From positions 1-64,000 of the forward strand of contig SXIH01000013.1 of NCBI GenBank assembly GCA_005772895.1: a DNA stretch of 64,000 nucleotides, written 5' to 3'. Each line of letters starts with the position of its first letter. Position 1 is the stretch's first letter. Made by a program: the position numbers and the translations under genes. Source of the DNA: Bacteroidota bacterium (GTDB lineage: Bacteria > Bacteroidota > Bacteroidia > 2-12-FULL-35-15). The notes beneath the pieces were generated by a model, which ran no database searches, had not been told where the DNA came from, and worked only from the letters and a program-made list of their open reading frames with translations. This document shows, in pieces, positions 1-64,000 of this stretch.

Positions 1-137
1 ACCTTTGTATAATAGATATAGACCTCATCTTGCATTAAAAATGAAAACGCCTGATCAAGTCTATGAACAAAAAAGCCCGACTACCTGAGGCAATCGGGAT
101 TAATTAAAAATCCGTCAACTTATTTTAGGACGTTACA
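1..137 (+). mobile_element. IS3-family insertion sequence, right end (cut by window edge)
   Basis: The left edge holds the last codons of an IS3-type transposase followed by about 50 non-coding bases ending in ...ACGTTACA at 137. Read inward, that end is TGTAACGTCC, a typical IS3-family terminus with TG/CA ends. The element stops 11 bases short of the stop codon of the adhesin gene to its right, so it sits just downstream of that gene without breaking it. The left end, the first ORF and any target duplication lie outside the window. The exact terminal base is my inference. Confidence 0.65.
2..88 (+). CDS. IS3-family transposase OrfB, C-terminal end (partial)
   Basis: The open frame enters from the left edge and reads LYNRYRPHLALKMKTPDQVY before a short tail and a TGA at 86-88. 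The pattern YNxxRPHxxLxxKTPxxVY is the usual C-terminal end of the DDE integrase-type transposase of IS3 elements. Only about 28 residues are visible. The catalytic DDE residues lie outside, so activity cannot be judged. Confidence 0.8.
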   Translation, partial: PLYNRYRPHLALKMKTPDQVYEQKSPTT

Positions 138-147
138 AAATATAGTT

Positions 148-3100
148 TTATTTCACTAAGGTGACTGTTCCAATATAATTGTGCTTCTTCTGGAAAATAT
201 CTGTGAGCTTTACTTTCCAAACATATACATCCTGCTGAGCTATTTCCGAGCCTTTATTAGCTTTTCCATCCCACATTTTATTTATATTATCGCCATGGAA
301 AATAAGATTTCCCCATCTATCAAAAACTAATAAATCATACTCAACAATCCCAATTCCTTGACCGAAGAAGAAATCATTTATTCCATCTCCATTTGGGGAA
401 AAGGCATTTGGAATAAAGAATGTAAATTCTGGTGCAATTTCAACTAAATGTTCAACAGTATCTAAGCACCCATAATTATTTTCAACAATTAATGTAGCCA
501 GATAAGTTCCAGCAACAATATTTGGATAAATATGTACCGGACTTGAAACATTTGGGTTGATAGAATCGCCATCGCCAAAATAGTACCACCAAGAAGTTAC
601 ATCTGAAGAAGAAGCATTATTCAATGTAACCGCAGGTTCTAATATTGTAGCAGGATTTGGTGTAGGAATAAATTCTGCAAGTGGTTTTGGATACACCTGA
701 ATATAAGAAGGCATTGTTAATGTTGAGGTACAACCATTATTAGTTGTAGCTGTTAAAGTAACATTGTATAAACCTGTTAACTGATAACAATTAGATGGAT
801 TTTGAGTAATATCTAAAAGTCCGCCTTCACCGAAATTCCAAGACCAACCAGTAATTACATCACCTCCACCAACAGTAGTCAAATCGGTAAAGTTAACGCA
901 ATGAACAGGACAACCAGCAAGATTGTCACCACTAAAACTAACTACTGGATTTTGATAGAAAGTAAATGTTACAGTTGATGTTGTAAATGTACATGGACCT
1001 GCAGGATCATCTGTAGTTAAAGTCAAAGACACAGATCCTGCAGCATATTCAGCAGCTGTAGGTGTATAAACGGCATTTAATGTTGAAGAGTTGGGAGCAT
1101 ACGTTCCTGCACCACCACTCCACGTTCCAGTAGTGGCAGAACCTCCAATTGTTCCCGCAAGAGTGATTGTATTTCCTGAACAAACCGATTGAGATGTACC
1201 TGCATTTGCAGTTGGTAACTGAATAATAGTAATTGTCATCTGATCAACTACTGCAGAACAAGGGCCCGCAGGATCATCAGATGTATAAGTTAATGTTACA
1301 GTTCCTGCAGCCTCTTCAGCAGCAGTTGGTGTATAAACGGCATTGGCAGTTGTAGCACTTGGAGTGTATGTTCCAGCACCGCCTGACCAAGTTCCTGAAG
1401 TTGCTGAACCTCCGGTTACTCCTGCCATTGTTGCTGTTGTAGCGATACAAATAGTTTGATCGGGACCTGCATTTATTGTAGCAACAGGATTTATCGTAAT
1501 TGTCATTTGATCAACTGCAAAAGTACAAGGACCGGCTGGGTCATTTGTTGTTATGGTTAAAGTAACAGTTCCAGCTGCAGCCTCTGCTGCTGTTGGTGTA
1601 TAAGATGCATTTAAAGTTGTATTATTTGGACTGAAAGTTCCTGCTCCACCTGTCCACGTTGCTGATGTTGCAGCTCCGCTGATTGTCCCTAAAAGTGGTG
1701 CTGAAGTACCATCACAAATAGTTTGATCCAATCCTGCGCTTGTACCTGGCACAGCAGAAATGGTAATTATCATTTGATCGTTAACCGAAGGACAAGGTCC
1801 GGCAGGATCGTCTGAAGTAAAAGTTAATGTTACGGTTCCAGCAGCTTCTTCTGCTGCAGTAGGAGTATAAGTTGCTAAAGGATCGGTATTGGATGTGCTG
1901 TAAGTTCCTGCTCCACCTGTCCATGTACCTGAAGTTGCTGTACCGCCAAAAGAACCAGCCATAGTCGCACTTCCACCTACACATATTGTTTGATCCGGAC
2001 CTGCATTTATTGTTGGCATTGCATTCACTACAACTGTTGCAGTTCCCACTCCAGGGCAACTACCTCCGGTATTGTATGTTATTGTGTTATTTCCAACGGT
2101 AGCAATGGATGGGTCGAACGTTCCTAATGTTGTATTGGTAATTCCTGTTCCTGACCAAGTACCTCCGGCAATATCTGCAACAAGATTGACGGGTGCAGAA
2201 TTTACACAAAATGGTCCGGCTGGAGTAATTATTGGAGTTGTGCTTCCAGACGCTACAACCGTTGAGGTTGCTTCTGAACATGTACCACCTACAGTTGTAA
2301 CAAATGTATAATCACCAGCAGGTAAACCAAGAGCTGAAACATTTAATACCAAACCTGTTTGCCCAACAATAGCAACTCCATTTAAATACCATTGATACGT
2401 TGCACCTGCAACTGAATTTCCTGTAATTTGAACGTTATTTGCACACCAAGTACCAGTTTGAGCAATAGTTGAAGTAAACGAAGCTGTAGTATTTAATAGC
2501 ATGTTATCAAAATAGAAATATGGATAACAACCACTTGGCGGACTATAACTAGCGGGTAATACACAAGGCGAACCAATCATAATAGTATTGATTGTTACAG
2601 AAGGAGTAAAAGTAATTGTTATTGTTCCCCAAGCGGGATTAGGGGTGTAAGTTGTTTGTCCTAACACAACCCATGGTGCGGTAGGGCAACCAGTAGTTGG
2701 AGCAGGAAGTGAAGCACAACTTGGTGCTCCAAAAATAACAATATCAATTGCACCAAAATCAATTACTCCACCATTACAAACGTTTCCGAATCCATCAATT
2801 GGCGTGGATGCAATATTCATTTGCACAGAATAAGAAGTTCCAGCAAGCATTGGTGCGGTCAAACATGTTCCAACATATTCTTGCCAACCCGGAGAAAAAA
2901 TACAACCCACAATTCCCGCTCCATCCGGAAATGGAACTAACCCCGCTCCAGTAGCAGCACCAAAAACCATCCCGCAGGTATTCATATAATCTGATGTTGC
3001 ACTAGTAGCTTGAACCCAGCCTTGCGCACAATTAACCTGACTGTATGAACTAGGGCAACATGCCATTGTCTCAAAAGAAGGATTAGGAATTAGCGAAGGG

Positions 3101-3294
3101 ACTGAAGTTGTTGCAGGAGTACAATTACAATTTGTTGTATCGTTCAGATCGACTAGACCATCTGAATCATCATCAACACCATTATTACAGATTTCCTGAC
3201 TAAATGCAAATGACGAAATCATCAAAGACACAAGAATAAAAATTGTTCTGAGATAGTTGGTAGTAGTAGAAGTAGTAGTTTTAATAATAATCAT
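148..3294 (-). CDS. T9SS-secreted adhesin with Ig-like repeats, PKD domains and CHU_C-type end
   Basis: A 1048-residue cell-surface protein. A signal peptide (about 1-33) is followed by an acidic EICNNGVDDDSDG motif common at the mature start of Bacteroidota surface proteins. The N-terminal part looks like a lectin or jelly-roll domain. About residues 432-783 hold four tandem Ig-like repeats of about 88 aa, each with NAGxDQTIC, a TWxGGAGT core, YTPTAAE and DPAGPC. Two PKD-like domains follow (about 784-955; WSWNFGEGG and WYYFGDGDS). The last 93 residues (FIPNAFSPNGDGIND, FDRWG) are a gliding-motility-type C-terminal domain, the type-B T9SS sorting signal. It probably works outside the cell as an adhesin. 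The same repeat family fills the giant protein two genes away. The ligand is unknown. Confidence 0.88.
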   Translation of the reverse strand: MIIIKTTTSTTTNYLRTIFILVSLMISSFAFSQEICNNGVDDDSDGLVDLNDTTNCNCTPATTSVPSLIPNPSFETMACCPSSYSQVNCAQGWVQATSATSDYMNTCGMVFGAATGAGLVPFPDGAGIVGCIFSPGWQEYVGTCLTAPMLAGTSYSVQMNIASTPIDGFGNVCNGGVIDFGAIDIVIFGAPSCASLPAPTTGCPTAPWVVLGQTTYTPNPAWGTITITFTPSVTINTIMIGSPCVLPASYSPPSGCYPYFYFDNMLLNTTASFTSTIAQTGTWCANNVQITGNSVAGATYQWYLNGVAIVGQTGLVLNVSALGLPAGDYTFVTTVGGTCSEATSTVVASGSTTPIITPAGPFCVNSAPVNLVADIAGGTWSGTGITNTTLGTFDPSIATVGNNTITYNTGGSCPGVGTATVVVNAMPTINAGPDQTICVGGSATMAGSFGGTATSGTWTGGAGTYSTSNTDPLATYTPTAAEEAAGTVTLTFTSDDPAGPCPSVNDQMIITISAVPGTSAGLDQTICDGTSAPLLGTISGAATSATWTGGAGTFSPNNTTLNASYTPTAAEAAAGTVTLTITTNDPAGPCTFAVDQMTITINPVATINAGPDQTICIATTATMAGVTGGSATSGTWSGGAGTYTPSATTANAVYTPTAAEEAAGTVTLTYTSDDPAGPCSAVVDQMTITIIQLPTANAGTSQSVCSGNTITLAGTIGGSATTGTWSGGAGTYAPNSSTLNAVYTPTAAEYAAGSVSLTLTTDDPAGPCTFTTSTVTFTFYQNPVVSFSGDNLAGCPVHCVNFTDLTTVGGGDVITGWSWNFGEGGLLDITQNPSNCYQLTGLYNVTLTATTNNGCTSTLTMPSYIQVYPKPLAEFIPTPNPATILEPAVTLNNASSSDVTSWWYYFGDGDSINPNVSSPVHIYPNIVAGTYLATLIVENNYGCLDTVEHLVEIAPEFTFFIPNAFSPNGDGINDFFFGQGIGIVEYDLLVFDRWGNLIFHGDNINKMWDGKANKGSEIAQQDVYVWKVKLTDIFQKKHNYIGTVTLVK

Positions 3295-3309
3295 TGAAGT
3301 AGAGAGTTA

Positions 3310-5184
3310 TTATTTAGGTATAAATTTAGTAATTTTTTCGATATACGATGCTAATTCCGCACTAGGTTTTAAAGTATTTGCCTTATTTAAGTAAACCAAC
3401 ATGTTTTTATAGTCATTTTGGGAATTGTATAAGTCTATCAGTAGCAAATTCAAATCATAACTTTTAGGAAACTTATTACTCAAAACGGTTAAAAAATCAA
3501 TGGCTTCAACTATTTTACCTTGTGCAACAACTAATTTTTTGTACACCGGAATCAAATCAAACAAATCAGGATTTTGATTTAATGCCTTTTCGTAATACAG
3601 ACGTGCTAAATCGTGTTTTAGTTGCATTTGATAAATATTTCCCAAATTATACATTGGATTTGCATCAGAATGGTCGATTGACAAAACTTTTTTGAAGCAA
3701 ATTTCTGCTTTCTTGTAATTTCTTTCTGCAAAATACAAAGTACCTAAATTGTTCCAGCTAGTATTAAAATCAGGATAGATATAAATTGCCAATTCACACT
3801 GTTTTATAGCTTCTTGAATATATTTATTTCTTTTTTGTGGATTTTTTTCTGCTTTTATTTTTGCCAAAAGTTGATAGGCATACATATCGTGAACTTTTGC
3901 TGATCTCAATACATGCTTTACATCTGAACTTACTAGTGAAAAATTATCGTACCAACTTTTGTTCCTATCAATCACTTTAGCACTGCAAAATACTATCAAT
4001 AAAAAAAGTACAAAAATTACTTTACCACTCAAAAACACTGTTGATGTTGATTTATACAAATTTATTTTTTCGAACAACTTAAAAATAAAAAATGAAACCA
4101 CCATTGAAAAACCAATGGATCCGAAAAAGATAAATCTTTCTGCAACAATTCCTGGAAACAATGCAAACAAGTTAGACACTGCAAGAATATTAATCAAATA
4201 GCAGAATATAGCGAAAGATAAAAATGAATTTGAGCGCATTATTTTTATCATGTAATACAATAAAAAAGAATGAACAAATAAGCTCAAATAAACAAGCACA
4301 CTTCCCCAAGTAGCTATTGGTATTTGATTGTAGCCGTAATAGAATGATAAATTTTGTGGCCAAAACAACATTTGTAAATAATAAAGCCCAATTGAAATAC
4401 CTGTAGGCAATTTTTCTATAATAGATTGATTTACCAGTGGATTTTCAAAAAACAAAAAATCTCTGTCCGGCTGCACCTCTATTAATAACTGTTGTTTTAA
4501 AATTTTTATCTCTATAAACAAAAACACAATTCCAACTGAAATTCCAATTACAGATAATAATTTTTTCTCCTGCTTTCCTCTGATTAAATAAAGAAAGGGA
4601 ATTGCTGCAACATACAAAACTATTGATTGTTTAGAATAATATCCTAAACAGATTAGTAGCGAAATGAAAATTATCCGGTAAACTTTTTTATCGGTTAGAT
4701 ACTTTAAAAATTGAATCATCAATGTTATTCCAAAAACAGCCACCAGCAACTCATCCCTTGATTTTATATTGTCGACTAATTCGGTATGAATAGGATGAAC
4801 TATAAAAAGAATAATTGCAAAGAGTTTTATCCAAATAGAAATATCGGGAAACAAAAGTTGCAAAAAACGAAAAAGTAAAATGCAAAAAAGCGCATATAAT
4901 AAAACACTAATTAAATGACTGACTTGTGGACTTGTTCCAAAAAACTGATACTCTATTGCGAAAGAAGTAATTACAACAGGGCGATATGCATAATTGAATT
5001 TTTTTTCGGAAAAAGAATAGTTTTTAAAGATTTCAGGAATCCCTTTAATACCTTGCTGTGTAAGCTTATTGTTTGAGTTAACAATATGATCATCCAAAGA
5101 ATATTTATTCTTTAGTGAATTTCCATAAATAATAAAAATCAGAATCAGAATAAAAATTGCGACTGATTTATTATTGATTTTCAT
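3310..5184 (-). CDS. GT-C-type membrane protein with C-terminal TPRs (TMTC-like)
   Basis: A 624-residue polytopic membrane protein: about ten hydrophobic segments up to roughly residue 400, then a soluble TPR tail (about 430-610). Two motifs stand out. A DD pair lies in the first loop (residues 31-32, YSLDDH), and HPIHTE occurs at 130-135 with SRDELL at about 142-147. The same motifs, in the same order before TPRs, mark the eukaryotic TMTC O-mannosyltransferases, which use polyprenyl-phosphate sugars to glycosylate beta-sandwich domains. Glycosyltransferase activity is inferred from these motifs only. The gene lies between two Ig-repeat adhesin genes on the same strand and is a paralogue of the gene at 14003-15997. 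The first gene ends 15 bases downstream, so the two may be co-transcribed. Confidence 0.72.
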   Translation of the reverse strand: MKINNKSVAIFILILIFIIYGNSLKNKYSLDDHIVNSNNKLTQQGIKGIPEIFKNYSFSEKKFNYAYRPVVITSFAIEYQFFGTSPQVSHLISVLLYALFCILLFRFLQLLFPDISIWIKLFAIILFIVHPIHTELVDNIKSRDELLVAVFGITLMIQFLKYLTDKKVYRIIFISLLICLGYYSKQSIVLYVAAIPFLYLIRGKQEKKLLSVIGISVGIVFLFIEIKILKQQLLIEVQPDRDFLFFENPLVNQSIIEKLPTGISIGLYYLQMLFWPQNLSFYYGYNQIPIATWGSVLVYLSLFVHSFLLYYMIKIMRSNSFLSFAIFCYLINILAVSNLFALFPGIVAERFIFFGSIGFSMVVSFFIFKLFEKINLYKSTSTVFLSGKVIFVLFLLIVFCSAKVIDRNKSWYDNFSLVSSDVKHVLRSAKVHDMYAYQLLAKIKAEKNPQKRNKYIQEAIKQCELAIYIYPDFNTSWNNLGTLYFAERNYKKAEICFKKVLSIDHSDANPMYNLGNIYQMQLKHDLARLYYEKALNQNPDLFDLIPVYKKLVVAQGKIVEAIDFLTVLSNKFPKSYDLNLLLIDLYNSQNDYKNMLVYLNKANTLKPSAELASYIEKITKFIPK

Positions 5185-5197
5185 ATGGTCTTTTTGT

Positions 5198-5240
5198 AAA
5201 AAAAATCGGGAGAACAGATTTTATCAGCCCTCCCGAATTA
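5198..5240 (-). terminator. Rho-independent terminator after the giant adhesin
   Basis: Minus-strand hairpin with 7-bp arms TCGGGAG (5206-5212) and CTCCCGA (5230-5236). On the minus strand it is followed by a run of T (the A run at 5198-5205). It lies directly downstream of the giant gene ending at 5257. Confidence 0.75.
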
Positions 5241-5256
5241 AAATTTTAAAATAAAT

Positions 5257-8200
5257 TTATCGAGTTAATAAGAAGTAACCTTTTTCAAAGTACTCTTTAT
5301 CATCAAATCCTTTTGCTTTTATGATATAAAAATATGTACCATCAGGAGCCATCACACCACTAGCAGTACGTCCATCCCAACCTCCGTTAGTGGTATGCCA
5401 TTCAAATTCTTTTTGTCCCCAACGATTGTAAATTTCTGCATCCATTGTTTCCAAACCTATAGCCTGAACAGTAAACACATCATTTATATTATCATCATTC
5501 GGTGTAAAAATATTTGGAATAATAAACACCGAATTAATAAACACATCAATTGTAGTACAAGCTGTATCGGCACATCCTGCTGCATTAGAAGCAATCAAAC
5601 ATGCAGTATATTGTCCGAGTGGCGTATAAATATACGTTGGACTAAACACCGTTGATGTATCACCAGTTCCAAAAGTCCAGAAGTAATTTGTTGCTCCTGT
5701 ACTTGTATTTGTGAATGTTACAGAAAGTGGAGTTTCACCTGAAGTAGTATCAGTTGTGAATGATGCTACAACGTTAGAAGAAGAACCTACTGTAAATCCT
5801 GATAATCCACCCAAAGTAATTGAACAACCGTTTGAATCGGTAATTGTTAAAACATAATTACCCGGACCAACATTGGATAAATTTAAAGTAGTATCCACAA
5901 CAGTTCCTGCACTATCCACCCAAGAATAAGAGTATGGAGCAGTTCCACTTACAATAGTAACACCTGTTATAGAACCTGTAGAAGTTCCACAATCAGCTGC
6001 AGTTACGGTAACTAATGAAGTATCAGCAACAGGCAATGGATTGATTGTTACAGTAACAATAGTTGCAGGTCCTTGACAAGCACCAATTGTTCCCGTCACC
6101 CAGAAATTAGTTGTAGTTGTAACTACAGGAGTATAAGGATTAGCAGTACCAATTAAAGATGTTAAACCTGCGTCAGCATACCAAGTAACAGTTCCTGTAG
6201 TAGTAACAGTAATTGGAGAAATCGGACTTCCAAAACAAGCAGGAGGAGGATTTGCAGCAGTTGGTGCAGGAGGAGTATTATTAATTGTAATAACCATACT
6301 ATCAAGCACAGCGCCACAAGCACCAGCAGGATCGTTTGTAGTTAAATATAATGTTACAGTTCCTGCTGTAGTATCTGCTATAGAAGGAGTATAAGTTGCA
6401 CCAAGTATAGCAGAATTATCAAATGTTCCTGTTCCACTTGTTGTCCAGGTAGAACCGGTAGCACTTCCACCAATTGTAGCACCTGTTATTGTATATGTGC
6501 TGCCGGCACAAATAATACCATCTGTTCCGGCATTCACAGTTGCAGAAGGATCAATCACTATAACTGAGTTTGATGTTGCAGCAGCACAACCACCGGCAGC
6601 AGCAATAGTATTTGTTATTGTATATGTTCCAGGAATTGTAGTTGACATATCTATTTCACCTGTACTTGTACTTACAAACGTTAAACCTGCCGGTGAAGAA
6701 GTAAATACTCCAGCGCTAGAGCCAACACCAAATGATGGCAATGGATTGGCATCTGTTTGACAGAATGGAGTTGTATAAGAAAACGCTGCACTAGGAGCAT
6801 TTGTTATTGTTATACTTACTGTATCAGCATTTGGACAAGTTCCATTTGTTGAATAAATAACATCATAAGTTCCTAAAGTACTTCCTAATAAATCAACCTC
6901 TCCTGTTGTAGTACTAACAAAAAAAAGTCCTGCAGGAGTTGAACTAAATGTTCCACCCGGTAGTCCTGTTATTGTTGGAATTGGATTTGTTCCTGTTTGA
7001 CAGAAAGTAGATCCTGAATAATTAAACGTTGCAACATCCAATGGTGTAATTGACAAAGTCATAACATCTACAGCTTGTGAACAAACACCGGCAGGGTCAT
7101 TGGTTGTTATTGTAATAGTAACACTTCCTAAAGCAACATCCGCAGCAGAAGGCGTGTAAGTAGAAGTTAAACTTGTAGCATTACTAAATACACCTGTTCC
7201 ACTGGTAGACCAAGTAATTGAAGTTGCGCTTCCTCCCATTGTTCCAGTTAAAGAATAAGCACTTCCTTCACAAATAGTTCCATCAACACCGGCAGAAGCA
7301 GTTGCAATTGGATCTATTACTACAGTTGAACTAGCTGTCGCGGCAGCACATCCAGCAGCAGCAGCAATGGTATTTGTTATTGTATAAGTTCCTGCAGCAC
7401 TCAATGCCAAATCAATTTCTCCTGTAGATGTACTTACGAATACTAATCCGGCAGGAGTTGCACTAAACACACCTGCACTCGCACCTGCACCAAATGTTGG
7501 ATAAGCTGTTCCAACTTGACAGAATGGTGTACCATAACTGAATGTCGCATCAGGCGCTGAAGTTACTGTTACGCTGATTGTACTATTGTTAGGACAAATT
7601 CCGCTTGTTGTAAAAGTGATAAAATAATTTCCTAATGCACTTGCACTAACATCGATCAATCCTGTTGCAGGATTAATAAATACTAAGCCTGCAGGTGTAG
7701 CCACAAATGTACCACTTGCACCACCAGAAATAGTTGCAACAGGATCGGTTCCTGTTTGACAGAATGTAGATGATGGGTAAGAGAATGTTGCATTGTCCTG
7801 TGGATTAATTGTAAGTACCATAACATCTGTTACAGCACCACAAACTCCTGCAGGATCATTTGTTGTTAAAGTTAATGTAACTGTTCCAGCAGCAATATCT
7901 CCGGCTGAAGGAGTATATGTTGTTGAAGCAGAAGTTGAACTACCGAAAGTACCACTACCACTGGTTGTCCAAGTTACACCAGTTGCACTTCCACCAAATA
8001 CACCAACTAAGTTTGCAGATACGTTCGAGCAGATAACATCATTTGGTCCGGCATTTACAGTAGCTGCAGGACTTATAGTAAGTGTCATTACATCCGTAAC
8101 CGCGTTACAAGGACCAGCTGGATTATTTGTTGTAATAGTTAAAGTTACCGAACCTGCTGCTATGTCTGCTGCAGAAGGAGTGTAAACTGCAGTTGGAGAA

Positions 8201-11200
8201 GTTGCACTACTGAATGTTCCAGATCCTGAAGTTGTCCAGGTTATTGAAGTTGCACTTCCACCTATTGTTCCTGCCAATATATATGTACCGCTGGAACAAA
8301 TAGTAGCATTACCACCTGCTGAAACAGTAGCTGCAGGACTAATAGTCAATACCATTGAATTATTCACTGAAGTACAAGGTCCAACAGGATCATTTGAAGT
8401 AATTGTTAATGTTACTGAACCTGCTGCAATATCTGCTGCAGAAGGAGTATAAGTCGGAGTTGTAATATTAGGATTACTAAATGTTCCAGTTCCGGAAGTT
8501 GTCCATGTTACCAAAGTAGCACTTCCACCCATTGTTCCGGCAAGTGTATATGTACTACCTGCACAAATAGATGCCGCAGCACCAGCACTTACAGTTGGAG
8601 CGGGGTTAATAGTGAGTGTCAAGAAATCAGAAACAGAGTTACATGGTCCAGCAGGATCGTTAGTTGTAATTGTAAGCGTTACTGAACCAAAAGAAATATC
8701 CGCTGCTGATGGAGTATAAACAGCTGTTGTAGAAGTTGCAGAACTAAATGTACCCGTACCACTTGTTGTCCAAGTAATAGAAGTTGCACCACCACCCATT
8801 GAACCAGCCAAAGTATAAGTTGAACCAGCGCATATTGTTGCATTTGCTCCTGCAACTACTGTTGGAGCTGGATTAATTGTAATGGTCATTGTTGATGTTA
8901 CTGCAGGACAAGGACCCGCAGGATCATTTGTTGTAATTGTCAACGTAACTGTTCCTGCAGAAATATCAGCAGCTGATGGAGTATAAATTGCGGTTGTAGA
9001 AGCAGTATTGTTAAATGTTCCAGTTCCGCTTGTCGACCATGTTATAGAAGTAGCACCTCCACCAAACGTTCCTGCTAATGAATAAGTAGAACCCGCACAA
9101 ATTGTTGCATTGGCTCCTGCTGATACAGTAGCAGCAGGATTTATTGTTAATACCATGTTACTTGTAACAGCATTACAAGGACCAGCTGGATCATTGGTTG
9201 TTAAAGTTAATGTTACTGTTCCTGCAGCAATATCAGCAGCTGATGGTGTATATGTTGCCGTTAAAGAAGTTGCAGTGCTGAATGTACCTGAGCCACTTGT
9301 CGTCCAGGTTACACTTGTAGCACCACCACCCATTGTTCCTGCTAAGGTATATGTTGAGCCAGAACAAATTGTTGCTGCAGCTCCTGCAGATACTGTAGGC
9401 ATTGGATTTATTGTAAGCACTAAAGAACTTGTAACAGCAGGACAAGGGCCTGCAGGATCGTTAGTTGTTAATGTTAAAGTTACTGTACCCGCTGAAATAT
9501 CAGCAGCAGAAGGAGTATAAATTGCTCCGAGAAGCGCAGGATTATTAAATGTTCCGGTTCCGCTTGTTGACCAAGTTGAAGATGTTGCACTTCCACCAAT
9601 AACACCTGCAAGCGTATAAGTTGAACCTGCACAAATTGTTGCAGCACTTCCTGCAGCAGCAGTTGCAGCAGGGCTAATAGTAATAACCATAGTACTTGTT
9701 ACAAAAGGACAAGGACCTGCAGGATCGTTAGTTGTTAAAGTTAAAGTAACTGTTCCTGCAGCAATATCTGCAGCTGATGGAGTATAAACTGCTGTAGCAG
9801 ATGTTGCAGAACTAAAAGTACCTGAACCTGAAGTTGTCCAAGTTAATGTTGTTGCACTTCCACCAATAGCACCAGCTAAAGTATAAGTGCTACCAGCACA
9901 AATTGTAGCAGCAGAACCGGCATTAGCAGTAGCTTCAGCATTAATGGTAACTGAAGCATTAGCACTTGCAGCAGCACAACCACCAGAAGCAGCAATTGAA
10001 TTGGTAACAGTATATGTTCCGGGTGCTGTGGCTGATAAATCAATTTGACCTGTATTAACGTTTACAAAAGTTAATCCTGCCGGAACTGCAGAAAATGTTC
10101 CTGCTGTAGCACCTCCGCCAAACGTTGGGAAAGGATCTGCACCGGATGTACAATAAGGACCAGAATAACTAAATGTTGCTGTTGGCGCTAAAGTAATAGT
10201 TACACTCACGTTGCTTGAATTAGCACAAGGGCCCGGTGTTGTATATGTAATTGTATAAGTATTTAAAGCACTGGCAGCTAAGTTAATTGTTCCTGTTGCT
10301 GCATTGATTGATAAACCGGCAGGTGAAGAAGTAAATGTTCCTCCTGCAACACCAGTAATTGTTGGAGTTGGATTAACACCTGTTTGACAATAAGTTGCTG
10401 AACCATAAGTAAACGCAGCATTTTGCAAAGGTGTAATAGTTAATACCATTGGGTCGGATGCAGGACCGCAAGGACCAGCAGGATCATTAGATGTAAGCGT
10501 TAATGTTACTGAACCAGCACTTATATCTGATGCTGAAGGAGTATAAACAGGATTTAAAATAGTAGCATTACTGAATGTACCACTTCCACTGGTTGTCCAC
10601 GTTACAGAAGTAGTTGCACCACCTTGTGAACCTGCAAGCGTATAAGTTTGGTTTGCACAAATAGTTGCGTTTACGTTTGCATTTACCGTAGCTGCAGGAT
10701 TAATTGTAAGAACCATATTGGAAACCGCTGCAGGACAAGGTCCAGCAGGATCATTGGTTGTCATAGTTAATGTTACAGTACCTGCAGCAATATCAGCAGC
10801 AGAAGGAGTGTAAGTTGGAGTTACAGAAGTTGTACTGCTAAATGTTCCTGAACCACTCGTTGTCCATGTTACAGAAGTTGCACTACCTCCAATTGAGCCC
10901 GGAACAGAATAAGTTGAACCGGCACAAATAGTAGCGGCAGGTCCTGCACTTGCGGTAGCACCAGGAGTTATTGTCAGCACCATATTATCAGTTGCAGAAG
11001 GACATGGTCCTGCAGGATCGTTTGTTGTAATAGTTAATGTAACAGTTCCTCCACTTATATCAGAAGCAGAAGGAGTATAGGTTGCAGTTGCAGATGAAGT
11101 TGAACTAAATGTTCCACTACCACTTGTTGACCAAGTTAAAGTTGATGCACCACCTCCGATTGAACCAGCTAAAGTATAGGTACTACCAGCACAAATACTT

Positions 11201-13437
11201 GCATCAACGTTTGCACTAGCAGTTGCAGCAGGATTTATTGTAACAGTCAAGTTACTTGTTGCAGCAACACAAGGTCCAGCTGGATCGTTAGTTGTTAAAG
11301 TCAATGTTACAGTACCAGCGGCAATATCACCTGCAGAAGGAGTATAAGTTGTATTTACCAAAGAAGCATTTGCAAATGTTCCTGAACCTGATGTTGTCCA
11401 AGTAGAAGTTGTAGCACTACCACCAATTGATCCTGTAAGTGTTACAGTGCTTCCTGCACAAATTGTTTGATTGGATCCTGCTGCAGCTGTAGCTGCAGGA
11501 TTAATTGTAAGAGTTATAAAATCAGTTGCTGCAGGACAAGGACCTGCAGGATCGTTAGTAGTAATTGTTAATGTTACTGTTCCTGAAGCAATATCTGCTG
11601 CAGAAGGAGTATAAGTTGTTACAGGTGTTCCCGCACTTGCAAATGTTCCACTTCCACTGGTTGTCCATGTAGAGGAAGTTGCGCTTCCGCTAAAACTAGC
11701 ACCGGCAGTAGCATATGTACTACCAGCACAAATAGTTGCAGTTGGAGGTCCTGCATTTGCTCCGGCTGGTAAGTTAATTGTAAGCACCATAAAATCTGTT
11801 ACAGCATTACATGGTCCTGCAGGATTATTTGTTGTTATGGTTAACGTAACTGTACCTGCTGCTATATCAGCTGCAGATGGAGTATACACAGGATTTAAAA
11901 TTGCGGTATTACTAAAAGTACCGGAACCACTGGTTGTCCAGGTAATTGTGGATGCACCTCCGCCCATTGCTCCGCCCAATGTAGCAGTACTTCCTGAACA
12001 AATTGTTTGATCAGAACCAGCATTTACAGTTGCTGCAGGACTAATGGTTAAAACCATTACATCCAGTACGGATGGACAAGGTCCTGCTGGATCGTTACTT
12101 GTATAAGTTATTGTAACTGAACCTGCGGCAATATCAGCTGCAGAAGGAGTATAAACAGCGGTTGGAGAAGTACCTGAACTAAAAGAACCACTTCCGCTGG
12201 TTGACCAAGTTGCACTTGTTGCTCCACCACCGAAAGCACCAGCCATGGTTGCTGTACTTCCCGAACAAATACTTTGATCGGGACCAGCATTCACAGTTGC
12301 CGGAGTATTAACAACAACAGTACTCGTAGTCGTTTGCGATGCTCCGCACGTTCCCGCTATGGTAACAGTATAGGTTGTTGTGACGGCTGGGCTAACGACT
12401 ATCGAAGACGTAGTTGCCCCACCTGGTGCCCAGGAATAGCCTGTTGCTCCAGTAGCATTTGCTGTTAAGGTAGTGCTTTGTCCGGCACAAATTGTAGATG
12501 CTGAGGCTGTAACACTAACCGTTAAAACTCCAGAAGTTGCGGCAATAGAATAATCGCAGACATCTCCGGCATAACCATCAATCATTAAATAATAAGTATT
12601 TCCTATAGTAAGAGAAGTGGCAGTAATTGTTCCGTTAGTTTCAACCCCGGGATTCCAGCAATTTGAAAAAGAAGTAAAAGAAACGCAATTAGTTGTACTA
12701 TAAACTTCCATTTGAATCCCTTGTGAATTCAAACAGTTACCAACTGTTATATCAAATGTTGCAGAAGTAGCACTTGCCACAAATGATAACCAGGAATTAT
12801 TTTCAACAGATCCACAAAAGCCTGCAGGAACTTGTGATGCAGTGTAACAAGAACTTGTTGAACCACAATATCCATTTAAATTACAAATCGGAGTAGCTGC
12901 TAAACAGTTGTCGTTTGCAGTTGGGTTAGTACATGGTATTCCGGTATTTCCAAACGAAAGATTCCAGGAATTTAAAAAACCAACGTCACCACCAAAACCA
13001 TCCGTAATACAAAGAGTCCACACACCATTTCCACTAGTATTGTTGTTCACACAGTTCATCGATCCTTCCGGACGATAAGAACCATTGAAAGGCGCTGTTC
13101 CAGTAGTTATAGATGTTGCAGCGTTACCGTCAAAACAAGTAGTAATATAGTTATCTCCTGCTCCACCATTATTGCTTGTCAATTGTATTTGTGCTCCACT
13201 AGGAGCAGTGAGCACCATTGTAAGATCGGCATCATAGGTGTGAGTCAAGTTTATACAACAAGTAATCAAACCATTGGTTGGAGTTAACACACCCGGCAAA
13301 CCCACAACGTTAGCAGTAAAGCAAGTTGTAGCTAAATCTGGAACCGCTCCGGTTGTTCCAGCAAATGTTTGCGCATTTGAATATTTGTTAAAGCATAAAA
13401 AACTTACAATCAGAAATAAAAGTAGTTTTAGTTTCAT
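5257..13437 (-). CDS. Giant 2726-aa T9SS-secreted repeat adhesin
   Basis: Very large exported protein. The order is: signal peptide (about 1-22); P/homo-B-like domain (about 25-165, with DADLTMVLTAPSG and NGVWTLCITD); a second globular domain to about 305; one Ig-like unit; then a long repeat region (about 379-2370). By eye I count 17 units of about 88 aa (type A: AGxxxTICAGSTYTLAG, TWTTSGSGTF, YTPSAADIAAGTVTL, NDPAGPC). Three pairs of a different unit of about 82 aa (type B: TFSYxxxFCQTG, SSPAGLxF, TGxIDL) are interspersed. An Ig-like unit, a SprB-like repeat (about 2450-2530), a PKD domain (about 2535-2620) and a CHU_C-type sorting domain (FIPNIFTPNDDNIND, YNRWG) close it. SprB-like units occur in the mobile gliding adhesin of Flavobacterium, so an adhesion or gliding role is plausible. 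A terminator follows the gene. Confidence 0.9.
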   Translation of the reverse strand: MKLKLLLFLIVSFLCFNKYSNAQTFAGTTGAVPDLATTCFTANVVGLPGVLTPTNGLITCCINLTHTYDADLTMVLTAPSGAQIQLTSNNGGAGDNYITTCFDGNAATSITTGTAPFNGSYRPEGSMNCVNNNTSGNGVWTLCITDGFGGDVGFLNSWNLSFGNTGIPCTNPTANDNCLAATPICNLNGYCGSTSSCYTASQVPAGFCGSVENNSWLSFVASATSATFDITVGNCLNSQGIQMEVYSTTNCVSFTSFSNCWNPGVETNGTITATSLTIGNTYYLMIDGYAGDVCDYSIAATSGVLTVSVTASASTICAGQSTTLTANATGATGYSWAPGGATTSSIVVSPAVTTTYTVTIAGTCGASQTTTSTVVVNTPATVNAGPDQSICSGSTATMAGAFGGGATSATWSTSGSGSFSSGTSPTAVYTPSAADIAAGSVTITYTSNDPAGPCPSVLDVMVLTISPAATVNAGSDQTICSGSTATLGGAMGGGASTITWTTSGSGTFSNTAILNPVYTPSAADIAAGTVTLTITTNNPAGPCNAVTDFMVLTINLPAGANAGPPTATICAGSTYATAGASFSGSATSSTWTTSGSGTFASAGTPVTTYTPSAADIASGTVTLTITTNDPAGPCPAATDFITLTINPAATAAAGSNQTICAGSTVTLTGSIGGSATTSTWTTSGSGTFANASLVNTTYTPSAGDIAAGTVTLTLTTNDPAGPCVAATSNLTVTINPAATASANVDASICAGSTYTLAGSIGGGASTLTWSTSGSGTFSSTSSATATYTPSASDISGGTVTLTITTNDPAGPCPSATDNMVLTITPGATASAGPAATICAGSTYSVPGSIGGSATSVTWTTSGSGTFSSTTSVTPTYTPSAADIAAGTVTLTMTTNDPAGPCPAAVSNMVLTINPAATVNANVNATICANQTYTLAGSQGGATTSVTWTTSGSGTFSNATILNPVYTPSASDISAGSVTLTLTSNDPAGPCGPASDPMVLTITPLQNAAFTYGSATYCQTGVNPTPTITGVAGGTFTSSPAGLSINAATGTINLAASALNTYTITYTTPGPCANSSNVSVTITLAPTATFSYSGPYCTSGADPFPTFGGGATAGTFSAVPAGLTFVNVNTGQIDLSATAPGTYTVTNSIAASGGCAAASANASVTINAEATANAGSAATICAGSTYTLAGAIGGSATTLTWTTSGSGTFSSATSATAVYTPSAADIAAGTVTLTLTTNDPAGPCPFVTSTMVITISPAATAAAGSAATICAGSTYTLAGVIGGSATSSTWSTSGTGTFNNPALLGAIYTPSAADISAGTVTLTLTTNDPAGPCPAVTSSLVLTINPMPTVSAGAAATICSGSTYTLAGTMGGGATSVTWTTSGSGTFSTATSLTATYTPSAADIAAGTVTLTLTTNDPAGPCNAVTSNMVLTINPAATVSAGANATICAGSTYSLAGTFGGGATSITWSTSGTGTFNNTASTTAIYTPSAADISAGTVTLTITTNDPAGPCPAVTSTMTITINPAPTVVAGANATICAGSTYTLAGSMGGGATSITWTTSGTGTFSSATSTTAVYTPSAADISFGSVTLTITTNDPAGPCNSVSDFLTLTINPAPTVSAGAAASICAGSTYTLAGTMGGSATLVTWTTSGTGTFSNPNITTPTYTPSAADIAAGSVTLTITSNDPVGPCTSVNNSMVLTISPAATVSAGGNATICSSGTYILAGTIGGSATSITWTTSGSGTFSSATSPTAVYTPSAADIAAGSVTLTITTNNPAGPCNAVTDVMTLTISPAATVNAGPNDVICSNVSANLVGVFGGSATGVTWTTSGSGTFGSSTSASTTYTPSAGDIAAGTVTLTLTTNDPAGVCGAVTDVMVLTINPQDNATFSYPSSTFCQTGTDPVATISGGASGTFVATPAGLVFINPATGLIDVSASALGNYFITFTTSGICPNNSTISVTVTSAPDATFSYGTPFCQVGTAYPTFGAGASAGVFSATPAGLVFVSTSTGEIDLALSAAGTYTITNTIAAAAGCAAATASSTVVIDPIATASAGVDGTICEGSAYSLTGTMGGSATSITWSTSGTGVFSNATSLTSTYTPSAADVALGSVTITITTNDPAGVCSQAVDVMTLSITPLDVATFNYSGSTFCQTGTNPIPTITGLPGGTFSSTPAGLFFVSTTTGEVDLLGSTLGTYDVIYSTNGTCPNADTVSITITNAPSAAFSYTTPFCQTDANPLPSFGVGSSAGVFTSSPAGLTFVSTSTGEIDMSTTIPGTYTITNTIAAAGGCAAATSNSVIVIDPSATVNAGTDGIICAGSTYTITGATIGGSATGSTWTTSGTGTFDNSAILGATYTPSIADTTAGTVTLYLTTNDPAGACGAVLDSMVITINNTPPAPTAANPPPACFGSPISPITVTTTGTVTWYADAGLTSLIGTANPYTPVVTTTTNFWVTGTIGACQGPATIVTVTINPLPVADTSLVTVTAADCGTSTGSITGVTIVSGTAPYSYSWVDSAGTVVDTTLNLSNVGPGNYVLTITDSNGCSITLGGLSGFTVGSSSNVVASFTTDTTSGETPLSVTFTNTSTGATNYFWTFGTGDTSTVFSPTYIYTPLGQYTACLIASNAAGCADTACTTIDVFINSVFIIPNIFTPNDDNINDVFTVQAIGLETMDAEIYNRWGQKEFEWHTTNGGWDGRTASGVMAPDGTYFYIIKAKGFDDKEYFEKGYFLLTR
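5750..12330 (-). repeat. Tandem Ig-like repeat array coding about 2000 residues
   Basis: Direct repeats of about 265 bp (type A) and 245 bp (type B) within the giant adhesin. In protein order the layout is 7 A, one B pair, 8 A, one B pair, 1 A, one B pair, 1 A. Units are diverged at the base level but keep near-identical motifs. Boundaries are approximate. Such arrays are prone to unit gain and loss and to assembly collapse. Confidence 0.8.
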
Positions 13438-13472
13438 AGTGGGATTGTTTATTGTTGCCTTGAATAGGAAGA

Positions 13473-13913
13473 TTATTTATTACCTTGTTTTTGCTTTTTG
13501 AGATTGCCTATGTATGTGTACATATCGTCAATGGGCACAGGAACATCATCAATAATTATCTCAACAATCCCCACCTTTTTCAGAAGGTTTTGTACGAGTT
13601 CGGCTTTGAAATTTTTAGAAAAGGTAATTGCTAACAATGCATTATTTTCAGCACTTACAGGTGATATTTTTACTTTTTTAACTCCGTCCTGAGCTCTCAA
13701 GAGAGTTGCAAAACTTTCACAATCAGCATTTTCTACAACATTTAATAGAAAAAAGGTATGAGTTACTAAGTCTCCTTCAACGGATTTTCCGCTACCAGTC
13801 TTATATTTCAGCTTATAAGAGGCTTTTTGTTTTTGCGAGAAAGAAGTGGTTGAGAAAAGGAGTAAAGCTAAAATCAAAATAGCTTTTGTAGAAAAAAGGC
13901 AGTAGTTTTTCAT
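13473..13913 (-). CDS. Small secreted protein of HMA-like fold, unknown function
   Basis: A 146-residue protein with a signal peptide (about 1-26, ending SFSQ). The middle shows a ferredoxin-like pattern: a strand (HTFFLLNVV), a helix with CESFATLLRAQDGVKKVKISP, a strand (ALLAITFS), a helix (AELVQNLLKKVG) and a last strand (IVEIIIDD). This resembles heavy-metal-associated domains but has no CxxC metal site. A lysine-rich tail ends it. It lies 36 bases upstream of the giant adhesin on the same strand and may be co-transcribed. A protein of the same architecture is encoded at 38038-38448. The function is unknown, and the fold is a guess from the pattern. Confidence 0.6.
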   Translation of the reverse strand: MKNYCLFSTKAILILALLLFSTTSFSQKQKASYKLKYKTGSGKSVEGDLVTHTFFLLNVVENADCESFATLLRAQDGVKKVKISPVSAENNALLAITFSKNFKAELVQNLLKKVGIVEIIIDDVPVPIDDMYTYIGNLKKQKQGNK

Positions 13914-14002
13914 TATAAATTTAGTTTGTGATTATGAATTGTCTAAAATACTATTTATCTGTTAAATAAGATGCTTTTTAGTCGACTTTAGTTGCATTAA
14001 AA

Positions 14003-15997
14003 TTAACGTTTGGAAGCACCCATTAAGTCGTAATATTTGTTTGCTTTCTCCAAATCACCTTTTTCTTTAAAATAATTGGCCAAAAAAGAGTTCAAAAACC
14101 TGTTATTTGAGTTCAAACGTATGCATTCTTCAAAATAAGGTATTGCCGAAAGTGTATCCCCTCTCATAAAGTAAACATTCCCAATATTCACATGCAATAC
14201 ATCTGCTTTAATTCCTTTCTTTATAGCGTCTTTATTAAGTTTCAAAATGTCATCATACTTTTTTTCTTCTGCATACATAGCGCTCAACGAAAAATAAGTA
14301 CTCACAAAATTGGGGTCAATTTCTATGGATTTCATGTAATACTTTTCAGCATCAACATAGTTTTTCCCCTTTGCTTCACAAGTCGCTAAGTTAAAATAAG
14401 CTTCAACGTAATTTGTATCTAATGTTATTGCCTTTTTCAGATAAGGAATTGACTTTTCGGGCTGATTGTAATATGTATAGTAAATCATTCCCAAATTGTT
14501 CAAAGATGAAATGTAATCCGGAATAATCCTGATCGATTCTAAGTAGTATTTTTCCGCATTTTGAACATAAAACCGTTTTTCCTGCATACTCATTTTGGGA
14601 TTCTCTTTGATTTTTTGGATGGATGCTGCTGCTATCAATGAGTTGGCATGAGCTGATTCCGGAGCATTTTTTACATCTGTCTGATATAGTGTAAAAGTAT
14701 CTTTCCAGTCTTTAATCCTTGTAAAAGAACGCAGCCCGAAAAGAAGTATAATTACCCCTAAAGTCAAAAATAAAGGGCTTGAAAATGCTGGAAATTTGAG
14801 TTCTTTATTTTCATACACAACTTTATATGCGTTTAATAATGCCCATGCAGCTACAAAACATAATCCAAGAGATGGAATAAAGGCAAATCGTTCACCAACT
14901 ATACCTACAACAGGCACCAACACGTTTGTAAACATAGAAATGGTAACCAAAAAGAAAAGAATTCCAAAAATCTCAATTCCTTTTGTTTTAAAATTTTTAA
15001 TGATATAAAAGGTAACTCCAAGCAATCCGATCAATACAATCCAAACAATTGCATTCGACCAAGTAGCTATTGGTACTTGATTGTAGCCATAATAGGAAAC
15101 CAGCGGGTGTGGAATCAAAAACATTTTTAAATAAAAATAAATGCTGTAAAAACCACTGGGAATACGGTCCCACAGAGTTGAACCTAAATAAAGCGGATTT
15201 TCCCAATCCAACGTTTTTCTCGAAAAATTGTGATTTGCTATTTTGTTTGCATATCTGTATACAAGAATTGGGAAAACGTAAGAAATAAAAATCGGGATCA
15301 TTCTTTTGAATGAAACATCTTTTAAAAACCACAAAGTAAATGGGATTATCGCCACAATTGTCATGGCATCTTTTTTCGACATCAAGCCAAAAAGAATAAA
15401 AAATGCACCAAAAAATAAATGGTAATATTTTTTTGTTTCAATAAATTTTAAATAAAAGAAAATGGACAGAATAAATCCTGTAAAACTTAAAATAACATCT
15501 CTGTTTTTAATGCTGATTACTACTTCCGAATGAAGAGGATGAATCAAGAATAATGTCGTTATTATAAACGGTAAAAGAATGTTGTATTTCAACAACAAAG
15601 CCTTAAGAACCATGTATAGCAAGACAATCGCTAAAGCATAAAGAAGCACATTTATGAAATGGCTCACATGTGGATTTACTCCAAAAAACTCACACTCGAG
15701 TGCAAAAGTTGCTTTTACAATAGGGCGGTATTCGTAATTTGATTTTTGACTGTTTACAACATAAGTTGTTCTGAAAATTTCCGGAATTGCTTCAATTCCC
15801 CTCTGAACTTGTTGGTTATTCCTAACCACAAATTCATCATCCATGGAATAATTGTTTTTAATACTTTTCCCATAAATCAAAAAGCACAAAAGCACAAAAA
15901 ATAAAATTATTCTACGGTTCAGCTTTTTTTCGCTGAATACATTTTCTATTATTTTTTTTTCAGGCTTGGGCGACTCCTTTTCTTTACTCTTTTTCAT
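14003..15997 (-). CDS. GT-C-type membrane protein with C-terminal TPRs (TMTC-like), second copy
   Basis: A 664-residue paralogue of the protein at 3310-5184. I place the start at the ATG at 15997; a TTG nine bases upstream is also in frame. It has a lysine-rich cytosolic tail, about ten membrane segments, a DD pair in the first loop (YSMDDE, residues 53-54), HPLHSE (153-158) with KNRD shortly after, and about five TPR units from roughly 440 to the end. These are the landmarks of TMTC-type O-glycosyltransferases, but bacterial members are uncharacterised as far as I know, so the activity is inferred. It is the first gene of the minus-strand adhesin block and is divergent from the KAS III operon across a gap of about 130 bases. 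Confidence 0.72.
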   Translation of the reverse strand: MKKSKEKESPKPEKKIIENVFSEKKLNRRIILFFVLLCFLIYGKSIKNNYSMDDEFVVRNNQQVQRGIEAIPEIFRTTYVVNSQKSNYEYRPIVKATFALECEFFGVNPHVSHFINVLLYALAIVLLYMVLKALLLKYNILLPFIITTLFLIHPLHSEVVISIKNRDVILSFTGFILSIFFYLKFIETKKYYHLFFGAFFILFGLMSKKDAMTIVAIIPFTLWFLKDVSFKRMIPIFISYVFPILVYRYANKIANHNFSRKTLDWENPLYLGSTLWDRIPSGFYSIYFYLKMFLIPHPLVSYYGYNQVPIATWSNAIVWIVLIGLLGVTFYIIKNFKTKGIEIFGILFFLVTISMFTNVLVPVVGIVGERFAFIPSLGLCFVAAWALLNAYKVVYENKELKFPAFSSPLFLTLGVIILLFGLRSFTRIKDWKDTFTLYQTDVKNAPESAHANSLIAAASIQKIKENPKMSMQEKRFYVQNAEKYYLESIRIIPDYISSLNNLGMIYYTYYNQPEKSIPYLKKAITLDTNYVEAYFNLATCEAKGKNYVDAEKYYMKSIEIDPNFVSTYFSLSAMYAEEKKYDDILKLNKDAIKKGIKADVLHVNIGNVYFMRGDTLSAIPYFEECIRLNSNNRFLNSFLANYFKEKGDLEKANKYYDLMGASKR

Positions 15998-16058
15998 CGA
16001 AATCAATTACAATTCATTTCTCTCCAAATATAATTAAGTTTTTCCCAAGATGAGAAAG

Positions 16059-16066
16059 TATTTTTG
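16059..16066 (+). promoter_or_regulatory. Predicted -7 element of the KAS III/ACP operon
   Basis: TATTTTTG matches the Bacteroidota -7 consensus TAnnTTTG and lies 66 bases before the ATG at 16132. The -33 region holds only a T-rich stretch, so support is partial. Confidence 0.45.
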
Positions 16067-16131
16067 TACTTTTAATTCAGAAATCAGTGTTGATATTCTA
16101 AAAGTTTTTATTGAAAGAATTTACTACAAAA

Positions 16132-17145
16132 ATGTCGGCATACATTAAAGCAATCAGCTATTATCTTCCTGAAAAAATTTTCAGCAATGAAGATTTCTTT
16201 AAGACTTTCCCGGATTCTATCACTCAAAAAGAGAATTATTTGAGAATTGGTGTTCAGGAAAGACATATTGTAGAGGAAAATATAACGGCATCCGACATTG
16301 GAGTTATAGCTGGCTTAAATTTATTTAAAGAGCACAATATAAAACCTGAGGAAATTGATTTCTTACTTTTTTGTTCTTTAGAATTCGATTATCATTTTCC
16401 TTCTTCTTGTTCCATTATTCAAGCAAAATTAAATCTTCCAAAATCATGCGGTGCCACCGATTATAACTTAGGCTGTAGTGGTTATATATACGGACTAGGA
16501 ATTGCGAAAGGTTTAATTGAATCTCTTGGAATGAAAAATGTTTTGCTTATAACAGCATCTACTCTTTCTAAAAAAATTCATCCTAAAGATAAAAGTTCCA
16601 GATTTATTTTTGGTGATGCTTCTGCTGCTACATTAATTTCTTCAAGTGAAAAAAATAATGGTTTAGGCTCTTTTGTTTTTGGAACAGATGGCAAAAAAGC
16701 AGAAAAAATTATCATAAAAGATGGCGCTGCCAGAAATCCAATTTCCAAAGATTCATATATAGAAATTGAAGATGAAAGCGGAAACATAACAAGCAATGCA
16801 CATTTGCAGATGGAAGGAACCGGTGTTTTTTATTTTGGATTAAAAACAATTCCGATTATGATAGAAGATGTCATAAAAAAAGAAAAAATTAAACTGGAAG
16901 AGATAGACCTATTTATCTTTCATCAAGCCAATTTATTTTTAATCAGTACCGTTTGTACAAAATTAAATATTCCAAAAGAAAAAGTGTACAATTACATGGA
17001 AAAGGTTGGAAACACAGTTGCTTCATCCATTCCTATTACCCTATATGAAGCAATGAAAGAAGGAAAAGCAAAACCAGGTCAAAAAATATTACTAGCAGGA
17101 TTTGGTGTTGGCTTATCTTGGGGTGCAACCATTATTGAGTTGTAA
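16132..17145 (+). CDS. 3-oxoacyl-ACP synthase III family protein (KAS III-1)
   Basis: A 337-residue FabH-type ketosynthase, counted from the ATG at 16132; an in-frame TTG 21 bases upstream would add seven non-conserved residues. The full condensing triad is present: C115 in NLGCSGY, H264 in FHQAN and N294 in VGNTVASS, with the C-terminal GFGVGLSWG. It should be competent for decarboxylative condensation of an acyl starter with malonyl-ACP, or could act as an acyltransferase like CloN2. It opens a tight operon with an ACP, a second KAS III and a reductase. This grouping is not the primary fatty-acid operon, so a dedicated acyl chain is likely. The substrate is not deducible from the sequence. 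Confidence 0.88.
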   Translation: MSAYIKAISYYLPEKIFSNEDFFKTFPDSITQKENYLRIGVQERHIVEENITASDIGVIAGLNLFKEHNIKPEEIDFLLFCSLEFDYHFPSSCSIIQAKLNLPKSCGATDYNLGCSGYIYGLGIAKGLIESLGMKNVLLITASTLSKKIHPKDKSSRFIFGDASAATLISSSEKNNGLGSFVFGTDGKKAEKIIIKDGAARNPISKDSYIEIEDESGNITSNAHLQMEGTGVFYFGLKTIPIMIEDVIKKEKIKLEEIDLFIFHQANLFLISTVCTKLNIPKEKVYNYMEKVGNTVASSIPITLYEAMKEGKAKPGQKILLAGFGVGLSWGATIIEL

Positions 17146-17195
17146 TCATCTTTAATGGTATATTTTAATATATTTACATTGATATAAAATCAATT

Positions 17196-17432
17196 ATGAT
17201 TAATATACAAGAATTTACAAAAGGATTGGAAGCAGAGTTTGAAGATGTTGAACCTGGAACACTAAATCCCGACACAAATTTCAGAAGCATAAAAGGCTGG
17301 AGCAGTATGCATGCCTTAATTATTATTGCATACATAGATGCGAATTACAACGCATTACTAAATGGCGCTGATTTAAAATCGGCACAAAGCATTCAAGACC
17401 TTTACAAAATTACTATCGAAAAATTAAAATAG
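17196..17432 (+). CDS. Acyl carrier protein (stand-alone)
   Basis: A 78-residue acidic, helical protein of ACP size. The phosphopantetheine site is expected at S37 in GWSSMHAL, where SSM replaces the usual DSL; the loss of the Asp is unusual but occurs in specialised carriers. It sits between the two KAS III genes. Its stop codon overlaps the GTG start of the second one by one base, which suggests translational coupling. It probably carries the growing acyl chain for both synthases and the reductase. It differs clearly from the second carrier protein at 27096-27359, so the locus has two carriers. Confidence 0.8.
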   Translation: MINIQEFTKGLEAEFEDVEPGTLNPDTNFRSIKGWSSMHALIIIAYIDANYNALLNGADLKSAQSIQDLYKITIEKLK

Positions 17433-18490
17433 TGGCTTATCTATCTACTTCCAATACTAATATTATTGCTATCTCCAGTTGTGTGCCCGGCCACATAGAA
17501 AAAACTGCTGATTACAATCATATTTCTGTTGAAGAGAGAGAATTGTTTTCAAAAACCACCGGAATAATTGAAAGAAGAGTTGCTGATAAAGATGTTGCTT
17601 GCTCCGATTTATGTTATGTTGCAGCTAAGCATTTATTAGATAAATATAATTGTAAAGAAGAAATTGACCTAGTAATTTTTGTTTCGCAATCACCCGATTA
17701 TATTTTACCAGCCACTTCTATTCTATTACAAAACCGTTTAGGATTAAAAAAAGATTGCATTGCTTTTGATATCAGCTTAGGATGTTCGGGATATGTTTAT
17801 GGATTGTCCGTTATCACTAATTTAATGCAGAGCGGACAATTAAAAAAAGGACTTTTATTAGTTGGGGATAAATCAAGCACTTCAACAACGTATACCGACA
17901 AAAGCACTTATCCTTTGTTTGGAGACGCGGGAACTGCAACATTGATAGAGCATTCGCAAACCAAAAATGAAATGCATTTCAATTTACAAAGTGATGGCTC
18001 AGGAAAAAATTCAATTATAATTGAACACGGAAGTTGCAGAACACCCTTTGATAAAACATTAGAAGATTTAGTAGAAATTGAGCCTGGAATAAGCAGAGCA
18101 AAAAAACATTTGATTTTAAATGGAATGGATGTTTTTAATTTTGCATTGAGAGAAGCTGCAACTAACATTAATACTTTATACGAAAAAAGTAATAAAACAA
18201 AAGAAAATACCGATTACTTTGTTTTACATCAAGCAAATAAACTCATCAACGAAAGTGTGAGAAAAAAACTAAAGATTGATATTGAAAAAGTTCCTTATTC
18301 CATAGATGTATTTGGTAACACAAGCTCTGCTTCTATTCCTTTAACCATGTGTTACAAAATGGAAGAAGCATTACGAACAAAAAAATTATCTTTGCTATTG
18401 AGTGGTTTCGGAGTCGGATATTCCTGGGGAAGTGTTATTTTAGAAACCGAAAATGTATATACCAATCTTTTAGAATATGATAGAGCTTAA
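17432..18490 (+). CDS. 3-oxoacyl-ACP synthase III family protein (KAS III-2)
   Basis: A 352-residue FabH-like ketosynthase starting with GTG that overlaps the ACP stop by one base. The triad is complete: C118 (SLGCSGY), H266 (LHQAN) and N296 (FGNTSSAS), with GFGVGYSWG near the end. It is clearly diverged from KAS III-1, so the two probably use different starters or do successive steps; one may act as an acyl transferase between carriers. The 3' end overlaps the next gene by 14 bases. A dedicated acyl-building role is inferred from the context. Confidence 0.88.
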   Translation: MAYLSTSNTNIIAISSCVPGHIEKTADYNHISVEERELFSKTTGIIERRVADKDVACSDLCYVAAKHLLDKYNCKEEIDLVIFVSQSPDYILPATSILLQNRLGLKKDCIAFDISLGCSGYVYGLSVITNLMQSGQLKKGLLLVGDKSSTSTTYTDKSTYPLFGDAGTATLIEHSQTKNEMHFNLQSDGSGKNSIIIEHGSCRTPFDKTLEDLVEIEPGISRAKKHLILNGMDVFNFALREAATNINTLYEKSNKTKENTDYFVLHQANKLINESVRKKLKIDIEKVPYSIDVFGNTSSASIPLTMCYKMEEALRTKKLSLLLSGFGVGYSWGSVILETENVYTNLLEYDRA

Positions 18491-19220
18491 GAATAAAACA
18501 ATTTTAGTGACTGGTGCTACTTCTGGAATTGGAAGAGCAACAGCGCAATTGTGTGATTCTTTGGGCGCTAATATTATTATTACTGGTCGTAATGCTAATG
18601 AACTAAATAAAACAAAGACCTTACTAAAAAATAAAACAGATTCAATTATTGCCGACTTATCAAAGGATGAAGAAATCAACCAACTGATTGCAAAAATTTC
18701 TGCTGTTGATGGCTTTGTGCATTGTGCGGGAATCATCAATCCACTTCCAATAAAATTTTTAAAATCAAAACACATTGATGAACTTTTTAAAATAAATTTT
18801 TCATCGGCTGTATTGATGTGTAGTGGCTTGCTATCTGCAAAAAAAATAAAAGATGAAGCTTCTGTAGTTTTTATTTCATCCATTTCGGCAAACCATCCAT
18901 ACACTGGAGGTTCGCTTTATACTGCATCAAAAGCTGCATTGGAGTCTTTTGCTTTAGGATTGGCATTAGAAACAGCTTCTAAAAAAATTAGAGTTAATAC
19001 AATTGCTCCCGGCTTAGTTAGAACTAAAATTTTGGAGCAAGCAGAACAAATATATTCTAAAGAAGAATTTGCAGAAATTGAAAGTCGTTACCCACTTGGA
19101 ATAAGCGAGCCAATTGATGTTGCAAATACTGCTGTGTTTTTATTAAGTTCTTCATCAAAAAGAATTACGGGAACTGTTATAAAAATGGACGGAGGATTAC
19201 TTTTAAATAGTAAAATATGA
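18477..19220 (+). CDS. FabG-like short-chain dehydrogenase/reductase
   Basis: A 247-residue classical SDR. TGATSGIG at 12-19 binds the NADP(H) cofactor, HCAG stands for the NAAG motif, and the catalytic residues are S135, Y148 and K152 (LYTASKAA). A C-terminal MDGG motif is typical of FabG-like enzymes. It overlaps the upstream ketosynthase by 14 bases and the downstream glycosyltransferase by four (ATGA), so it belongs to the same transcript. Its expected role is NADPH reduction of the 3-oxoacyl-ACP made by the neighbouring ketosynthases to a 3-hydroxyacyl-ACP. A sugar-oxidoreductase role cannot be excluded. Confidence 0.85.
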   Translation: MIELKNKTILVTGATSGIGRATAQLCDSLGANIIITGRNANELNKTKTLLKNKTDSIIADLSKDEEINQLIAKISAVDGFVHCAGIINPLPIKFLKSKHIDELFKINFSSAVLMCSGLLSAKKIKDEASVVFISSISANHPYTGGSLYTASKAALESFALGLALETASKKIRVNTIAPGLVRTKILEQAEQIYSKEEFAEIESRYPLGISEPIDVANTAVFLLSSSSKRITGTVIKMDGGLLLNSKI

Positions 19221-20134
19221 GCACAAATTACAGCATAGTTATTCCGGTTTATTGTTCCGAAAATGCACTTGAGAAAGTACATCAGAGCCTTGTTGCTTTT
19301 TTTGAAAATAAATATTCCTATGAAATAATTTTTGTAGATGATTGCAGCACTGATAATAGCTGGGAGGTATTAAAAAAGATAAAACAGACTGCCAAGAATA
19401 CAACCATCATTCGTTTAAGTAAAAATTTCGGTCAGCATGGCGCTACTGTTTGTGGCTTCAAACATGCCAAAGGAGATTTTGTAATTACAATTGATGACGA
19501 CTTAGAAGTACATCCATCAGAAATTCAAAAATTAATAGACAATCAAAAAAATACAAATGCTGATTTGGTTTATGGATTGTATAAAAAGCAAAATCAACCT
19601 TTTTTCAGAGGAATATTTTCCGGAGCCTACAAAATGTTGGCAAAGCTTGAAGGCCCGCAAAAAGGGAAAGGCAGCAGTTTCAGATTATTAAAAAAATCAT
19701 TGGCTGATAAACTGGTACATAATCACAAACAATTTGTTTTTATTGATGAATTGTGTTTGTGGTATACAAAAAAATTAGCCTTTGTAGATGTAAATGCCAA
19801 TCCTGATTATATTTTAAAGCAACGTTATAAAGTAGCTGGATTGTTTAAGATGACTACTACTATCATCATGTTTTCTTCTACATTACCATTAAAGTTGGTA
19901 ACATATGTAGGATTTAGTTTGGCAACAATCAACTTTATTGTTGGTATTTATTACTTAATAAAAAAATTCTTCTTAAAAATTGAAGTGGAAGGATATACTT
20001 CCTTGATAGTTAGTATTCTCTTTTCTACAGGTATTATTATTTTCTGCATTGGAATTGTTGCACAATATATAAGTCAGGTGCTTAAATCATTAAACAATGC
20101 TCCTTCCTATAACGAAGACGAAATAATATGCTAA
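19217..20134 (+). CDS. Family 2 glycosyltransferase, polyprenyl-phosphate type (ArnC/GtrB-like)
   Basis: A 305-residue protein with an N-terminal GT-A domain: SIVIPVYCSENAL, FVDDCSTDNSW, KNFGQHGA and the metal-binding TIDDDLEVHP. Two hydrophobic segments near the C-terminus (about 235-255 and 265-290) match the membrane anchor of ArnC, GtrB and DPM1-like enzymes, which load a sugar onto undecaprenyl phosphate at the inner membrane face. It overlaps the SDR and the GNAT gene by a few bases each. This is the clearest link between the acyl-building genes and a sugar or lipid carrier. The sugar donor is unknown. Confidence 0.85.
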   Translation: MSTNYSIVIPVYCSENALEKVHQSLVAFFENKYSYEIIFVDDCSTDNSWEVLKKIKQTAKNTTIIRLSKNFGQHGATVCGFKHAKGDFVITIDDDLEVHPSEIQKLIDNQKNTNADLVYGLYKKQNQPFFRGIFSGAYKMLAKLEGPQKGKGSSFRLLKKSLADKLVHNHKQFVFIDELCLWYTKKLAFVDVNANPDYILKQRYKVAGLFKMTTTIIMFSSTLPLKLVTYVGFSLATINFIVGIYYLIKKFFLKIEVEGYTSLIVSILFSTGIIIFCIGIVAQYISQVLKSLNNAPSYNEDEIIC

Positions 20135-20739
20135 TCCTTGAGCAATATGGCGTTCGGCTTGTGAGGGTACAAGAGAAAGACATTGAGCTTATTCGTACTT
20201 GGAGAAATCAACCTGATGTTGCAGGCTTTATGGAATACCGTAAACACATTACATCTGAGGAACAAAAAATCTGGTTCCGTTCCATCAACAACAAAAATAA
20301 CTACTATTTTATTATTGAGTATGAGGGCAAGCAAGTCGGACTTATCAATTCAAAAAATTACGATCCAAAAGTTGGATTTGGTGAAGGAGGAATTTTCATT
20401 AGTGATAAAGAATACATCAATTCATTTGCTGCAGTATTCGCAAGTTTGTGTTTATTGAACTTTATGTTTGAGAAACTAGGTGTTTCACAAGTTTCCAGAG
20501 TCAGAGTACTAAAAAACAATGAACGTGCTATTCAATACAATAAATTACTGGGGTATAAACTTATGCCCGGACAAGAAGAAATAGAAAATCAATTGTATGA
20601 ATTACATATAAGTGATTACAAAACAATTGGCGGAAAACTTAATAAAACTGCAACTCTCCTGAGTGGTGGAAATTCAGAATTAAAATATAAAGGTGAAGTT
20701 TGTGATGAGAATATGGAGGCGATAAATGCTTTGCTCTAA
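20128..20739 (+). CDS. GNAT-family N-acyltransferase, amino-sugar type
   Basis: A 203-residue GNAT protein. The start LRVRVQEKDIELIRTWRN-like region followed by EEQKIWFRSI resembles the RimJ/PseH group that N-acetylates nucleotide-linked amino sugars. An acyl-CoA-binding loop is expected around FASLCLLNFMFEKLGV, followed by RVLKNNERAIQYNKLLGY, the usual GNAT motif-B ending. Beyond about residue 155 there is a short extra tail. It overlaps the glycosyltransferase by seven bases and meets the convergent hydroxylase gene with a four-base overlap. In this context it may transfer the custom acyl group from the ACP to an amino sugar, but acetyl-CoA is the default expectation. Confidence 0.78.
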   Translation: MLILEQYGVRLVRVQEKDIELIRTWRNQPDVAGFMEYRKHITSEEQKIWFRSINNKNNYYFIIEYEGKQVGLINSKNYDPKVGFGEGGIFISDKEYINSFAAVFASLCLLNFMFEKLGVSQVSRVRVLKNNERAIQYNKLLGYKLMPGQEEIENQLYELHISDYKTIGGKLNKTATLLSGGNSELKYKGEVCDENMEAINALL

Positions 20740-21422
20740 TCCTTAAAACTTTCCAAAGGAAAAACTCCTTTTTTAAAAGCTTCAATCCATTCTTCTTTCG
20801 ATTTCATCGACAAAAGAAAAGGGTCATCAATATGATCAATTTTGTATTTTGAAATTTCGTGAGCAGTATAACCCCAAAGTGGATTAGGAATATCAAACAT
20901 TAAAACCACTCTTCGTTTATCAGATTTATTCCATGCTTCGTGTTCAAATGAATCATCAAAAATCATTAGTTCACCTTCTTTCCAATGCTTGACTTGATCT
21001 CCAACCCTCAATGCACAAAGCTCTTCATCGGGAACAATTAAGGGAATGTGACAACGCAAAACCATACGTGAATAACCTTTATGAGGCAAAACGTGCGTAT
21101 GCGGATTCATATAGGAATAATCGCAAGAAAGAATTTCAGGAATTGAATAAACAAGTTCTGCTGTCTTAGGACACAATTTTGCATTTTGTGGAAGCTTCAT
21201 ATTGAAAAAAATAAATGAAAATACTTTCCATGCTTTGTGTTGCTCCGATTTTACATAATGCGGAAAAGTGTTCATCCATTGATTTTCTTTGCCCGCTTCA
21301 ATAATATCAATCAACTCCTTTCGAATAACAGCAAAATTATCCACTAAAGGCTTCAAATACGAAAACTGAGCAGTATCATAAAAGAATTTAGGATTTTTAT
21401 TTGTAAATTCGAATTCAGACAT
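20736..21422 (-). CDS. Aspartyl/asparaginyl beta-hydroxylase-family 2OG oxygenase (1 of 3)
   Basis: A 228-residue Fe(II)/2-oxoglutarate oxygenase of the AspH/LpxO family. Conserved positions follow the AspH spacing: H114 (PHKGYSR) and H161 (FEHEAWN) as iron ligands, R123 and H125 (RCHIPL) and R171 as 2-oxoglutarate contacts. Family members hydroxylate peptidyl Asp/Asn or, in LpxO, lipid A acyl chains. The substrate here is unknown. It is the only one of the three on the minus strand. It is divergent from the second copy across 43 bases and converges with the GNAT gene. It lacks the WYxxxxxxxxYxGxxPxF start shared by the other two copies. Confidence 0.85.
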   Translation of the reverse strand: MSEFEFTNKNPKFFYDTAQFSYLKPLVDNFAVIRKELIDIIEAGKENQWMNTFPHYVKSEQHKAWKVFSFIFFNMKLPQNAKLCPKTAELVYSIPEILSCDYSYMNPHTHVLPHKGYSRMVLRCHIPLIVPDEELCALRVGDQVKHWKEGELMIFDDSFEHEAWNKSDKRRVVLMFDIPNPLWGYTAHEISKYKIDHIDDPFLLSMKSKEEWIEAFKKGVFPLESFKD

Positions 21423-21442
21423 TTGAGAATATTTATCTTTAA

Positions 21443-21450
21443 CAAATATA
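21443..21450 (-). promoter_or_regulatory. Predicted -7 element for the first beta-hydroxylase gene
   Basis: Reading the minus strand gives TATATTTG, a perfect TAnnTTTG match, 20 bases before the start codon of the 20736-21422 gene. A weaker plus-strand element (TATCTTTA at 21434-21441) faces the other way, so this 43-base gap may be a divergent promoter. Confidence 0.5.
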
Positions 21451-21465
21451 ATAAATTAAGAGTTG

Positions 21466-22209
21466 ATGCAAAAGGCTTGGTACAATATATATAACGTACA
21501 TGACGAATATCATGGTTCTGAACCACCTTTTGCCGAACCTAAAGAATTCCGTTGGACCAAAGAGTTTGAAGAAAATCACGAAGCAATATATGCTGAATTA
21601 AAAGAATATCTTAAATCCCACAACCTGATTGGATATTTTATCAAGTCGATGGTTTCCAGAGAAAATAGTTGGAAAACAATTCCTCTAAGAACATGGGGAA
21701 TTCAGCAATTTAAAAACCAAAAACATTTCCCGATTACCTATTCCATTATTCAAAAATATCCTGAGATTACTTCTTCTTCGTTTAATTTATTAGAAGCAAA
21801 AAGCAAAATTCATCCTCATTTGGGCGACACGAATGCTATTTACAGATGTCATTTAGGGCTTGATATTCCTGCAGGCTTACCCGATTGTGCTTTTAGAGTA
21901 AAAGAAGAAATTCGTCCATGGCAAAACGGAAAATGGTTAATGTTTATAGATTCATATAATCACGAAGCATATAATAATTCAGATAAAAATCGTTTCATTT
22001 TTGTGGTAGATATTTTACGCGATGAATTTAAAAACGAGAAAGAAAAAGTTTGTGCAACTGTTATGACATCTCTTTTTTTACAAAAGAGATGGCAGAAATA
22101 CCCCTTCTTAAAAAAATTATCTCCGGGAAGCATTAAGTTTTTAGCAAAATGCTTACATCCGTTTACACGCTTTGCAATTGTATGTGTTAATCTATTTAAA
22201 GTATACTGA
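21466..22209 (+). CDS. Aspartyl/asparaginyl beta-hydroxylase-family 2OG oxygenase (2 of 3)
   Basis: A 247-residue AspH/LpxO-family oxygenase, counted from the ATG at 21466; the TTG directly before it is also in frame. The iron and 2-oxoglutarate residues are intact: H118 (HPHLGD), R127, H129 (RCHLGL), H166 (YNHEAY) and R176. The N-terminal WYNIYNVHDEYHGSEPPF pattern recurs in the next gene, so these two arose by duplication. The C-terminal 45 residues are basic and partly hydrophobic and may sit at the membrane. It overlaps the third copy by one base (TGATG), so the two are translationally coupled. The substrate is unknown; an acyl chain or a carrier-bound amino acid is plausible from the context. 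Confidence 0.83.
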   Translation: MQKAWYNIYNVHDEYHGSEPPFAEPKEFRWTKEFEENHEAIYAELKEYLKSHNLIGYFIKSMVSRENSWKTIPLRTWGIQQFKNQKHFPITYSIIQKYPEITSSSFNLLEAKSKIHPHLGDTNAIYRCHLGLDIPAGLPDCAFRVKEEIRPWQNGKWLMFIDSYNHEAYNNSDKNRFIFVVDILRDEFKNEKEKVCATVMTSLFLQKRWQKYPFLKKLSPGSIKFLAKCLHPFTRFAIVCVNLFKVY

Positions 22210-22922
22210 TGGAAAGCACTAAAAAATGGTATTCGTTTGCCGAAAATGGCGCTTACAAAGGACCTGAACCCAATTTTTTTGATATTCAAAACAAAAAATG
22301 GGTTGCACTTTTTGAAAACAATTACGAAATTATTTTAAAAGAGTTTAGTAAACTAGTTGAATCAAAAGACAAGAATATTATTCCCTACATGAATAAATCG
22401 CTTGCCAGTAAAGCAGAAAACTGGACGATTTTCCCTTTATATGTCTGGGGCAAAAAGAAAAAAGAGAATTGCGAAAAATGTCCGGAGACAACAAAAATAA
22501 TTGAAAGTATACCTGCGATGACACACGCATCGTTTTCCATATTAAATGCAAACACTTCCATAAAACCACATTTTGGCGATAGTAATGTAATGTACAGATG
22601 TCATTTTACATTAAATTGCAAAAATGGCTTGCCTGAAATCGGAATGAGAGTTGGTAACGAACAAATTACTTGGAAGAATGGGGAAATTTTTGCTTTCTGC
22701 GATGCTTACGAACACGAAGTTTGGAACAAGACAGAAAATGAACGCTGGATTCTAATTATTGATATTTTACGGGAAGAATTCGAAAACGACAAAAAACAAA
22801 TTTGTGCGGAAGTAAATGCTACATTGTGGTGGCAGTTAAACTTTCAGAATTTTTATTTTTTGAAACATTTTCCAGCTTGGGCAAGGAAGATTGTGATGAA
22901 GGTGACTTCTTGGTTCTTTTGA
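22209..22922 (+). CDS. Aspartyl/asparaginyl beta-hydroxylase-family 2OG oxygenase (3 of 3)
   Basis: A 237-residue AspH/LpxO-family oxygenase, tandem copy of the preceding gene with a one-base overlap. Key residues are H121 (KPHFGD), R130, H132 (RCHFTL), H169 (YEHEVWN) and R179, all at the family spacing. The region 84-92 carries a CEKC pair absent from the second copy. The C-terminus ends in a hydrophobic, basic stretch. Keeping three intact paralogues implies three different substrates or positions. It converges with the halogenase-like gene, with a repeat-rich gap of 147 bases between them. Confidence 0.83.
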   Translation: MESTKKWYSFAENGAYKGPEPNFFDIQNKKWVALFENNYEIILKEFSKLVESKDKNIIPYMNKSLASKAENWTIFPLYVWGKKKKENCEKCPETTKIIESIPAMTHASFSILNANTSIKPHFGDSNVMYRCHFTLNCKNGLPEIGMRVGNEQITWKNGEIFAFCDAYEHEVWNKTENERWILIIDILREEFENDKKQICAEVNATLWWQLNFQNFYFLKHFPAWARKIVMKVTSWFF

Positions 22923-22945
22923 GAAGATTTCGTTTTCTCAACTAG

Positions 22946-22975
22946 GAGATTCCGTGTCGTAGCACGGGATGACAG
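22946..22975. repeat. Dispersed short repeat, CCGTG hairpin type
   Basis: Contains CCGTG-TCGTAG-CACGG, a short hairpin followed by GATGACAG. This sequence type recurs widely in intergenic regions of Bacteroidota genomes (from memory). It lies just after the third beta-hydroxylase gene. Confidence 0.5.
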
Positions 22976-23003
22976 TTAAGAGATGGTTAATCACATTAAG
23001 AAC

Positions 23004-23043
23004 GTCATTGCGAGTCCCGCATTTTCGCGGGATGTGGCAATCT
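23004..23043. repeat. Dispersed GTCATTGCGAG...GGCAATCT repeat
   Basis: Imperfect palindrome with outer halves ATTGCGAG and GTGGCAAT around a CCCGC-ATTTT-GCGGG-like core. It lies between convergent genes and could stop transcription in both directions. The repeat family is known to me as a common interspersed unit in Bacteroidota genomes. Confidence 0.55.
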
Positions 23044-23069
23044 CTCACGAACGAGCAGACAAAGGTCAA

Positions 23070-24461
23070 TTACTCAAAAGCCTTATGATCAAACTCAATT
23101 TCATGTGTCATTTCACCATACATTTCTTCAAACTCTTCTCCACAACTTTGTGGCAAAGCACTATGAGCATGATCAATTAAGTTTTCAAATTTTGCTAAGG
23201 TTTTTTGGTCTTTCACTAAATCAATAAATTCACTGTATTTATCATAATTATTGAAAAAATCACCTGCAAGCAAATAGTGGAAAATTGAATATGCACCTTC
23301 GAATTTCTTAAACATTAAAAGCCCCTCAGGAGTTCCCATTGTTGAAAAATTAAGCGCATCAGGCGTATAAAATAATCGAATAAATTTTTCTAACAACTTA
23401 ACACCACCATTAATTTTAGTATATGCCTTCATCATTTCTTTCGTACCATTTTCACCAGTAAGCTTTTCATAAATAGCATCAGAAACCAATTCCGCACTGT
23501 GCATTCCAACATAAATTCCACTAGAGAAAATAGGATCTAAAAATGCTCCTGCATCACCTACTAACGCAAAATTATCGCCATACTTTTTTTCACAGTAGTA
23601 CGAATAATCACCAGCCATTGCAACTTTATGTTCCATTTTCGCATTCTTTAATACGCTGGTATACAAATAAGATTCAGCAAGCTCTTCCAAATAAAAATCT
23701 TTTTTCCAATCTTCTGAATTTTGAAACTTCTTCTTTTTCTCTTTTACATGGTCGTTATTTACAACAACACCAATACTCAAGTGATCTTTACTTACAGGAA
23801 TCACCCACATCCATCCTTTTTTTTCACCGCCTAAATAAATAATTTTAATAACTCCTTCATTCAAAGAATTATCATATTCATTATTAGTCCAATGCGACCA
23901 TGTAGCAACTCTATCTAAATCGGAGTATGATTTTTTTACACCTAATTTTCTTCCCAAAAAAGTACTTTGCCCACTTGCATCAATAATAAATTTCGACTCA
24001 AATTTTTCTTCTTTACCATCTGCATCTGTAGCAAAAACTTCTACAATTTTATCTGCTCTATCTAATACAACATTTTTTACCATATACTGTTCACGAACTT
24101 CAGCACCTTTATCTTTACTATTATCTAACAACAGTTTATCAAAAGCAGAACGAATAACATGAAAAGCAAGATAACTTTCGTCTTTAATAACACTTTTAAA
24201 ACACCACAATGATCTATTGATTCCATCCTTAGCTTCGAAACTAACACCAGGTTTACGAGTAGAAATTTTTCGCATTCCTTCAATTAATCCTTGTCTATTT
24301 AATAAATCATAGGAAATAGGAATTAAAGATTCTCCAACGTGCTCTCTTGGAAACAATTCTTTTTCTAACAACAAAACACTCAAGCCTTTTTGAGCCAAAA
24401 GTGTGGCAGAAGTAGAACCAGAAGGTCCTCCGCCAATAATAATGACATCGTATAGTTTCAT
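23070..24461 (-). CDS. FAD-dependent halogenase-like monooxygenase (PltA/CmlS type)
   Basis: A 463-residue flavoprotein. GGGPSG at 10-15 binds FAD and GESLIP follows at 43-48. A Lys at 70 sits in RKPGVSF, where phenol and pyrrole halogenases keep their catalytic lysine. WMWVIP at 217-222 matches the halogenase signature WxWxIP, and GDAGAFLDPIFSSG at 302-315 is the second FAD motif. It ends a minus-strand set of carrier, adenylation enzyme and dehydrogenase, where Plt-type clusters place the enzyme that chlorinates pyrrolyl-S-carrier. Related flavoproteins also act as hydroxylases or reductases, so halogenation is a strong inference, not proof. No flavin reductase is nearby; a general cellular one could serve. 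Confidence 0.78.
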   Translation of the reverse strand: MKLYDVIIIGGGPSGSTSATLLAQKGLSVLLLEKELFPREHVGESLIPISYDLLNRQGLIEGMRKISTRKPGVSFEAKDGINRSLWCFKSVIKDESYLAFHVIRSAFDKLLLDNSKDKGAEVREQYMVKNVVLDRADKIVEVFATDADGKEEKFESKFIIDASGQSTFLGRKLGVKKSYSDLDRVATWSHWTNNEYDNSLNEGVIKIIYLGGEKKGWMWVIPVSKDHLSIGVVVNNDHVKEKKKKFQNSEDWKKDFYLEELAESYLYTSVLKNAKMEHKVAMAGDYSYYCEKKYGDNFALVGDAGAFLDPIFSSGIYVGMHSAELVSDAIYEKLTGENGTKEMMKAYTKINGGVKLLEKFIRLFYTPDALNFSTMGTPEGLLMFKKFEGAYSIFHYLLAGDFFNNYDKYSEFIDLVKDQKTLAKFENLIDHAHSALPQSCGEEFEEMYGEMTHEIEFDHKAFE

Positions 24462-24503
24462 AAATTTAGTAGTTTGAAGTAGTAAAGCTAAAATACAAAA
24501 TAT

Positions 24504-25652
24504 TTACAGTCCAAGCAAACGAGAAATAATGTTTCGTTGAATGTCGGATGTGCCTGAATATACGGTACTTCCAAGCGCATCTCTCACAATTCTTTCAATA
24601 CTATATTCTGTCATGTAGCCATTTCCGCCAAAAATTTGCATAGTATCTATTGCAGAAGAAACAAATGCTTCACTCACAAAAAGTTTGGCTGAAGCAGCAT
24701 GAATCATGTTCTCTTTATTTTTTTCTAAACCGGTTGCTGCTTTATAAGTAAGTAAAGAAGCTGCTTCTAATTGCACTTTCATATTTGCAATACGATGTGC
24801 GATGGCTTGCTTTTTTCCGATGACTTCATTACCCGATTTACGGTTTTGAACATAGTCAATCGATTTTTCTAACAACTTACGCATCGTGCCAACGTGACAA
24901 GCTGCAATTCCTGTACGCTCCCACTCCATCGAATGATTAAAAACTGTTGCTCCACCTCCAACTCCTCCTATAATATCTTCTTCAGAAACAAATACACTCT
25001 CAAATATCACTTCCGAAATACCGGAAGTGCGCAAGCCCATTTTTTCATATTTCTGTCCTACTGAATATCCTTTTGCATTTTTATCTACTATGAAAGCAGT
25101 TATTCCGCCATAATAGCCTTTGCTTTCATCGGTAAGTGCATAAACTAAAATTAAATCTCCAACCGGACCATTAGAACAAAATGTTTTGCTTCCGTTAATC
25201 AAAAAACCATTTTCGTGTTTTTTTGCAGTGGTTTTAATATTAAAAACATCTGATCCCGATTCACTTTCTGTCATTGCATTCACAGCAATTTTTTTTCCGT
25301 TGCATAAGTCAGGCAAATACTTTTTCTTTTGATTTTCGTTTCCGTATTTCCAAATTGGAACGACACAAGCGAGCAAATGAGCGCATATTGAAAAGTTCAA
25401 CCCGCCATCATCGGAGCCATATCCGAGGGCTTCCAATGCTAAAACAGATGAAACAGGATCCAAACCAGCTCCGCCAAATTTTTCTTCAACAGGTAAGCCC
25501 ATTAATTTATGTTCAGCACATTTTTTCCACAGCTCAGGTAAAAACTGTTGATTTCGATCACGCTCAATAATATTATTATTCAGTTGTTTTTGAGCAAAAC
25601 CAATAATGTTTTCCTGAATAAGCTTTTGCTCTGTTGTTAAGGAAAGTTCCAT
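24504..25652 (-). CDS. Acyl-CoA dehydrogenase-family oxidase (prolyl-carrier dehydrogenase, PltE-like)
   Basis: A 382-residue flavoprotein of normal acyl-CoA dehydrogenase length, with MTESESGSD and the C-terminal IFGGNGYMTEY motif. The usual MCAD-type glutamate near the C-terminus is absent (YSGTSD in place of YEGT). A glutamate at 245 (EWERTG) occupies the isovaleryl-CoA-dehydrogenase-like position instead. Its start overlaps the adenylation gene's stop by one base (TAATG). Next to a carrier and a proline-type adenylation enzyme, the expected job is FAD-linked oxidation of L-prolyl-S-carrier to pyrrolyl-2-carboxyl-S-carrier, as in PltE, PigA and Bmp3. A general acyl-CoA oxidation role is the alternative. 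Confidence 0.8.
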   Translation of the reverse strand: MELSLTTEQKLIQENIIGFAQKQLNNNIIERDRNQQFLPELWKKCAEHKLMGLPVEEKFGGAGLDPVSSVLALEALGYGSDDGGLNFSICAHLLACVVPIWKYGNENQKKKYLPDLCNGKKIAVNAMTESESGSDVFNIKTTAKKHENGFLINGSKTFCSNGPVGDLILVYALTDESKGYYGGITAFIVDKNAKGYSVGQKYEKMGLRTSGISEVIFESVFVSEEDIIGGVGGGATVFNHSMEWERTGIAACHVGTMRKLLEKSIDYVQNRKSGNEVIGKKQAIAHRIANMKVQLEAASLLTYKAATGLEKNKENMIHAASAKLFVSEAFVSSAIDTMQIFGGNGYMTEYSIERIVRDALGSTVYSGTSDIQRNIISRLLGL

Positions 25653-27103
25653 TAGGCCAATTGTTTTAATTTCTGATAATCAACTTTATTGCTTGATGTC
25701 TGCGGCAAGTCCTCAACAAAAATAAAATCGTTGGGAACCATATACGAAGGTAAGTGATTCATGCAATATTCCTTCATTTTTATGACTGATTTTTCCTGCC
25801 CGTTTCTTAAAACCACAAAAGCAGTAATTGTCATTTGCTCTTCCGAATCAATCTTTCCAACAACAGCATTTATAACTATATCGGAATGCTTGCTCAATGC
25901 TGTTTCTATCTCATCTAATTCAATTCGATAGCCATTTCTCTTTACCATTCTATCTCTTCTTCCCCTAAAAACATAATTTCCATTTCCATCCACATCAACT
26001 AAATCTCCTGTTTTATACCATACTTTATCATTTTCAGTATAAAAAGAATCTTTCTCAGGAACATTCCAATATCCAAACATCACTCCTGCTCCGTTAATCA
26101 ATAGCTCATCTTCTATTACACAGCTTTGATAATGCTCACAAATTTTTCCAATCGGAATGCTTGTTTCAATATTTTCGGGTAATTTGAAATACGTACAAAC
26201 GTTTGTTTCTGTTGGTCCGTATAGATTATAATAAACCGCAGCAGAAACTTTTTTCTTTAATGAAATGAATTTAGTTATAGGAAAAACTTCCCCTGCAAAT
26301 AAAATCAATCTCAAATTATCATACTTATACTTTTCCATTTTGCCATACTCCGAAAGCATAGTTAAGATAGAGGGAGTAGAATACCAAATACTAATTTTTT
26401 GTTCGGAGATTAATTGTGCAAGCAACAATGGCTGCTTGGCAGCTTCTTCTTTAATAAGAACCAAAGTTGCTCCATGCTTTATTGAAACATATAAATCAAA
26501 AATAGAAAGATCAAAATGAAAAGGTGCATGCGATGAAAAACAATCATCCGATTTTGGAGAAAATGTGTTTGAGCTCCAATTTATGAATTCAAGAGCACCT
26601 TCATTGGAATACATAACACCCTTGGGATTACCGGTTGAACCGGAAGTATAAAGAACATAGGCTAGATCTTCTGGTGATTTTTTTAAGGTTGTTTTATTAT
26701 TTTTTGCAAGAATTAAATTATTGCCAATTTCTGCAACAAAGGAAAATTCATTTTTAAAACTTTCGAATAATTCTTTTGTAAGAATGATGGCAGAAACCTC
26801 ACAATTTTCAATAATGAATTTATTACGCTCAATGGGAGAAGTATAATCTACAGGTAAGTAAGCTGCTCCCGTTTTTAATATTCCGAAAATGGAAGCTACA
26901 AACTCAATGGATTTGGGAGCACAAATAGCAACACGATTTTCTTCTGAAACATCAATTGAATCAAGAAGTTGTTTGATTTGATTAGCTGCAGAATTTAATT
27001 CCTGATAGCTAATCTTCTTTTCCTGAAATATTAATGAAGTTTTATCCGGAAATTGTTCTGCCGAATTTTCAAGAAGCTGATATAGCTTGTTTACCTTATG
27101 CAT
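25652..27103 (-). CDS. Stand-alone NRPS-type adenylation enzyme, probable L-prolyl-AMP ligase
   Basis: A 483-residue free-standing adenylation domain with all core motifs: YTSGSTGNPKG (152-162), FDLS (197-200), YGPTE (295-299), YKTGDL (363-368), GRRDRMVKRNGYRIE (381-395) and LPSYMVP (451-457). Aligning to GrsA by eye gives the pocket residues D198, L199, F202, Y241, L268, A270, L294, V302, C303 and K473. As I recall it, the prolyl-PCP ligase code (PltF, RedM, CloN4) is DLLYLALVCK, which differs at one position; this should be verified. It would load L-proline onto the small carrier, whose gene overlaps it by eight bases. No condensation or thioesterase domain is attached. Confidence 0.83.
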   Translation of the reverse strand: MHKVNKLYQLLENSAEQFPDKTSLIFQEKKISYQELNSAANQIKQLLDSIDVSEENRVAICAPKSIEFVASIFGILKTGAAYLPVDYTSPIERNKFIIENCEVSAIILTKELFESFKNEFSFVAEIGNNLILAKNNKTTLKKSPEDLAYVLYTSGSTGNPKGVMYSNEGALEFINWSSNTFSPKSDDCFSSHAPFHFDLSIFDLYVSIKHGATLVLIKEEAAKQPLLLAQLISEQKISIWYSTPSILTMLSEYGKMEKYKYDNLRLILFAGEVFPITKFISLKKKVSAAVYYNLYGPTETNVCTYFKLPENIETSIPIGKICEHYQSCVIEDELLINGAGVMFGYWNVPEKDSFYTENDKVWYKTGDLVDVDGNGNYVFRGRRDRMVKRNGYRIELDEIETALSKHSDIVINAVVGKIDSEEQMTITAFVVLRNGQEKSVIKMKEYCMNHLPSYMVPNDFIFVEDLPQTSSNKVDYQKLKQLA

Positions 27104-27359
27104 TCAACTTTTTCACAACAAAAGCTGCAATGATATCGATATTATCCAAATTCTCTTTATCTACTTCGTGAGCCTGAAACTCAAACTTGTAAGTCTGCTC
27201 CAAAAAGACTACTAATTGCATAGTAAGGATAGAATCAATTATTCCACCTGTAATAAGGGGAGTTGAATATGTCAATTCCTTTCCTTCAGCATTTTTTAAA
27301 AAACGTTTATTAACAAACGCTTTTACCGTTTCTCTGATTTCGTTGATGTTTGCGCTCAT
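27096..27359 (-). CDS. Peptidyl carrier protein (PltL-like), first gene of the pyrrole cassette
   Basis: An 87-residue carrier protein with the phosphopantetheine serine at S43 in GGIIDSILTM. This is a standard site, unlike the SSM site of the ACP at 17196. Hydrophobic residues around it fit the four-helix carrier fold. The stop overlaps the adenylation gene by eight bases, so loading enzyme and carrier are translationally coupled. The set of carrier, ligase, dehydrogenase and halogenase-like gene reproduces the content of pyrrolyl-carrier cassettes. A 12-bp palindrome lies just upstream. Confidence 0.85.
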   Translation of the reverse strand: MSANINEIRETVKAFVNKRFLKNAEGKELTYSTPLITGGIIDSILTMQLVVFLEQTYKFEFQAHEVDKENLDNIDIIAAFVVKKLNA

Positions 27360-27387
27360 AAAACTTAGCTTTATATTTTTATATCAT

Positions 27388-27399
27388 ATACTATAGTAT
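27388..27399. promoter_or_regulatory. 12-bp palindrome upstream of the pyrrole cassette
   Basis: ATACTATAGTAT is a perfect palindrome 29 bases before the carrier-protein start codon. The same half-sites, ATACTAT and ATAGTAT, occur upstream of gldF (47706-47723). It may be an operator, but in AT-rich DNA it may also be chance. Confidence 0.25.
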
Positions 27400-27413
27400 T
27401 CCTGACTAAAAAC

Positions 27414-28829
27414 TTATTCTTTTATAAACTTCTGAGATAACTTCCTTTTCCCATTTTTACTAGTAGCAGTTATGAAATAAATTCCAGAAGCTAAATGTGA
27501 AATAGAAATTGCGTTTAAATAGTCTTCGATTTTTTGTGCTTTTCCTAAAATATTAATAATTGAAATTTCATAATCACTCAAGTTTTCTCCTTCTATCAAA
27601 ATATTAATTTCATTTGAAGCTGGATTTGGAAAAACTTGCAATTGGGAATCTGAAATTGGGAATTCATTTATCCCAACATTGCAATTTGCTATCTCACAAC
27701 CATTACTATCTACTTTGACAAGCCAGGGATCTGCTGTTGCTACAAGACCAGCTCCGCTAATAATAAAACCACTATCTTGAGTCGACTTTACATCGTAAAA
27801 ATAATTATCTTTTGTTGGATCTTTATAGTATGTTCTTAACCATTGTTGATTGCCTAAACTATCTGTTTTTATTAAAAGTCCCCAGGGAATAGCACCATTA
27901 ATATTTATCCCAGAACATACAACGCTGCCGTCATTCAAAATTATTGGTATTGCATAAAATTGTTGGTCACCTGAACCACCAAATGTTTTTTCCCATGACA
28001 CACTTCCTGTTTTAGTCAGTTTAGCCATGTATGCTTGGTATGATAGCCCTGTAACAAATTTTGCTCCCACTAAAATGTAGCTGCTATCAGAAAGTTGTTT
28101 TACGAAAGCTGTTCCTGCTGTTCCCGAAATTTGTCTGTCCCATTCAAAACCACCACTAGCATCAGTTTTTAAAACATATAACAGACTATTTTTAATGCCA
28201 GACATTACAAATCCCCCATCCAAAGTAATCTGCCCTGATATACAATCTTCTGCTAAAGTAGTTCCGTAAACCTGTTGCCAAAGAAAATTTCCGTTTTTAT
28301 CCGTTTTTATTAAATAAAAATCTGAGGCAGAACCCATACTAAAACTTTGTGTTACCCCCATTAAAACAAAACCGCTATCTGGCGTTTGACAAACAATATT
28401 TGCATTATCAAAATTAGCTCCGCCATATTTCTTTGTCCACAACGTGTCTCCATTTAAATTTAATTTCACTAACAATGCATCTCTATTATTTAGCGTATCT
28501 ATAATAGAGCCACAAAAAACATAGTTGCTATCATATGTATATATTAATGAATTAGAAGCTCCAGTGGAGAAAGAATAATAATTTTTTTTGTACTCTTTTG
28601 TCCATAGAGTATCGCCATTTAAGTCAATCCTATTAATTAAAAGCGAACCATACCCACTTCCGTAAATACAACTAGGGAAAAGGTATCCTCCTCCTGAATT
28701 AATTTCAATGACAGCAGTAGCATTTGAAATTGCAGAATTATATTCATAATTATAATTGAAATATGTTTGAGCATTTAGCTTAAAAGCAAATACACAAATA
28801 AAAATGGATATCTTAAAATACAATTTCAT
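27414..28829 (-). CDS. T9SS-secreted beta-propeller-like protein
   Basis: A 471-residue exported protein with a signal peptide (about 1-20, ending LNAQ). About seven repeats of roughly 50 aa follow, each with a pattern like LNxNGDTLWTKxYGG, DGGFVxxG and a lysine-aspartate turn (KTDKNGNFLWQ). This pattern predicts a propeller of the kind often found in Bacteroidota surface proteins. The C-terminal 80 residues (QVFPNPASNEINI, GIYFITATSKNGKRKLSQKF) are a type-A T9SS sorting domain. It overlaps the larger secreted protein upstream by one base, so the two are one operon. The molecular function is unknown. Confidence 0.82.
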   Translation of the reverse strand: MKLYFKISIFICVFAFKLNAQTYFNYNYEYNSAISNATAVIEINSGGGYLFPSCIYGSGYGSLLINRIDLNGDTLWTKEYKKNYYSFSTGASNSLIYTYDSNYVFCGSIIDTLNNRDALLVKLNLNGDTLWTKKYGGANFDNANIVCQTPDSGFVLMGVTQSFSMGSASDFYLIKTDKNGNFLWQQVYGTTLAEDCISGQITLDGGFVMSGIKNSLLYVLKTDASGGFEWDRQISGTAGTAFVKQLSDSSYILVGAKFVTGLSYQAYMAKLTKTGSVSWEKTFGGSGDQQFYAIPIILNDGSVVCSGININGAIPWGLLIKTDSLGNQQWLRTYYKDPTKDNYFYDVKSTQDSGFIISGAGLVATADPWLVKVDSNGCEIANCNVGINEFPISDSQLQVFPNPASNEINILIEGENLSDYEISIINILGKAQKIEDYLNAISISHLASGIYFITATSKNGKRKLSQKFIKE

Positions 28830-31800
28830 TACTTCGAAATAATTACTTTTTGTTTTTCAATAATTTCTTTATCTGATTTTAAAACATATAAATAGATTCC
28901 ATTATTAAAATCTTTAGTGTTAATATTTAATATTTCATTATCATATACAATTTGTTTTAAAATTTCTGCACCAAGCAAATTATATACAATCAACTGGCCC
29001 TGAAAGATTTTATCATCTATGTTAATTTCAACAGTTGTAAAATCGGAGCCTGGATTCGGATACACCTTAAAAGCTAAAAGATCATTCGTGTTTTCGATTG
29101 CTCCTTGATTCGATGAAGAAATACTTCTTACTATTTGAACATCAAAAGGATAACGTTCATATTGAAATCCTTTTGTTAAAGCAAGTATTGATCTTGCTTC
29201 AATTGCTGTTTCAGGGTTGTTATTGTATATCTGTTGAATTATGTTAAATTGAGCGGGTGTCATATCAAACCAGGACTTATTATTTTCAGCAAGGTTTAAT
29301 CTTATTCCATTTAGTTTGCATCTATCGCTATGAATACCTTCTTCTTTCAGATGTATTTTATTTAAACAATTGCGTGCGTTGCTAAGATCTCCTTGGCTGA
29401 TTAAAAGTTCTATCAGCTTAAACATTCCGGAAAGGGTTGAGTCGTTTTCTGAAACTGCTTTTACGCTATCAATGTTTTCAATTTTAAAATACCCTTGTTT
29501 TAAATTTACTTCAGCTAATTTTGCCTGAAACGCATAATAATTGACTTCGCTTTCTTTTTCATGTCTTGCAGAAATTCCTGTTTGCGCTGACATAATATTA
29601 TTTAAGACCCCTGAAGGAAGCCCTACATTTTCCAGGGCAGAAATAACAGGTTGAGTAACAGGAGAGTTTGCAATAAATATCTGTTCAAGATGACCATAAG
29701 GAGGCAAATCGTTTCTATTGAGAGTAGCTATTAAAACCTCATCACTTAAATAGGGTGATTTACTGATCAATAAATTCTTTAATTGACCAGCAGGCATGGA
29801 ACTATTAATTTGCTGAAGCAAAAAAGTAGTGTTGCCACCGTCAAGCAATTGCCTGTAGGCATCTAAAATTTGCCTTGCAGCAATCTGTGCATTGGTATAT
29901 TCAGTAGTTAAACAAGGAATTGTAGAACATAAACTAAAATTTGATAGGCAAGAACTCAACCCAAATGGGGGACAAGGAAAAATACTTGACGATAAATTTG
30001 TGCAACTATATACCCCTGGCTGATCTCTATATATAAAATCAGAATTTGCACCTAGTGAATACGATGTTCCAAAATCTAGCTGTTCACTAGAAGAAGAAGA
30101 ACATGCTGTATAACTATTCCCAGCTTGTTTTTGAGGGTCAAATGAAGCACACAATCCTTGCCCTCTTATTAAACTAGCTATTCCTCCTGGTGCATCGGGA
30201 ACAGTCACATCAAAATTAATGCGAGTGGTAAATTTATTGCATTTATATTCTAATCCCCCTACGCTTGGTGTTATAGTATCCAAAGGATTGAATGCTCCTT
30301 TATTATCTAACTCTGTTTGTAAATTAACATTCACATTTGAAAAAATATTCTTGTATGCGTAACCCAATCCATTATCTGAACCAAAGATAGGGCTTGATCC
30401 TGAGCAATTATTCACCACCATTCCATAATTATACTCTTCTATTAAAGCAGACGATGTAGTAGTATCACCAAAATTTGTAAATGTATTTTCTTGTGCAATA
30501 AAATCTTTTGTACTTATTAAATACAAACCAACAGGTTTGTTATATCCCTTTTCTAATTGAGCATTAGAAATTGAAGAATTAGCTTCATGTACAGGGATTT
30601 CAAAATTATTTAGTTCTATTCTTGGAGATTTAATTGCTTCTAAAGTTAACGCATGAACGTTATTTTTAAATGATGTTCCAGAAATCCAAACAAAATCATC
30701 TTCTCCGGTACTCAAAGCCCAAATTGCATCACTATAACCTTTAAATTCATTTGTATAACCATCACCCCGCATTCTAATTCCGGCATCAATTGCATAAATA
30801 CCTGCACCTCTTAAATCTGTATCAAACAATGAAGTACTATCCGTTTTAATAGCACTGTTCTCAAATAAACAATTTTCAATGGTTACATCTTTTACATCCC
30901 ACAATGTCACTTGAGCAACATTACCTAATCTTCTACCATTTGCAGTTCTATAAATCGGATCATTTAAATAATCGGTAGTTAAAAATTTACAATTTCTTAA
31001 ATGACTAAAATTTTTAATTTCAGTTGTTGCCGTTGGTTTATTGTGATAACTTAAAAATCCAACTGAGGATCTATTGTTTTTAAAAACCACACTATCACAT
31101 CGTATTATTCCACCCGTGTAATCCCAAGTATTTTTACCATTTCGGGTTGAAATTCCATTTCGGGTGTTCATTATATTAACATTGATCAAGGTCACCGAAC
31201 CCTGAGAAGATAAACCAATAAAACCGCCTTGCTGAACCGTTCTGTCTCCCCAAACTTCAATTCCCTGCCACATTCCCTTTTTACACATCCCAGCAGAAGT
31301 GAATGTACAAAAATCAGAAGGAAAACCATTTACAATTAATTTTGCTCCTCTTTCAACAATAATTGATGCATTTTCTCCAAATTCAAATTCCAAGCCTCCA
31401 TTTATTGTTAATGTTTTTCCAGCTTTTATCCTAATTTTTCCGGCAACAGACATTACTCCACTACCATCTCCATCAAAGGGAAGTGAAGTCCAGGTTGTGT
31501 CATTTGCAATTGTTATATTCTTAACATCATACTTATTAATATTATAGCAATCATGAGCACAATCACCACCTACTAGGGCAGTATCATTCACAATACTTCC
31601 GGGATTTTGTACAATAATAAAGTTTCCAAATGTTTGTTGTGGGTCATAAGTTAATGTAGCTCCGTTCTCAACAACTATTTGAACATCATAAATTCCAACA
31701 CAAGATTCGATTTTTAAAGTGCTTCCACTTTTTACATAATAATAAGAAAATATATTATCTGTTGTATCACCAGCATCGTCACATGTTAATGTTGTAACAT

Positions 31801-32998
31801 GAGGAATTTCTCGTGGGTCATTGTATAAACTATCCGGGTCAGCTGCATATACTTGTGATTTTGTTGGATACTTTCCACTTACAGTTTTGAAAATGTAACC
31901 TGATGGAAAAATCAATGTTTTACTTCCTGGGTTATCAGGATTACTTAAATCTATCTCAACTTCTGAAGGATTATAAATAGTTTTTTCTGAAGGATTAAAA
32001 AGAGTTAAATCAATAGGTTTATCGACAACATACTGATGCTTAATTCCAGGTTTATATATTCCAGGAACTGAGGAACCAGCAGCAGCCGTTCCGTCTGCAT
32101 TGCCTAACAATACTTGAAGTAGCATCTCTGGTTGAGGTCTAATTATATTTTGATTTTGGCAAGCTCCAGCCAAATTTATTAAAGGATAGTATTCAATTGT
32201 ATTTAAGTATGCACTATCACTTGCGGTTGCATGTAAGGTTGGATAAATAGAAATATCATGTTGATCGAGAGATGTGGGAGAATTATCACCTTTAAATGGG
32301 TAATATCTCATTCTACCTCGAGTATGATCAAGTACAAAGGAAAAACTATCAACTATAGGTTGCGTTTCATCACCACAATGCATATAGAAAGTATGTTTTA
32401 GAATAGAGTGTGGATAAAGAGCCCGAACCGAAGTCTCTTCTGTGGCTGATGCGCCAACAATAAATTTGCTAACAAGAGCAGAGAAATGTATATTATCAGT
32501 GCCTTCTACAGTAGTAAAGGCTGGATTATTATAAATACCAGAAAATTCCCTTCGCAATAAAAATACGGTAGATAAAGACCCAGAACTTGAGGTAGGAAAT
32601 CCTGTGGTGTCTCGCACCCAAGATTTTAAAGATGCATTGTAAGGGAAATTAATATCCGGCATCCTAAAGATTCTATTAGAATCTGGAGGAAAAAATATTT
32701 GACACGAAACACAATTTGGAGTAAATGGGAATGACACTACTTCTATTTTATAGGTAATTGTATTCGTGTTTATAGAAGAATGTGTTTCCCATGGATGCCC
32801 ATATGGACTTGAATAATCGTCTAGAAAAATCTGATATTCTCCAGTATAAGCATTATACCCTCCAACAATTGAAGAACTGTCAATCGGGTCTGTTGCCATA
32901 TAACCACATCCCGGAGTAAAATAGGTATTATAGGTGTTTTGTGCTTCTACTTCTGAAAACAATATCAAAATAAAAACAATTGGGAGTAATTTTTTCAT
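28829..32998 (-). CDS. Large T9SS-secreted protein with beta-helix region
   Basis: A 1389-residue exported protein. The start is placed at the ATG at 32998, because the upstream in-frame codon at 33016 is TTG and the signal peptide (MKKLLPIVFILILFSEVEAQ) begins at this ATG. The middle (about 520-900) has short alternating strands such as TIENCLFENSA and NVNIMNTRNGIST, typical of right-handed parallel beta-helices found in polysaccharide lyases and adhesins; no catalytic motif is recognised. Around 1150-1290 a helical, TPR-like stretch follows. The last 80 residues (KVYPNPGSDFTTVEIN, GIYLYVLKSDKEIIEKQKV) are a type-A T9SS sorting domain. It is co-transcribed with the 471-residue T9SS protein downstream. 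Confidence 0.8.
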   Translation of the reverse strand: MKKLLPIVFILILFSEVEAQNTYNTYFTPGCGYMATDPIDSSSIVGGYNAYTGEYQIFLDDYSSPYGHPWETHSSINTNTITYKIEVVSFPFTPNCVSCQIFFPPDSNRIFRMPDINFPYNASLKSWVRDTTGFPTSSSGSLSTVFLLRREFSGIYNNPAFTTVEGTDNIHFSALVSKFIVGASATEETSVRALYPHSILKHTFYMHCGDETQPIVDSFSFVLDHTRGRMRYYPFKGDNSPTSLDQHDISIYPTLHATASDSAYLNTIEYYPLINLAGACQNQNIIRPQPEMLLQVLLGNADGTAAAGSSVPGIYKPGIKHQYVVDKPIDLTLFNPSEKTIYNPSEVEIDLSNPDNPGSKTLIFPSGYIFKTVSGKYPTKSQVYAADPDSLYNDPREIPHVTTLTCDDAGDTTDNIFSYYYVKSGSTLKIESCVGIYDVQIVVENGATLTYDPQQTFGNFIIVQNPGSIVNDTALVGGDCAHDCYNINKYDVKNITIANDTTWTSLPFDGDGSGVMSVAGKIRIKAGKTLTINGGLEFEFGENASIIVERGAKLIVNGFPSDFCTFTSAGMCKKGMWQGIEVWGDRTVQQGGFIGLSSQGSVTLINVNIMNTRNGISTRNGKNTWDYTGGIIRCDSVVFKNNRSSVGFLSYHNKPTATTEIKNFSHLRNCKFLTTDYLNDPIYRTANGRRLGNVAQVTLWDVKDVTIENCLFENSAIKTDSTSLFDTDLRGAGIYAIDAGIRMRGDGYTNEFKGYSDAIWALSTGEDDFVWISGTSFKNNVHALTLEAIKSPRIELNNFEIPVHEANSSISNAQLEKGYNKPVGLYLISTKDFIAQENTFTNFGDTTTSSALIEEYNYGMVVNNCSGSSPIFGSDNGLGYAYKNIFSNVNVNLQTELDNKGAFNPLDTITPSVGGLEYKCNKFTTRINFDVTVPDAPGGIASLIRGQGLCASFDPQKQAGNSYTACSSSSSEQLDFGTSYSLGANSDFIYRDQPGVYSCTNLSSSIFPCPPFGLSSCLSNFSLCSTIPCLTTEYTNAQIAARQILDAYRQLLDGGNTTFLLQQINSSMPAGQLKNLLISKSPYLSDEVLIATLNRNDLPPYGHLEQIFIANSPVTQPVISALENVGLPSGVLNNIMSAQTGISARHEKESEVNYYAFQAKLAEVNLKQGYFKIENIDSVKAVSENDSTLSGMFKLIELLISQGDLSNARNCLNKIHLKEEGIHSDRCKLNGIRLNLAENNKSWFDMTPAQFNIIQQIYNNNPETAIEARSILALTKGFQYERYPFDVQIVRSISSSNQGAIENTNDLLAFKVYPNPGSDFTTVEINIDDKIFQGQLIVYNLLGAEILKQIVYDNEILNINTKDFNNGIYLYVLKSDKEIIEKQKVIISK

Positions 32999-33047
32999 AA
33001 GATCAATTTGATGCAATATAACAAATCAAAATGAAAATAGCAAAAAA

Positions 33048-35639
33048 TTATCTGAAAATTTTATCTCTTTTTAATTTCAACTCTCTATAAAATCTTTCAG
33101 CAATTAATCTGTGCCCCAACTTATTCGGATGTGTATTCAAATCAGAAATTTGAATTTCAACTCTATCAATATTGCCATATGTATTGCGTAAATCCAAAGT
33201 TACAAAACCTAATGATTCAGCGTATGCTTTTAGCTCATTATATTCTTTATCGTCCACAAATTCAGTTGTAGTCTCCATATAAGCCCAAACCGGAACAACA
33301 TTATTCTTTTTACATTGAGCATATATTTCCTTATAACCCCATTTCATAATCGTATCAGCATAAGGAGTCAGCAATTCTCTGATTTGTAAAATACTCATAT
33401 AGGATTTTATGCCCGCTTTTTCGACAATCTGTTCTAGAAATGGGTATTTTAACGGCAATTCTTTTTTAATAATAGTTGTAAAATCTTTCACCACTTTTCC
33501 TCTTTCATCTGTATGTGCAAAATACACCAATGCATCCATGTCGTATTGAAAAACACTTGTATTTACCAACTCCACATGTTGTAACAAATAATAACCGCCT
33601 GCAGCGAAATTGAAAATTTCCAGATGCATAACACCGCCCTTGTCTTCGACTACGCTCAGACTGACGGTCGAGTCGTCACACTGAGCGTAGTCGAAATGCA
33701 GACCTTCTTTATTAATTCTCTCTTCTACAATAGCTTCAAAAACTTCATTATTATTTACCCCTGAACCCATTTGATAAGAACCGCCCAACAATGCCAAGCG
33801 TTTTGTTCCATCTGGCTTTTTAATTGAATACTCTTTATCGCGAATTCCAAAACTGTTGCTTTGGAAATTATGGTCCGTACCAACAATATTGAGGTTAGGC
33901 TTCATTCTCCGGTTTACAATATTGTTTTGATAAAAATAAGCATTGGTATAAGGATTTTTCTTCACCATTTTTTTCAAAGATCGTCCACCAATACCAATTG
34001 TATTACCTTCTTCACCTTCAATTAACTTATCATAATAACCAGCTTCGGCATTTGTTTTTTCTAGCTTATTTGGAGAACCATCTGAAATATTATCGTAAAA
34101 ATTCTGAATCGTAATAGGCATTTTAGAACGAATATCTTTGAATGAAAACAAAGTCAAAAGAATAAGCGTTGATAAAGTCAAAACAAGTGTTTCGTGAGGT
34201 TTCCTATTGATCATCTGCTTCAATTGAGCATTCTTTAATGCCATTTGAACAACAATTCCTAAAACAATTACTCCAATCACTACTGAAAAAATTAAAAGTA
34301 ATTGCTTCACATCAACATGTTTTCCTTTTGAAACAATAAATAGCCAATCTTCCAATGTACGGGTGTTCCATAACGACCACATAACCGACATAAATAAAAA
34401 CATACCCATCATACGGATAATCTTTTTCAGATATTTTCTATAATCGGATAATGGCTTTTCCACTTTGTTTTCAGCAAGTGTTTGTTTTTCAATAATTACA
34501 GAATTTGTTGTAATACAAGCACCTATCACCATCCAAAAAATAACATCAATGGTTCTTACAGAAACAACACCAGTGATCCAAAACAGCTGATAACTATGCA
34601 TTATCCAGGTTATAAAAAACACCGTCATCATAGTAAAAGCCAACAAATTCTTTTTAATGATTTTTTTATAACGGAACATCGTTGGGTAGAAAAATATTTT
34701 GAGAACAAAATTTCTCCAATAGATATTTATTCTTCTCCACAAATCAACAAAACTGGTGGCTGTAAAATAATTGTCAAATATCTGTGGAAGATTAAATCCA
34801 AACATACAAACCAAACCAATCATAAAATGAAAAACACCTGAAAGTCTTATAATCAAAGAATAATTAACCACCATGTATTGCAGTAAAGTTGGTAGATCAA
34901 TCACTTCAACCGGCCCAATCAAAAAATGAAAACAAATCAAACGGTAACACATGATGTGAATCAATCCACGCACCATCCATCGAATTCCTTTTTGCCATAT
35001 TTCTTTTTCGGGAGCATCGAGATGTGTTTTGATATATGTTTTATAATCGATGATAGGGAAAAACAAAAAGAAAACATTCGGAAACATAAAAAAGTAACTG
35101 ATACTTTGCCATTTATTTGCAGGTACTAAACCGTTTTTTATTTCATACAAATAAATGATAAGTCGGAACATAAACAATGGCGCCATATACATAGTAGTCA
35201 TTGTCATCCATGGAATGTAAATAAATTCAGTTCTAAAAAGTGCAAGAAGAAAAGCAATCGCTAAAATCAATACGAAACGATAAAGATATTTAATAGGAAG
35301 GTGACAAATAAAAATCAAACCTAATCCTATTAATATAAAAAAGCTTCCAGCAAGAATTCCAAAAGCAACATACACTAGTGTGATGCAACTTAAAAACAAA
35401 AACGTGGAACGAAAACGAATGGAAATGAAACTATGAAGGGCAAATACCAAAAGTACATAAGGAGCATAGTCGATTATTCCCGATGACTTTTCAAAATTAT
35501 ACTGCTTGACAACAAAAAGGATTAAAGAGAATTGTACTAAAGCAAGGAAAAATGAGCGTATCCTATCCAATTTAAAAATAGCCGCCTGACTTTCTGAAGT
35601 CCCTGAAATTAAAGGAAAATATTTATCAATTAGGGTCAT
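33048..35639 (-). CDS. MBOAT O-acyltransferase fused to SGNH domain
   Basis: An 863-residue protein joining two functions that are separate in alginate acetylation (AlgI with AlgJ/X). Residues 1-480 have about a dozen membrane segments and the MBOAT signature: NYFTATSFVDLWRRINIYWRN, a basic loop and the catalytic His in FFITWIMHSYQLF. After one further membrane helix, about 590-863 form an SGNH-like domain with GGSYQMGSG (nucleophile Ser), NFAAGGYY and DLNTHPNKLGH. The membrane part would move acyl groups across the membrane and the SGNH part would place them on a glycan. A repeat insertion (33645-33698) lies in frame in the SGNH part. It is divergent from a sulfotransferase gene. Confidence 0.85.
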   Translation of the reverse strand: MTLIDKYFPLISGTSESQAAIFKLDRIRSFFLALVQFSLILFVVKQYNFEKSSGIIDYAPYVLLVFALHSFISIRFRSTFLFLSCITLVYVAFGILAGSFFILIGLGLIFICHLPIKYLYRFVLILAIAFLLALFRTEFIYIPWMTMTTMYMAPLFMFRLIIYLYEIKNGLVPANKWQSISYFFMFPNVFFLFFPIIDYKTYIKTHLDAPEKEIWQKGIRWMVRGLIHIMCYRLICFHFLIGPVEVIDLPTLLQYMVVNYSLIIRLSGVFHFMIGLVCMFGFNLPQIFDNYFTATSFVDLWRRINIYWRNFVLKIFFYPTMFRYKKIIKKNLLAFTMMTVFFITWIMHSYQLFWITGVVSVRTIDVIFWMVIGACITTNSVIIEKQTLAENKVEKPLSDYRKYLKKIIRMMGMFLFMSVMWSLWNTRTLEDWLFIVSKGKHVDVKQLLLIFSVVIGVIVLGIVVQMALKNAQLKQMINRKPHETLVLTLSTLILLTLFSFKDIRSKMPITIQNFYDNISDGSPNKLEKTNAEAGYYDKLIEGEEGNTIGIGGRSLKKMVKKNPYTNAYFYQNNIVNRRMKPNLNIVGTDHNFQSNSFGIRDKEYSIKKPDGTKRLALLGGSYQMGSGVNNNEVFEAIVEERINKEGLHFDYAQCDDSTVSLSVVEDKGGVMHLEIFNFAAGGYYLLQHVELVNTSVFQYDMDALVYFAHTDERGKVVKDFTTIIKKELPLKYPFLEQIVEKAGIKSYMSILQIRELLTPYADTIMKWGYKEIYAQCKKNNVVPVWAYMETTTEFVDDKEYNELKAYAESLGFVTLDLRNTYGNIDRVEIQISDLNTHPNKLGHRLIAERFYRELKLKRDKIFR
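33645..33698 (-). repeat. In-frame repeat insertion in the MBOAT-SGNH gene
   Basis: Perfect 15-bp inverted arms (33645-33659 and 33681-33695) flank a 21-base loop. The arms belong to the CTGAGCGxAGTCGAA repeat family. The insert is translated as HFDYAQCDDSTVSLSVVEDK without disturbing the frame, and it lies between SGNH blocks where family members would usually have a short loop. Confidence 0.8.
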
Positions 35640-35752
35640 TTTATGTACCTTTTTACAAGCAATACAAATATCTCAAAAATACCTAAATAAACGAATTATT
35701 GTTACTTTTACTTTGTATATTGAATGCAGAAAAACGCTGACGCAACAATTAA

Positions 35753-36796
35753 ATGACCGAATTAAAATCCACATCATCCTTACCAAAAATTGCCTTTATT
35801 GTCGGAATGGGTCGTTCGGGCACCACCCTGCTTACCAATATGCTCAACTCCAACCCCGAGATTATTGCTAGTCCGGAAAATGAATTTATTATTCATTCAT
35901 ATAACTCCTTTTATGAGCAAGATTTTAATGATGAAAAAGTGGTAGATGCTTTTATTGAAATGTTTAATCAAAATTTCAATAGGGTAATCAGCATTTGGAA
36001 ACCGGGACATGAATTAAAAAATGATATTCTTCAACTGAAAGATAAAAGATACGCTAATGTTTGTAAGCTTGCCTATTTAAATTATCCACTGTCGCAAAAA
36101 GACAAAAAAAATGTAACATGGGTAATTGATAAAAATCCATCTTACTCACTACATATAGATAAAATTTCAGAAATTTTCCCAGATGCTAAGTTTATTGTCA
36201 TTGTAAGAGATTATAGAGACAATATTTTATCGCGCAGAAAATATTCTGATGAAAATGTTCCTATTCATAAGTTAGCAGCCGATTGGAATTATTATTATGA
36301 AAGTATTTTCAAAAGTCTTGCCTCCAAAAATATTCCATACCACTTAATTAAATATGAAGACTTGGCAAGCGATCCAACAGAACACTTGCAGGCGCTTTGT
36401 TCCTATATTCACGTTCCATATACCGAGCAAATGCTCAACTTTCAGGAGCTTTCAAAAGAAATAAAAAAACATGCAGTAGAAAATGTTTCTAAAGAAAAGA
36501 ATGAAAAAATTCAGCGCATGCATAGTAATTTAGAAAAAAAAGTAAATACCGAAAGAGTGAATGCATTTGTAAATGAGTTAAATCCGAGAGAAATAGCATT
36601 GCTTGATTTTGCTTGTGAAAAATTCGCTAAAAGATTTACTTATGAGAAATACAATCAATCACAAAAAGCAACTTTTTCTGATAAACTGTATTACAATTAC
36701 TGCTATTTAAAAACTTCCGTTTGGGGAGTTCTTATTAAGATAAAATATAAGTTACCAGTAGCCTTCAGGCCTTCTCCTTCAAAAAATCGGATTTAG
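35753..36796 (+). CDS. Sulfotransferase family protein
   Basis: A 347-residue PAPS-dependent sulfotransferase. The 5'-phosphosulfate loop GMGRSGTT lies at 18-25, and the 3'-phosphate motif FIVIVRDYRDNILSRRKY at about 144-161. The KYEDLASDP motif that follows supports the Sulfotransfer_3 group (PF13469), which includes bacterial enzymes acting on carbohydrates, lipids and small metabolites. No signal peptide is seen, so it is cytosolic. It is divergent from the O-acyltransferase and converges with a second sulfotransferase of about 35 percent visible similarity. The substrate is unknown. Confidence 0.87.
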   Translation: MTELKSTSSLPKIAFIVGMGRSGTTLLTNMLNSNPEIIASPENEFIIHSYNSFYEQDFNDEKVVDAFIEMFNQNFNRVISIWKPGHELKNDILQLKDKRYANVCKLAYLNYPLSQKDKKNVTWVIDKNPSYSLHIDKISEIFPDAKFIVIVRDYRDNILSRRKYSDENVPIHKLAADWNYYYESIFKSLASKNIPYHLIKYEDLASDPTEHLQALCSYIHVPYTEQMLNFQELSKEIKKHAVENVSKEKNEKIQRMHSNLEKKVNTERVNAFVNELNPREIALLDFACEKFAKRFTYEKYNQSQKATFSDKLYYNYCYLKTSVWGVLIKIKYKLPVAFRPSPSKNRI

Positions 36797-36816
36797 GTAC
36801 GGATAACAACTTTCGC

Positions 36817-36870
36817 TTCTCGACTCCGCTCGAAGTGACAATCTACTGTCAGTTCGAGCGGAGTCGAGAA
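36817..36870. repeat. 18-bp inverted repeat between convergent sulfotransferase genes
   Basis: Perfect arms TTCTCGACTCCGCTCGAA (36817-36834) and its complement (36853-36870), with an inner partial extension. It belongs to the same CGACTCCGCTC dispersed-repeat family as the copies at 46915 and 52711. It may serve as a bidirectional terminator. Confidence 0.8.
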
Positions 36871-36886
36871 CCATGAAGCCAAAAAA

Positions 36887-38017
36887 TTACAAATCTGAAC
36901 GTTGCTTAATAAACCCTAACGTTTCGTGTCTTTTAATCAATGCATTCATTTTTGTTTTTGCAGAAACATGGAAGAGTAATTGATCTTTTTTTATATCTAA
37001 ATAGGAAGGAATAATAATAAAAATGTTTTTTAAAATAATACCAATTTTTTTGAAAAGAGGAACAGGAATAAATTCTGTATAACCATAAACCTTAGCAAAA
37101 TTGGCACAGATAGCGTCACATTCAGCAATTTCCTGTTTACTCAATTCGGTTTGCCAGGCATTTACCCTGCTTGTATTTATTGGTTTGCTTAAATCGTCAT
37201 ACTTTTTTGAAAAATACTTTTTATGCTCATCTGCAATTTCCATTTTTGAAACATCTACTTTAGATAGTTCTGTTTCTTTCATGTCTTCTTCTTTCACATT
37301 TAAAAAAGCAAACACTTTTTTCATAGAGGCGTCATAATCGCTAACTAAATCTTCATAACGCAAAAGCAAAACTTTATTGGAATGCTTTTTATAAAACTTA
37401 CTTGCAATTTCATTAAACACTCTCCAACGGGTAGCATTATAAGGAACTCTGGGAGACTTCAAATAAGCATTTTGTTTACGCGATAAAACATTAGCACGAT
37501 AATCTCTTACCAACAAAATAAATTTAGATTCAGGAAAATATTTTTCTAGTTGGTCAACCGAAAGGGTAAATGCAGGATTTTTATCAATCAACATAGTCGC
37601 ATTCGACTTATCTTTTCCTGTTACTTTTATTTCAGAATAAATAGTTTTACAAAGTGTAGCATAACTCAATTCGGTCTTAGAAACAATATCAATGAGCTTT
37701 TGTTTGGCTGCTTCAATATCCAACTCCCAGCCAACAAGGGGATGCGACAATGAAAAAATTTTGATTTGTTGAAACATCAATTCAATATGCTCTTTTGTAA
37801 AACGGGTTACATTTTTATAATCGTTCAAGAAAAAAAGCAGAAAATTTGCTTCAGGTAAACTATGTATGGAAGGATGAGAATTCAATATCTTGTTCAGGAT
37901 GGTAGTCCCTGAACGTCCAATACCAATAATAAAATGCAACTGTTTGTTAACCGGATCAACCACAATAATGGAATGGGTGTAAAAAATAAAATGGGAATTA
38001 CAAAAAGTAACACCCAT
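36887..38017 (-). CDS. Sulfotransferase family protein, second copy
   Basis: A 376-residue PAPS-dependent sulfotransferase. GIGRSGTT at 32-39 is the 5'-phosphosulfate loop, and FILLVRDYRANVLSRKQ supplies the 3'-phosphate arginine and serine. LLRYEDLVSDYDASM follows, as in its convergent neighbour. The first 18 residues before VVDPVNKQ are not conserved-looking, and a GTG at about 37963 is an alternative start. The two sulfotransferases share length, motif spacing and the final helix pattern (VNAxxxELxxxEIAxxD), so they look like an old duplication. Substrates are unknown; a surface glycan or the product of the 16-27 kb locus is possible. Confidence 0.86.
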   Translation of the reverse strand: MGVTFCNSHFIFYTHSIIVVDPVNKQLHFIIGIGRSGTTILNKILNSHPSIHSLPEANFLLFFLNDYKNVTRFTKEHIELMFQQIKIFSLSHPLVGWELDIEAAKQKLIDIVSKTELSYATLCKTIYSEIKVTGKDKSNATMLIDKNPAFTLSVDQLEKYFPESKFILLVRDYRANVLSRKQNAYLKSPRVPYNATRWRVFNEIASKFYKKHSNKVLLLRYEDLVSDYDASMKKVFAFLNVKEEDMKETELSKVDVSKMEIADEHKKYFSKKYDDLSKPINTSRVNAWQTELSKQEIAECDAICANFAKVYGYTEFIPVPLFKKIGIILKNIFIIIPSYLDIKKDQLLFHVSAKTKMNALIKRHETLGFIKQRSDL

Positions 38018-38037
38018 TTTACCAGTATGAAAAAAAA

Positions 38038-38448
38038 TTATTTTTTAGCAGGCTTCTGCTTCAATTTTGCAAGGTCTTTTGTTGCTACAACTTTTCCATC
38101 AACATTCACAGAAGCAACATGAGCTTTTACAAATAATCTTTGTAAAGTTTCAAGAGTTCCTGTTTTATCCATTTTAATAGAGAAAGATGCCATACCTCCT
38201 TTTTGCAAAGAAGTAGTTACTGACTGAATTCTTTGTTGAGAAGAAAATGCTTTCTTGTATTTTGCCAAAGTCGCTTCATCAGAAATGTTATTTAACTGAA
38301 AGCTAACGATTGCAGTTTTATCATCCACAACTTTTTTAGACGTTTTCACATTCAAATAAGCCATAGTAGCAACAGCTTTTTGTGCGATTGCGTTTACTGA
38401 TAATCCCATTAAAAATGTTATTACAAGTGTATAGACAAGTTTTTTCAT
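38038..38448 (-). CDS. Small secreted protein of HMA-like fold, second example
   Basis: A 136-residue protein with a signal peptide (about 1-22, MKKLVYTLVITFLMGLSVNAIAQ). A strand-helix-strand-strand-helix-strand pattern follows (TAIVSFQLNNIS, EATLAKYKKAFSSQQRIQSVTTSL, ASFSIKMDK, TLETLQRLFVKAHVASVNVDG). It resembles heavy-metal-associated domains but has no cysteines for metal. A lysine-rich tail (KLKQKPAKK) ends it. The arrangement matches the 146-residue protein at 13473-13913. The function is unknown. Confidence 0.6.
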   Translation of the reverse strand: MKKLVYTLVITFLMGLSVNAIAQKAVATMAYLNVKTSKKVVDDKTAIVSFQLNNISDEATLAKYKKAFSSQQRIQSVTTSLQKGGMASFSIKMDKTGTLETLQRLFVKAHVASVNVDGKVVATKDLAKLKQKPAKK

Positions 38449-38610
38449 TTTTTTAAAAATTTTGTTTTTATTATCCGATAAATTTACAAATTATATTGAA
38501 ATCTACCTAACAGATGTCGATTTTCAGTTAAAAGTTGCATCTCTTAAAAAAATACCCAAGATTACTTTTCAACACCCCCTAAAATCTGCTTTTAAGCAAC
38601 ATTTTTAGCT

Positions 38611-38618
38611 TATTTTTG
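38611..38618 (+). promoter_or_regulatory. Predicted -7 element of the helicase gene
   Basis: TATTTTTG matches TAnnTTTG and lies 20 bases before the start codon at 38638. A T-rich stretch about 20 bases upstream may act as a weak -33 element. Confidence 0.45.
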
Positions 38619-38637
38619 ATGAAAATTTACAGAATTT

Positions 38638-41061
38638 ATGTCAAAAACGTATTTAGAAGAGCTAAATCCGGTTCAAAGAGAGGCAGTTGAGTGTACCGAA
38701 GGTCCGGTTATGATAATTGCGGGTGCGGGCTCCGGGAAAACCCGTGTTTTGACCTATAGAATAGCACATTTAATGAAAAAGGGTGTTGACCCTTTCAATA
38801 TCCTATCCTTGACCTTTACCAATAAGGCTGCCCGTGAAATGAAAGAGCGGATTGCCAAAATTGTTGGTGAAAGCGAAGCTAAGAACCTTTGGATGGGTAC
38901 TTTTCACTCTGTTTTTGCCAGAATTTTGCGCAGTGAGGCTGAAAAAATAGGCTATCCACCCAACTTTACGATTTACGATACCGATGATGCCAAAAGTTTA
39001 ATCAAAACCATCCTCAAAGAGCAAGGTTTGGATGATAAAATCTATAAACCCGGGACAGTATTATCACGAATTTCAGCCGCTAAAAACAACCTGATTTCAG
39101 CTCAATCTTATTTAAATAATCCTCAAATTCAGGAAGAAGACCGACAATCTGCTAAGCCGAAAATGGGAATTATTTATGAAATTTATCGTAACAGATGTTT
39201 TAAAGCAGGTGCAATGGATTTTGATGATTTATTGTTTAATACAAATGTTTTGTTGCGTGATTTTCCTGCAGTACTTCATAAATATCAACACAAATTCAAA
39301 TACATTTTGGTAGATGAGTATCAGGATACCAATTTTTCACAATACTTAATTGTAAAACAATTGGCAGCAGCCTTCCGGAATATTTGTGTAGTTGGTGATG
39401 ATGCTCAAAGTATTTATGCTTTCCGTGGAGCAACTATTCAGAACATTTTAAATTTCGAAAAAGATTATCCCGAATTACGCATTTTTAAGTTGGAACAAAA
39501 TTATCGTTCTACTAAAAATATTGTTGGCGCTGCCAATTCAGTTATCGCAAAAAATAAAGATCAGCTTAAAAAAAATGTTTTCACAGATAATGCAGAAGGT
39601 GAAATTATTAAAGTAGTAAAAACAGAAAGCGATAATTCAGAAGGAAATTTTATTGCCAATTCAATTTTCGAAACGAAAATGAATGAGCAAGCACATAATC
39701 GCGATTTTGCTATTTTATACCGAACAAATGCTCAATCAAGAGCAATGGAGGAAGCTTTACGCAGACAAAATATTGCGTATCGAATTTATGGTGGTTTATC
39801 GTTTTACCAAAGAAAAGAAATTAAAGACTTGTTGGCTTATTATCGTTTGACAATTAACAATAACGATGAAGAAGCATTGAAACGAATTATCAATTATCCA
39901 GCTCGTGGTATTGGTGATACAACTCTCGATAAGATTATTGTTGCTGCCAATGATCACAATATTAGTCTTTGGAAAGTAATTGAAAACATCAACGAATTTG
40001 ATATCGGATTAAATACTGGTGCGAAAACAAAAGTGGATGAATTTGCCAGCATGATAAAAAGTTTTTCGGCACAATTAACAACTCAAAATGCTTACGACTT
40101 AGGACAGCACATAGCAATTCACTCAGGAATTTTAAAAGATTTGTATGCTGATAAATCTCCTGAAGGTGTTAGCAGACATGAGAACATTCAAGAATTATTA
40201 AACGGAATGAAAGAATTCACTGAAACTGAATTAGAAATAGTTTTGGATGAAACAGAGAAAGAGAATCAATTAGAAAGAGAAGAAAGTCAAAAGTTAAAAG
40301 TCAAAAGTGAACAAATTGAAAAAGGATTGCTATTTTCTGAAGAACTACCAATCAATAACGAACAAGCAACATCTACTTTAAACGTTTTCATGCAGGATAT
40401 TGCATTGATGACGGATGCAGATAAGAAGAACGAAACAGAAGAAGATAAAAATAAAGTGGTGTTGATGACAATTCACGCTGCAAAAGGATTAGAATTTCCT
40501 TATGTTTACATAGTCGGATTAGAAGAAAACTTGTTTCCTTCACAGATGTCGCTTACAGACAGAGCTGACCTAGAAGAAGAACGAAGATTATTTTATGTAG
40601 CATTAACACGAGCAGAAAAAAGAGTGACACTAACCTACTCTACTTCGCGCTACAGATGGGGAAATTTAATTTACAGCGAACCCAGCAGGTTTATCGAAGA
40701 ACTAGATTCAAAATACTTACAATTACCTACAGAAAACAATGGAAGAATATTTGGCGAGGAAGAATATTCAACTAAACCAAAACTACACACCTCTAAGCCA
40801 AAAGAAACATTTGTGCAGCGACCGGTAATGGGTAAAAAGTTGGTAAAAGTAAATAAGGCATCAAAAAACACTTCTGATTTTGATACTGAGAGTTTGCGTA
40901 ACTTAAATGTTGGCATGCAAGTTCAACACGACAGATTTGGAAACGGTAAAGTAGTAAATATGGATGGCGATTTCCCTAATAATAAAGCAACGATTTTCTT
41001 TGAGGGAATTGGACAAAAACAATTATTGATAAAGTTTGCGAAGTTGAGAATCGTAGAATAG
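38638..41061 (+). CDS. pcrA: UvrD/PcrA-type ATP-dependent DNA helicase
   Basis: An 807-residue superfamily 1A 3'-5' helicase. Walker A GAGSGKT is at 29-35, then LVDEYQDTN (motif II), GDDAQSIYAFRGA (III), KLEQNYRST (IV), VVLMTIHAAKGLEFPYVYIVG (V) and FYVALTRAEKRV (VI). The length and C-terminal tail fit PcrA/UvrD of Bacteroidota. It works in nucleotide excision repair, mismatch repair and removal of stalled complexes. The linker at about 540-575 is acidic and contains a repeat-derived stretch (ESQKLKVKSE, from 40283-40310). The downstream peroxidase gene starts four bases after the stop, so the two may be co-transcribed. Confidence 0.92.
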   Translation: MSKTYLEELNPVQREAVECTEGPVMIIAGAGSGKTRVLTYRIAHLMKKGVDPFNILSLTFTNKAAREMKERIAKIVGESEAKNLWMGTFHSVFARILRSEAEKIGYPPNFTIYDTDDAKSLIKTILKEQGLDDKIYKPGTVLSRISAAKNNLISAQSYLNNPQIQEEDRQSAKPKMGIIYEIYRNRCFKAGAMDFDDLLFNTNVLLRDFPAVLHKYQHKFKYILVDEYQDTNFSQYLIVKQLAAAFRNICVVGDDAQSIYAFRGATIQNILNFEKDYPELRIFKLEQNYRSTKNIVGAANSVIAKNKDQLKKNVFTDNAEGEIIKVVKTESDNSEGNFIANSIFETKMNEQAHNRDFAILYRTNAQSRAMEEALRRQNIAYRIYGGLSFYQRKEIKDLLAYYRLTINNNDEEALKRIINYPARGIGDTTLDKIIVAANDHNISLWKVIENINEFDIGLNTGAKTKVDEFASMIKSFSAQLTTQNAYDLGQHIAIHSGILKDLYADKSPEGVSRHENIQELLNGMKEFTETELEIVLDETEKENQLEREESQKLKVKSEQIEKGLLFSEELPINNEQATSTLNVFMQDIALMTDADKKNETEEDKNKVVLMTIHAAKGLEFPYVYIVGLEENLFPSQMSLTDRADLEEERRLFYVALTRAEKRVTLTYSTSRYRWGNLIYSEPSRFIEELDSKYLQLPTENNGRIFGEEEYSTKPKLHTSKPKETFVQRPVMGKKLVKVNKASKNTSDFDTESLRNLNVGMQVQHDRFGNGKVVNMDGDFPNNKATIFFEGIGQKQLLIKFAKLRIVE
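40283..40310 (+). repeat. AAAGT(C/T)AAAAG repeat in frame inside the helicase gene
   Basis: The bases AAAGTCAAAAGTTAAAAG and the following TCAAAAGTGA form a near-perfect direct repeat of a 10-12 base unit. It is translated as ESQKLKVKSE in a low-complexity linker outside the helicase motifs. A related AAAGTTCAAAGTT repeat lies at 53960-53990. Confidence 0.6.
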
Positions 41062-41064
41062 CTT

Positions 41065-41607
41065 ATGAAAAAACTAAAATACCTATTACTAAAATTATTT
41101 TCTCCAAAAGGAGTTTCATCACGACCAATTAATACAATCATGAGTACAAAATCGTTTTACGATTTCAAATTAAAATCCATTGAAGGAAAGGAAATTGATT
41201 TTTCTATCTACAAAGGAAAAAAAGTATTGATTGTAAATACTGCCTCTGAATGTGGCTATACTCCTCAGTATGATGAATTGCAGAAATTGCATGAAATACA
41301 TGGCAACAAACTAACTATACTTGGATTTCCTGCAAATAATTTTGGTGGACAAGAACCGGGAACAAATGCTGATATTGATTCTTTTTGCAGAAAAAATTTC
41401 GGAGTTACATTTCAGCTTTTTGAAAAAGTTGATGTAAAAGATAATACTCTATACAATTGGTTAAGTGATGAAAAAGAAAATGGTTGGAACACCGAAGTGC
41501 CTACTTGGAATTTTTGCAAATACTTAATTAATGAAAAAGGAGAACTAGTAAAATATTACTCATCAGCTGTAAATCCTATGAGTAATGAGATTTTGAAGAT
41601 GTTATAA
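41065..41607 (+). CDS. Glutathione peroxidase-family thiol peroxidase
   Basis: A 180-residue GPx-family enzyme that reduces peroxides. The catalytic residues are C63 (NTASECGYTPQY, a Cys where animal enzymes have Sec), Q96 (NFGGQEPG) and W148-N149 (TWNFCKYL). The first 26 residues are hydrophobic and basic and may be a membrane anchor or a mis-assigned start; an ATG at 41140 would give the usual length of about 155. As in most bacterial GPx, the reductant is more likely thioredoxin than glutathione. The stop is adjacent to the convergent esterase gene, leaving no terminator between them. Confidence 0.9.
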   Translation: MKKLKYLLLKLFSPKGVSSRPINTIMSTKSFYDFKLKSIEGKEIDFSIYKGKKVLIVNTASECGYTPQYDELQKLHEIHGNKLTILGFPANNFGGQEPGTNADIDSFCRKNFGVTFQLFEKVDVKDNTLYNWLSDEKENGWNTEVPTWNFCKYLINEKGELVKYYSSAVNPMSNEILKML

Positions 41608-42720
41608 TTACATCTTCACCAATTTCCTAACACATCTATTCTTATCAGAAATAACAACAACTGAATAAACTCCTTTTGCTAAAGTAGAAATGTCTATTTG
41701 TTTTTGCTGAGTTTGAATAACCACTCTTCCATTAACATCATAAATAATTACAGAAGAAACATTTTCTCCTTCAATAGTAACAATATTTGTAGCAGGATTA
41801 GGATACAACTTTATCTTATCAGCATTTTGTAAATCACTTATTCCAGTTAATTGACTCAACTTATATTTTCTAAAGAACAACCAAATTTTTTCAGATGCAT
41901 TAAAATCCTGATTTGTTACACCAATAATAAAAGGAGAACCAGGCCATGTATGCCCGCCACCAATAATTTTATATTTTTCGCAAGTAGAACCATTTGTTCC
42001 TCCATTATATAAATAGTGCTCTGCAGTACACCCATCTAAAGTGCTAGTATTTGGAACGTTTGTAAAAATTGGAGTAGGATTACAAGCATTATTTGTGACC
42101 CAATAACTTACCAAAGCATCTATTCCCATTGAACCTCCACCTCCACCGTAAGAAACAGTTCCATCAGCAGTTCCGCTTATTTGCATAACTGGAACAGGGC
42201 GATTTGATGAGCAAGTCGCATTCTGAAACGTAGTCATACTTCCAGTTACAGAAGCAATGGCTGCAATTTTATTACTTAATTCACAAGCCAAAGTATGACT
42301 CATATAACCACCATTGCTCATTCCGCATGAATAAACCATATCAAGATCAATGTTATATTGTGTTGAAAGTGTATCAATTAAATTAGAAATAAATCCTATA
42401 TCGTCCATTGCTGTACCAAATCCTGCATTCCAATATGGCTGACTGCTACCATCTAATGTTCCGTTTGGATAAACAAAAATTACATTAGCCGTATCAGCAA
42501 TAGGCATAAAATTAGAATAGCCTTGTTCAGCAATTGCACTAGAAGTATAACCGTGTAAATCAAACACCAAAGGACGAGCAGTAGTTCCAGTATATGCAGC
42601 AGGAATATAAATTCTATAATTACGGTAAATTCCACCAGAGATGATACTGTCAATTACAATTGTTTGTGCGGATGCAAGTGTTGCAAATAGAATGAATGTG
42701 GAGAGTAGTAGTTTTTTCAT
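41608..42720 (-). CDS. T9SS-secreted PHB depolymerase/feruloyl-esterase-like hydrolase
   Basis: A 370-residue exported alpha/beta hydrolase of the LpqC/CE1 group. After a signal peptide (about 1-18), RPLVFDLHGYTSS is the oxyanion region, YSCGMSNGGYMSHTLAC carries the nucleophile serine in GxSxGG, and GGGHTWPGSP supplies the histidine. The C-terminal 80 residues (KLYPNPATNIVTIEG, KGVYSVVVISDKN) are a type-A T9SS sorting domain. It probably cleaves esters of plant-derived or polymer substrates outside the cell. The gene is convergent with the peroxidase gene and directly downstream of dnaN. Confidence 0.87.
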   Translation of the reverse strand: MKKLLLSTFILFATLASAQTIVIDSIISGGIYRNYRIYIPAAYTGTTARPLVFDLHGYTSSAIAEQGYSNFMPIADTANVIFVYPNGTLDGSSQPYWNAGFGTAMDDIGFISNLIDTLSTQYNIDLDMVYSCGMSNGGYMSHTLACELSNKIAAIASVTGSMTTFQNATCSSNRPVPVMQISGTADGTVSYGGGGGSMGIDALVSYWVTNNACNPTPIFTNVPNTSTLDGCTAEHYLYNGGTNGSTCEKYKIIGGGHTWPGSPFIIGVTNQDFNASEKIWLFFRKYKLSQLTGISDLQNADKIKLYPNPATNIVTIEGENVSSVIIYDVNGRVVIQTQQKQIDISTLAKGVYSVVVISDKNRCVRKLVKM

Positions 42721-42757
42721 ATTATAAATTTACTAAAAATAAATGACGTTAAACAAC

Positions 42758-42792
42758 AAAAAAAGCCGATCCAAATTGGAACGGCTTTTTTT
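42758..42792 (-). terminator. Rho-independent terminator after dnaN
   Basis: Inverted arms at 42758-42768 (A7 then GCCG) and 42782-42792 (CGGC then T7), with a 13-base loop. On the minus strand it is a GC stem followed by T residues, 35 bases past the dnaN stop. It sits between dnaN and the esterase gene. Confidence 0.8.
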
Positions 42793-42802
42793 CATATTCG
42801 TT

Positions 42803-42827
42803 TGTCACCCTGAGCGTAGTCGAAGGG
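42803..42827 (-). repeat. CTGAGCGTAGTCGAAGGG repeat touching the dnaN stop codon
   Basis: TGTCACCCTGAGCGTAGTCGAAGGG, written on the plus strand and shown here in part, directly adjoins the stop codon of dnaN at 42828. It is the same unit as the copies at 46915-46940 and 52711-52736, with one base change. Confidence 0.8.
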
Positions 42828-43949
42828 TTAGCTATTCAACATAACTGGCATAACCAACATCAGCACATCTTCTCCTGCAGCATCTTTTTCAGTTGGTAAT
42901 AAAATTCCTGCACGATTAGGGGCACTCATTTCTAAATTTACATTTTCGCATGACATGTTGCTTAACATTTCAGCTAAAAACTTAGAATTAAATCCAATTT
43001 CCATGTCTTCTCCACCGTACTGACAAGTTAATCTTTCGCTTGCTTCGTTAGCAAAATCAAGATCTTCAGCAGAAATACTTAATTCACTTCCTGCGATTTT
43101 CAAACGCACTTGGTGAGTTGTTTTATTTGAGAAAATAGAAACACGTTTGATTGAGCTCAAGAAAGAAACGCGATCAACGGTTAATTTATTTGGATTTTCT
43201 TTAGGAATTACTGCTTCGTAGTTTGGATATTTTCCATCAATTAAACGGCAAATCAAATTTGTGTTTTCAAATGAGAAAAATGCATTTGTATTGTTGTATT
43301 CAATTTTAACATTTCCACTAACACTTGCTAAAGTATTCTTCAACAGGTTCAATGGTTTTTTAGGAATGATGAAAGATGAAGCTGCTTTCGCTTTTGCATC
43401 CGTTCTGCGGTAACGCACCAATTTATGAGCATCTGTAGCAACAAATGTAATATTATCGGTAGCTAGTTGGCAAAACACGCCAGACATAACAGGACGAAGT
43501 TCATCATTACCTGTCGCAAAAATTGTTTTGTTGATAGCTGATGCCAAAACACTTGCATCAATATCCAATGAAGAACCTGATTCTAGTGCAGGTAATTTCG
43601 GAAACTCTTCTCCGTTATGACCCGTTAATTTATATTTACCATAATCAGAAATAATTTCAATTCCGTATTTCTTATCATCGATAGAAAACGTTAAAGGCTG
43701 GTCAGCAAACGTTTTTAATGTGTCCAACAATAATTTTGCAGGTACAGCAATACTACCTGAATCTTTTGATTCTATCCCAATTGAAGTTGTCATTGTCGTT
43801 TCCAAATCGGAAGCCGAAATTTTCAATTGACCTTTTTCAATTTCGAAAAGAAAATTATCTAAAATAGGAAGAGCATTATTTGAGTTAAGCACACCACTGA
43901 TGGCTTGTAATTGTTTTAATAATGAAGTACTGGAAACAATAAATTTCAT
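42828..43949 (-). CDS. dnaN: DNA polymerase III subunit beta (sliding clamp)
   Basis: A 373-residue clamp of the normal length, three repeats of about 120 aa. MKFIVSSTSLLKQLQAISGVL, FEIEKGQLKISASDLETTM, TGHNGEEFP, RPVMSGVFCQL, ATDAHKLVRYR and the C-terminal VLMLVMPVML are typical. The clamp tethers the replicative polymerase to DNA. It lies downstream of gldF, gldG and a DUF4340-like gene on the same strand, but a terminator separates them. No dnaA gene or DnaA-box cluster is present, so this is not the origin. Confidence 0.97.
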   Translation of the reverse strand: MKFIVSSTSLLKQLQAISGVLNSNNALPILDNFLFEIEKGQLKISASDLETTMTTSIGIESKDSGSIAVPAKLLLDTLKTFADQPLTFSIDDKKYGIEIISDYGKYKLTGHNGEEFPKLPALESGSSLDIDASVLASAINKTIFATGNDELRPVMSGVFCQLATDNITFVATDAHKLVRYRRTDAKAKAASSFIIPKKPLNLLKNTLASVSGNVKIEYNNTNAFFSFENTNLICRLIDGKYPNYEAVIPKENPNKLTVDRVSFLSSIKRVSIFSNKTTHQVRLKIAGSELSISAEDLDFANEASERLTCQYGGEDMEIGFNSKFLAEMLSNMSCENVNLEMSAPNRAGILLPTEKDAAGEDVLMLVMPVMLNS

Positions 43950-43987
43950 ATCTGTTTAGATTAAGGTTTTTTCGTTTTTAACAATAG

Positions 43988-43995
43988 CAAATATA
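43988..43995 (-). promoter_or_regulatory. Predicted -7 element of dnaN
   Basis: Minus-strand TATATTTG, a perfect TAnnTTTG match, about 40 bases before the dnaN start codon. A T-tract ending in G follows upstream, but closer than the usual -33 spacing. Confidence 0.45.
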
Positions 43996-44052
43996 AATAT
44001 TAAAACAAAAAAAAGGGATATTCCAAACTTTAGTTTCAAGCAACTTTTTAAC

Positions 44053-44080
44053 AAAAAAAATCCCTGTTTTCAGGGATTTT
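44053..44080 (-). terminator. Rho-independent terminator after the gld operon
   Basis: Hairpin AAAATCCCTG-TTTT-CAGGGATTTT (arms 44057-44066 and 44071-44080) with the T run on the minus strand. It is 25 bases past the stop of the DUF4340-like gene and separates the gld genes from dnaN. Confidence 0.85.
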
Positions 44081-44104
44081 AGGCAATTTTGGTTAATAAA
44101 TTTT

Positions 44105-45181
44105 TTAGACTTTTGGCTTATTTACCGGAAGATTTACAGGAGGGGCAGTTTGATTTGCTCCTTTTAGGAAATAATCAACAGAAGGCATTACTTTTCCGAA
44201 CATATAAAATTGAACCATCACAAAATCAATTCCATTGTTCATTAAAGCATCCATACGTTCTTCATCAAATTTTAATAAAAGTCCGTCTTTCCCATAAACA
44301 TCCTTTTTAGGTTTACGGGCAAAAAATTTCACTTTATTTACTTTCCCATCTTTATCAGTTACAGTTAAAATATTAATCGGTTGAGATTTTAATACCGAAT
44401 CGATTTGATGTTGCTTCAAATCCACTTCAAAACTTTCGAAACTCAAAATCTGAAAATAAGAGAGGTATTGCTTTACTGCTAAAGGATCTACATTTTCTAC
44501 AACTTTATTATCTGAAAGCATTTTAATTTCATAATCGTTGTTTCCTTTTACTGTAAGTTCATATCCATAAGTAGGATTATATGGAACTTCCATTCTTACA
44601 GATTTAATATCGTTGGGATTATACTGAAACATTGTACGATCTCTCCAACCTTTTTCTTCCGTAAAATAACGTGTAGTCAAATATCCTTCAAACCCAGGAA
44701 TATAAGTAACAAAAGGACGTTCCATGGCTTCCATGTTATCTATATCAATCATAATCATGTAAGTGCCAGTTAAATCCTGAGTTTCTGTTCCAACATAATA
44801 CGCTTTTGTAAGTTCTCCTTTTTGATAGATTTCACATTTTACTGCTTTTGTTGCTAATCGTTTAACAACATTATCATGTGCTTTTTTTCCTACAGGCTCT
44901 TTCACATCGATGCGCATGATAGTTTCCATCAAGGTTTCCAAGGCGTCCATACGAACACCATATTTCCCATTTACTGTCCATTTGCCGTTTTCTCCACGTT
45001 CTAAAGTAAGATTACGGCCATTTTTATCAGCTAAAAATATTTTAGTAATAGACGCAGTATCTTTCACAGCAAAGTTTTTCATTTCTGCACTTAGTGTTCC
45101 TTTTCTGTTGTGGCTAATAAACCAAAAAGTAAGTGAACCCATTAAGATTACTATAATAGCTGCAATTCTGTTTCTACGCAT
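44105..45181 (-). CDS. DUF4340-like membrane-anchored protein of the gld operon
   Basis: A 358-residue protein with one N-terminal membrane helix (about 7-24) and a long periplasmic part made of strands, such as ITKIFLADKNGRNLTLERGENGKWTVNGK repeated in weaker form. This fits the DUF4340 family often coded next to GldG-type ABC systems. The start overlaps the gldG stop by one base, so the two are translationally coupled. It probably works with the GldF/GldG complex at the envelope. The function is unproven, and the family name rests on recognition of the pattern. Confidence 0.75.
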   Translation of the reverse strand: MRRNRIAAIIVILMGSLTFWFISHNRKGTLSAEMKNFAVKDTASITKIFLADKNGRNLTLERGENGKWTVNGKYGVRMDALETLMETIMRIDVKEPVGKKAHDNVVKRLATKAVKCEIYQKGELTKAYYVGTETQDLTGTYMIMIDIDNMEAMERPFVTYIPGFEGYLTTRYFTEEKGWRDRTMFQYNPNDIKSVRMEVPYNPTYGYELTVKGNNDYEIKMLSDNKVVENVDPLAVKQYLSYFQILSFESFEVDLKQHQIDSVLKSQPINILTVTDKDGKVNKVKFFARKPKKDVYGKDGLLLKFDEERMDALMNNGIDFVMVQFYMFGKVMPSVDYFLKGANQTAPPVNLPVNKPKV

Positions 45182-46872
45182 TAGGATGAATATTTACGTT
45201 TACGTCTGATATTATAAATAATTCCAAAAAGAACAAGTCCAAGCAATGGTAATCCTGTATTCACAATCTGCCATTTCAAGCGTTCATTTTTTAATTTTTT
45301 CTTGTCAAGTAATCTTAAAGTTAATTCACGTGCTCTCACACCAATTAAACCCGAATCATCACAGAGATAATTCATGCAGTTCATCAGGAAATTTTTATTT
45401 CCATACGTTTGATTGGTATATTTATCATAACCTAAAGGCAATTTTTTTTGCGAACGGTAATCAATATCATTACGAATTGCATCACCATCAGCAATCACAA
45501 TCATTTTTGAGTTTACCCCGTCAGCCTTATAACCAATTGCGCTATCCTTAGCGATCTTTGGATCCAAATGATTTTTAAATACCGATTCGAATTGCCCTTC
45601 TAACAATACAGCTACATTTCTATACGGATTATTAAAACGTTTTTCATCCTGAGGCATATTCACCATCCGCAAATCTACTCTGACAGGAGAAAGTATTGTT
45701 TTTGAATATTTTGATGATTGTAATAAAATTGTTTTGGAAATTCCTTTTGATGCAACCGTATCTATACTGGAAACAAAATCCATTTTAATTACATCTAAAT
45801 TTTTAACAATAGGATGATTTCCTGTTGGCAAAATCAATGGAGAAAAAATCCAAGGTTTCATTTGAATATTTGCAGATTGACCTTTCATTGAAACATTCAC
45901 AGGAATTACTGATGACTGCATATCAACTATCAAATCAGGATTTATCCTTACTCCGTATTTAAATAACATATCATCCAATCGCAAATTAAATGGAACAGAA
46001 AGAGTTCCACCATTTCTGCGTAAACTATCCGGACTAGTATAAAGCGGATCGATTAACCACAATACTTTTCCACCCTTCATAATAAATTGATCGATAATAA
46101 ATTTATCCTTATCAGTAAAAGAAGAATCGGGCTTTGCAATTATAATTGCCTTATATTTTTTCAGCGCAAGCAATTGTTCGTTAATAGTTACTCTTTTTAC
46201 AGAATAAAATTCGCTCAAAGCATCGGCAATATCCTGAACAGCTAAAGTATCAAGTTCATCATGACCATCTATAAATGCAACTTGCGGACGGATATGTACA
46301 CTTAAATTTCTGATACAACTAGCAAATTCGTATTCTAAGGACTGAATAGAATTATTCAATTGTGCTTCAGGAGAGCGACCCATTTGAGTTTTCAGCAATT
46401 GCCATGGCAAACTATGTCCTTTATATGTAACAATTGCACCCGGAAAAATAATTTGTTGAGAAGTTCCATTTTCATCTTTAACTTCTAGATTAGTAGGATC
46501 TAAGCCTTTTTCATAAAGCTGTTTATGAAATTCGTTTTGTAATTTTTTATCTGGGTTTGCCGATGGGTTTATAAATTCATATTCGATATTATTATCAGAA
46601 TATGCTCTGAACTCATCCAACATTTCTTTTGTTTCGTTTCTTAAACGCTTGAAGCCGGCAGGAAATTCACCTTCGAGATATACTTTTACAAAAACCACAT
46701 CATCTAAATCCTTTAATAATTTTTTAGTAGCATCCGATAATGTATATCTCTTTTCTGCAGTTAAATCGAAACGGTGAAATACAAACGAGCCAATATAGTT
46801 CAGCATTATCAGTATGGCAATCGCCAAACCAAGTGCAACTAAATCACGTTTTTTATTTCTTTTGTTATTCAC
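45181..46872 (-). CDS. gldG: Gliding motility ABC transporter-associated protein GldG
   Basis: A 563-residue protein. The start codon is GTG at 46872, since the next in-frame ATG is 22 codons further and would cut into the first membrane helix. It has an N-terminal membrane helix (about 13-34), a large exported part (YTLSDATKKLLKDLDDVVFVKVYLEGEFPAGFKRL and IIAKPDSSFTDKDKFIIDQFIMKGGKVLWLIDP are family landmarks) and a C-terminal helix followed by a basic tail. GldG forms with GldF and GldA an ABC complex needed for gliding in some Flavobacterium. gldA is not in this window. Confidence 0.9.
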   Translation of the reverse strand: MNNKRNKKRDLVALGLAIAILIMLNYIGSFVFHRFDLTAEKRYTLSDATKKLLKDLDDVVFVKVYLEGEFPAGFKRLRNETKEMLDEFRAYSDNNIEYEFINPSANPDKKLQNEFHKQLYEKGLDPTNLEVKDENGTSQQIIFPGAIVTYKGHSLPWQLLKTQMGRSPEAQLNNSIQSLEYEFASCIRNLSVHIRPQVAFIDGHDELDTLAVQDIADALSEFYSVKRVTINEQLLALKKYKAIIIAKPDSSFTDKDKFIIDQFIMKGGKVLWLIDPLYTSPDSLRRNGGTLSVPFNLRLDDMLFKYGVRINPDLIVDMQSSVIPVNVSMKGQSANIQMKPWIFSPLILPTGNHPIVKNLDVIKMDFVSSIDTVASKGISKTILLQSSKYSKTILSPVRVDLRMVNMPQDEKRFNNPYRNVAVLLEGQFESVFKNHLDPKIAKDSAIGYKADGVNSKMIVIADGDAIRNDIDYRSQKKLPLGYDKYTNQTYGNKNFLMNCMNYLCDDSGLIGVRARELTLRLLDKKKLKNERLKWQIVNTGLPLLGLVLFGIIYNIRRKRKYSS

Positions 46873-46914
46873 CTATTAATTCGTCTTATTTCGTTATTCG
46901 TATATAAAATTAAT

Positions 46915-46940
46915 TGTCACCCTGAGCGGAGTCGAAGGGC
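46915..46940 (-). repeat. CTGAGCGGAGTCGAAGGG repeat beside the gldF stop
   Basis: A 26-base copy of the TGTCACCCTGAGCGGAG unit, four bases downstream of the gldF stop. It is identical to the in-gene copy at 52711-52736 over its full length. Confidence 0.8.
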
Positions 46941-46944
46941 GATG

Positions 46945-47691
46945 TTACCATTTACGACTTTCCAAAACTGTTCTTGTACCTAAAATAAATACTGCTATCA
47001 AACTCACAAAATAAATAACATCACGCGTATCCACTACACCACGGCTCATCGACACATAATGACTGTTTATTCCTAAGGCTAAAATGATGTTATCAATTTT
47101 TCCAAAAAGAGAAAAAGAACTGATAAAATCAAATCCTGTATAAATGAAAAAGCAAAGGAAAAGGGCCAAAATAAAGGAAACCACTTGATTGTCGGTGATT
47201 GCAGAAGCAAATATTCCAATAGCAACAAATGCTGCTCCAAGGAATAACAAACCAATGTATGAACCCCACATTCCGCCTGTATCAATATTTCCAACCGGAC
47301 TACCCAGTTTGTGTACGGAATAATAATAAATCAATGTTGGCAACAAAGAGAATAAAACCAAAACGAATCCAGCAAAATATTTAGCAAGGATAATTTGCAA
47401 ATCGGTAAGCGGACGGGTAAGAAGAAGTTCAATAGTTCCTGATTTTTTCTCATCAGCAAAGGAGCGCATGGTAATAGCAGGAATCAAAAAAAGGAATACC
47501 CAAGGCGCAATCATAAACAGCGAGTCGATATTGGCATAACCACTATCCAACACATTCATATTACTGCTGGAGCCATCGGATTTAATCCACCACATGAAAA
47601 GGCTAATCAATAATAAGAACACCCCAATGGCAATATAACCAATGAGTGAACTTAAAAAACTCCTAATTTCCTTTTTTAGTAACGTAAACAT
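46945..47691 (-). CDS. gldF: Gliding motility ABC transporter permease GldF
   Basis: A 248-residue permease, counted from the ATG at 47691; an in-frame TTG 12 bases upstream is unlikely. It has six membrane segments and family landmarks: KKEIRSFLSSLIGYIAIGVFLL, FLIPAITMRSFADEKKSGTIELLLTRPL and the final SRKW. GldF is the membrane part of an ABC system linked to gliding and T9SS function in flavobacteria. It is the first gene of the gldF-gldG-DUF4340 set, with 73 bases and a repeat between gldF and gldG. Confidence 0.92.
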   Translation of the reverse strand: MFTLLKKEIRSFLSSLIGYIAIGVFLLLISLFMWWIKSDGSSSNMNVLDSGYANIDSLFMIAPWVFLFLIPAITMRSFADEKKSGTIELLLTRPLTDLQIILAKYFAGFVLVLFSLLPTLIYYYSVHKLGSPVGNIDTGGMWGSYIGLLFLGAAFVAIGIFASAITDNQVVSFILALFLCFFIYTGFDFISSFSLFGKIDNIILALGINSHYVSMSRGVVDTRDVIYFVSLIAVFILGTRTVLESRKW

Positions 47692-47700
47692 ATATGATTG

Positions 47701-47723
47701 CAAAAATACTATTTATATAGTAT
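47701..47723 (-). promoter_or_regulatory. Predicted -7 element and inverted repeat upstream of gldF
   Basis: On the minus strand TATTTTTG (47701-47708) matches TAnnTTTG, ten bases before the gldF ATG. It overlaps a perfect inverted repeat ATACTAT-TTAT-ATAGTAT at 47706-47723, whose half-sites also form the palindrome at 27388-27399. Confidence 0.35.
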
Positions 47724-47806
47724 GGCGGGGATGAATTATGAATGCTAAAGTACAAATTATTCAACAATAACTTCTTAGTAAGTTTAAGGAATCTGTTAAA
47801 TTATTC

Positions 47807-47814
47807 TAAATTTG
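47807..47814 (+). promoter_or_regulatory. Predicted -7 element of the lysC-lysA operon
   Basis: TAAATTTG matches TAnnTTTG, 28 bases before the lysC ATG at 47842. A GTTTA about 21 bases upstream may be a weak -33 element. Confidence 0.45.
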
Positions 47815-47841
47815 CTACCCTTATATAACTATCAAACTGTT

Positions 47842-49152
47842 ATGAAAATTTTAAAATTTGGTGGAACATCAGTAGGTTCAGCAGAACGTATGCATGCATT
47901 GGCTAAGTTGATTAACAACAATGCTCCAAAAATTGTGGTTTTATCAGCAATGAGTGGTACAACTAATAATTTAGTTGAGATCGCCAATATGCTTTATGCC
48001 AAAGAAAACGATAAAGCAAAAAACTTAATTGATGCTTTGGAAAACAAATATAAAGATGTAATCAAACAATTATATTCGACAGAAGCAGCTCTTAAAAAAG
48101 GAAAAGAATTATTGGATTCGCATTTCGATTATTTGCGTTCTTTCACCATGGACATGTTTACCATCAATGAAGAGCGCGCTATTTTAGCTCAGGGAGAATT
48201 ACTTTCTACAGCACTTTTTCATTATTACTTAGAAGAAATTAAAATCGATTCGGTTTTACTTCCTGCTCTTAACTTCATGCGTATCGATGAAAATGAAGAG
48301 CCTGATATGAAGTATATCGAAACCAATATCAAGCCTGAATTACAAAAATATCCGAAGGCGAATTTATTTATCACACAAGGTTATATCTGCAGAAATGCTT
48401 TTGGAGAAATTGATAATTTAAAGCGCGGAGGAAGTGATTATACAGCTACAATAGTTGGTGCAGCAATACAATCAGAAGAAATTCAAATTTGGACCGATAT
48501 TGACGGAATGCATAACAATGACCCGAGAGTAGTTGACAAAACACATCCGATTGCGGAGCTTTCTTTTGATGAAGCTGCCGAGTTGGCTTATTTCGGAGCT
48601 AAAATTTTGCATCCTACTTGTATTCTACCTGCACAAACAAAAAATATTCCTGTAAGATTGCTGAACACAATGCAACCTGAAGCAAAAGGAACAGTAATAA
48701 GTTCAAAAACAACAGGTGATAGTATAAAAGCCGTTGCAGCGAAAGATGGCATTACTGCGATAAATATTAAATCGGGACGAATGTTATTGGCTTATGGATT
48801 TTTGCGTGCTGTATTCGAAATTTTTGAGCGTTATAAAACTCCGATTGATATGATTACAACTTCAGAGGTTGCCGTTTCATTAACGATTGACAATACAAAG
48901 AATTTAGAAGCAATAAAAAAAGAGTTGGAGGAATTTTGCAGTATTAAAATTGATACCGACTTAACCATTGTTTGTATTGTAGGAAGTTTTGCTGCGGAAA
49001 AACAAGGTTATGCAATGCGCATATTTGATGCATTAAAAAATATTCCTATCCGGATGATTTCTTACGGAGGAAGTGAAAATAACGTATCTATTTTGGTGGA
49101 TTCGAAATTAAAAAAAGATACACTCATTGCTTTAAATAAAGGATTATTCTAA
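47842..49152 (+). CDS. lysC: Aspartate kinase (monofunctional)
   Basis: A 436-residue aspartokinase, counted from the ATG at 47842 because the conserved start MKILKFGGTSVG begins there; the in-frame TTG at 47812 would add ten residues. GGSDYTATIVGAAI and WTDIDGMHNNDPRVV are the kinase landmarks, and two ACT-type regulatory units fill the C-terminus (about 290-436, IKSGRMLLAYGFL and ITTSEVAVSLTID). It phosphorylates L-aspartate, the first step to lysine, methionine and threonine. It overlaps lysA by one base, which suggests lysine-specific use and feedback control by lysine. Confidence 0.94.
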   Translation: MKILKFGGTSVGSAERMHALAKLINNNAPKIVVLSAMSGTTNNLVEIANMLYAKENDKAKNLIDALENKYKDVIKQLYSTEAALKKGKELLDSHFDYLRSFTMDMFTINEERAILAQGELLSTALFHYYLEEIKIDSVLLPALNFMRIDENEEPDMKYIETNIKPELQKYPKANLFITQGYICRNAFGEIDNLKRGGSDYTATIVGAAIQSEEIQIWTDIDGMHNNDPRVVDKTHPIAELSFDEAAELAYFGAKILHPTCILPAQTKNIPVRLLNTMQPEAKGTVISSKTTGDSIKAVAAKDGITAINIKSGRMLLAYGFLRAVFEIFERYKTPIDMITTSEVAVSLTIDNTKNLEAIKKELEEFCSIKIDTDLTIVCIVGSFAAEKQGYAMRIFDALKNIPIRMISYGGSENNVSILVDSKLKKDTLIALNKGLF

Positions 49153-50324
49153 TGTTCAAGCCAGATATATTAAATAAATTCAAAAATATTCCAACACCTT
49201 TCTACTATTACGATGTAGAAGTGTTGAAACAAACACTCGACCTGCTAAAAAAGGAAAGTGATAAGTATGGTTATATTGTTCACTATGCAACGAAAGCAAA
49301 TTCAAACAATAAAATTTTGGATATCATTCGTTCGTATGGATTGGGTGCTGATTGCGTAAGCGGTAACGAAATTAAAAAAGCCATTGAATGCAAATTCAAC
49401 CCCAATCATATTGTTTTTGCTGGTGTTGGAAAAAGTGATGAAGAAATAAATATTGCTTTAGATCATTCTATTTTTTGTTTCAACTGCGAAAGTTTACAGG
49501 AAATGGAAGTGATTAACGAACTCGCAAAAGCGAAAGGGACAACAGCCAGAATCGCCTTAAGAATAAATCCAAATGTGAATGCAAACACTCATAAATACAT
49601 TACAACCGGTTTAGAAGAAAATAAATTCGGAATTAATTTATGGGAATTGGATAATGTGATTACTACATTGAAAGAATTAAAAAATCTAAAATTAATAGGA
49701 TTACATTTTCACATCGGTTCACAAATTACTGATATTGGTTCTTTCAAAACTTTATGTATTAGAGTAAACGAAATTCAATCCTGGTTTGTGAGTCATAAAA
49801 TCACTATTGAAAACATCAATGTTGGCGGTGGCTGGGGAGTAGATTATCACGAACCTGACAAAAACCGCTTTTTGGATTTTGCTTCATATTTTAAATTGTA
49901 CAACGATTTTTTAGAATTGCGTCCTGGACAAAAAGTACATTTCGAATTAGGAAGAGCTGTTGTTGCACAATGCGGAACATTGATTTCAAGAGTGCTCTAT
50001 ATTAAAAAAGGAGTAAATACAAATTTTGCGATTTTGGATGCGGGTATGACTGAGTTAATGCGACCAGCACTTTATCAGGCGTATCATAAAATTGAAAACC
50101 TCAGCAAGTCGGATGTCGGAAGTCCGAAGTCGGAAGTATTGAAGTACGATGTGGTTGGTCCAATCTGCGAGAGTTCCGATTGTTTTGGGAAAGCGGTAAA
50201 TCTTCCTGAAACTTTCAGAGGCGATATTATTGCTTTGCGTACAGCAGGTGCTTACGGAGAGGTAATGAGTTCTGCTTATAATTTACGAGATCGGGTGAAG
50301 AGTTTTTATTCGGATGATATATGA
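49152..50324 (+). CDS. lysA: Diaminopimelate decarboxylase
   Basis: A 390-residue PLP enzyme that makes L-lysine from meso-diaminopimelate. The PLP lysine is in HYATKANSN (about 45-53), then GLGADCVSGNEI, GLHFHIGSQ, NVGGGWGVDYH and the C-terminal GPICESSDCF and GAYGEVMSSAYN. Length is normal. The start overlaps the lysC stop by one base. A repeat-derived, in-frame stretch (50106-50138; KSDVGSPKSEV) lies in a loop just before the GPICES active-site segment. Confidence 0.95.
   Translation: MFKPDILNKFKNIPTPFYYYDVEVLKQTLDLLKKESDKYGYIVHYATKANSNNKILDIIRSYGLGADCVSGNEIKKAIECKFNPNHIVFAGVGKSDEEINIALDHSIFCFNCESLQEMEVINELAKAKGTTARIALRINPNVNANTHKYITTGLEENKFGINLWELDNVITTLKELKNLKLIGLHFHIGSQITDIGSFKTLCIRVNEIQSWFVSHKITIENINVGGGWGVDYHEPDKNRFLDFASYFKLYNDFLELRPGQKVHFELGRAVVAQCGTLISRVLYIKKGVNTNFAILDAGMTELMRPALYQAYHKIENLSKSDVGSPKSEVLKYDVVGPICESSDCFGKAVNLPETFRGDIIALRTAGAYGEVMSSAYNLRDRVKSFYSDDI
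50106..50138 (+). repeat. GTCGGAAGTCCGAAGTCGGAAGT repeat in frame inside lysA
   Basis: Tandem GTCGGA/GTCCGAA units of about 8-9 bases are translated as KSDVGSPKSEV. They sit in a loop between two conserved segments of lysA. Such simple repeats occur at many sites in Bacteroidota genomes and usually between genes. Confidence 0.65.
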
Positions 50325-50330
50325 AATGCC

Positions 50331-50720
50331 TTATGTGAATTTCACTGGCAAGTAATAACTTACTTTTACAAATTTTCCTCCTTGTTTTCCAGGTGTCCAT
50401 TTTGGCATAGACTTAACTACACGAATAGCCTCTGCTGCTGCTCTTGAGGAATTTGTAGTATTCTTAGCCACCTTTACTTCTCCTACATTTCCATTTTCAT
50501 CAATAACAAAAGTTACATTAACATAACCATGTACACCTTTCAATTTTTCTGAATCGGGCAATTTAATATTATTCGCAATAAATGAATTCATAGCGGACAT
50601 GCCACCTGGGAAGTCAGGCATTTCTTCCACAATATTATAAATAGTATCATTTACTGTTGGAAATTGAGCAAATCCAAAATAACTAGAAAGAAAAAAAAGA
50701 AGAAAAAAATAGTTTTTCAT
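50331..50720 (-). CDS. TonB-like C-terminal domain protein, exported
   Basis: A 129-residue protein with a signal peptide (about 1-18) and a single TonB C-terminal domain (about 38-129). PDFPGGMSAMNSFIANNIKLPD and GYVNVTFVIDENGNVGEVKVAKN are its hallmarks, and KMPKWTPGKQGGKFVKVSYYLPVKF closes it. It lacks the membrane anchor and proline-rich span of a true TonB. Such stand-alone forms are common in Bacteroidota, and their role is unknown; energy coupling to outer-membrane receptors is unlikely without an anchor. It converges with lysA, with six bases between. Confidence 0.83.
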   Translation of the reverse strand: MKNYFFLLFFLSSYFGFAQFPTVNDTIYNIVEEMPDFPGGMSAMNSFIANNIKLPDSEKLKGVHGYVNVTFVIDENGNVGEVKVAKNTTNSSRAAAEAIRVVKSMPKWTPGKQGGKFVKVSYYLPVKFT

Positions 50721-50725
50721 CGAAT

Positions 50726-51352
50726 CTAAAACAACCCGTTTATTTCAGCATTGATTTTATCTACAATAATTCCTAAGTCTTCTGAACTTTCGTGAAAATT
50801 ATTATTGTCTACATCAATAATCAACAGCTTAGCTCCTGGATGTTCTTGTTCATAGGATGTAATAAATGCTTCGTAACGTTCATTCAATCTTTTCAAATAA
50901 TCCAAACGGATAGCATTTTCGTAATCACGGCCACGCTTTTGAATTTGGTTTACCAAGGTTGGAACAGAAGCACGTAAGTAGATCAATAAATCGGGTGGAG
51001 AAATGAAGGACTCCATTAATTTAAATAAAGCAAAATAATTTTCGAAATCTCTTGTAGTCATCAAGCCCATTGCATGAAGATTTGGTGCAAAAATGTATGC
51101 ATCCTCATAAATGGTTCTATCCTGAATAACTGTTTTTCCGCTGTTACGGATTTGCTGTACTTGTCCGAAACGGGAGTTCAGGAAGTATACTTGCAGGTTG
51201 AAAGACCAACGTTGCATCTCTTCGTAAAAATCGTTCAAGTATGGATTATCATCGGCATCCTCAAAATGCGGTTGCCATTTAAATTGTTTTGCTAAAAGAG
51301 TAGTCAGAGTAGTTTTACCAGCACCAATATTTCCTGCGATTGCTATATGCAT
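50726..51352 (-). CDS. Deoxynucleoside kinase (dNK family)
   Basis: A 208-residue kinase that phosphorylates deoxynucleosides with ATP, mostly deoxyadenosine and deoxyguanosine in related bacterial enzymes. P-loop GNIGAGKTT is at 7-15, the substrate motif IQDRTIYEDAYIF follows, and KRGRDYENAI forms the lid region. It belongs to purine and pyrimidine salvage. A second family member lies at 60644-61297, so the strain keeps two. It is separated by only five bases from the TonB-like gene downstream. Confidence 0.9.
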   Translation of the reverse strand: MHIAIAGNIGAGKTTLTTLLAKQFKWQPHFEDADDNPYLNDFYEEMQRWSFNLQVYFLNSRFGQVQQIRNSGKTVIQDRTIYEDAYIFAPNLHAMGLMTTRDFENYFALFKLMESFISPPDLLIYLRASVPTLVNQIQKRGRDYENAIRLDYLKRLNERYEAFITSYEQEHPGAKLLIIDVDNNNFHESSEDLGIIVDKINAEINGLF

Positions 51353-51515
51353 ATGAGTAGAATAATTTAAAATAATTTAAAACCGAAAACGAAAATACGA
51401 AATCTAAAATGCTATGCAAGGAAAAAAATGAAAATTGTGAATAAGTTTTTTGAGGAGAAAAATGCTTAACTAAAATAAGACAGAATGCTTAGTAATCGAA
51501 GATGAATTTTTATAG

Positions 51516-52304
51516 TTATTTATCAGAATAAAGAACAATGCTTTTATCCGCTTGAAGCATCAAAACGCCCATTTCCAGACGGAAATTCCTAAAGTCAGGT
51601 ATTGGCATTTCAAATTCTTTTTCTTCGGTAGTTTTAATATTGTAAGCTTTTACTTTTTTATCTACCCGATAATATACCCAATCACCAATTGGTTGAAATT
51701 GAGTCGCATTTTTTACAGGAATTGTTTTGTAATAGGTTCCATATATATCAAATATCAAAATTCCTGTTTTGGGATTGTTTATATAAACACGATTATCGTA
51801 TTCTAAAATTGAGTTTGGTTGCAAAGTATCATTTTGTAAAGCATTCAAATTATTAGTTTGCTGAATGGTTTCTAAATTTCTATCTAATCGTATCAACGAA
51901 AAATTTTGTTGATCATAAATCCATGTAGCGTTGTTATGAGATGAACAAACAAGCTGGGTTTGTTGAAATCCAATTTTATCTAAACTCACTGTCTCACCAT
52001 TCGAACTTAACGTATTATCCAAATAAACAACTTGCAAAAATTCTTTATAGAAAATTAAAATCCGCAACATGTTGGAAGCATCTACAAAAGAAATGTTTCC
52101 ATAATTTTTGTTGCTGTATTTATAAAGCAGTTTTCCATCCTTATTGTATTTGGTAAGTTCATTGGCTTTTACAACATAAACATTACTTTGGTTATCGGTA
52201 GTAAAAAAATCAGATTCCGTTTCTATGGTTTTAACAAGGGAATACTTGCCCTGGGAGAAAGCCGTTGTAGAAATGATTAATAGTATAAAAAGGATTATTC
52301 TCAT
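51516..52304 (-). CDS. Secreted protein of unknown function, beta-propeller-like
   Basis: A 262-residue protein with a signal peptide (about 1-17, ending AFSQG). The rest is made of short strands such as NVYVVKANELTKYNKDGKLLYKYSNK, YDNRVYINNPKTGILIFDIYGTYYKTIPV and GDWVYYRVDKKVKAYNIKT, a propeller-like pattern. I recognise no catalytic motif or sorting domain. It is upstream of the deoxynucleoside kinase on the same strand, with a 163-base gap in which I see nothing notable. Confidence 0.6.
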   Translation of the reverse strand: MRIILFILLIISTTAFSQGKYSLVKTIETESDFFTTDNQSNVYVVKANELTKYNKDGKLLYKYSNKNYGNISFVDASNMLRILIFYKEFLQVVYLDNTLSSNGETVSLDKIGFQQTQLVCSSHNNATWIYDQQNFSLIRLDRNLETIQQTNNLNALQNDTLQPNSILEYDNRVYINNPKTGILIFDIYGTYYKTIPVKNATQFQPIGDWVYYRVDKKVKAYNIKTTEEKEFEMPIPDFRNFRLEMGVLMLQADKSIVLYSDK

Positions 52305-52372
52305 TTAAGCTCTAAGTTACAATTATTCTGCCATTTCTCGAATATGGATTTTTCTTTTAATTGGCCTTATCA

Positions 52373-52411
52373 GAATCCCCCTAGCCCCCTTTTTCAAAGG
52401 GGGAATAGGTT
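52373..52411. repeat. CCCCCTTT-hairpin repeat
   Basis: Perfect stem CCCCCTTT and AAAGGGGG (52385-52403) within AGCCCCCTTTTTCAAAGGGG. This is one of the commonest dispersed repeats of Bacteroidota genomes. It lies between two genes, 28 bases from the GH3 gene stop, and may act as a terminator. Confidence 0.65.
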
Positions 52412-52429
52412 AACGTTTACAATTTAGCA

Positions 52430-53953
52430 CTACTCAATCATCTTTAATATTTCCTCAACATACTTTCTGTCATTGCTCAAGCGTGGCACTTTATGTTGTC
52501 CGCCTAATTTATTCTTTGATTCCAACCACTTATAAAATGTGCCATTAGGCAACGATTTTACAAGAGGCTGTTTCAATGCTAAATTTTGGTAGCGCTTAGC
52601 TTCGTAATCCGAGTTGATTGACTTTAAAGCATTATCTAACACTTCTGAAAAGTATTCTATGCTACTAGGAGCAACATCAAATTCAACCAACCATTCGTGA
52701 GCCCCACTACTGTCACCCTGAGCGGAGTCGAAGGGCATGTACACCGGTGCCGCAGTATATTCAGCTATTTGCGCTCCGGTTTTTTCACAGGCTATTGCTA
52801 ACGCTTTATCTGCATTGTCAACTATTATCTCTTCTCCAAAAGCATTCATAAAATGTTTTGTTCTTCCGGTAATTTTAAAACGGAAAGGATACAAAGAAGT
52901 AAATTTAATTGTGTCCCCTAATCTGTAGCGCCATAATCCTGCTGTGGTAGAAATCACCATTTCATAATTTACATCCAATGCAACTTCATCTAATGCAAGT
53001 GTTTTATCTGTTGTTGTCCCATCTGTTGGGATGAATTCATAATAAATCCCGTAGTCTAACATCAATAATAACTCCTCTGAATTACGCTGATCCTGAATTC
53101 CAAAAAAACCTTCTGTAGCATTGTAGAGTTCCAAATAGTTTAAATCAGGTTTATTAAAAATATTTTTGAATTGTTCACGATATGGATTAAAATTGACGCC
53201 CCCATGAAAATAAACTTCCAGATTGGGCCAAACTTCTGCAATTGACTTTTTTCCCGATTCTTCCAAAACTCTTTTCATGATAAGCAACATCCAGGAAGGA
53301 ACACCAGCCAAACTCACTACATTGTCGTTCATTGTTGCTTTTGCAATTCTATCAAGTTTTTCGTCCCATTTATCCATCAAAGCAATATCCATATCGGGTG
53401 CACGGAAAAATTCCCACCAGCGGGGTAAATTATTAATTACGATGGCCGACAAATCTCCGTTTTGAGACTCATAGCTTCCAAAATGATCGGTAACCAAACT
53501 TCCTGCTAGCGCTAAATTTTTTCCAGTGAACAATTGTGTTTCGGGATTCAAAGAGCAATGAATCGCAATCATATCACGACCACCATTATAATGACAATCG
53601 TCCAACGACTCTTCACTTACAGGAATGAATTTACTTTTATCGTTTGTTGTACCCGATGATTTTGCAAACCATTTGATATCCGAATGCCATAAAATATTTT
53701 GCTCACCTCTGCGAATTCTGTCAATAAAAGGTTTTAGAGATTCGTAATCTTGCAGAGGCACATTGTTTTTAAATTGTTCTACATTAAAAATATTTTTGTA
53801 ATCGTATTTTTTTCCCCACTCTGTATCCTTAGCCGATTGAGTTAATTTCATCAGCCATTCGTTTTGAACATCATCCGGATATTTCATGAATAACTCAATC
53901 TGATGAATTCTTTTTTTCATCCACCAGGAGGCTATTGAGTTGAGTATAGGCAT
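52430..53953 (-). CDS. GH3 family acyl-acid-amido synthetase-like protein
   Basis: A 507-residue member of the GH3 auxin-responsive family. FAKSSGTTNDKSKFIPV is the ATP-binding motif near residue 100, ELYNATEGFFGIQ the acyl-binding region, and YRLGDTIKFT with FKITGRTKHFMNAFGEEI the hinge. Plant GH3 enzymes adenylate plant hormones and conjugate them to amino acids. The bacterial substrate is unknown. It carries an in-frame repeat insertion (PFDSAQGDS, 52711-52736) in the C-terminal lobe. Family recognition is firm; activity is unknown. Confidence 0.88.
   Translation of the reverse strand: MPILNSIASWWMKKRIHQIELFMKYPDDVQNEWLMKLTQSAKDTEWGKKYDYKNIFNVEQFKNNVPLQDYESLKPFIDRIRRGEQNILWHSDIKWFAKSSGTTNDKSKFIPVSEESLDDCHYNGGRDMIAIHCSLNPETQLFTGKNLALAGSLVTDHFGSYESQNGDLSAIVINNLPRWWEFFRAPDMDIALMDKWDEKLDRIAKATMNDNVVSLAGVPSWMLLIMKRVLEESGKKSIAEVWPNLEVYFHGGVNFNPYREQFKNIFNKPDLNYLELYNATEGFFGIQDQRNSEELLLMLDYGIYYEFIPTDGTTTDKTLALDEVALDVNYEMVISTTAGLWRYRLGDTIKFTSLYPFRFKITGRTKHFMNAFGEEIIVDNADKALAIACEKTGAQIAEYTAAPVYMPFDSAQGDSSGAHEWLVEFDVAPSSIEYFSEVLDNALKSINSDYEAKRYQNLALKQPLVKSLPNGTFYKWLESKNKLGGQHKVPRLSNDRKYVEEILKMIE
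52711..52736 (-). repeat. CTGAGCGGAGTCGAAGGG repeat in frame inside the GH3 gene
   Basis: A 26-base copy of the dispersed repeat, identical to the intergenic copy at 46915-46940. On the coding strand it reads PFDSAQGD in frame and the protein continues normally on both sides. The insertion in the MBOAT-SGNH gene gives a similar FDYAQCD, so both are read in the same frame. Confidence 0.85.
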
Positions 53954-53959
53954 ACGTTA

Positions 53960-53990
53960 GTTTAAAGTTTGAAAGTTCAAAGTTCAAAGT
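53960..53990. repeat. AAAGTTCAAAGTT simple repeat
   Basis: AGTTCAAAGTTCAAAGTT units of about 9 bases fill the whole gap between the GH3 start and the PolX-like stop. This is a common dispersed repeat type; the related AAAGTCAAAAG unit lies in frame in the helicase gene. Confidence 0.6.
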
Positions 53991-53991
53991 T

Positions 53992-55593
53992 TTACTTTCT
54001 ACTTAAAAAGTAAGATTCGATTTCATTCAACGAAAGTGTATTAAAGCACATCTCCTTCGTCAGCATTCCTTTCCGTGCAACGTTTGTTCCGTAATACATA
54101 TCGTGATAACCTGATTTTTCGTGCGCATCAGGGTTGATGGAAATTTTTACTCCTTTTTCCAAACAATACGGAATCCATCTCCAATCAATATCCAAACGGT
54201 ATGGATGTGCATTTAATTCTATCACTACTCCATTTGCTGCACAGGCATCAATAATTTTTTTATGATCGATCGGATAACCCGGTCGCGATAATAATAATCT
54301 TCCTGTTGGATGTCCTAATATTGTTGTATAAGGATTTTCAATTGCTTTTAACAATCTTGCTGTTGCTTTTTCTTCTGTCATTTTTAAATTTGAATGCACC
54401 GAAGCAACAATAAAATCAAATGATTTCAGCACTTCTTCAGAATAATCCAAATTTCCATCATTTAAAATATCACTTTCTATTCCTTTGAAAATTTTGAAAG
54501 GAGCTAACTTTTTATTTAGCACTTCTATTTCTTCATGCTGTGCCAAGACTATGTCCGGCTTCAACCCTTCAGCATAAAAAGCAGATTGAGAGTGATCACA
54601 AATTCCTAAATATTCGTAACCTAGTTCTTTACAATACTCTGCCATTTCTTTTAGCGTATTCACTCCATCGCTATACGTACTGTGATTGTGAAGAATGCCT
54701 TTCAAATCAGAAAGCTCAATTAATTTTGGAAGTTTATTTTCTTTAGCTAGATCAACTTCGTTTAATCCTTCACGCAATTCCGGTTCTATATATTGTAAGT
54801 TGTAGGATTTATAAATCTCTTCTTCTGAATTTGAAATCTGGAATCTGAAATCTGGAATCTGTTTCAAATGTTCTTCCGTTGCAGTAGACTCAAACAACTC
54901 AGCATAAAACTCCGATTGTGAACACAAAATCAACTTCACTTCTACTCCTAATCTATTTTCAACTTCATCAATAACAACATCGCCTGAATATGCAATTAAA
55001 ATTTCTACTTTTTCAATAATATCGCACTTCCTGCGCATTGCTCCTGTTAGTGAAACTAAACCTGTATTGTATTTCTTTTTTAGAAACTCAACCAAATCCA
55101 TTGCAAATTTTTCTACTGATGCATAATGAAACTTTCCAATGTTGGATTTAAAAAATTCGATTTGCGTTTTTACAGCTGCCTGCGTTTTTGCACCGAAACC
55201 TTTTAGAGTAACTAATCTGTTTTCGTTGCAAGCATAGAGTAATTCACCAACACTTTCTATTTCTAATTCTCTCCATAATTGTCCTACTTTTTTAGGACCA
55301 ATTCCTTTTATCCGCAACATTTCAATTACCCCAATAGGAGTTTTAGCAACCATATCGGTTAACTCTTTCAAATTTCCTGTTAATTGCAATTCATTAATTT
55401 TTGCTGCAATTCCTTTTCCTATTCCTTCTATCTTTTCTAATTCTTCTAGAGATTTTCCTTGCAAATCAATATCAGTCTTATCCAACTTATATGCTGCATT
55501 GGCAATGGATTTTATCTTGAAGGGATTCTCCTCATGCAACTCCATCAATTGAGCTGTGAGTTTTAGTGCGTGTGCTATTTCTTCGGTAGTCAT
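53992..55593 (-). CDS. PolX-like protein with PHP domain, degenerate polymerase site
   Basis: A 533-residue PolX-type protein. Residues 1-145 hold two HhH units (KIEGIGKGIAAKI, LRIKGIGPKKVGQLW). Residues 170-290 correspond to the nucleotidyltransferase palm, but at the catalytic site, where PolX has GSxRR...DxD, this protein has GAMRR...KVE, so both first-pair aspartates are lost. The PHP domain (about 297-533) keeps its metal ligands: HNHSTYSDG, CDHS, GIESD, SVHS, GHPTGR, ELNAH and NPDAH. It is probably a PHP-type nuclease or phosphatase working in base excision repair, not a polymerase. A repeat insertion (IPDFRFQISNSE) is in frame at about residues 248-259. Confidence 0.85.
   Translation of the reverse strand: MTTEEIAHALKLTAQLMELHEENPFKIKSIANAAYKLDKTDIDLQGKSLEELEKIEGIGKGIAAKINELQLTGNLKELTDMVAKTPIGVIEMLRIKGIGPKKVGQLWRELEIESVGELLYACNENRLVTLKGFGAKTQAAVKTQIEFFKSNIGKFHYASVEKFAMDLVEFLKKKYNTGLVSLTGAMRRKCDIIEKVEILIAYSGDVVIDEVENRLGVEVKLILCSQSEFYAELFESTATEEHLKQIPDFRFQISNSEEEIYKSYNLQYIEPELREGLNEVDLAKENKLPKLIELSDLKGILHNHSTYSDGVNTLKEMAEYCKELGYEYLGICDHSQSAFYAEGLKPDIVLAQHEEIEVLNKKLAPFKIFKGIESDILNDGNLDYSEEVLKSFDFIVASVHSNLKMTEEKATARLLKAIENPYTTILGHPTGRLLLSRPGYPIDHKKIIDACAANGVVIELNAHPYRLDIDWRWIPYCLEKGVKISINPDAHEKSGYHDMYYGTNVARKGMLTKEMCFNTLSLNEIESYFLSRK
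54833..54860 (-). repeat. Tandem 14-base repeat in frame inside the PolX-like gene
   Basis: GAAATCTGGAATCT occurs twice in tandem (54833-54846 and 54847-54860). Read on the minus strand it codes IPDFRFQIS in frame. It lies in the palm-to-PHP linker. Confidence 0.85.
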
Positions 55594-55715
55594 AAAATAA
55601 AAAATTTCAAATTTCAGATTCCAAATTTAACGCTTTTAATTAAAGAGTACAGCCTGTTTTTAATAAGGAAATAAAAGAAATTGTTATTATATTTACATTT
55701 AAATAAAATCATAAA

Positions 55716-57320
55716 ATGCGCCTAACAAAATTCACACTTCTATCTTTTTTCTTTCTATTCATACTCAATAATAGCATTGCTCAATTTGGAACAATGCCTC
55801 CGTTTACTGTTCAGATTGAACCTGTGATTACGACTCCACTTCCAGCATTGCATTCTTTTGCCTTTGCACAATCGGGCGATAAATGGTTGATTGTTGGTGG
55901 AAGAACAAATGGATTGCATGGTTTAAACAGCAGCAGTGGCTTTCCTCCCGAATATAAAAATGATGCTGTTACTGTTATTGATACAACTACATGGGCAGTT
56001 TATTCAGCTGACTTAAATCAATTACCAAAAGCAATTGCCGACCCAATGCGTAGTACAAATATGCAATACGTGCAGGAAGGAAATTATTTGTACATGGTTG
56101 GTGGTTATGGTTATGATAGTCTTATTTCAGTATTTGTCAGCTTTCCAACACTCACCGCTATTCATGTGGATGACATGATTGACGCAGTAATTAATGCACA
56201 ACCTATTTCGCCAACTATCCGTCAAGTAGTGGATACCAACTTTTCAATTTGCGGTGGGGAATTGGGAAAAATCGGAAGCGATTATTATTTAATGTTCGGA
56301 CATAAATTTGAAGGACGATATTCTGATGACCCGTTTTCACCAATATTCACACAAAAGTATAGCGACAGAATTAAAAAATTTAATTTAAGTGATGATGGAA
56401 CAACTATTAATTTAACAGGATTTACTTACCAAGTTGATACCAATAATTTTCACAGAAGGGATTTGAGTACTGGTCCGATTATTAAACCCGATGGGTCTTT
56501 AGCGATTTGTGCTTATGGAGGCGTATTTCGCAAAGACTCCAATTTACCATTTCGTGAGCCCATCACTTTAAGTGCAGGTGGCACAACAACTATGTCATCT
56601 TACCAACAAGTGATGCAACAATATACTTGTGCATTGATGCCAATCTATGATTCAGTGACACAAAAAATGTATACCACCTTTTTCGGAGGAATAAGTTTGT
56701 ACAACTATAACGATACAACAAGTTTACTTACCCGTGATGTAGACGTTCCTTTTGTAGATGATATTACTACCATGACCGTAAACTCTACCGGAGCAATAGA
56801 AGAAACCATTTTACCAATTGAACTTCCCGCATTGTTGGGTTCTAATGCAAAATTCGTTCCGACCAGAAATATTTCGACTTATGCAAATGAAGTAATTCGC
56901 ATACGTGATTTACCAAACACAAAAATTTTAGCTGGTTACATGTTTGGTGGAATACGTGCACAACAAGGTAATTTCGGAAGCAGTAGCGCAAACGATACTG
57001 TGTACAGAATTTTTATTACTCCTAATAATATTAGTGTTGGAATGAAAGATGAATCTTATACCATCCAAAATATTCAATTGTTTCCAAACCCTTCTATTCA
57101 ATTGAGCATACTTTTATTTAATTTAAAAAATGTTGAACAAATAAAAATTTCTTTGTTTGATATTACTGGAAAAGAAATTGTAAAAATTGCAGATGAAGAA
57201 ATGCAAAAAGGAAATCAGAAAATAAACATTAACACTTCCAAACTAAGTGCAGGAATTTATATTTGTAAAATTCAAAGTGAAAGTGGCGAGCGATTGGTAA
57301 AGTTGGTTGTGGGGAAGTAG
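55716..57320 (+). CDS. T9SS-secreted kelch-like protein
   Basis: A 534-residue exported protein with a signal peptide (about 1-22). Kelch-type repeats of about 60 aa follow, with hydrophobic-GG cores such as WLIVGGRTNG, YMVGGYGYDS, CGGELGKIGSDYYLMFG, TTFFGGISLYNY and GYMFGGIRAQQ, which predict a beta-propeller. The last 80 residues (QLFPNPSIQLSILLF, GIYICKIQSESGERLVKL) are a type-A T9SS sorting domain. The ligand or role is unknown. Upstream, TATATTTA is a weak -7 match. Confidence 0.82.
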   Translation: MRLTKFTLLSFFFLFILNNSIAQFGTMPPFTVQIEPVITTPLPALHSFAFAQSGDKWLIVGGRTNGLHGLNSSSGFPPEYKNDAVTVIDTTTWAVYSADLNQLPKAIADPMRSTNMQYVQEGNYLYMVGGYGYDSLISVFVSFPTLTAIHVDDMIDAVINAQPISPTIRQVVDTNFSICGGELGKIGSDYYLMFGHKFEGRYSDDPFSPIFTQKYSDRIKKFNLSDDGTTINLTGFTYQVDTNNFHRRDLSTGPIIKPDGSLAICAYGGVFRKDSNLPFREPITLSAGGTTTMSSYQQVMQQYTCALMPIYDSVTQKMYTTFFGGISLYNYNDTTSLLTRDVDVPFVDDITTMTVNSTGAIEETILPIELPALLGSNAKFVPTRNISTYANEVIRIRDLPNTKILAGYMFGGIRAQQGNFGSSSANDTVYRIFITPNNISVGMKDESYTIQNIQLFPNPSIQLSILLFNLKNVEQIKISLFDITGKEIVKIADEEMQKGNQKININTSKLSAGIYICKIQSESGERLVKLVVGK

Positions 57321-57341
57321 TTGCAATTGATATATACTAAC

Positions 57342-57731
57342 ATGGCTTTCAAATACATTACGACTTTTTTGTTTTTATTTTTGACTCTGGTAGTTTATTC
57401 ACAGAAAGATACAAACCGATTTATACTCGGAGAAACTGTTGCTAGAATGGAGCTTTCTAACGCATTAACCAATCCTCAAAAAAAACAAGTAAAGAATCCA
57501 AAGATTGAAAAACTAGAAGAACAACAAAAAGCTATAGAATATGCTGAAAGCATTCTCTTCAAAACATACAAAAAGAAGAACATAATTGCACAGCGTCCAT
57601 ATGAAACTTATCTCATCGACAAATATTGGGTTATCTCAGGAACACTTGCAAAAAATATGGAGGGTGGGACATTTTTAATAATTCTTGATTCGAAAGACGG
57701 AAGCGTTTTGAAGCTAATTCATGGGCAATAA
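57342..57731 (+). CDS. Exported protein with NTF2-fold immunity-like domain
   Basis: A 129-residue protein, counted from the ATG at 57342; the in-frame TTG at 57321 overlaps the previous stop region. After a signal peptide (about 1-20, ending VVYSQ), residues 55-129 match the NTF2-fold immunity family (AIEYAESILFKTYKKKNIIAQRPYETYLIDKYWVISGTL, GGTFLIILDSKDGSVLKLIHG). Members of this family often protect against secreted toxins. No toxin gene is visible next to it. Export argues for a periplasmic or surface role rather than classical immunity. Confidence 0.75.
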   Translation: MAFKYITTFLFLFLTLVVYSQKDTNRFILGETVARMELSNALTNPQKKQVKNPKIEKLEEQQKAIEYAESILFKTYKKKNIIAQRPYETYLIDKYWVISGTLAKNMEGGTFLIILDSKDGSVLKLIHGQ

Positions 57732-57847
57732 AGCCACAACAAATAGCGGTACCAACCTAAAACCGTTATAAAAACTCACAAAAAGAGTTAAAAATTTCAA
57801 GCCAAATACTAAGACATTCTTCATTGCGTTAATCAAAAAACGTCTAA

Positions 57848-58483
57848 ATGAAACGACTGGAAATTGTAATCGCAATTATCATCTTAGCTACACTATCTTC
57901 TTGCGAACCACCTGTAACTTTTACAGAACCTCAACCTTCAAACACTAGATCTTTATCAAAATTTCCTAAAAGGATTATGGGCAATTATAAAAACCTTAAG
58001 GATAGTTCCCTGGTCACGATAAACGAAAAAAGTATCATTCAAACTTATGATTTTGACTTAAAGCAGAGTTTAAAAAACATTGATAGCAACTTTGTTATTT
58101 CAGGCGATACTGCAATTGACACCAAAACAAATGAGAGAACCTTTGTTAAGATAATAGGAGACTCAATAATTCAACATTTTCATATAATAGATACTATCTT
58201 CTCAATTGAAAAACAAGGTGTATTAAAAAAATTTAAAGGATATTATTTCATCAATATTCCTTACGACACAAATGCTTGGCAAGTAAAGAAAATACAACTA
58301 TTAAAAGGAATACTAATGCTTAGCAGCATTGAGAAAGGGTATGAAATACAACAATTGCAACAAATAACAGAGAGTGAATCTGATACAATATCTTATAATT
58401 TTAATATCACAAAAAGGCAGTTTAAAACATTTATTAAAAATGACGGTTTTATCAATGCCGAATTTTACGCAAAAATGAAATAA
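57848..58483 (+). CDS. Lipoprotein of unknown function
   Basis: A 211-residue protein with a lipoprotein signal (lipobox LSSC, cysteine at 19, followed by EPPVTFTEPQPSNTRSL). The rest has strands and polar loops without a motif I recognise. It stands alone, 116 bases from the NTF2-like gene, and converges with the sugar dehydrogenase-like gene. Confidence 0.65.
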   Translation: MKRLEIVIAIIILATLSSCEPPVTFTEPQPSNTRSLSKFPKRIMGNYKNLKDSSLVTINEKSIIQTYDFDLKQSLKNIDSNFVISGDTAIDTKTNERTFVKIIGDSIIQHFHIIDTIFSIEKQGVLKKFKGYYFINIPYDTNAWQVKKIQLLKGILMLSSIEKGYEIQQLQQITESESDTISYNFNITKRQFKTFIKNDGFINAEFYAKMK

Positions 58484-58484
58484 A

Positions 58485-58520
58485 AAAAAGTCCAGACATT
58501 TAAGTCTAGACTTTCCTTTT
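58485..58520. terminator. Bidirectional terminator between convergent genes
   Basis: Hairpin AAAGTCCAGAC-ATTTAA-GTCTAGACTTT (arms 58487-58497 and 58504-58514, one G-T type mismatch), with an A run on the left and a T-rich stretch on the right. It separates the convergent lipoprotein and sugar dehydrogenase-like genes. Confidence 0.85.
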
Positions 58521-58538
58521 AACTATCTTCTAATTTTA

Positions 58539-60053
58539 TTACTTAACAATTAACATTCTCTTAGTTTCAGAGTAAACAATTTTATTGTTTTGTTTCACAA
58601 CCATTTTGTAAAAATAACTTCCATTAGAGAAATTATTCATTCCATTCACCTCAGTAGTATATTTTCCTGCTTGAACAGTTGAATTTAAAACTGTTTTAAT
58701 TTTTCTTCCAGTAACATCAAATAATTCAATTGTAACATTAGAAGTTTCAGAAACCGAATAATCAATTAAAGAATTTCCACTTGTTGGATTCGGATAATTT
58801 TGTCCGATTGCATTTTCCAATACTTCGTTTGTATTTACAGCTAGACCTGTAGGACAAATACGAACAATGTATCCTGCCGTTGTATAACCTCCACGTAAAG
58901 CATAAATACAACCATCAGCACCTTGTTTCATTGCAAGTAATCCTCCACCTGAACCAGATGGTGCATTATCGAACCAAGTTGTACGAGAAGTTATGATATC
59001 ATACGCAGGAGGATTTCCTAAAACGCAATCATACACTCTTCCATAATCGTTATCAGAAATTAACATGTGGTTATTAAATTCAGGCATAACTGTTCCTGAA
59101 TAATATAAACATCCTGTAACAGCTGGCAATGGTGTTCCCCATGTTTCCATTGGTAAAATATCCCCCACTAAATTACATGCAGTTACAGTTGAACCATTCA
59201 AAAAATCACCTTCGCAAGTTGCCCAACCATAATTTCCACCTTTGTGAACAATGTTAAATTCATCCCAAGTATTCCATCCATTTTCTGCTGAGTACATTGA
59301 ATCGGTAACAGGACTGAAACACATTCCAAACATGTTTCTGTTTCCATACGTCCAAATACGGTCGTCATTCAATGTTGCAGGATTTCCATCATCATAAAAA
59401 GGATTATCAGTTGGAATAGTTCCATCAGTATTTATTCTTAAAATTTTACCATATGGGTTAGTTAATTTATTTGCAAAATTTAAAGTTGGATTACCTTGTT
59501 GATAAGCCAAATCTCCAGTTTGAATATAAAGTTTATCAGGCTCAGATGGGCGGAAACGAATAATTCCACCAAAGTGATTTCCTCCGTATGTAGTTGGAGA
59601 AGTTGCATATTGAATATTCAAAATGATTGTAGGTGCAGTTCCAACATTACCAACAGTTGTAAAACGAATAACACGCATTTGCAATTTTGTTTCAGCTGGG
59701 TTACGATAATTGTAATATGCATAAACATAACCATTCACTGCAAAATTAGGATCAACCGCAATACCAAGTAAACCTCTTTCAAAATCAGAATCAACTGAAT
59801 CGGTTAAGTCATAATAAATTCCCAATCCAACTCCAGAGGAAGTTGCCATTCTGATATAAGCTTGTGCTGCAGGAAAAGAATTGTCTCCTTTTTGAGTATA
59901 TATATAACGCCCATCTGGTGTCCAATCGAAATCGGCCGGATAGCGCATTCCTGTAACAATATTAGTTGCTGTATATGTTGCAGGTAAAGTTTGTGAATTT
60001 ACCGAAACAACAGCAAGCATAAAAATTGAAAGTGTAAGTAATAATTTTTTCAT
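58539..60053 (-). CDS. T9SS-secreted PQQ-dependent sugar dehydrogenase-like protein
   Basis: A 504-residue exported protein. After the signal peptide (about 1-20), residues 25-410 match the soluble glucose/sorbosone dehydrogenase propeller (RGLLGIAVDPNF, GGNHFGGIIRFRPSEPDKLYIQTGD, NPYGKILRINTDG, YGNRNMFGMCFSP, KGGNYGWATCEG). The last 80 residues (NYPNPTSGNSLIDYSV, NGSYFYKMVVKQNNKIVYSETKRM) are a type-A T9SS sorting domain. PQQ-dependent oxidation of a sugar outside the cell is likely, but catalytic residues were not checked against a structure. Confidence 0.86.
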   Translation of the reverse strand: MKKLLLTLSIFMLAVVSVNSQTLPATYTATNIVTGMRYPADFDWTPDGRYIYTQKGDNSFPAAQAYIRMATSSGVGLGIYYDLTDSVDSDFERGLLGIAVDPNFAVNGYVYAYYNYRNPAETKLQMRVIRFTTVGNVGTAPTIILNIQYATSPTTYGGNHFGGIIRFRPSEPDKLYIQTGDLAYQQGNPTLNFANKLTNPYGKILRINTDGTIPTDNPFYDDGNPATLNDDRIWTYGNRNMFGMCFSPVTDSMYSAENGWNTWDEFNIVHKGGNYGWATCEGDFLNGSTVTACNLVGDILPMETWGTPLPAVTGCLYYSGTVMPEFNNHMLISDNDYGRVYDCVLGNPPAYDIITSRTTWFDNAPSGSGGGLLAMKQGADGCIYALRGGYTTAGYIVRICPTGLAVNTNEVLENAIGQNYPNPTSGNSLIDYSVSETSNVTIELFDVTGRKIKTVLNSTVQAGKYTTEVNGMNNFSNGSYFYKMVVKQNNKIVYSETKRMLIVK

Positions 60054-60147
60054 AGTCTGATTTTTTTGTGGATAACAAATGTAGTAAAATCAAATTACTG
60101 AAAAAAATTATATTTCAGAGGCTCAACAGGACATCATTTTGTTTTTA

Positions 60148-60155
60148 TATATTTG
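60148..60155 (+). promoter_or_regulatory. Predicted -7 element of folK
   Basis: TATATTTG, a perfect TAnnTTTG match, lies only seven bases before the folK ATG at 60162, so the transcript would be almost leaderless. No clear -33 element is at the usual distance. Confidence 0.35.
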
Positions 60156-60161
60156 ACAACG

Positions 60162-60647
60162 ATGAATACGTGTTATCTTTTATTGGGCGGGAACTTAGGC
60201 GATAAAGAGCAAAATCTGAAACAGGCAATTGATTTGCTTGAACAAAAATTAGGTTCGACTTCTAAAAAATCGAGCATTTTTATTACAGCAGCTTGGGGAA
60301 ATGAGCATCAGCCTGAATTTTATAATCAAGCAATTTCCATAAAAACGATACTTTCGGCTACCGAATTATTAAAAACTGTTTTAGAAACAGAAGAACAATT
60401 AGGTCGCAAACGCACGAATGACAAGTGGCAGGAACGAATCATAGATATTGATATTCTTTTTTACAATAATGAAGTGCTTGATTTACCTGAATTAAAAATT
60501 CCGCATCCATTTATTCAAGAAAGAAAATTTGTATTGGTGCCAATGAATGAAATTGCGGGAGAAATGGTTCATCCGATATTTGGAAAAACAATTACGACTC
60601 TATTAAGTGAGTGCAAAGATAAACTAGAAGTGAAAATAAAATCCTGA
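60162..60647 (+). CDS. folK: 2-amino-4-hydroxy-6-hydroxymethyldihydropteridine pyrophosphokinase
   Basis: A 161-residue HPPK, counted from the ATG at 60162; the TTG at 60153 is also in frame. It transfers pyrophosphate from ATP in folate synthesis. LLLGGNLGDKEQNL is the N-terminal loop, TAAWGNEHQPEFYNQ the pterin site, and RIIDIDILFYNNE carries the two catalytic aspartates. PHPFIQERKFVLVPMNEI is the C-terminal signature. Its TGA stop overlaps the region where the downstream deoxynucleoside kinase must start. Confidence 0.95.
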   Translation: MNTCYLLLGGNLGDKEQNLKQAIDLLEQKLGSTSKKSSIFITAAWGNEHQPEFYNQAISIKTILSATELLKTVLETEEQLGRKRTNDKWQERIIDIDILFYNNEVLDLPELKIPHPFIQERKFVLVPMNEIAGEMVHPIFGKTITTLLSECKDKLEVKIKS

Positions 60648-60658
60648 ATCCTGAATCT
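60641..60658 (+). repeat. Tandem ATCCTGA repeat at the folK/kinase junction
   Basis: ATCCTGA occurs twice in tandem and continues as ATCT. It straddles the folK stop and is exactly where the kinase start codon should be. It is of the same character as the GAATCTGAAATCT repeats elsewhere in the window. Confidence 0.65.
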
Positions 60659-61297
60659 AAATACAATTTCATCGTAATTGAAGGCAACATTGGAGCCGGC
60701 AAAACCACTTTGGCTACAAAAATGGCTGAAGACACTGGTGCTAAATTAATATTAGAGCAGTTTGCCGATAATCCTTTTCTACCTAAATTTTATGAAGACC
60801 AGGAGAAGCATGCTTTTCCTTTGGAATTATCGTTTTTGGCAGAACGTTATCATCAGCTAAAAAAAGAATTAACCACTCACGATATTTTTAACCCAACCAT
60901 TATTTCCGATTATTATTTTGTGAAATCCTTGATTTTTGCAAAATCCAATTTAAAGGAGGATGAATTTGCTTTGTACACCAAACTTTTTCACATTATCAAC
61001 GATTCATTGCCAAAACCTGACTTATTTGTGTATTTATATCATGATATTGACAGATTACAGGCAAATATCAGAAAAAGAGGGCGGGATTTTGAGCAAAATA
61101 TCACAGATGAGTACCTTATAAAAATTCAAACAGGTTATTTCGACTTTCTGAAGCAATTGCCTGAGCAACGGATTGTGGTAATAGATGTGAATAGTGTGGA
61201 TTATGCTAACAATTTGAAGGATTATGAATTAATGATGGATTTGCTTAAAAAACCCTATCCTTTAGGAATGACACATATTAAGGCTGAAAAAGCATAA
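60644..61297 (+). CDS. Deoxynucleoside kinase (dNK family), second copy, unusual start
   Basis: A deoxynucleoside kinase with P-loop IEGNIGAGKTT and lid KRGRDFEQNI; the acidic active-site residue lies in SDYYF. The P-loop begins before any ATG, GTG or TTG. An in-frame TAA is at 60620-60622, and the first standard start, a TTG at 60710, comes after the Walker A lysine. I therefore place the start at CTG 60644, which overlaps the folK TGA (CTGA) and gives 217 residues. A -1 frameshift fusing it to folK, an ATC start or a sequence error are alternatives. Adjacent folK and dNK genes are usual in Bacteroidota. Confidence 0.75.
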   Translation: MNPESKYNFIVIEGNIGAGKTTLATKMAEDTGAKLILEQFADNPFLPKFYEDQEKHAFPLELSFLAERYHQLKKELTTHDIFNPTIISDYYFVKSLIFAKSNLKEDEFALYTKLFHIINDSLPKPDLFVYLYHDIDRLQANIRKRGRDFEQNITDEYLIKIQTGYFDFLKQLPEQRIVVIDVNSVDYANNLKDYELMMDLLKKPYPLGMTHIKAEKA

Positions 61298-61355
61298 TAA
61301 ATGAGTAATTGCCATTATTAATTGCTTAAAAACTTTCATTATTTAAAAATTTAAT

Positions 61356-61363
61356 TATTTTTG
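61356..61363 (+). promoter_or_regulatory. Predicted -7 element of the TPR/OmpA-like gene
   Basis: TATTTTTG matches TAnnTTTG, 60 bases before the ATG at 61424. Downstream of it a conventional AT-rich leader follows. Confidence 0.5.
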
Positions 61364-61423
61364 CACCTTATAGTACAATTACAAAAAATCGTAACATTCT
61401 AAAAAAGAACTAAAAACAATAAA

Positions 61424-63169
61424 ATGAAAAATCAATCAATACAAACTTTAGGTTTAGCTGTTATTACAGCAATTGCTTTGACGTCTTGTACAGGATTAGG
61501 TAAATTGGTTAAAAATGCCGATAAAATTACCTACAAAGTAACTCCTGATCCAATGGAAATGCATGGCGACAGTATGACTGTTTCTATAACAGGTACATAT
61601 CCTCCAAAAGTATTCCCTAAAAAGGCTACAGTAACAACAATTCCTGTTGTTAAATACAATGGTGGCGAAAAAGCGCTTAAACCAGTTGTTTTGATTGGTG
61701 AAAAAGTAGAAGGTGTTCAAGGACAAAAAATCGCTAATAAAGCGGGTGGAAACTTCTCTTATACATCAGAAAAATTTGCTTATACACCAGAAATGAAAGT
61801 TGCTACTTTAGAACTTAGAGTTGCTGGTCAAGTAAAGAAAAAAATCAAAGATTTACCAGCTAAAAAAGTGGCTGACGGAACAATGATTACTTCTTTATTG
61901 GTTAAAGCTGATGATAAAGCAATTGTTGGAAAAGATGCATTTGTTCGTATCACTACTTCTGATATGACTTCAGAGCAATTTTTCGCAATGGGTCAATCAC
62001 AAGTTCGTGGTTCTGAAATGAATAACGAAACAGTAAAAGCTATGAAAGCTGCAGTAACTGCTAATGTTGCAAATCCTGCTAGCCGTACAACTTATACTGG
62101 CATGAATGTTTCTGCTTATGCATCTCCAGATGGTGAGTTAACATTAAATACAGAACTTGCTGAAGATAGAGCTAAGGCTTCTATCAAGTCGATGATGGCA
62201 ATGTTCAAAGAAAAGAAAATGAAAGTTGATACAGCTACTAAAGAAGCTTTCTATAAAAAAGTAACTACAGCTGAAGATTGGGATGGATTCAAAAAAGCAA
62301 TGGAAGCATCTGCTATCGCTGATAAAGATTTAATTTTACGTGTATTAACAATGTATCCTGATGGAGAAACACGTGAGAAAGAAATCAAGAACTTATCTAA
62401 AACTTATACTGAAGTAGCTGATAAAATTTTACCAAAATTACGTAGATCAGTATTGACTTTAAACATGCAAATCACTGGTTTATCTGATCAAGAAATTACA
62501 ACTTTAGTTTCTTCTAAGCCAGACAGTTTAAAAATTGAAGAAATTTTGTACGCTGCAACTTTAACAACTGATATCAACACTAAATTAGATATCTACAAAA
62601 AAGCAGAAGCACAATTCCCAACTGATTGGAGAACTTCAAACAACGTTGGATACATTTACTTGATGCAAAATAAATTGAATGATGCAGAAGCACAATTCAA
62701 AAAAGCAGATGCATTATCAGCTAACAATCCTATTGTTAAAAACAATTTAGGTATTGTTGCTCGTTGGAAAGGTGACCGCAAAGGTGCAATGGAATTGTAC
62801 AAACAAGCTGGTTCTTCTCCTGAGGTTTCTTACAACATGGGAATCATTGAAATTCAAAATGGTAACTATGCTGGTGCAGTTAGTAATTTTGGAGCAGAAA
62901 ATACATTTAACTCTGCTTTAGCTAAATTATTAAATGGCAACTCAGAAGGTGCAATGTCAACTATCGACAATTCAACTACTGATAAAGATGCTGCATTATC
63001 GTTCTACTTAAAAGCAATTGCTGGTGCTCGTCAAAACAAAGCTGATGTTTTAACTAGCAACTTAAAAGTAGCTATCCAAAAAGATGCTTCTTTCAAGCAA
63101 ATGGCTAAAGACGATGCGGAATTCATTAAGTTCAGAGAAAATGCTGAATTCAAAGCAATGGTTAACTAA
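61424..63169 (+). CDS. Outer-membrane lipoprotein with OmpA-like and TPR segments
   Basis: A 581-residue lipoprotein (lipobox ALTSC, cysteine at 22). Residues 30-190 are beta-rich (KVTPDPMEMHGDSMTVSITGTYPPKVFPKKATV). About 190-350 include MNVSAYASPDGELTLNTELAEDRAKASIKSM, an OmpA-like peptidoglycan-binding pattern. From about 385 to 520 TPR units follow (YKKAEAQFPTDWRTSNNVGYIYLMQNKLNDAEAQFKKA). Codon use is even and a strong terminator follows, which suggests high expression. It probably links the outer membrane to peptidoglycan or an envelope complex; the partner is unknown. Confidence 0.78.
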   Translation: MKNQSIQTLGLAVITAIALTSCTGLGKLVKNADKITYKVTPDPMEMHGDSMTVSITGTYPPKVFPKKATVTTIPVVKYNGGEKALKPVVLIGEKVEGVQGQKIANKAGGNFSYTSEKFAYTPEMKVATLELRVAGQVKKKIKDLPAKKVADGTMITSLLVKADDKAIVGKDAFVRITTSDMTSEQFFAMGQSQVRGSEMNNETVKAMKAAVTANVANPASRTTYTGMNVSAYASPDGELTLNTELAEDRAKASIKSMMAMFKEKKMKVDTATKEAFYKKVTTAEDWDGFKKAMEASAIADKDLILRVLTMYPDGETREKEIKNLSKTYTEVADKILPKLRRSVLTLNMQITGLSDQEITTLVSSKPDSLKIEEILYAATLTTDINTKLDIYKKAEAQFPTDWRTSNNVGYIYLMQNKLNDAEAQFKKADALSANNPIVKNNLGIVARWKGDRKGAMELYKQAGSSPEVSYNMGIIEIQNGNYAGAVSNFGAENTFNSALAKLLNGNSEGAMSTIDNSTTDKDAALSFYLKAIAGARQNKADVLTSNLKVAIQKDASFKQMAKDDAEFIKFRENAEFKAMVN

Positions 63170-63189
63170 TCATTTAAAATAATTTCTTT

Positions 63190-63225
63190 AAATCCCGTTC
63201 CGAATGCTCGGAGCGGGATTTTTTA
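63190..63225 (+). terminator. Rho-independent terminator after the TPR/OmpA-like gene
   Basis: Arms AAATCCCGTTCCG (63190-63202) and CGGAGCGGGATTT (63209-63221), one G-T type mismatch, followed by a T run. Confidence 0.9.
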
Positions 63226-63292
63226 TTAATGGCCACACTTGTAAAACGGAACAGTTTTTGTCATAATTTAGTATAAGAATTAAACACTTTTT

Positions 63293-63943
63293 GTGAAACA
63301 ATTAATGACTCCCAATCTCATAAAATATATAATTGTAAGCTTGCTGTTTATTTCGGCAATTGGAAAGGGTTTTGCACAATCCAATCAAACACCACCTAAA
63401 AACCCGTCCGTGTTAACAAAAGCGGATTCTGCAAAAGCAAAAGACCAATACTTAGAAATTAAGGCTACAGTGCGTCAATCAAAAGGCGAAGAAAAAGAAG
63501 GAGAATCTAAGCCATTAGACAGCGTTTTAGTCACCATTTACAATGGCGATATTCCCTATTCTGAGCTTTGGACAAATAAAAAAGGGAAATGCTCTTTTAA
63601 GCTTCCTTTAGACAAAAACTTAACTATCCAAGTCTCAAAAAAAGGTTTTGTGACTAAATCTATATCGGTAAATACAAAAGTTCCATTTGATGACAGAGAT
63701 GCTTTTAATTTCAGCTGTGATGTAGATATTTTTGAAGAAATAACAGGTTTGGATGTTACCGTTTTAAAATCGCCAATTGCCAAAATTACTTATAGTCCAA
63801 GCTTAGCTACTTTTCAGTACGATATTGGTTATACCAATAAAGTAAATGTGGAATTAAAAAAGATGTATAAGAAGTATTATAAGTTACAGGAAATGAAAAA
63901 GGACTCAGTTAATACGGGTGTTGCAGATCGTCCTACCCACTAG
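63293..63943 (+). CDS. Secreted protein of unknown function, carboxypeptidase-regulatory-like
   Basis: A 216-residue protein with a signal peptide (about 1-28, ending GFAQ). GTG at 63293 or ATG at 63305 is the start; the second gives the more usual signal peptide. The middle (about 50-130) has a beta-sandwich pattern ([53 protein letters not shown]) like carboxypeptidase-regulatory domains. A long helical tail rich in lysine follows. The role is unknown, and the closely spaced upstream terminator suggests a separate transcript. Confidence 0.65.
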
Positions 63944-63944
63944 C

Positions 63945-64000
63945 CTATCTTCCCAATTTCAAAAACAAATCCCACATTACCACCCCAACACTTACAGAAA
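63945..64000 (-). CDS. C-terminal end of a minus-strand gene (partial)
   Basis: Reading the minus strand into the right edge gives an open frame ending SVSVGVVMWDLFLKLGR and TAG at 63945-63947. The residues look like the membrane-proximal end of a real protein. It is convergent with the previous gene, with one base between stops. Only 17 residues are seen, so no function can be given. Confidence 0.4.
   Translation of the reverse strand, partial: SVSVGVVMWDLFLKLGR

Follow-up and report, generated by a model that had tools for sequence, protein, structure and literature searches.

The animal TMTC1-4 proteins (GT105), O-mannosyltransferases of cadherin EC domains, are GT-C enzymes with 11 TM segments and C-terminal TPRs, in which the conserved motifs and the TPR domain lie on the same side of the membrane (PMC7801869). 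They rank among the least understood protein glycosyltransferases. Prokaryotic TMTC homologs were noted in 2021 by Eisenhaber et al. (PMC7801869), with one deltaproteobacterial example, a full-length GT-C plus TPR protein, and no gene context; we found no function assigned to the bacterial relatives, and these are abundant in Bacteroidota. Three other systems provide further points of comparison. The flagellin of Pseudomonas syringae carries N-(3-hydroxybutyryl)-viosamine, which is made by a KASIII, an ACP, a FabG-like reductase and an acyltransferase together with an aminotransferase (PMC3927599); these enzymes of the viosamine island, like their counterparts in the P. aeruginosa PAK glycosylation island, assemble the N-acyl sugar that a surface protein receives. 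The Pgf proteins of Streptococcus mutans (PgfS-PgfM1-PgfE-PgfM2) modify an adjoining adhesin, the adhesins concerned being Cnm and WapA (PMC5856776). The general O-glycosylation of Bacteroidota modifies exported Ser/Thr acceptors within the sequon D(S/T)(A/I/L/V/M/T).

The locus described here lies in a window of 64,000 nucleotides (the whole stretch of DNA that was analysed). Adhesin C, GT-C/TPR protein A, a giant adhesin, a small secreted protein and GT-C/TPR protein B follow each other on the minus strand, the order given in the preliminary description (Table 1). To the Eisenhaber example, which A and B resemble in being full-length bacterial GT-C plus TPR proteins, the present work adds gene linkage, a clade without the proposed metal ligands and tandem arrays.

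Table 1. Features of the locus, with positions in the window.
Feature	Position	Strand	Remarks
Adhesin C	148..3294	-	1048 aa; PKD domains, five repeats, T9SS type B sorting domain
GT-C/TPR protein A	3310..5184	-	624 aa; Q and Y at the metal-ligand positions
Giant adhesin G	5257..13437	-	2726 aa; signal peptide, P-domain, 17 repeats, PKD, CHU_C type B sorting domain
Main 89-aa repeats of adhesin G (cadherin/Ig-like beta-sandwich)	7816..12318	-	
Small secreted protein, between B and giant adhesin	13473..13913	-	146 aa
GT-C/TPR protein B	14003..15997	-	664 aa counted from ATG; TTG 9 bases upstream
Operon gene 1	16111..17145	+	Beta-ketoacyl-ACP synthase III-like
Operon gene 2	17196..17432	+	Small, acyl carrier protein-like; weak PP-binding match below cut-off; position kept in relatives
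Operon gene 3	17432..18490	+	Second KASIII-like protein (KAS2)
Operon gene 4	18477..19220	+	FabG-like short-chain dehydrogenase
Operon gene 5	19217..20134	+	ArnC/PgfS-type GT2, predicted polyprenyl-phosphate sugar synthase
Operon gene 6	20128..20739	+	GNAT acyltransferase; some PseH similarity, below cut-off
Possible accessory set	23070..27359	-	PCP, amino-acid adenylation enzyme, PigA/RedW-like prolyl-PCP dehydrogenase, FAD halogenase-like protein (WxWxIP motif)

A and B are paralogs (33% identity across 544 aa, E 5e-89) and members of a large Bacteroidota family with TMTC motifs, an apparent 11-TM topology and C-terminal TPRs, whose genes were present in all 36 genomes of this genus and in 116 of 198 genomes sampled across the class. 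Compared against the motif list of PMC7801869, both proteins carry DD (first loop), YRP, HP(I/L)H(T/S)E, RD, SK and ER, with the R/D in loop 2 and the ER in loop 5, and the family motifs are nearly invariant among 124 proteins. Hydropathy averaged over 61 sequences yields 11 TM segments with the N-terminus inside and basic residues concentrated in alternate loops; the DD, YRP, HPLHSE, RD and ER motifs of B all fall on one side of the membrane, and the TPR domain (TPRs assigned by Pfam) is placed on that same, extracytoplasmic side. Pfam TMTC_DUF1736 is matched by 52 of 61 diverse family members at E<=1, and PMT_2 by 28 of the 61. The DD, HP(I/L)H(T/S)E and RD motifs, the C-terminal TPRs and the likeness to TMTC, all claimed earlier from the letters alone, were borne out. 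At its curated cut-off, TMTC_DUF1736 (PF08409) matches neither A nor B, while the paralog C71 passes it (30.6 vs 27 bits). A profile search against the PDB gave no match, and similarity to the single sequence of Escherichia coli ArnT was not significant. The AlphaFold model of B, built with seven sequences, has a membrane domain too poor to corroborate the 11-TM topology, and a fold search with it returned TPR proteins.

Unlike TMTC1-4, A and B fall in a clade without the two metal ligands proposed for TMTC: the positions of the E in KE(T/Q)xxT and the D in DW are occupied by Q and Y in A and by K and Y in B. Both ligands are kept in 83 of the 124 family members, the paralogs C71 and C62 included, and the D is never retained once the E is lost.

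The earlier estimate of about 20 Ig-like, Ser/Thr-rich beta-sandwich repeats agrees with our count of 17 TW(S/T)xSG repeats in the giant adhesin, mostly spaced by 89 aa (S+T 31%, K+R 0.4%), and five copies in the smaller adhesin. A two-repeat structure model is all-beta (pLDDT 95), and the solved structures that come nearest to it in fold are GhpA and the EC domains of cadherins. The repeats of the candidate client at this locus are predicted to have a fold like that of the animal TMTC substrates. Both adhesins, which share PKD domains, end in a T9SS type B sorting domain (TIGR04131/CHU_C) that exceeds its curated cut-off. In contrast to acceptors of the general Bacteroidota system, the giant adhesin is depleted in the D(S/T)(A/I/L/V/M/T) sequon (7 vs 14.8 in shuffles), which is missing from the main repeats. 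Glycosylation of these proteins would add a route for T9SS adhesins beyond the known sequon system.

Divergent to B runs an operon that the preliminary description overlooked, with the order KASIII-ACP-KASIII-FabG-like-ArnC/PgfS-like GT2-acyltransferase. Its GT2 aligns with E. coli ArnC at 27% identity over 309 aa (E 1e-36), full-length including the C-terminal membrane part, and scores 119-122 bits against the PgfS and ArnC models, under their cut-offs (for PgfS, 119 bits, far under the cut-off of 500). The operon was found in 15 of the 16 genomes that have B, the 16th being interrupted by a contig end (p=4e-8), and the one additional genome (G047) has KAS2 beside another GT-C/TPR gene. In other families too the operon adjoins GT-C/TPR genes within 10 kb: outside the genus, KAS2 lies <=10 kb from such a gene in 15 of 57 genomes (hand count), vs about 1-3 expected. 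In the metal-less clade 3 of 12 loci adjoin a full operon block, vs 0 of 48 other loci.

The likeness to the viosamine and PAK islands extends to KASIII, ACP (a weak match here), the FabG-like reductase and the acyltransferase. Here, however, a polyprenyl-phosphate GT2 and a GT-C transferase take the place of the cytoplasmic glycosyltransferases, two KASIII genes are present, and no nucleotide-sugar aminotransferase was found among the annotated genes of 16111-27103. An ArnC/PgfS-type GT2 and a PMT-like membrane protein beside an adhesin recall the Pgf system, which unlike this locus is Gram-positive and comprises no TPR and no KASIII/ACP genes. Because of the neighbouring operon, which probably supplies an unusual sugar to B and suggests an acylated one, the donor is unlikely to be the plain mannose of TMTC1-4; the client, too, would differ in being a T9SS protein. 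The genes farther along invite another reading, that the product of the operon is a small molecule or lipid (a chloropyrrole-type metabolite or a hydroxylated lipid) that has nothing to do with B, their proximity being incidental: besides the accessory set of Table 1, the neighbourhood includes three genes of hydroxylase fold and two for sulfotransferases, and in most other genomes the operon stands far from, or without, GT-C genes. We regard this as quite improbable, since the operon contains an ArnC-type GT2, tracks B within the genus and recurs next to GT-C genes across several families. Homologs of the accessory set also accompany B elsewhere: in L068 they lie in its vicinity, and in L077 they are directly divergent from it.

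Linkage of GT-C/TPR genes to T9SS cargo in general was not borne out. Class-wide, T9SS cargo of any kind was present within 5 kb of 31 of 60 GT-C/TPR loci vs 45 of 99 controls (p=0.51), the control genes coming from 19 regions on larger contigs, and tandem arrays of GT-C/TPR genes have T9SS neighbours at 1 of 26. Large T9SS cargo was nearby at 15 of 60 loci vs 9 of 99 controls (p=0.011), with a length threshold picked post hoc. Many genomes hold such adhesin repeats without B, and B shows no co-occurrence with the repeat type (p=0.30). The lack of class-wide enrichment for T9SS cargo in general, the arrays and the frequency of repeat adhesins without B accord with another account, in which B and its family O-glycosylate many exported proteins in a general, not dedicated, way, and the adjoining adhesin reflects no more than chance and inheritance. 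Such an account is nevertheless rather unlikely: in B's own lineage, 12 of the 15 orthologous loci have the giant adhesin right after B, despite the divergence of B to about 50% identity; the A-adhesin C pair is retained in a second family (in L130 an adhesin C ortholog, 45%, lies 37 bp after the A ortholog); and in 4 of 4 cases a large T9SS-B protein comes after the C62 paralog. Of the dedicated glycosylation of adhesins proposed in the preliminary description, what stands is the conservation of adhesin neighbours in these particular lineages and the resemblance of the repeat fold to TMTC substrates; the missing class-wide enrichment, the frequency of the repeats without B and the persistence of B in three genomes free of the adhesin make "dedicated" too strong a word, and the claim is partly supported overall.

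In those three genomes (G006, G043 and G046), which retain B, neither the giant adhesin nor any such repeat was found. This would be compatible with B acting in the manner of GtrC or ArnT and adding the operon's sugar to a glycan or lipid such as LPS or capsule; the adjoining adhesin would then be inherited synteny or LPS-dependent only for anchoring. An ArnC-type GT2 is the partner of ArnT in lipid A modification, and Porphyromonas T9SS cargo is reported to be anchored to A-LPS (PMC13086638). That the TPR domain is predicted to face the periplasm, like that of the protein-modifying TMTC, argues against a glycan or lipid acceptor; moreover, no O-antigen or lipid A genes were recognised among the annotated neighbours, and the position next to large T9SS proteins is strongly kept in several lineages. 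We consider transfer to a glycan or lipid rather unlikely.

The explanation that we favour, tentatively and with slightly less than even confidence, is that B takes an N-acylated sugar from polyprenyl phosphate and transfers it to exported proteins, with the adhesin next to it as a plausible acceptor, and that the divergent operon makes the donor. Computation gives family membership, topology, the conservation of motifs and of gene linkage, and the repeat fold; from these we infer the enzymatic activity, the structure of the donor, the acceptor and the part played by the TPRs. KASIII, ACP and the FabG-like reductase would assemble a short acyl chain, the GNAT would load this chain onto an amino sugar, and the acylated sugar would be joined to polyprenyl phosphate by the ArnC/PgfS-like GT2. 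Once the lipid-linked sugar is flipped, B, a putative periplasm-facing TMTC-type GT-C glycosyltransferase, may transfer the sugar through its DD loop to Ser/Thr of exported proteins, its TPR domain presumably holding these clients. The giant T9SS adhesin with its Thr-rich cadherin-like repeats would be the likeliest main client, not the sole one, and A may act likewise on adhesin C. The locus suggests, short of proof, a sugar-coating of bacterial adhesins akin to that of animal cadherins. A bacterial counterpart of the TMTC-cadherin pair, in which a metal-independent TMTC-like clade uses a dedicated N-acylated sugar from the divergent operon (its acyl group perhaps 3-hydroxybutyryl or chloropyrrolyl) to modify adhesin repeats of cadherin fold, is unlikely as a whole. 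With a proposed donor pathway, a candidate acceptor and residues for mutation, the locus would open the origin of domain-specific O-glycosylation to experiment in bacteria.

Rfam and tRNA scans found nothing, and a promoter/terminator scan gave no clear excess vs shuffles. Synteny inside one genus is non-independent evidence. The small secreted protein between B and the giant adhesin, for which no family match was found, keeps its position, and its sequence is kept only among close relatives.

All five genes of the locus lie on the minus strand in the order first reported, and the preliminary observation is thus confirmed; its interpretation, a dedicated O-glycosylation of the adhesins, is partly supported. 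The two GT-C/TPR paralogs, A and B, share 33% identity over 544 amino acids, and Pfam matches only TPRs in them; contigs C71 and C62 of the same genome carry two further close members. A membrane-domain profile search detected 1 to 15 members per genome throughout the genus (36/36 genomes), and members in 116 of the 198 genomes sampled across the class. Several genomes of the genus have 4 to 8 or more of these genes arrayed in tandem (loci L082 of genome G005, L083, L084, L085 and L086), with almost no T9SS cargo as neighbours.

Features of the GT-C/TPR locus and its surroundings
Feature	Position	Strand
Adhesin C (smaller adhesin)	148-3294	-
A, GT-C/TPR protein	3310-5184	-
Giant adhesin	5257-13437	-
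Giant adhesin repeats matching GhpA	7816-12318	
Small secreted protein	13473-13913	-
B, GT-C/TPR protein	14003-15997	-
Putative donor operon: KASIII (KAS1), small ACP-like protein, KASIII (KAS2), FabG-like reductase, ArnC/PgfS-type GT2, GNAT	16111-20739	+
Three aspartyl/asparaginyl hydroxylase-fold genes	20736-22922	
PCP, amino-acid adenylation enzyme, PigA/RedW-like prolyl-PCP dehydrogenase, halogenase-like FAD protein (WxWxIP motif)	23070-27359	-
Two sulfotransferase genes	35753-38017	

The proposed likeness of this family to TMTC enzymes is borne out. DD, YRP, HPxHxE, an RD pair and ER are near-invariant in 124 family proteins; 17 of 31 relatives have a TMTC_DUF1736 match that passes the cut-off, and among 61 diverse members 52 match it at E<=1 and 28 match PMT_2. 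Averaged hydropathy yields 11 membrane segments (one long segment counted as two), with the basic loops facing one side and every motif, together with the TPRs, facing the other, as in the published TMTC topology (PMC7801869). Since full-length TMTC-like proteins had been noted in prokaryotes (PMC7801869), the resemblance in itself is not new. TMTC models place two residues, the Glu of a KE motif and the Asp of a DW motif, around a divalent metal. This pair is kept in 83 of the 124 proteins, and no protein that has lost the Glu retains the Asp; A, B and the B orthologs carry K, R or Q plus Y at these positions. In a FastTree tree the pair-less proteins form one clade of 34, including A and B, besides a few long-branch outliers. 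This shows that A and B belong to a divergent subfamily; as the TMTC metal is itself known only from models, the loss does not prove that the mechanism has changed.

Each adhesin carries a T9SS type B sorting domain and PKD domains, the giant one also a P-domain. The giant adhesin comprises 17 repeats of ~89 amino acids (adhesin C has five repeats) and is composed of 31% Ser+Thr and 0.4% Lys+Arg, hence standard tryptic proteomics would miss it. A two-repeat structure model (pLDDT 95) matches, ahead of every other solved structure, the base of GhpA, a bacterial grappling hook protein from Aureispira (E 8e-7). Next come mostly cadherin EC domains, with E from 4e-6 to 4e-4; cadherins are numerous in the PDB, and two-domain TM-scores are modest (0.35-0.5). 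TMTC1-4 modify the B and G strands of cadherin EC-type domains (PMC11292533). For the modelled repeats, the cadherin match says beta-sandwich tandem, not homology.

A giant T9SS adhesin lies beside B in 12/15 B loci, usually preceded by a small secreted protein and in most of these 12 placed between B and rpsL-rpsG-fusA; B identity falls to about 50% among loci keeping this position. In a locus from another family (L130) an adhesin C ortholog follows the A ortholog by 37 bp, and in 4/4 genomes the next gene after the C62 paralog, 48-74 bp on, encodes a T9SS-B protein of 1200 aa. Class-wide, however, T9SS cargo is not enriched within 5 kb of GT-C/TPR genes (31/60 versus 45/99 controls, p=0.51), except for cargo of at least 800 aa (15/60 versus 9/99, p=0.011), a length set after the first output had been seen. 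Three genomes (G006, G043, G046) retain B together with the operon, which in G006 is visible only up to KAS1; their B loci lack the adhesin, and the threshold used picks up no repeat of this type in them. Repeat adhesins are present in many genomes without B. The predicted linkage is thus seen in particular lineages and not class-wide for T9SS cargo in general, and "dedicated" is too strong a word for the proposed glycosylation; the giant adhesin is likely a client in B's lineage rather than a defining partner.

The proposed donor operon diverges from B and begins 114 bases from the B start. Its GT2 aligns end to end with E. coli ArnC (27%, E 1e-36). On P. syringae flagellin, N-(3-hydroxybutyryl)-viosamine is the product of a KASIII, an ACP, a FabG-like reductase and an acyltransferase (PMC3927599), and each of these has a counterpart in the operon. 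The block adjoins B in 14/15 relatives read; in the exception, L077, KAS2 lies ~26 kb from B on the same contig and the halogenase set stands beside B instead. In L069 the contig ends after KAS1. Presence or absence of KAS2 and B agrees in 34/36 genus genomes (p=4e-8, kinship uncorrected), the mismatches being a contig cut (G006) and a KAS2 beside another GT-C/TPR gene (G047). Among 57 genomes outside the genus that have KAS2, a hand count gives 15 with a GT-C/TPR gene no more than 10 kb away from it, where roughly 1 to 3 are expected. Of the loci in the neighbourhood sample, 3/12 from the clade without the metal ligands have the full block, versus 0/48 others. In many genomes no GT-C gene neighbours the operon, which implies that the operon has another role as well or works from a distance.

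The computation supports family membership, motifs, topology, gene linkage and repeat fold. We propose that the operon would produce a polyprenyl-phosphate N-acyl sugar, which B would transfer to Ser/Thr residues on the adhesin; its TPRs may hold the client protein. The nearest worked example of GT2, membrane protein and adjacent adhesin is the Pgf system of S. mutans, in which an ArnC/PgfS-type GT2 and a PMT-like membrane protein modify a neighbouring adhesin (PMC5856776). Putative donor genes sit together here with a candidate acceptor and with residues that could be mutated.

At 23070-27359, the genes from the PCP to the halogenase-like protein together look like a (chloro)pyrrole-2-carboxyl-carrier pathway, and homologs of the set lie near B in L068 and adjoin it in L077. 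The hydroxylase-fold genes adjoining the operon are OlsC/LpxO-like, below cut-off, with homologs recurring in several related loci. Sulfotransferase homologs are found near the donor operon in relatives (L070, L072, L078-L081, L109, L110, L113).
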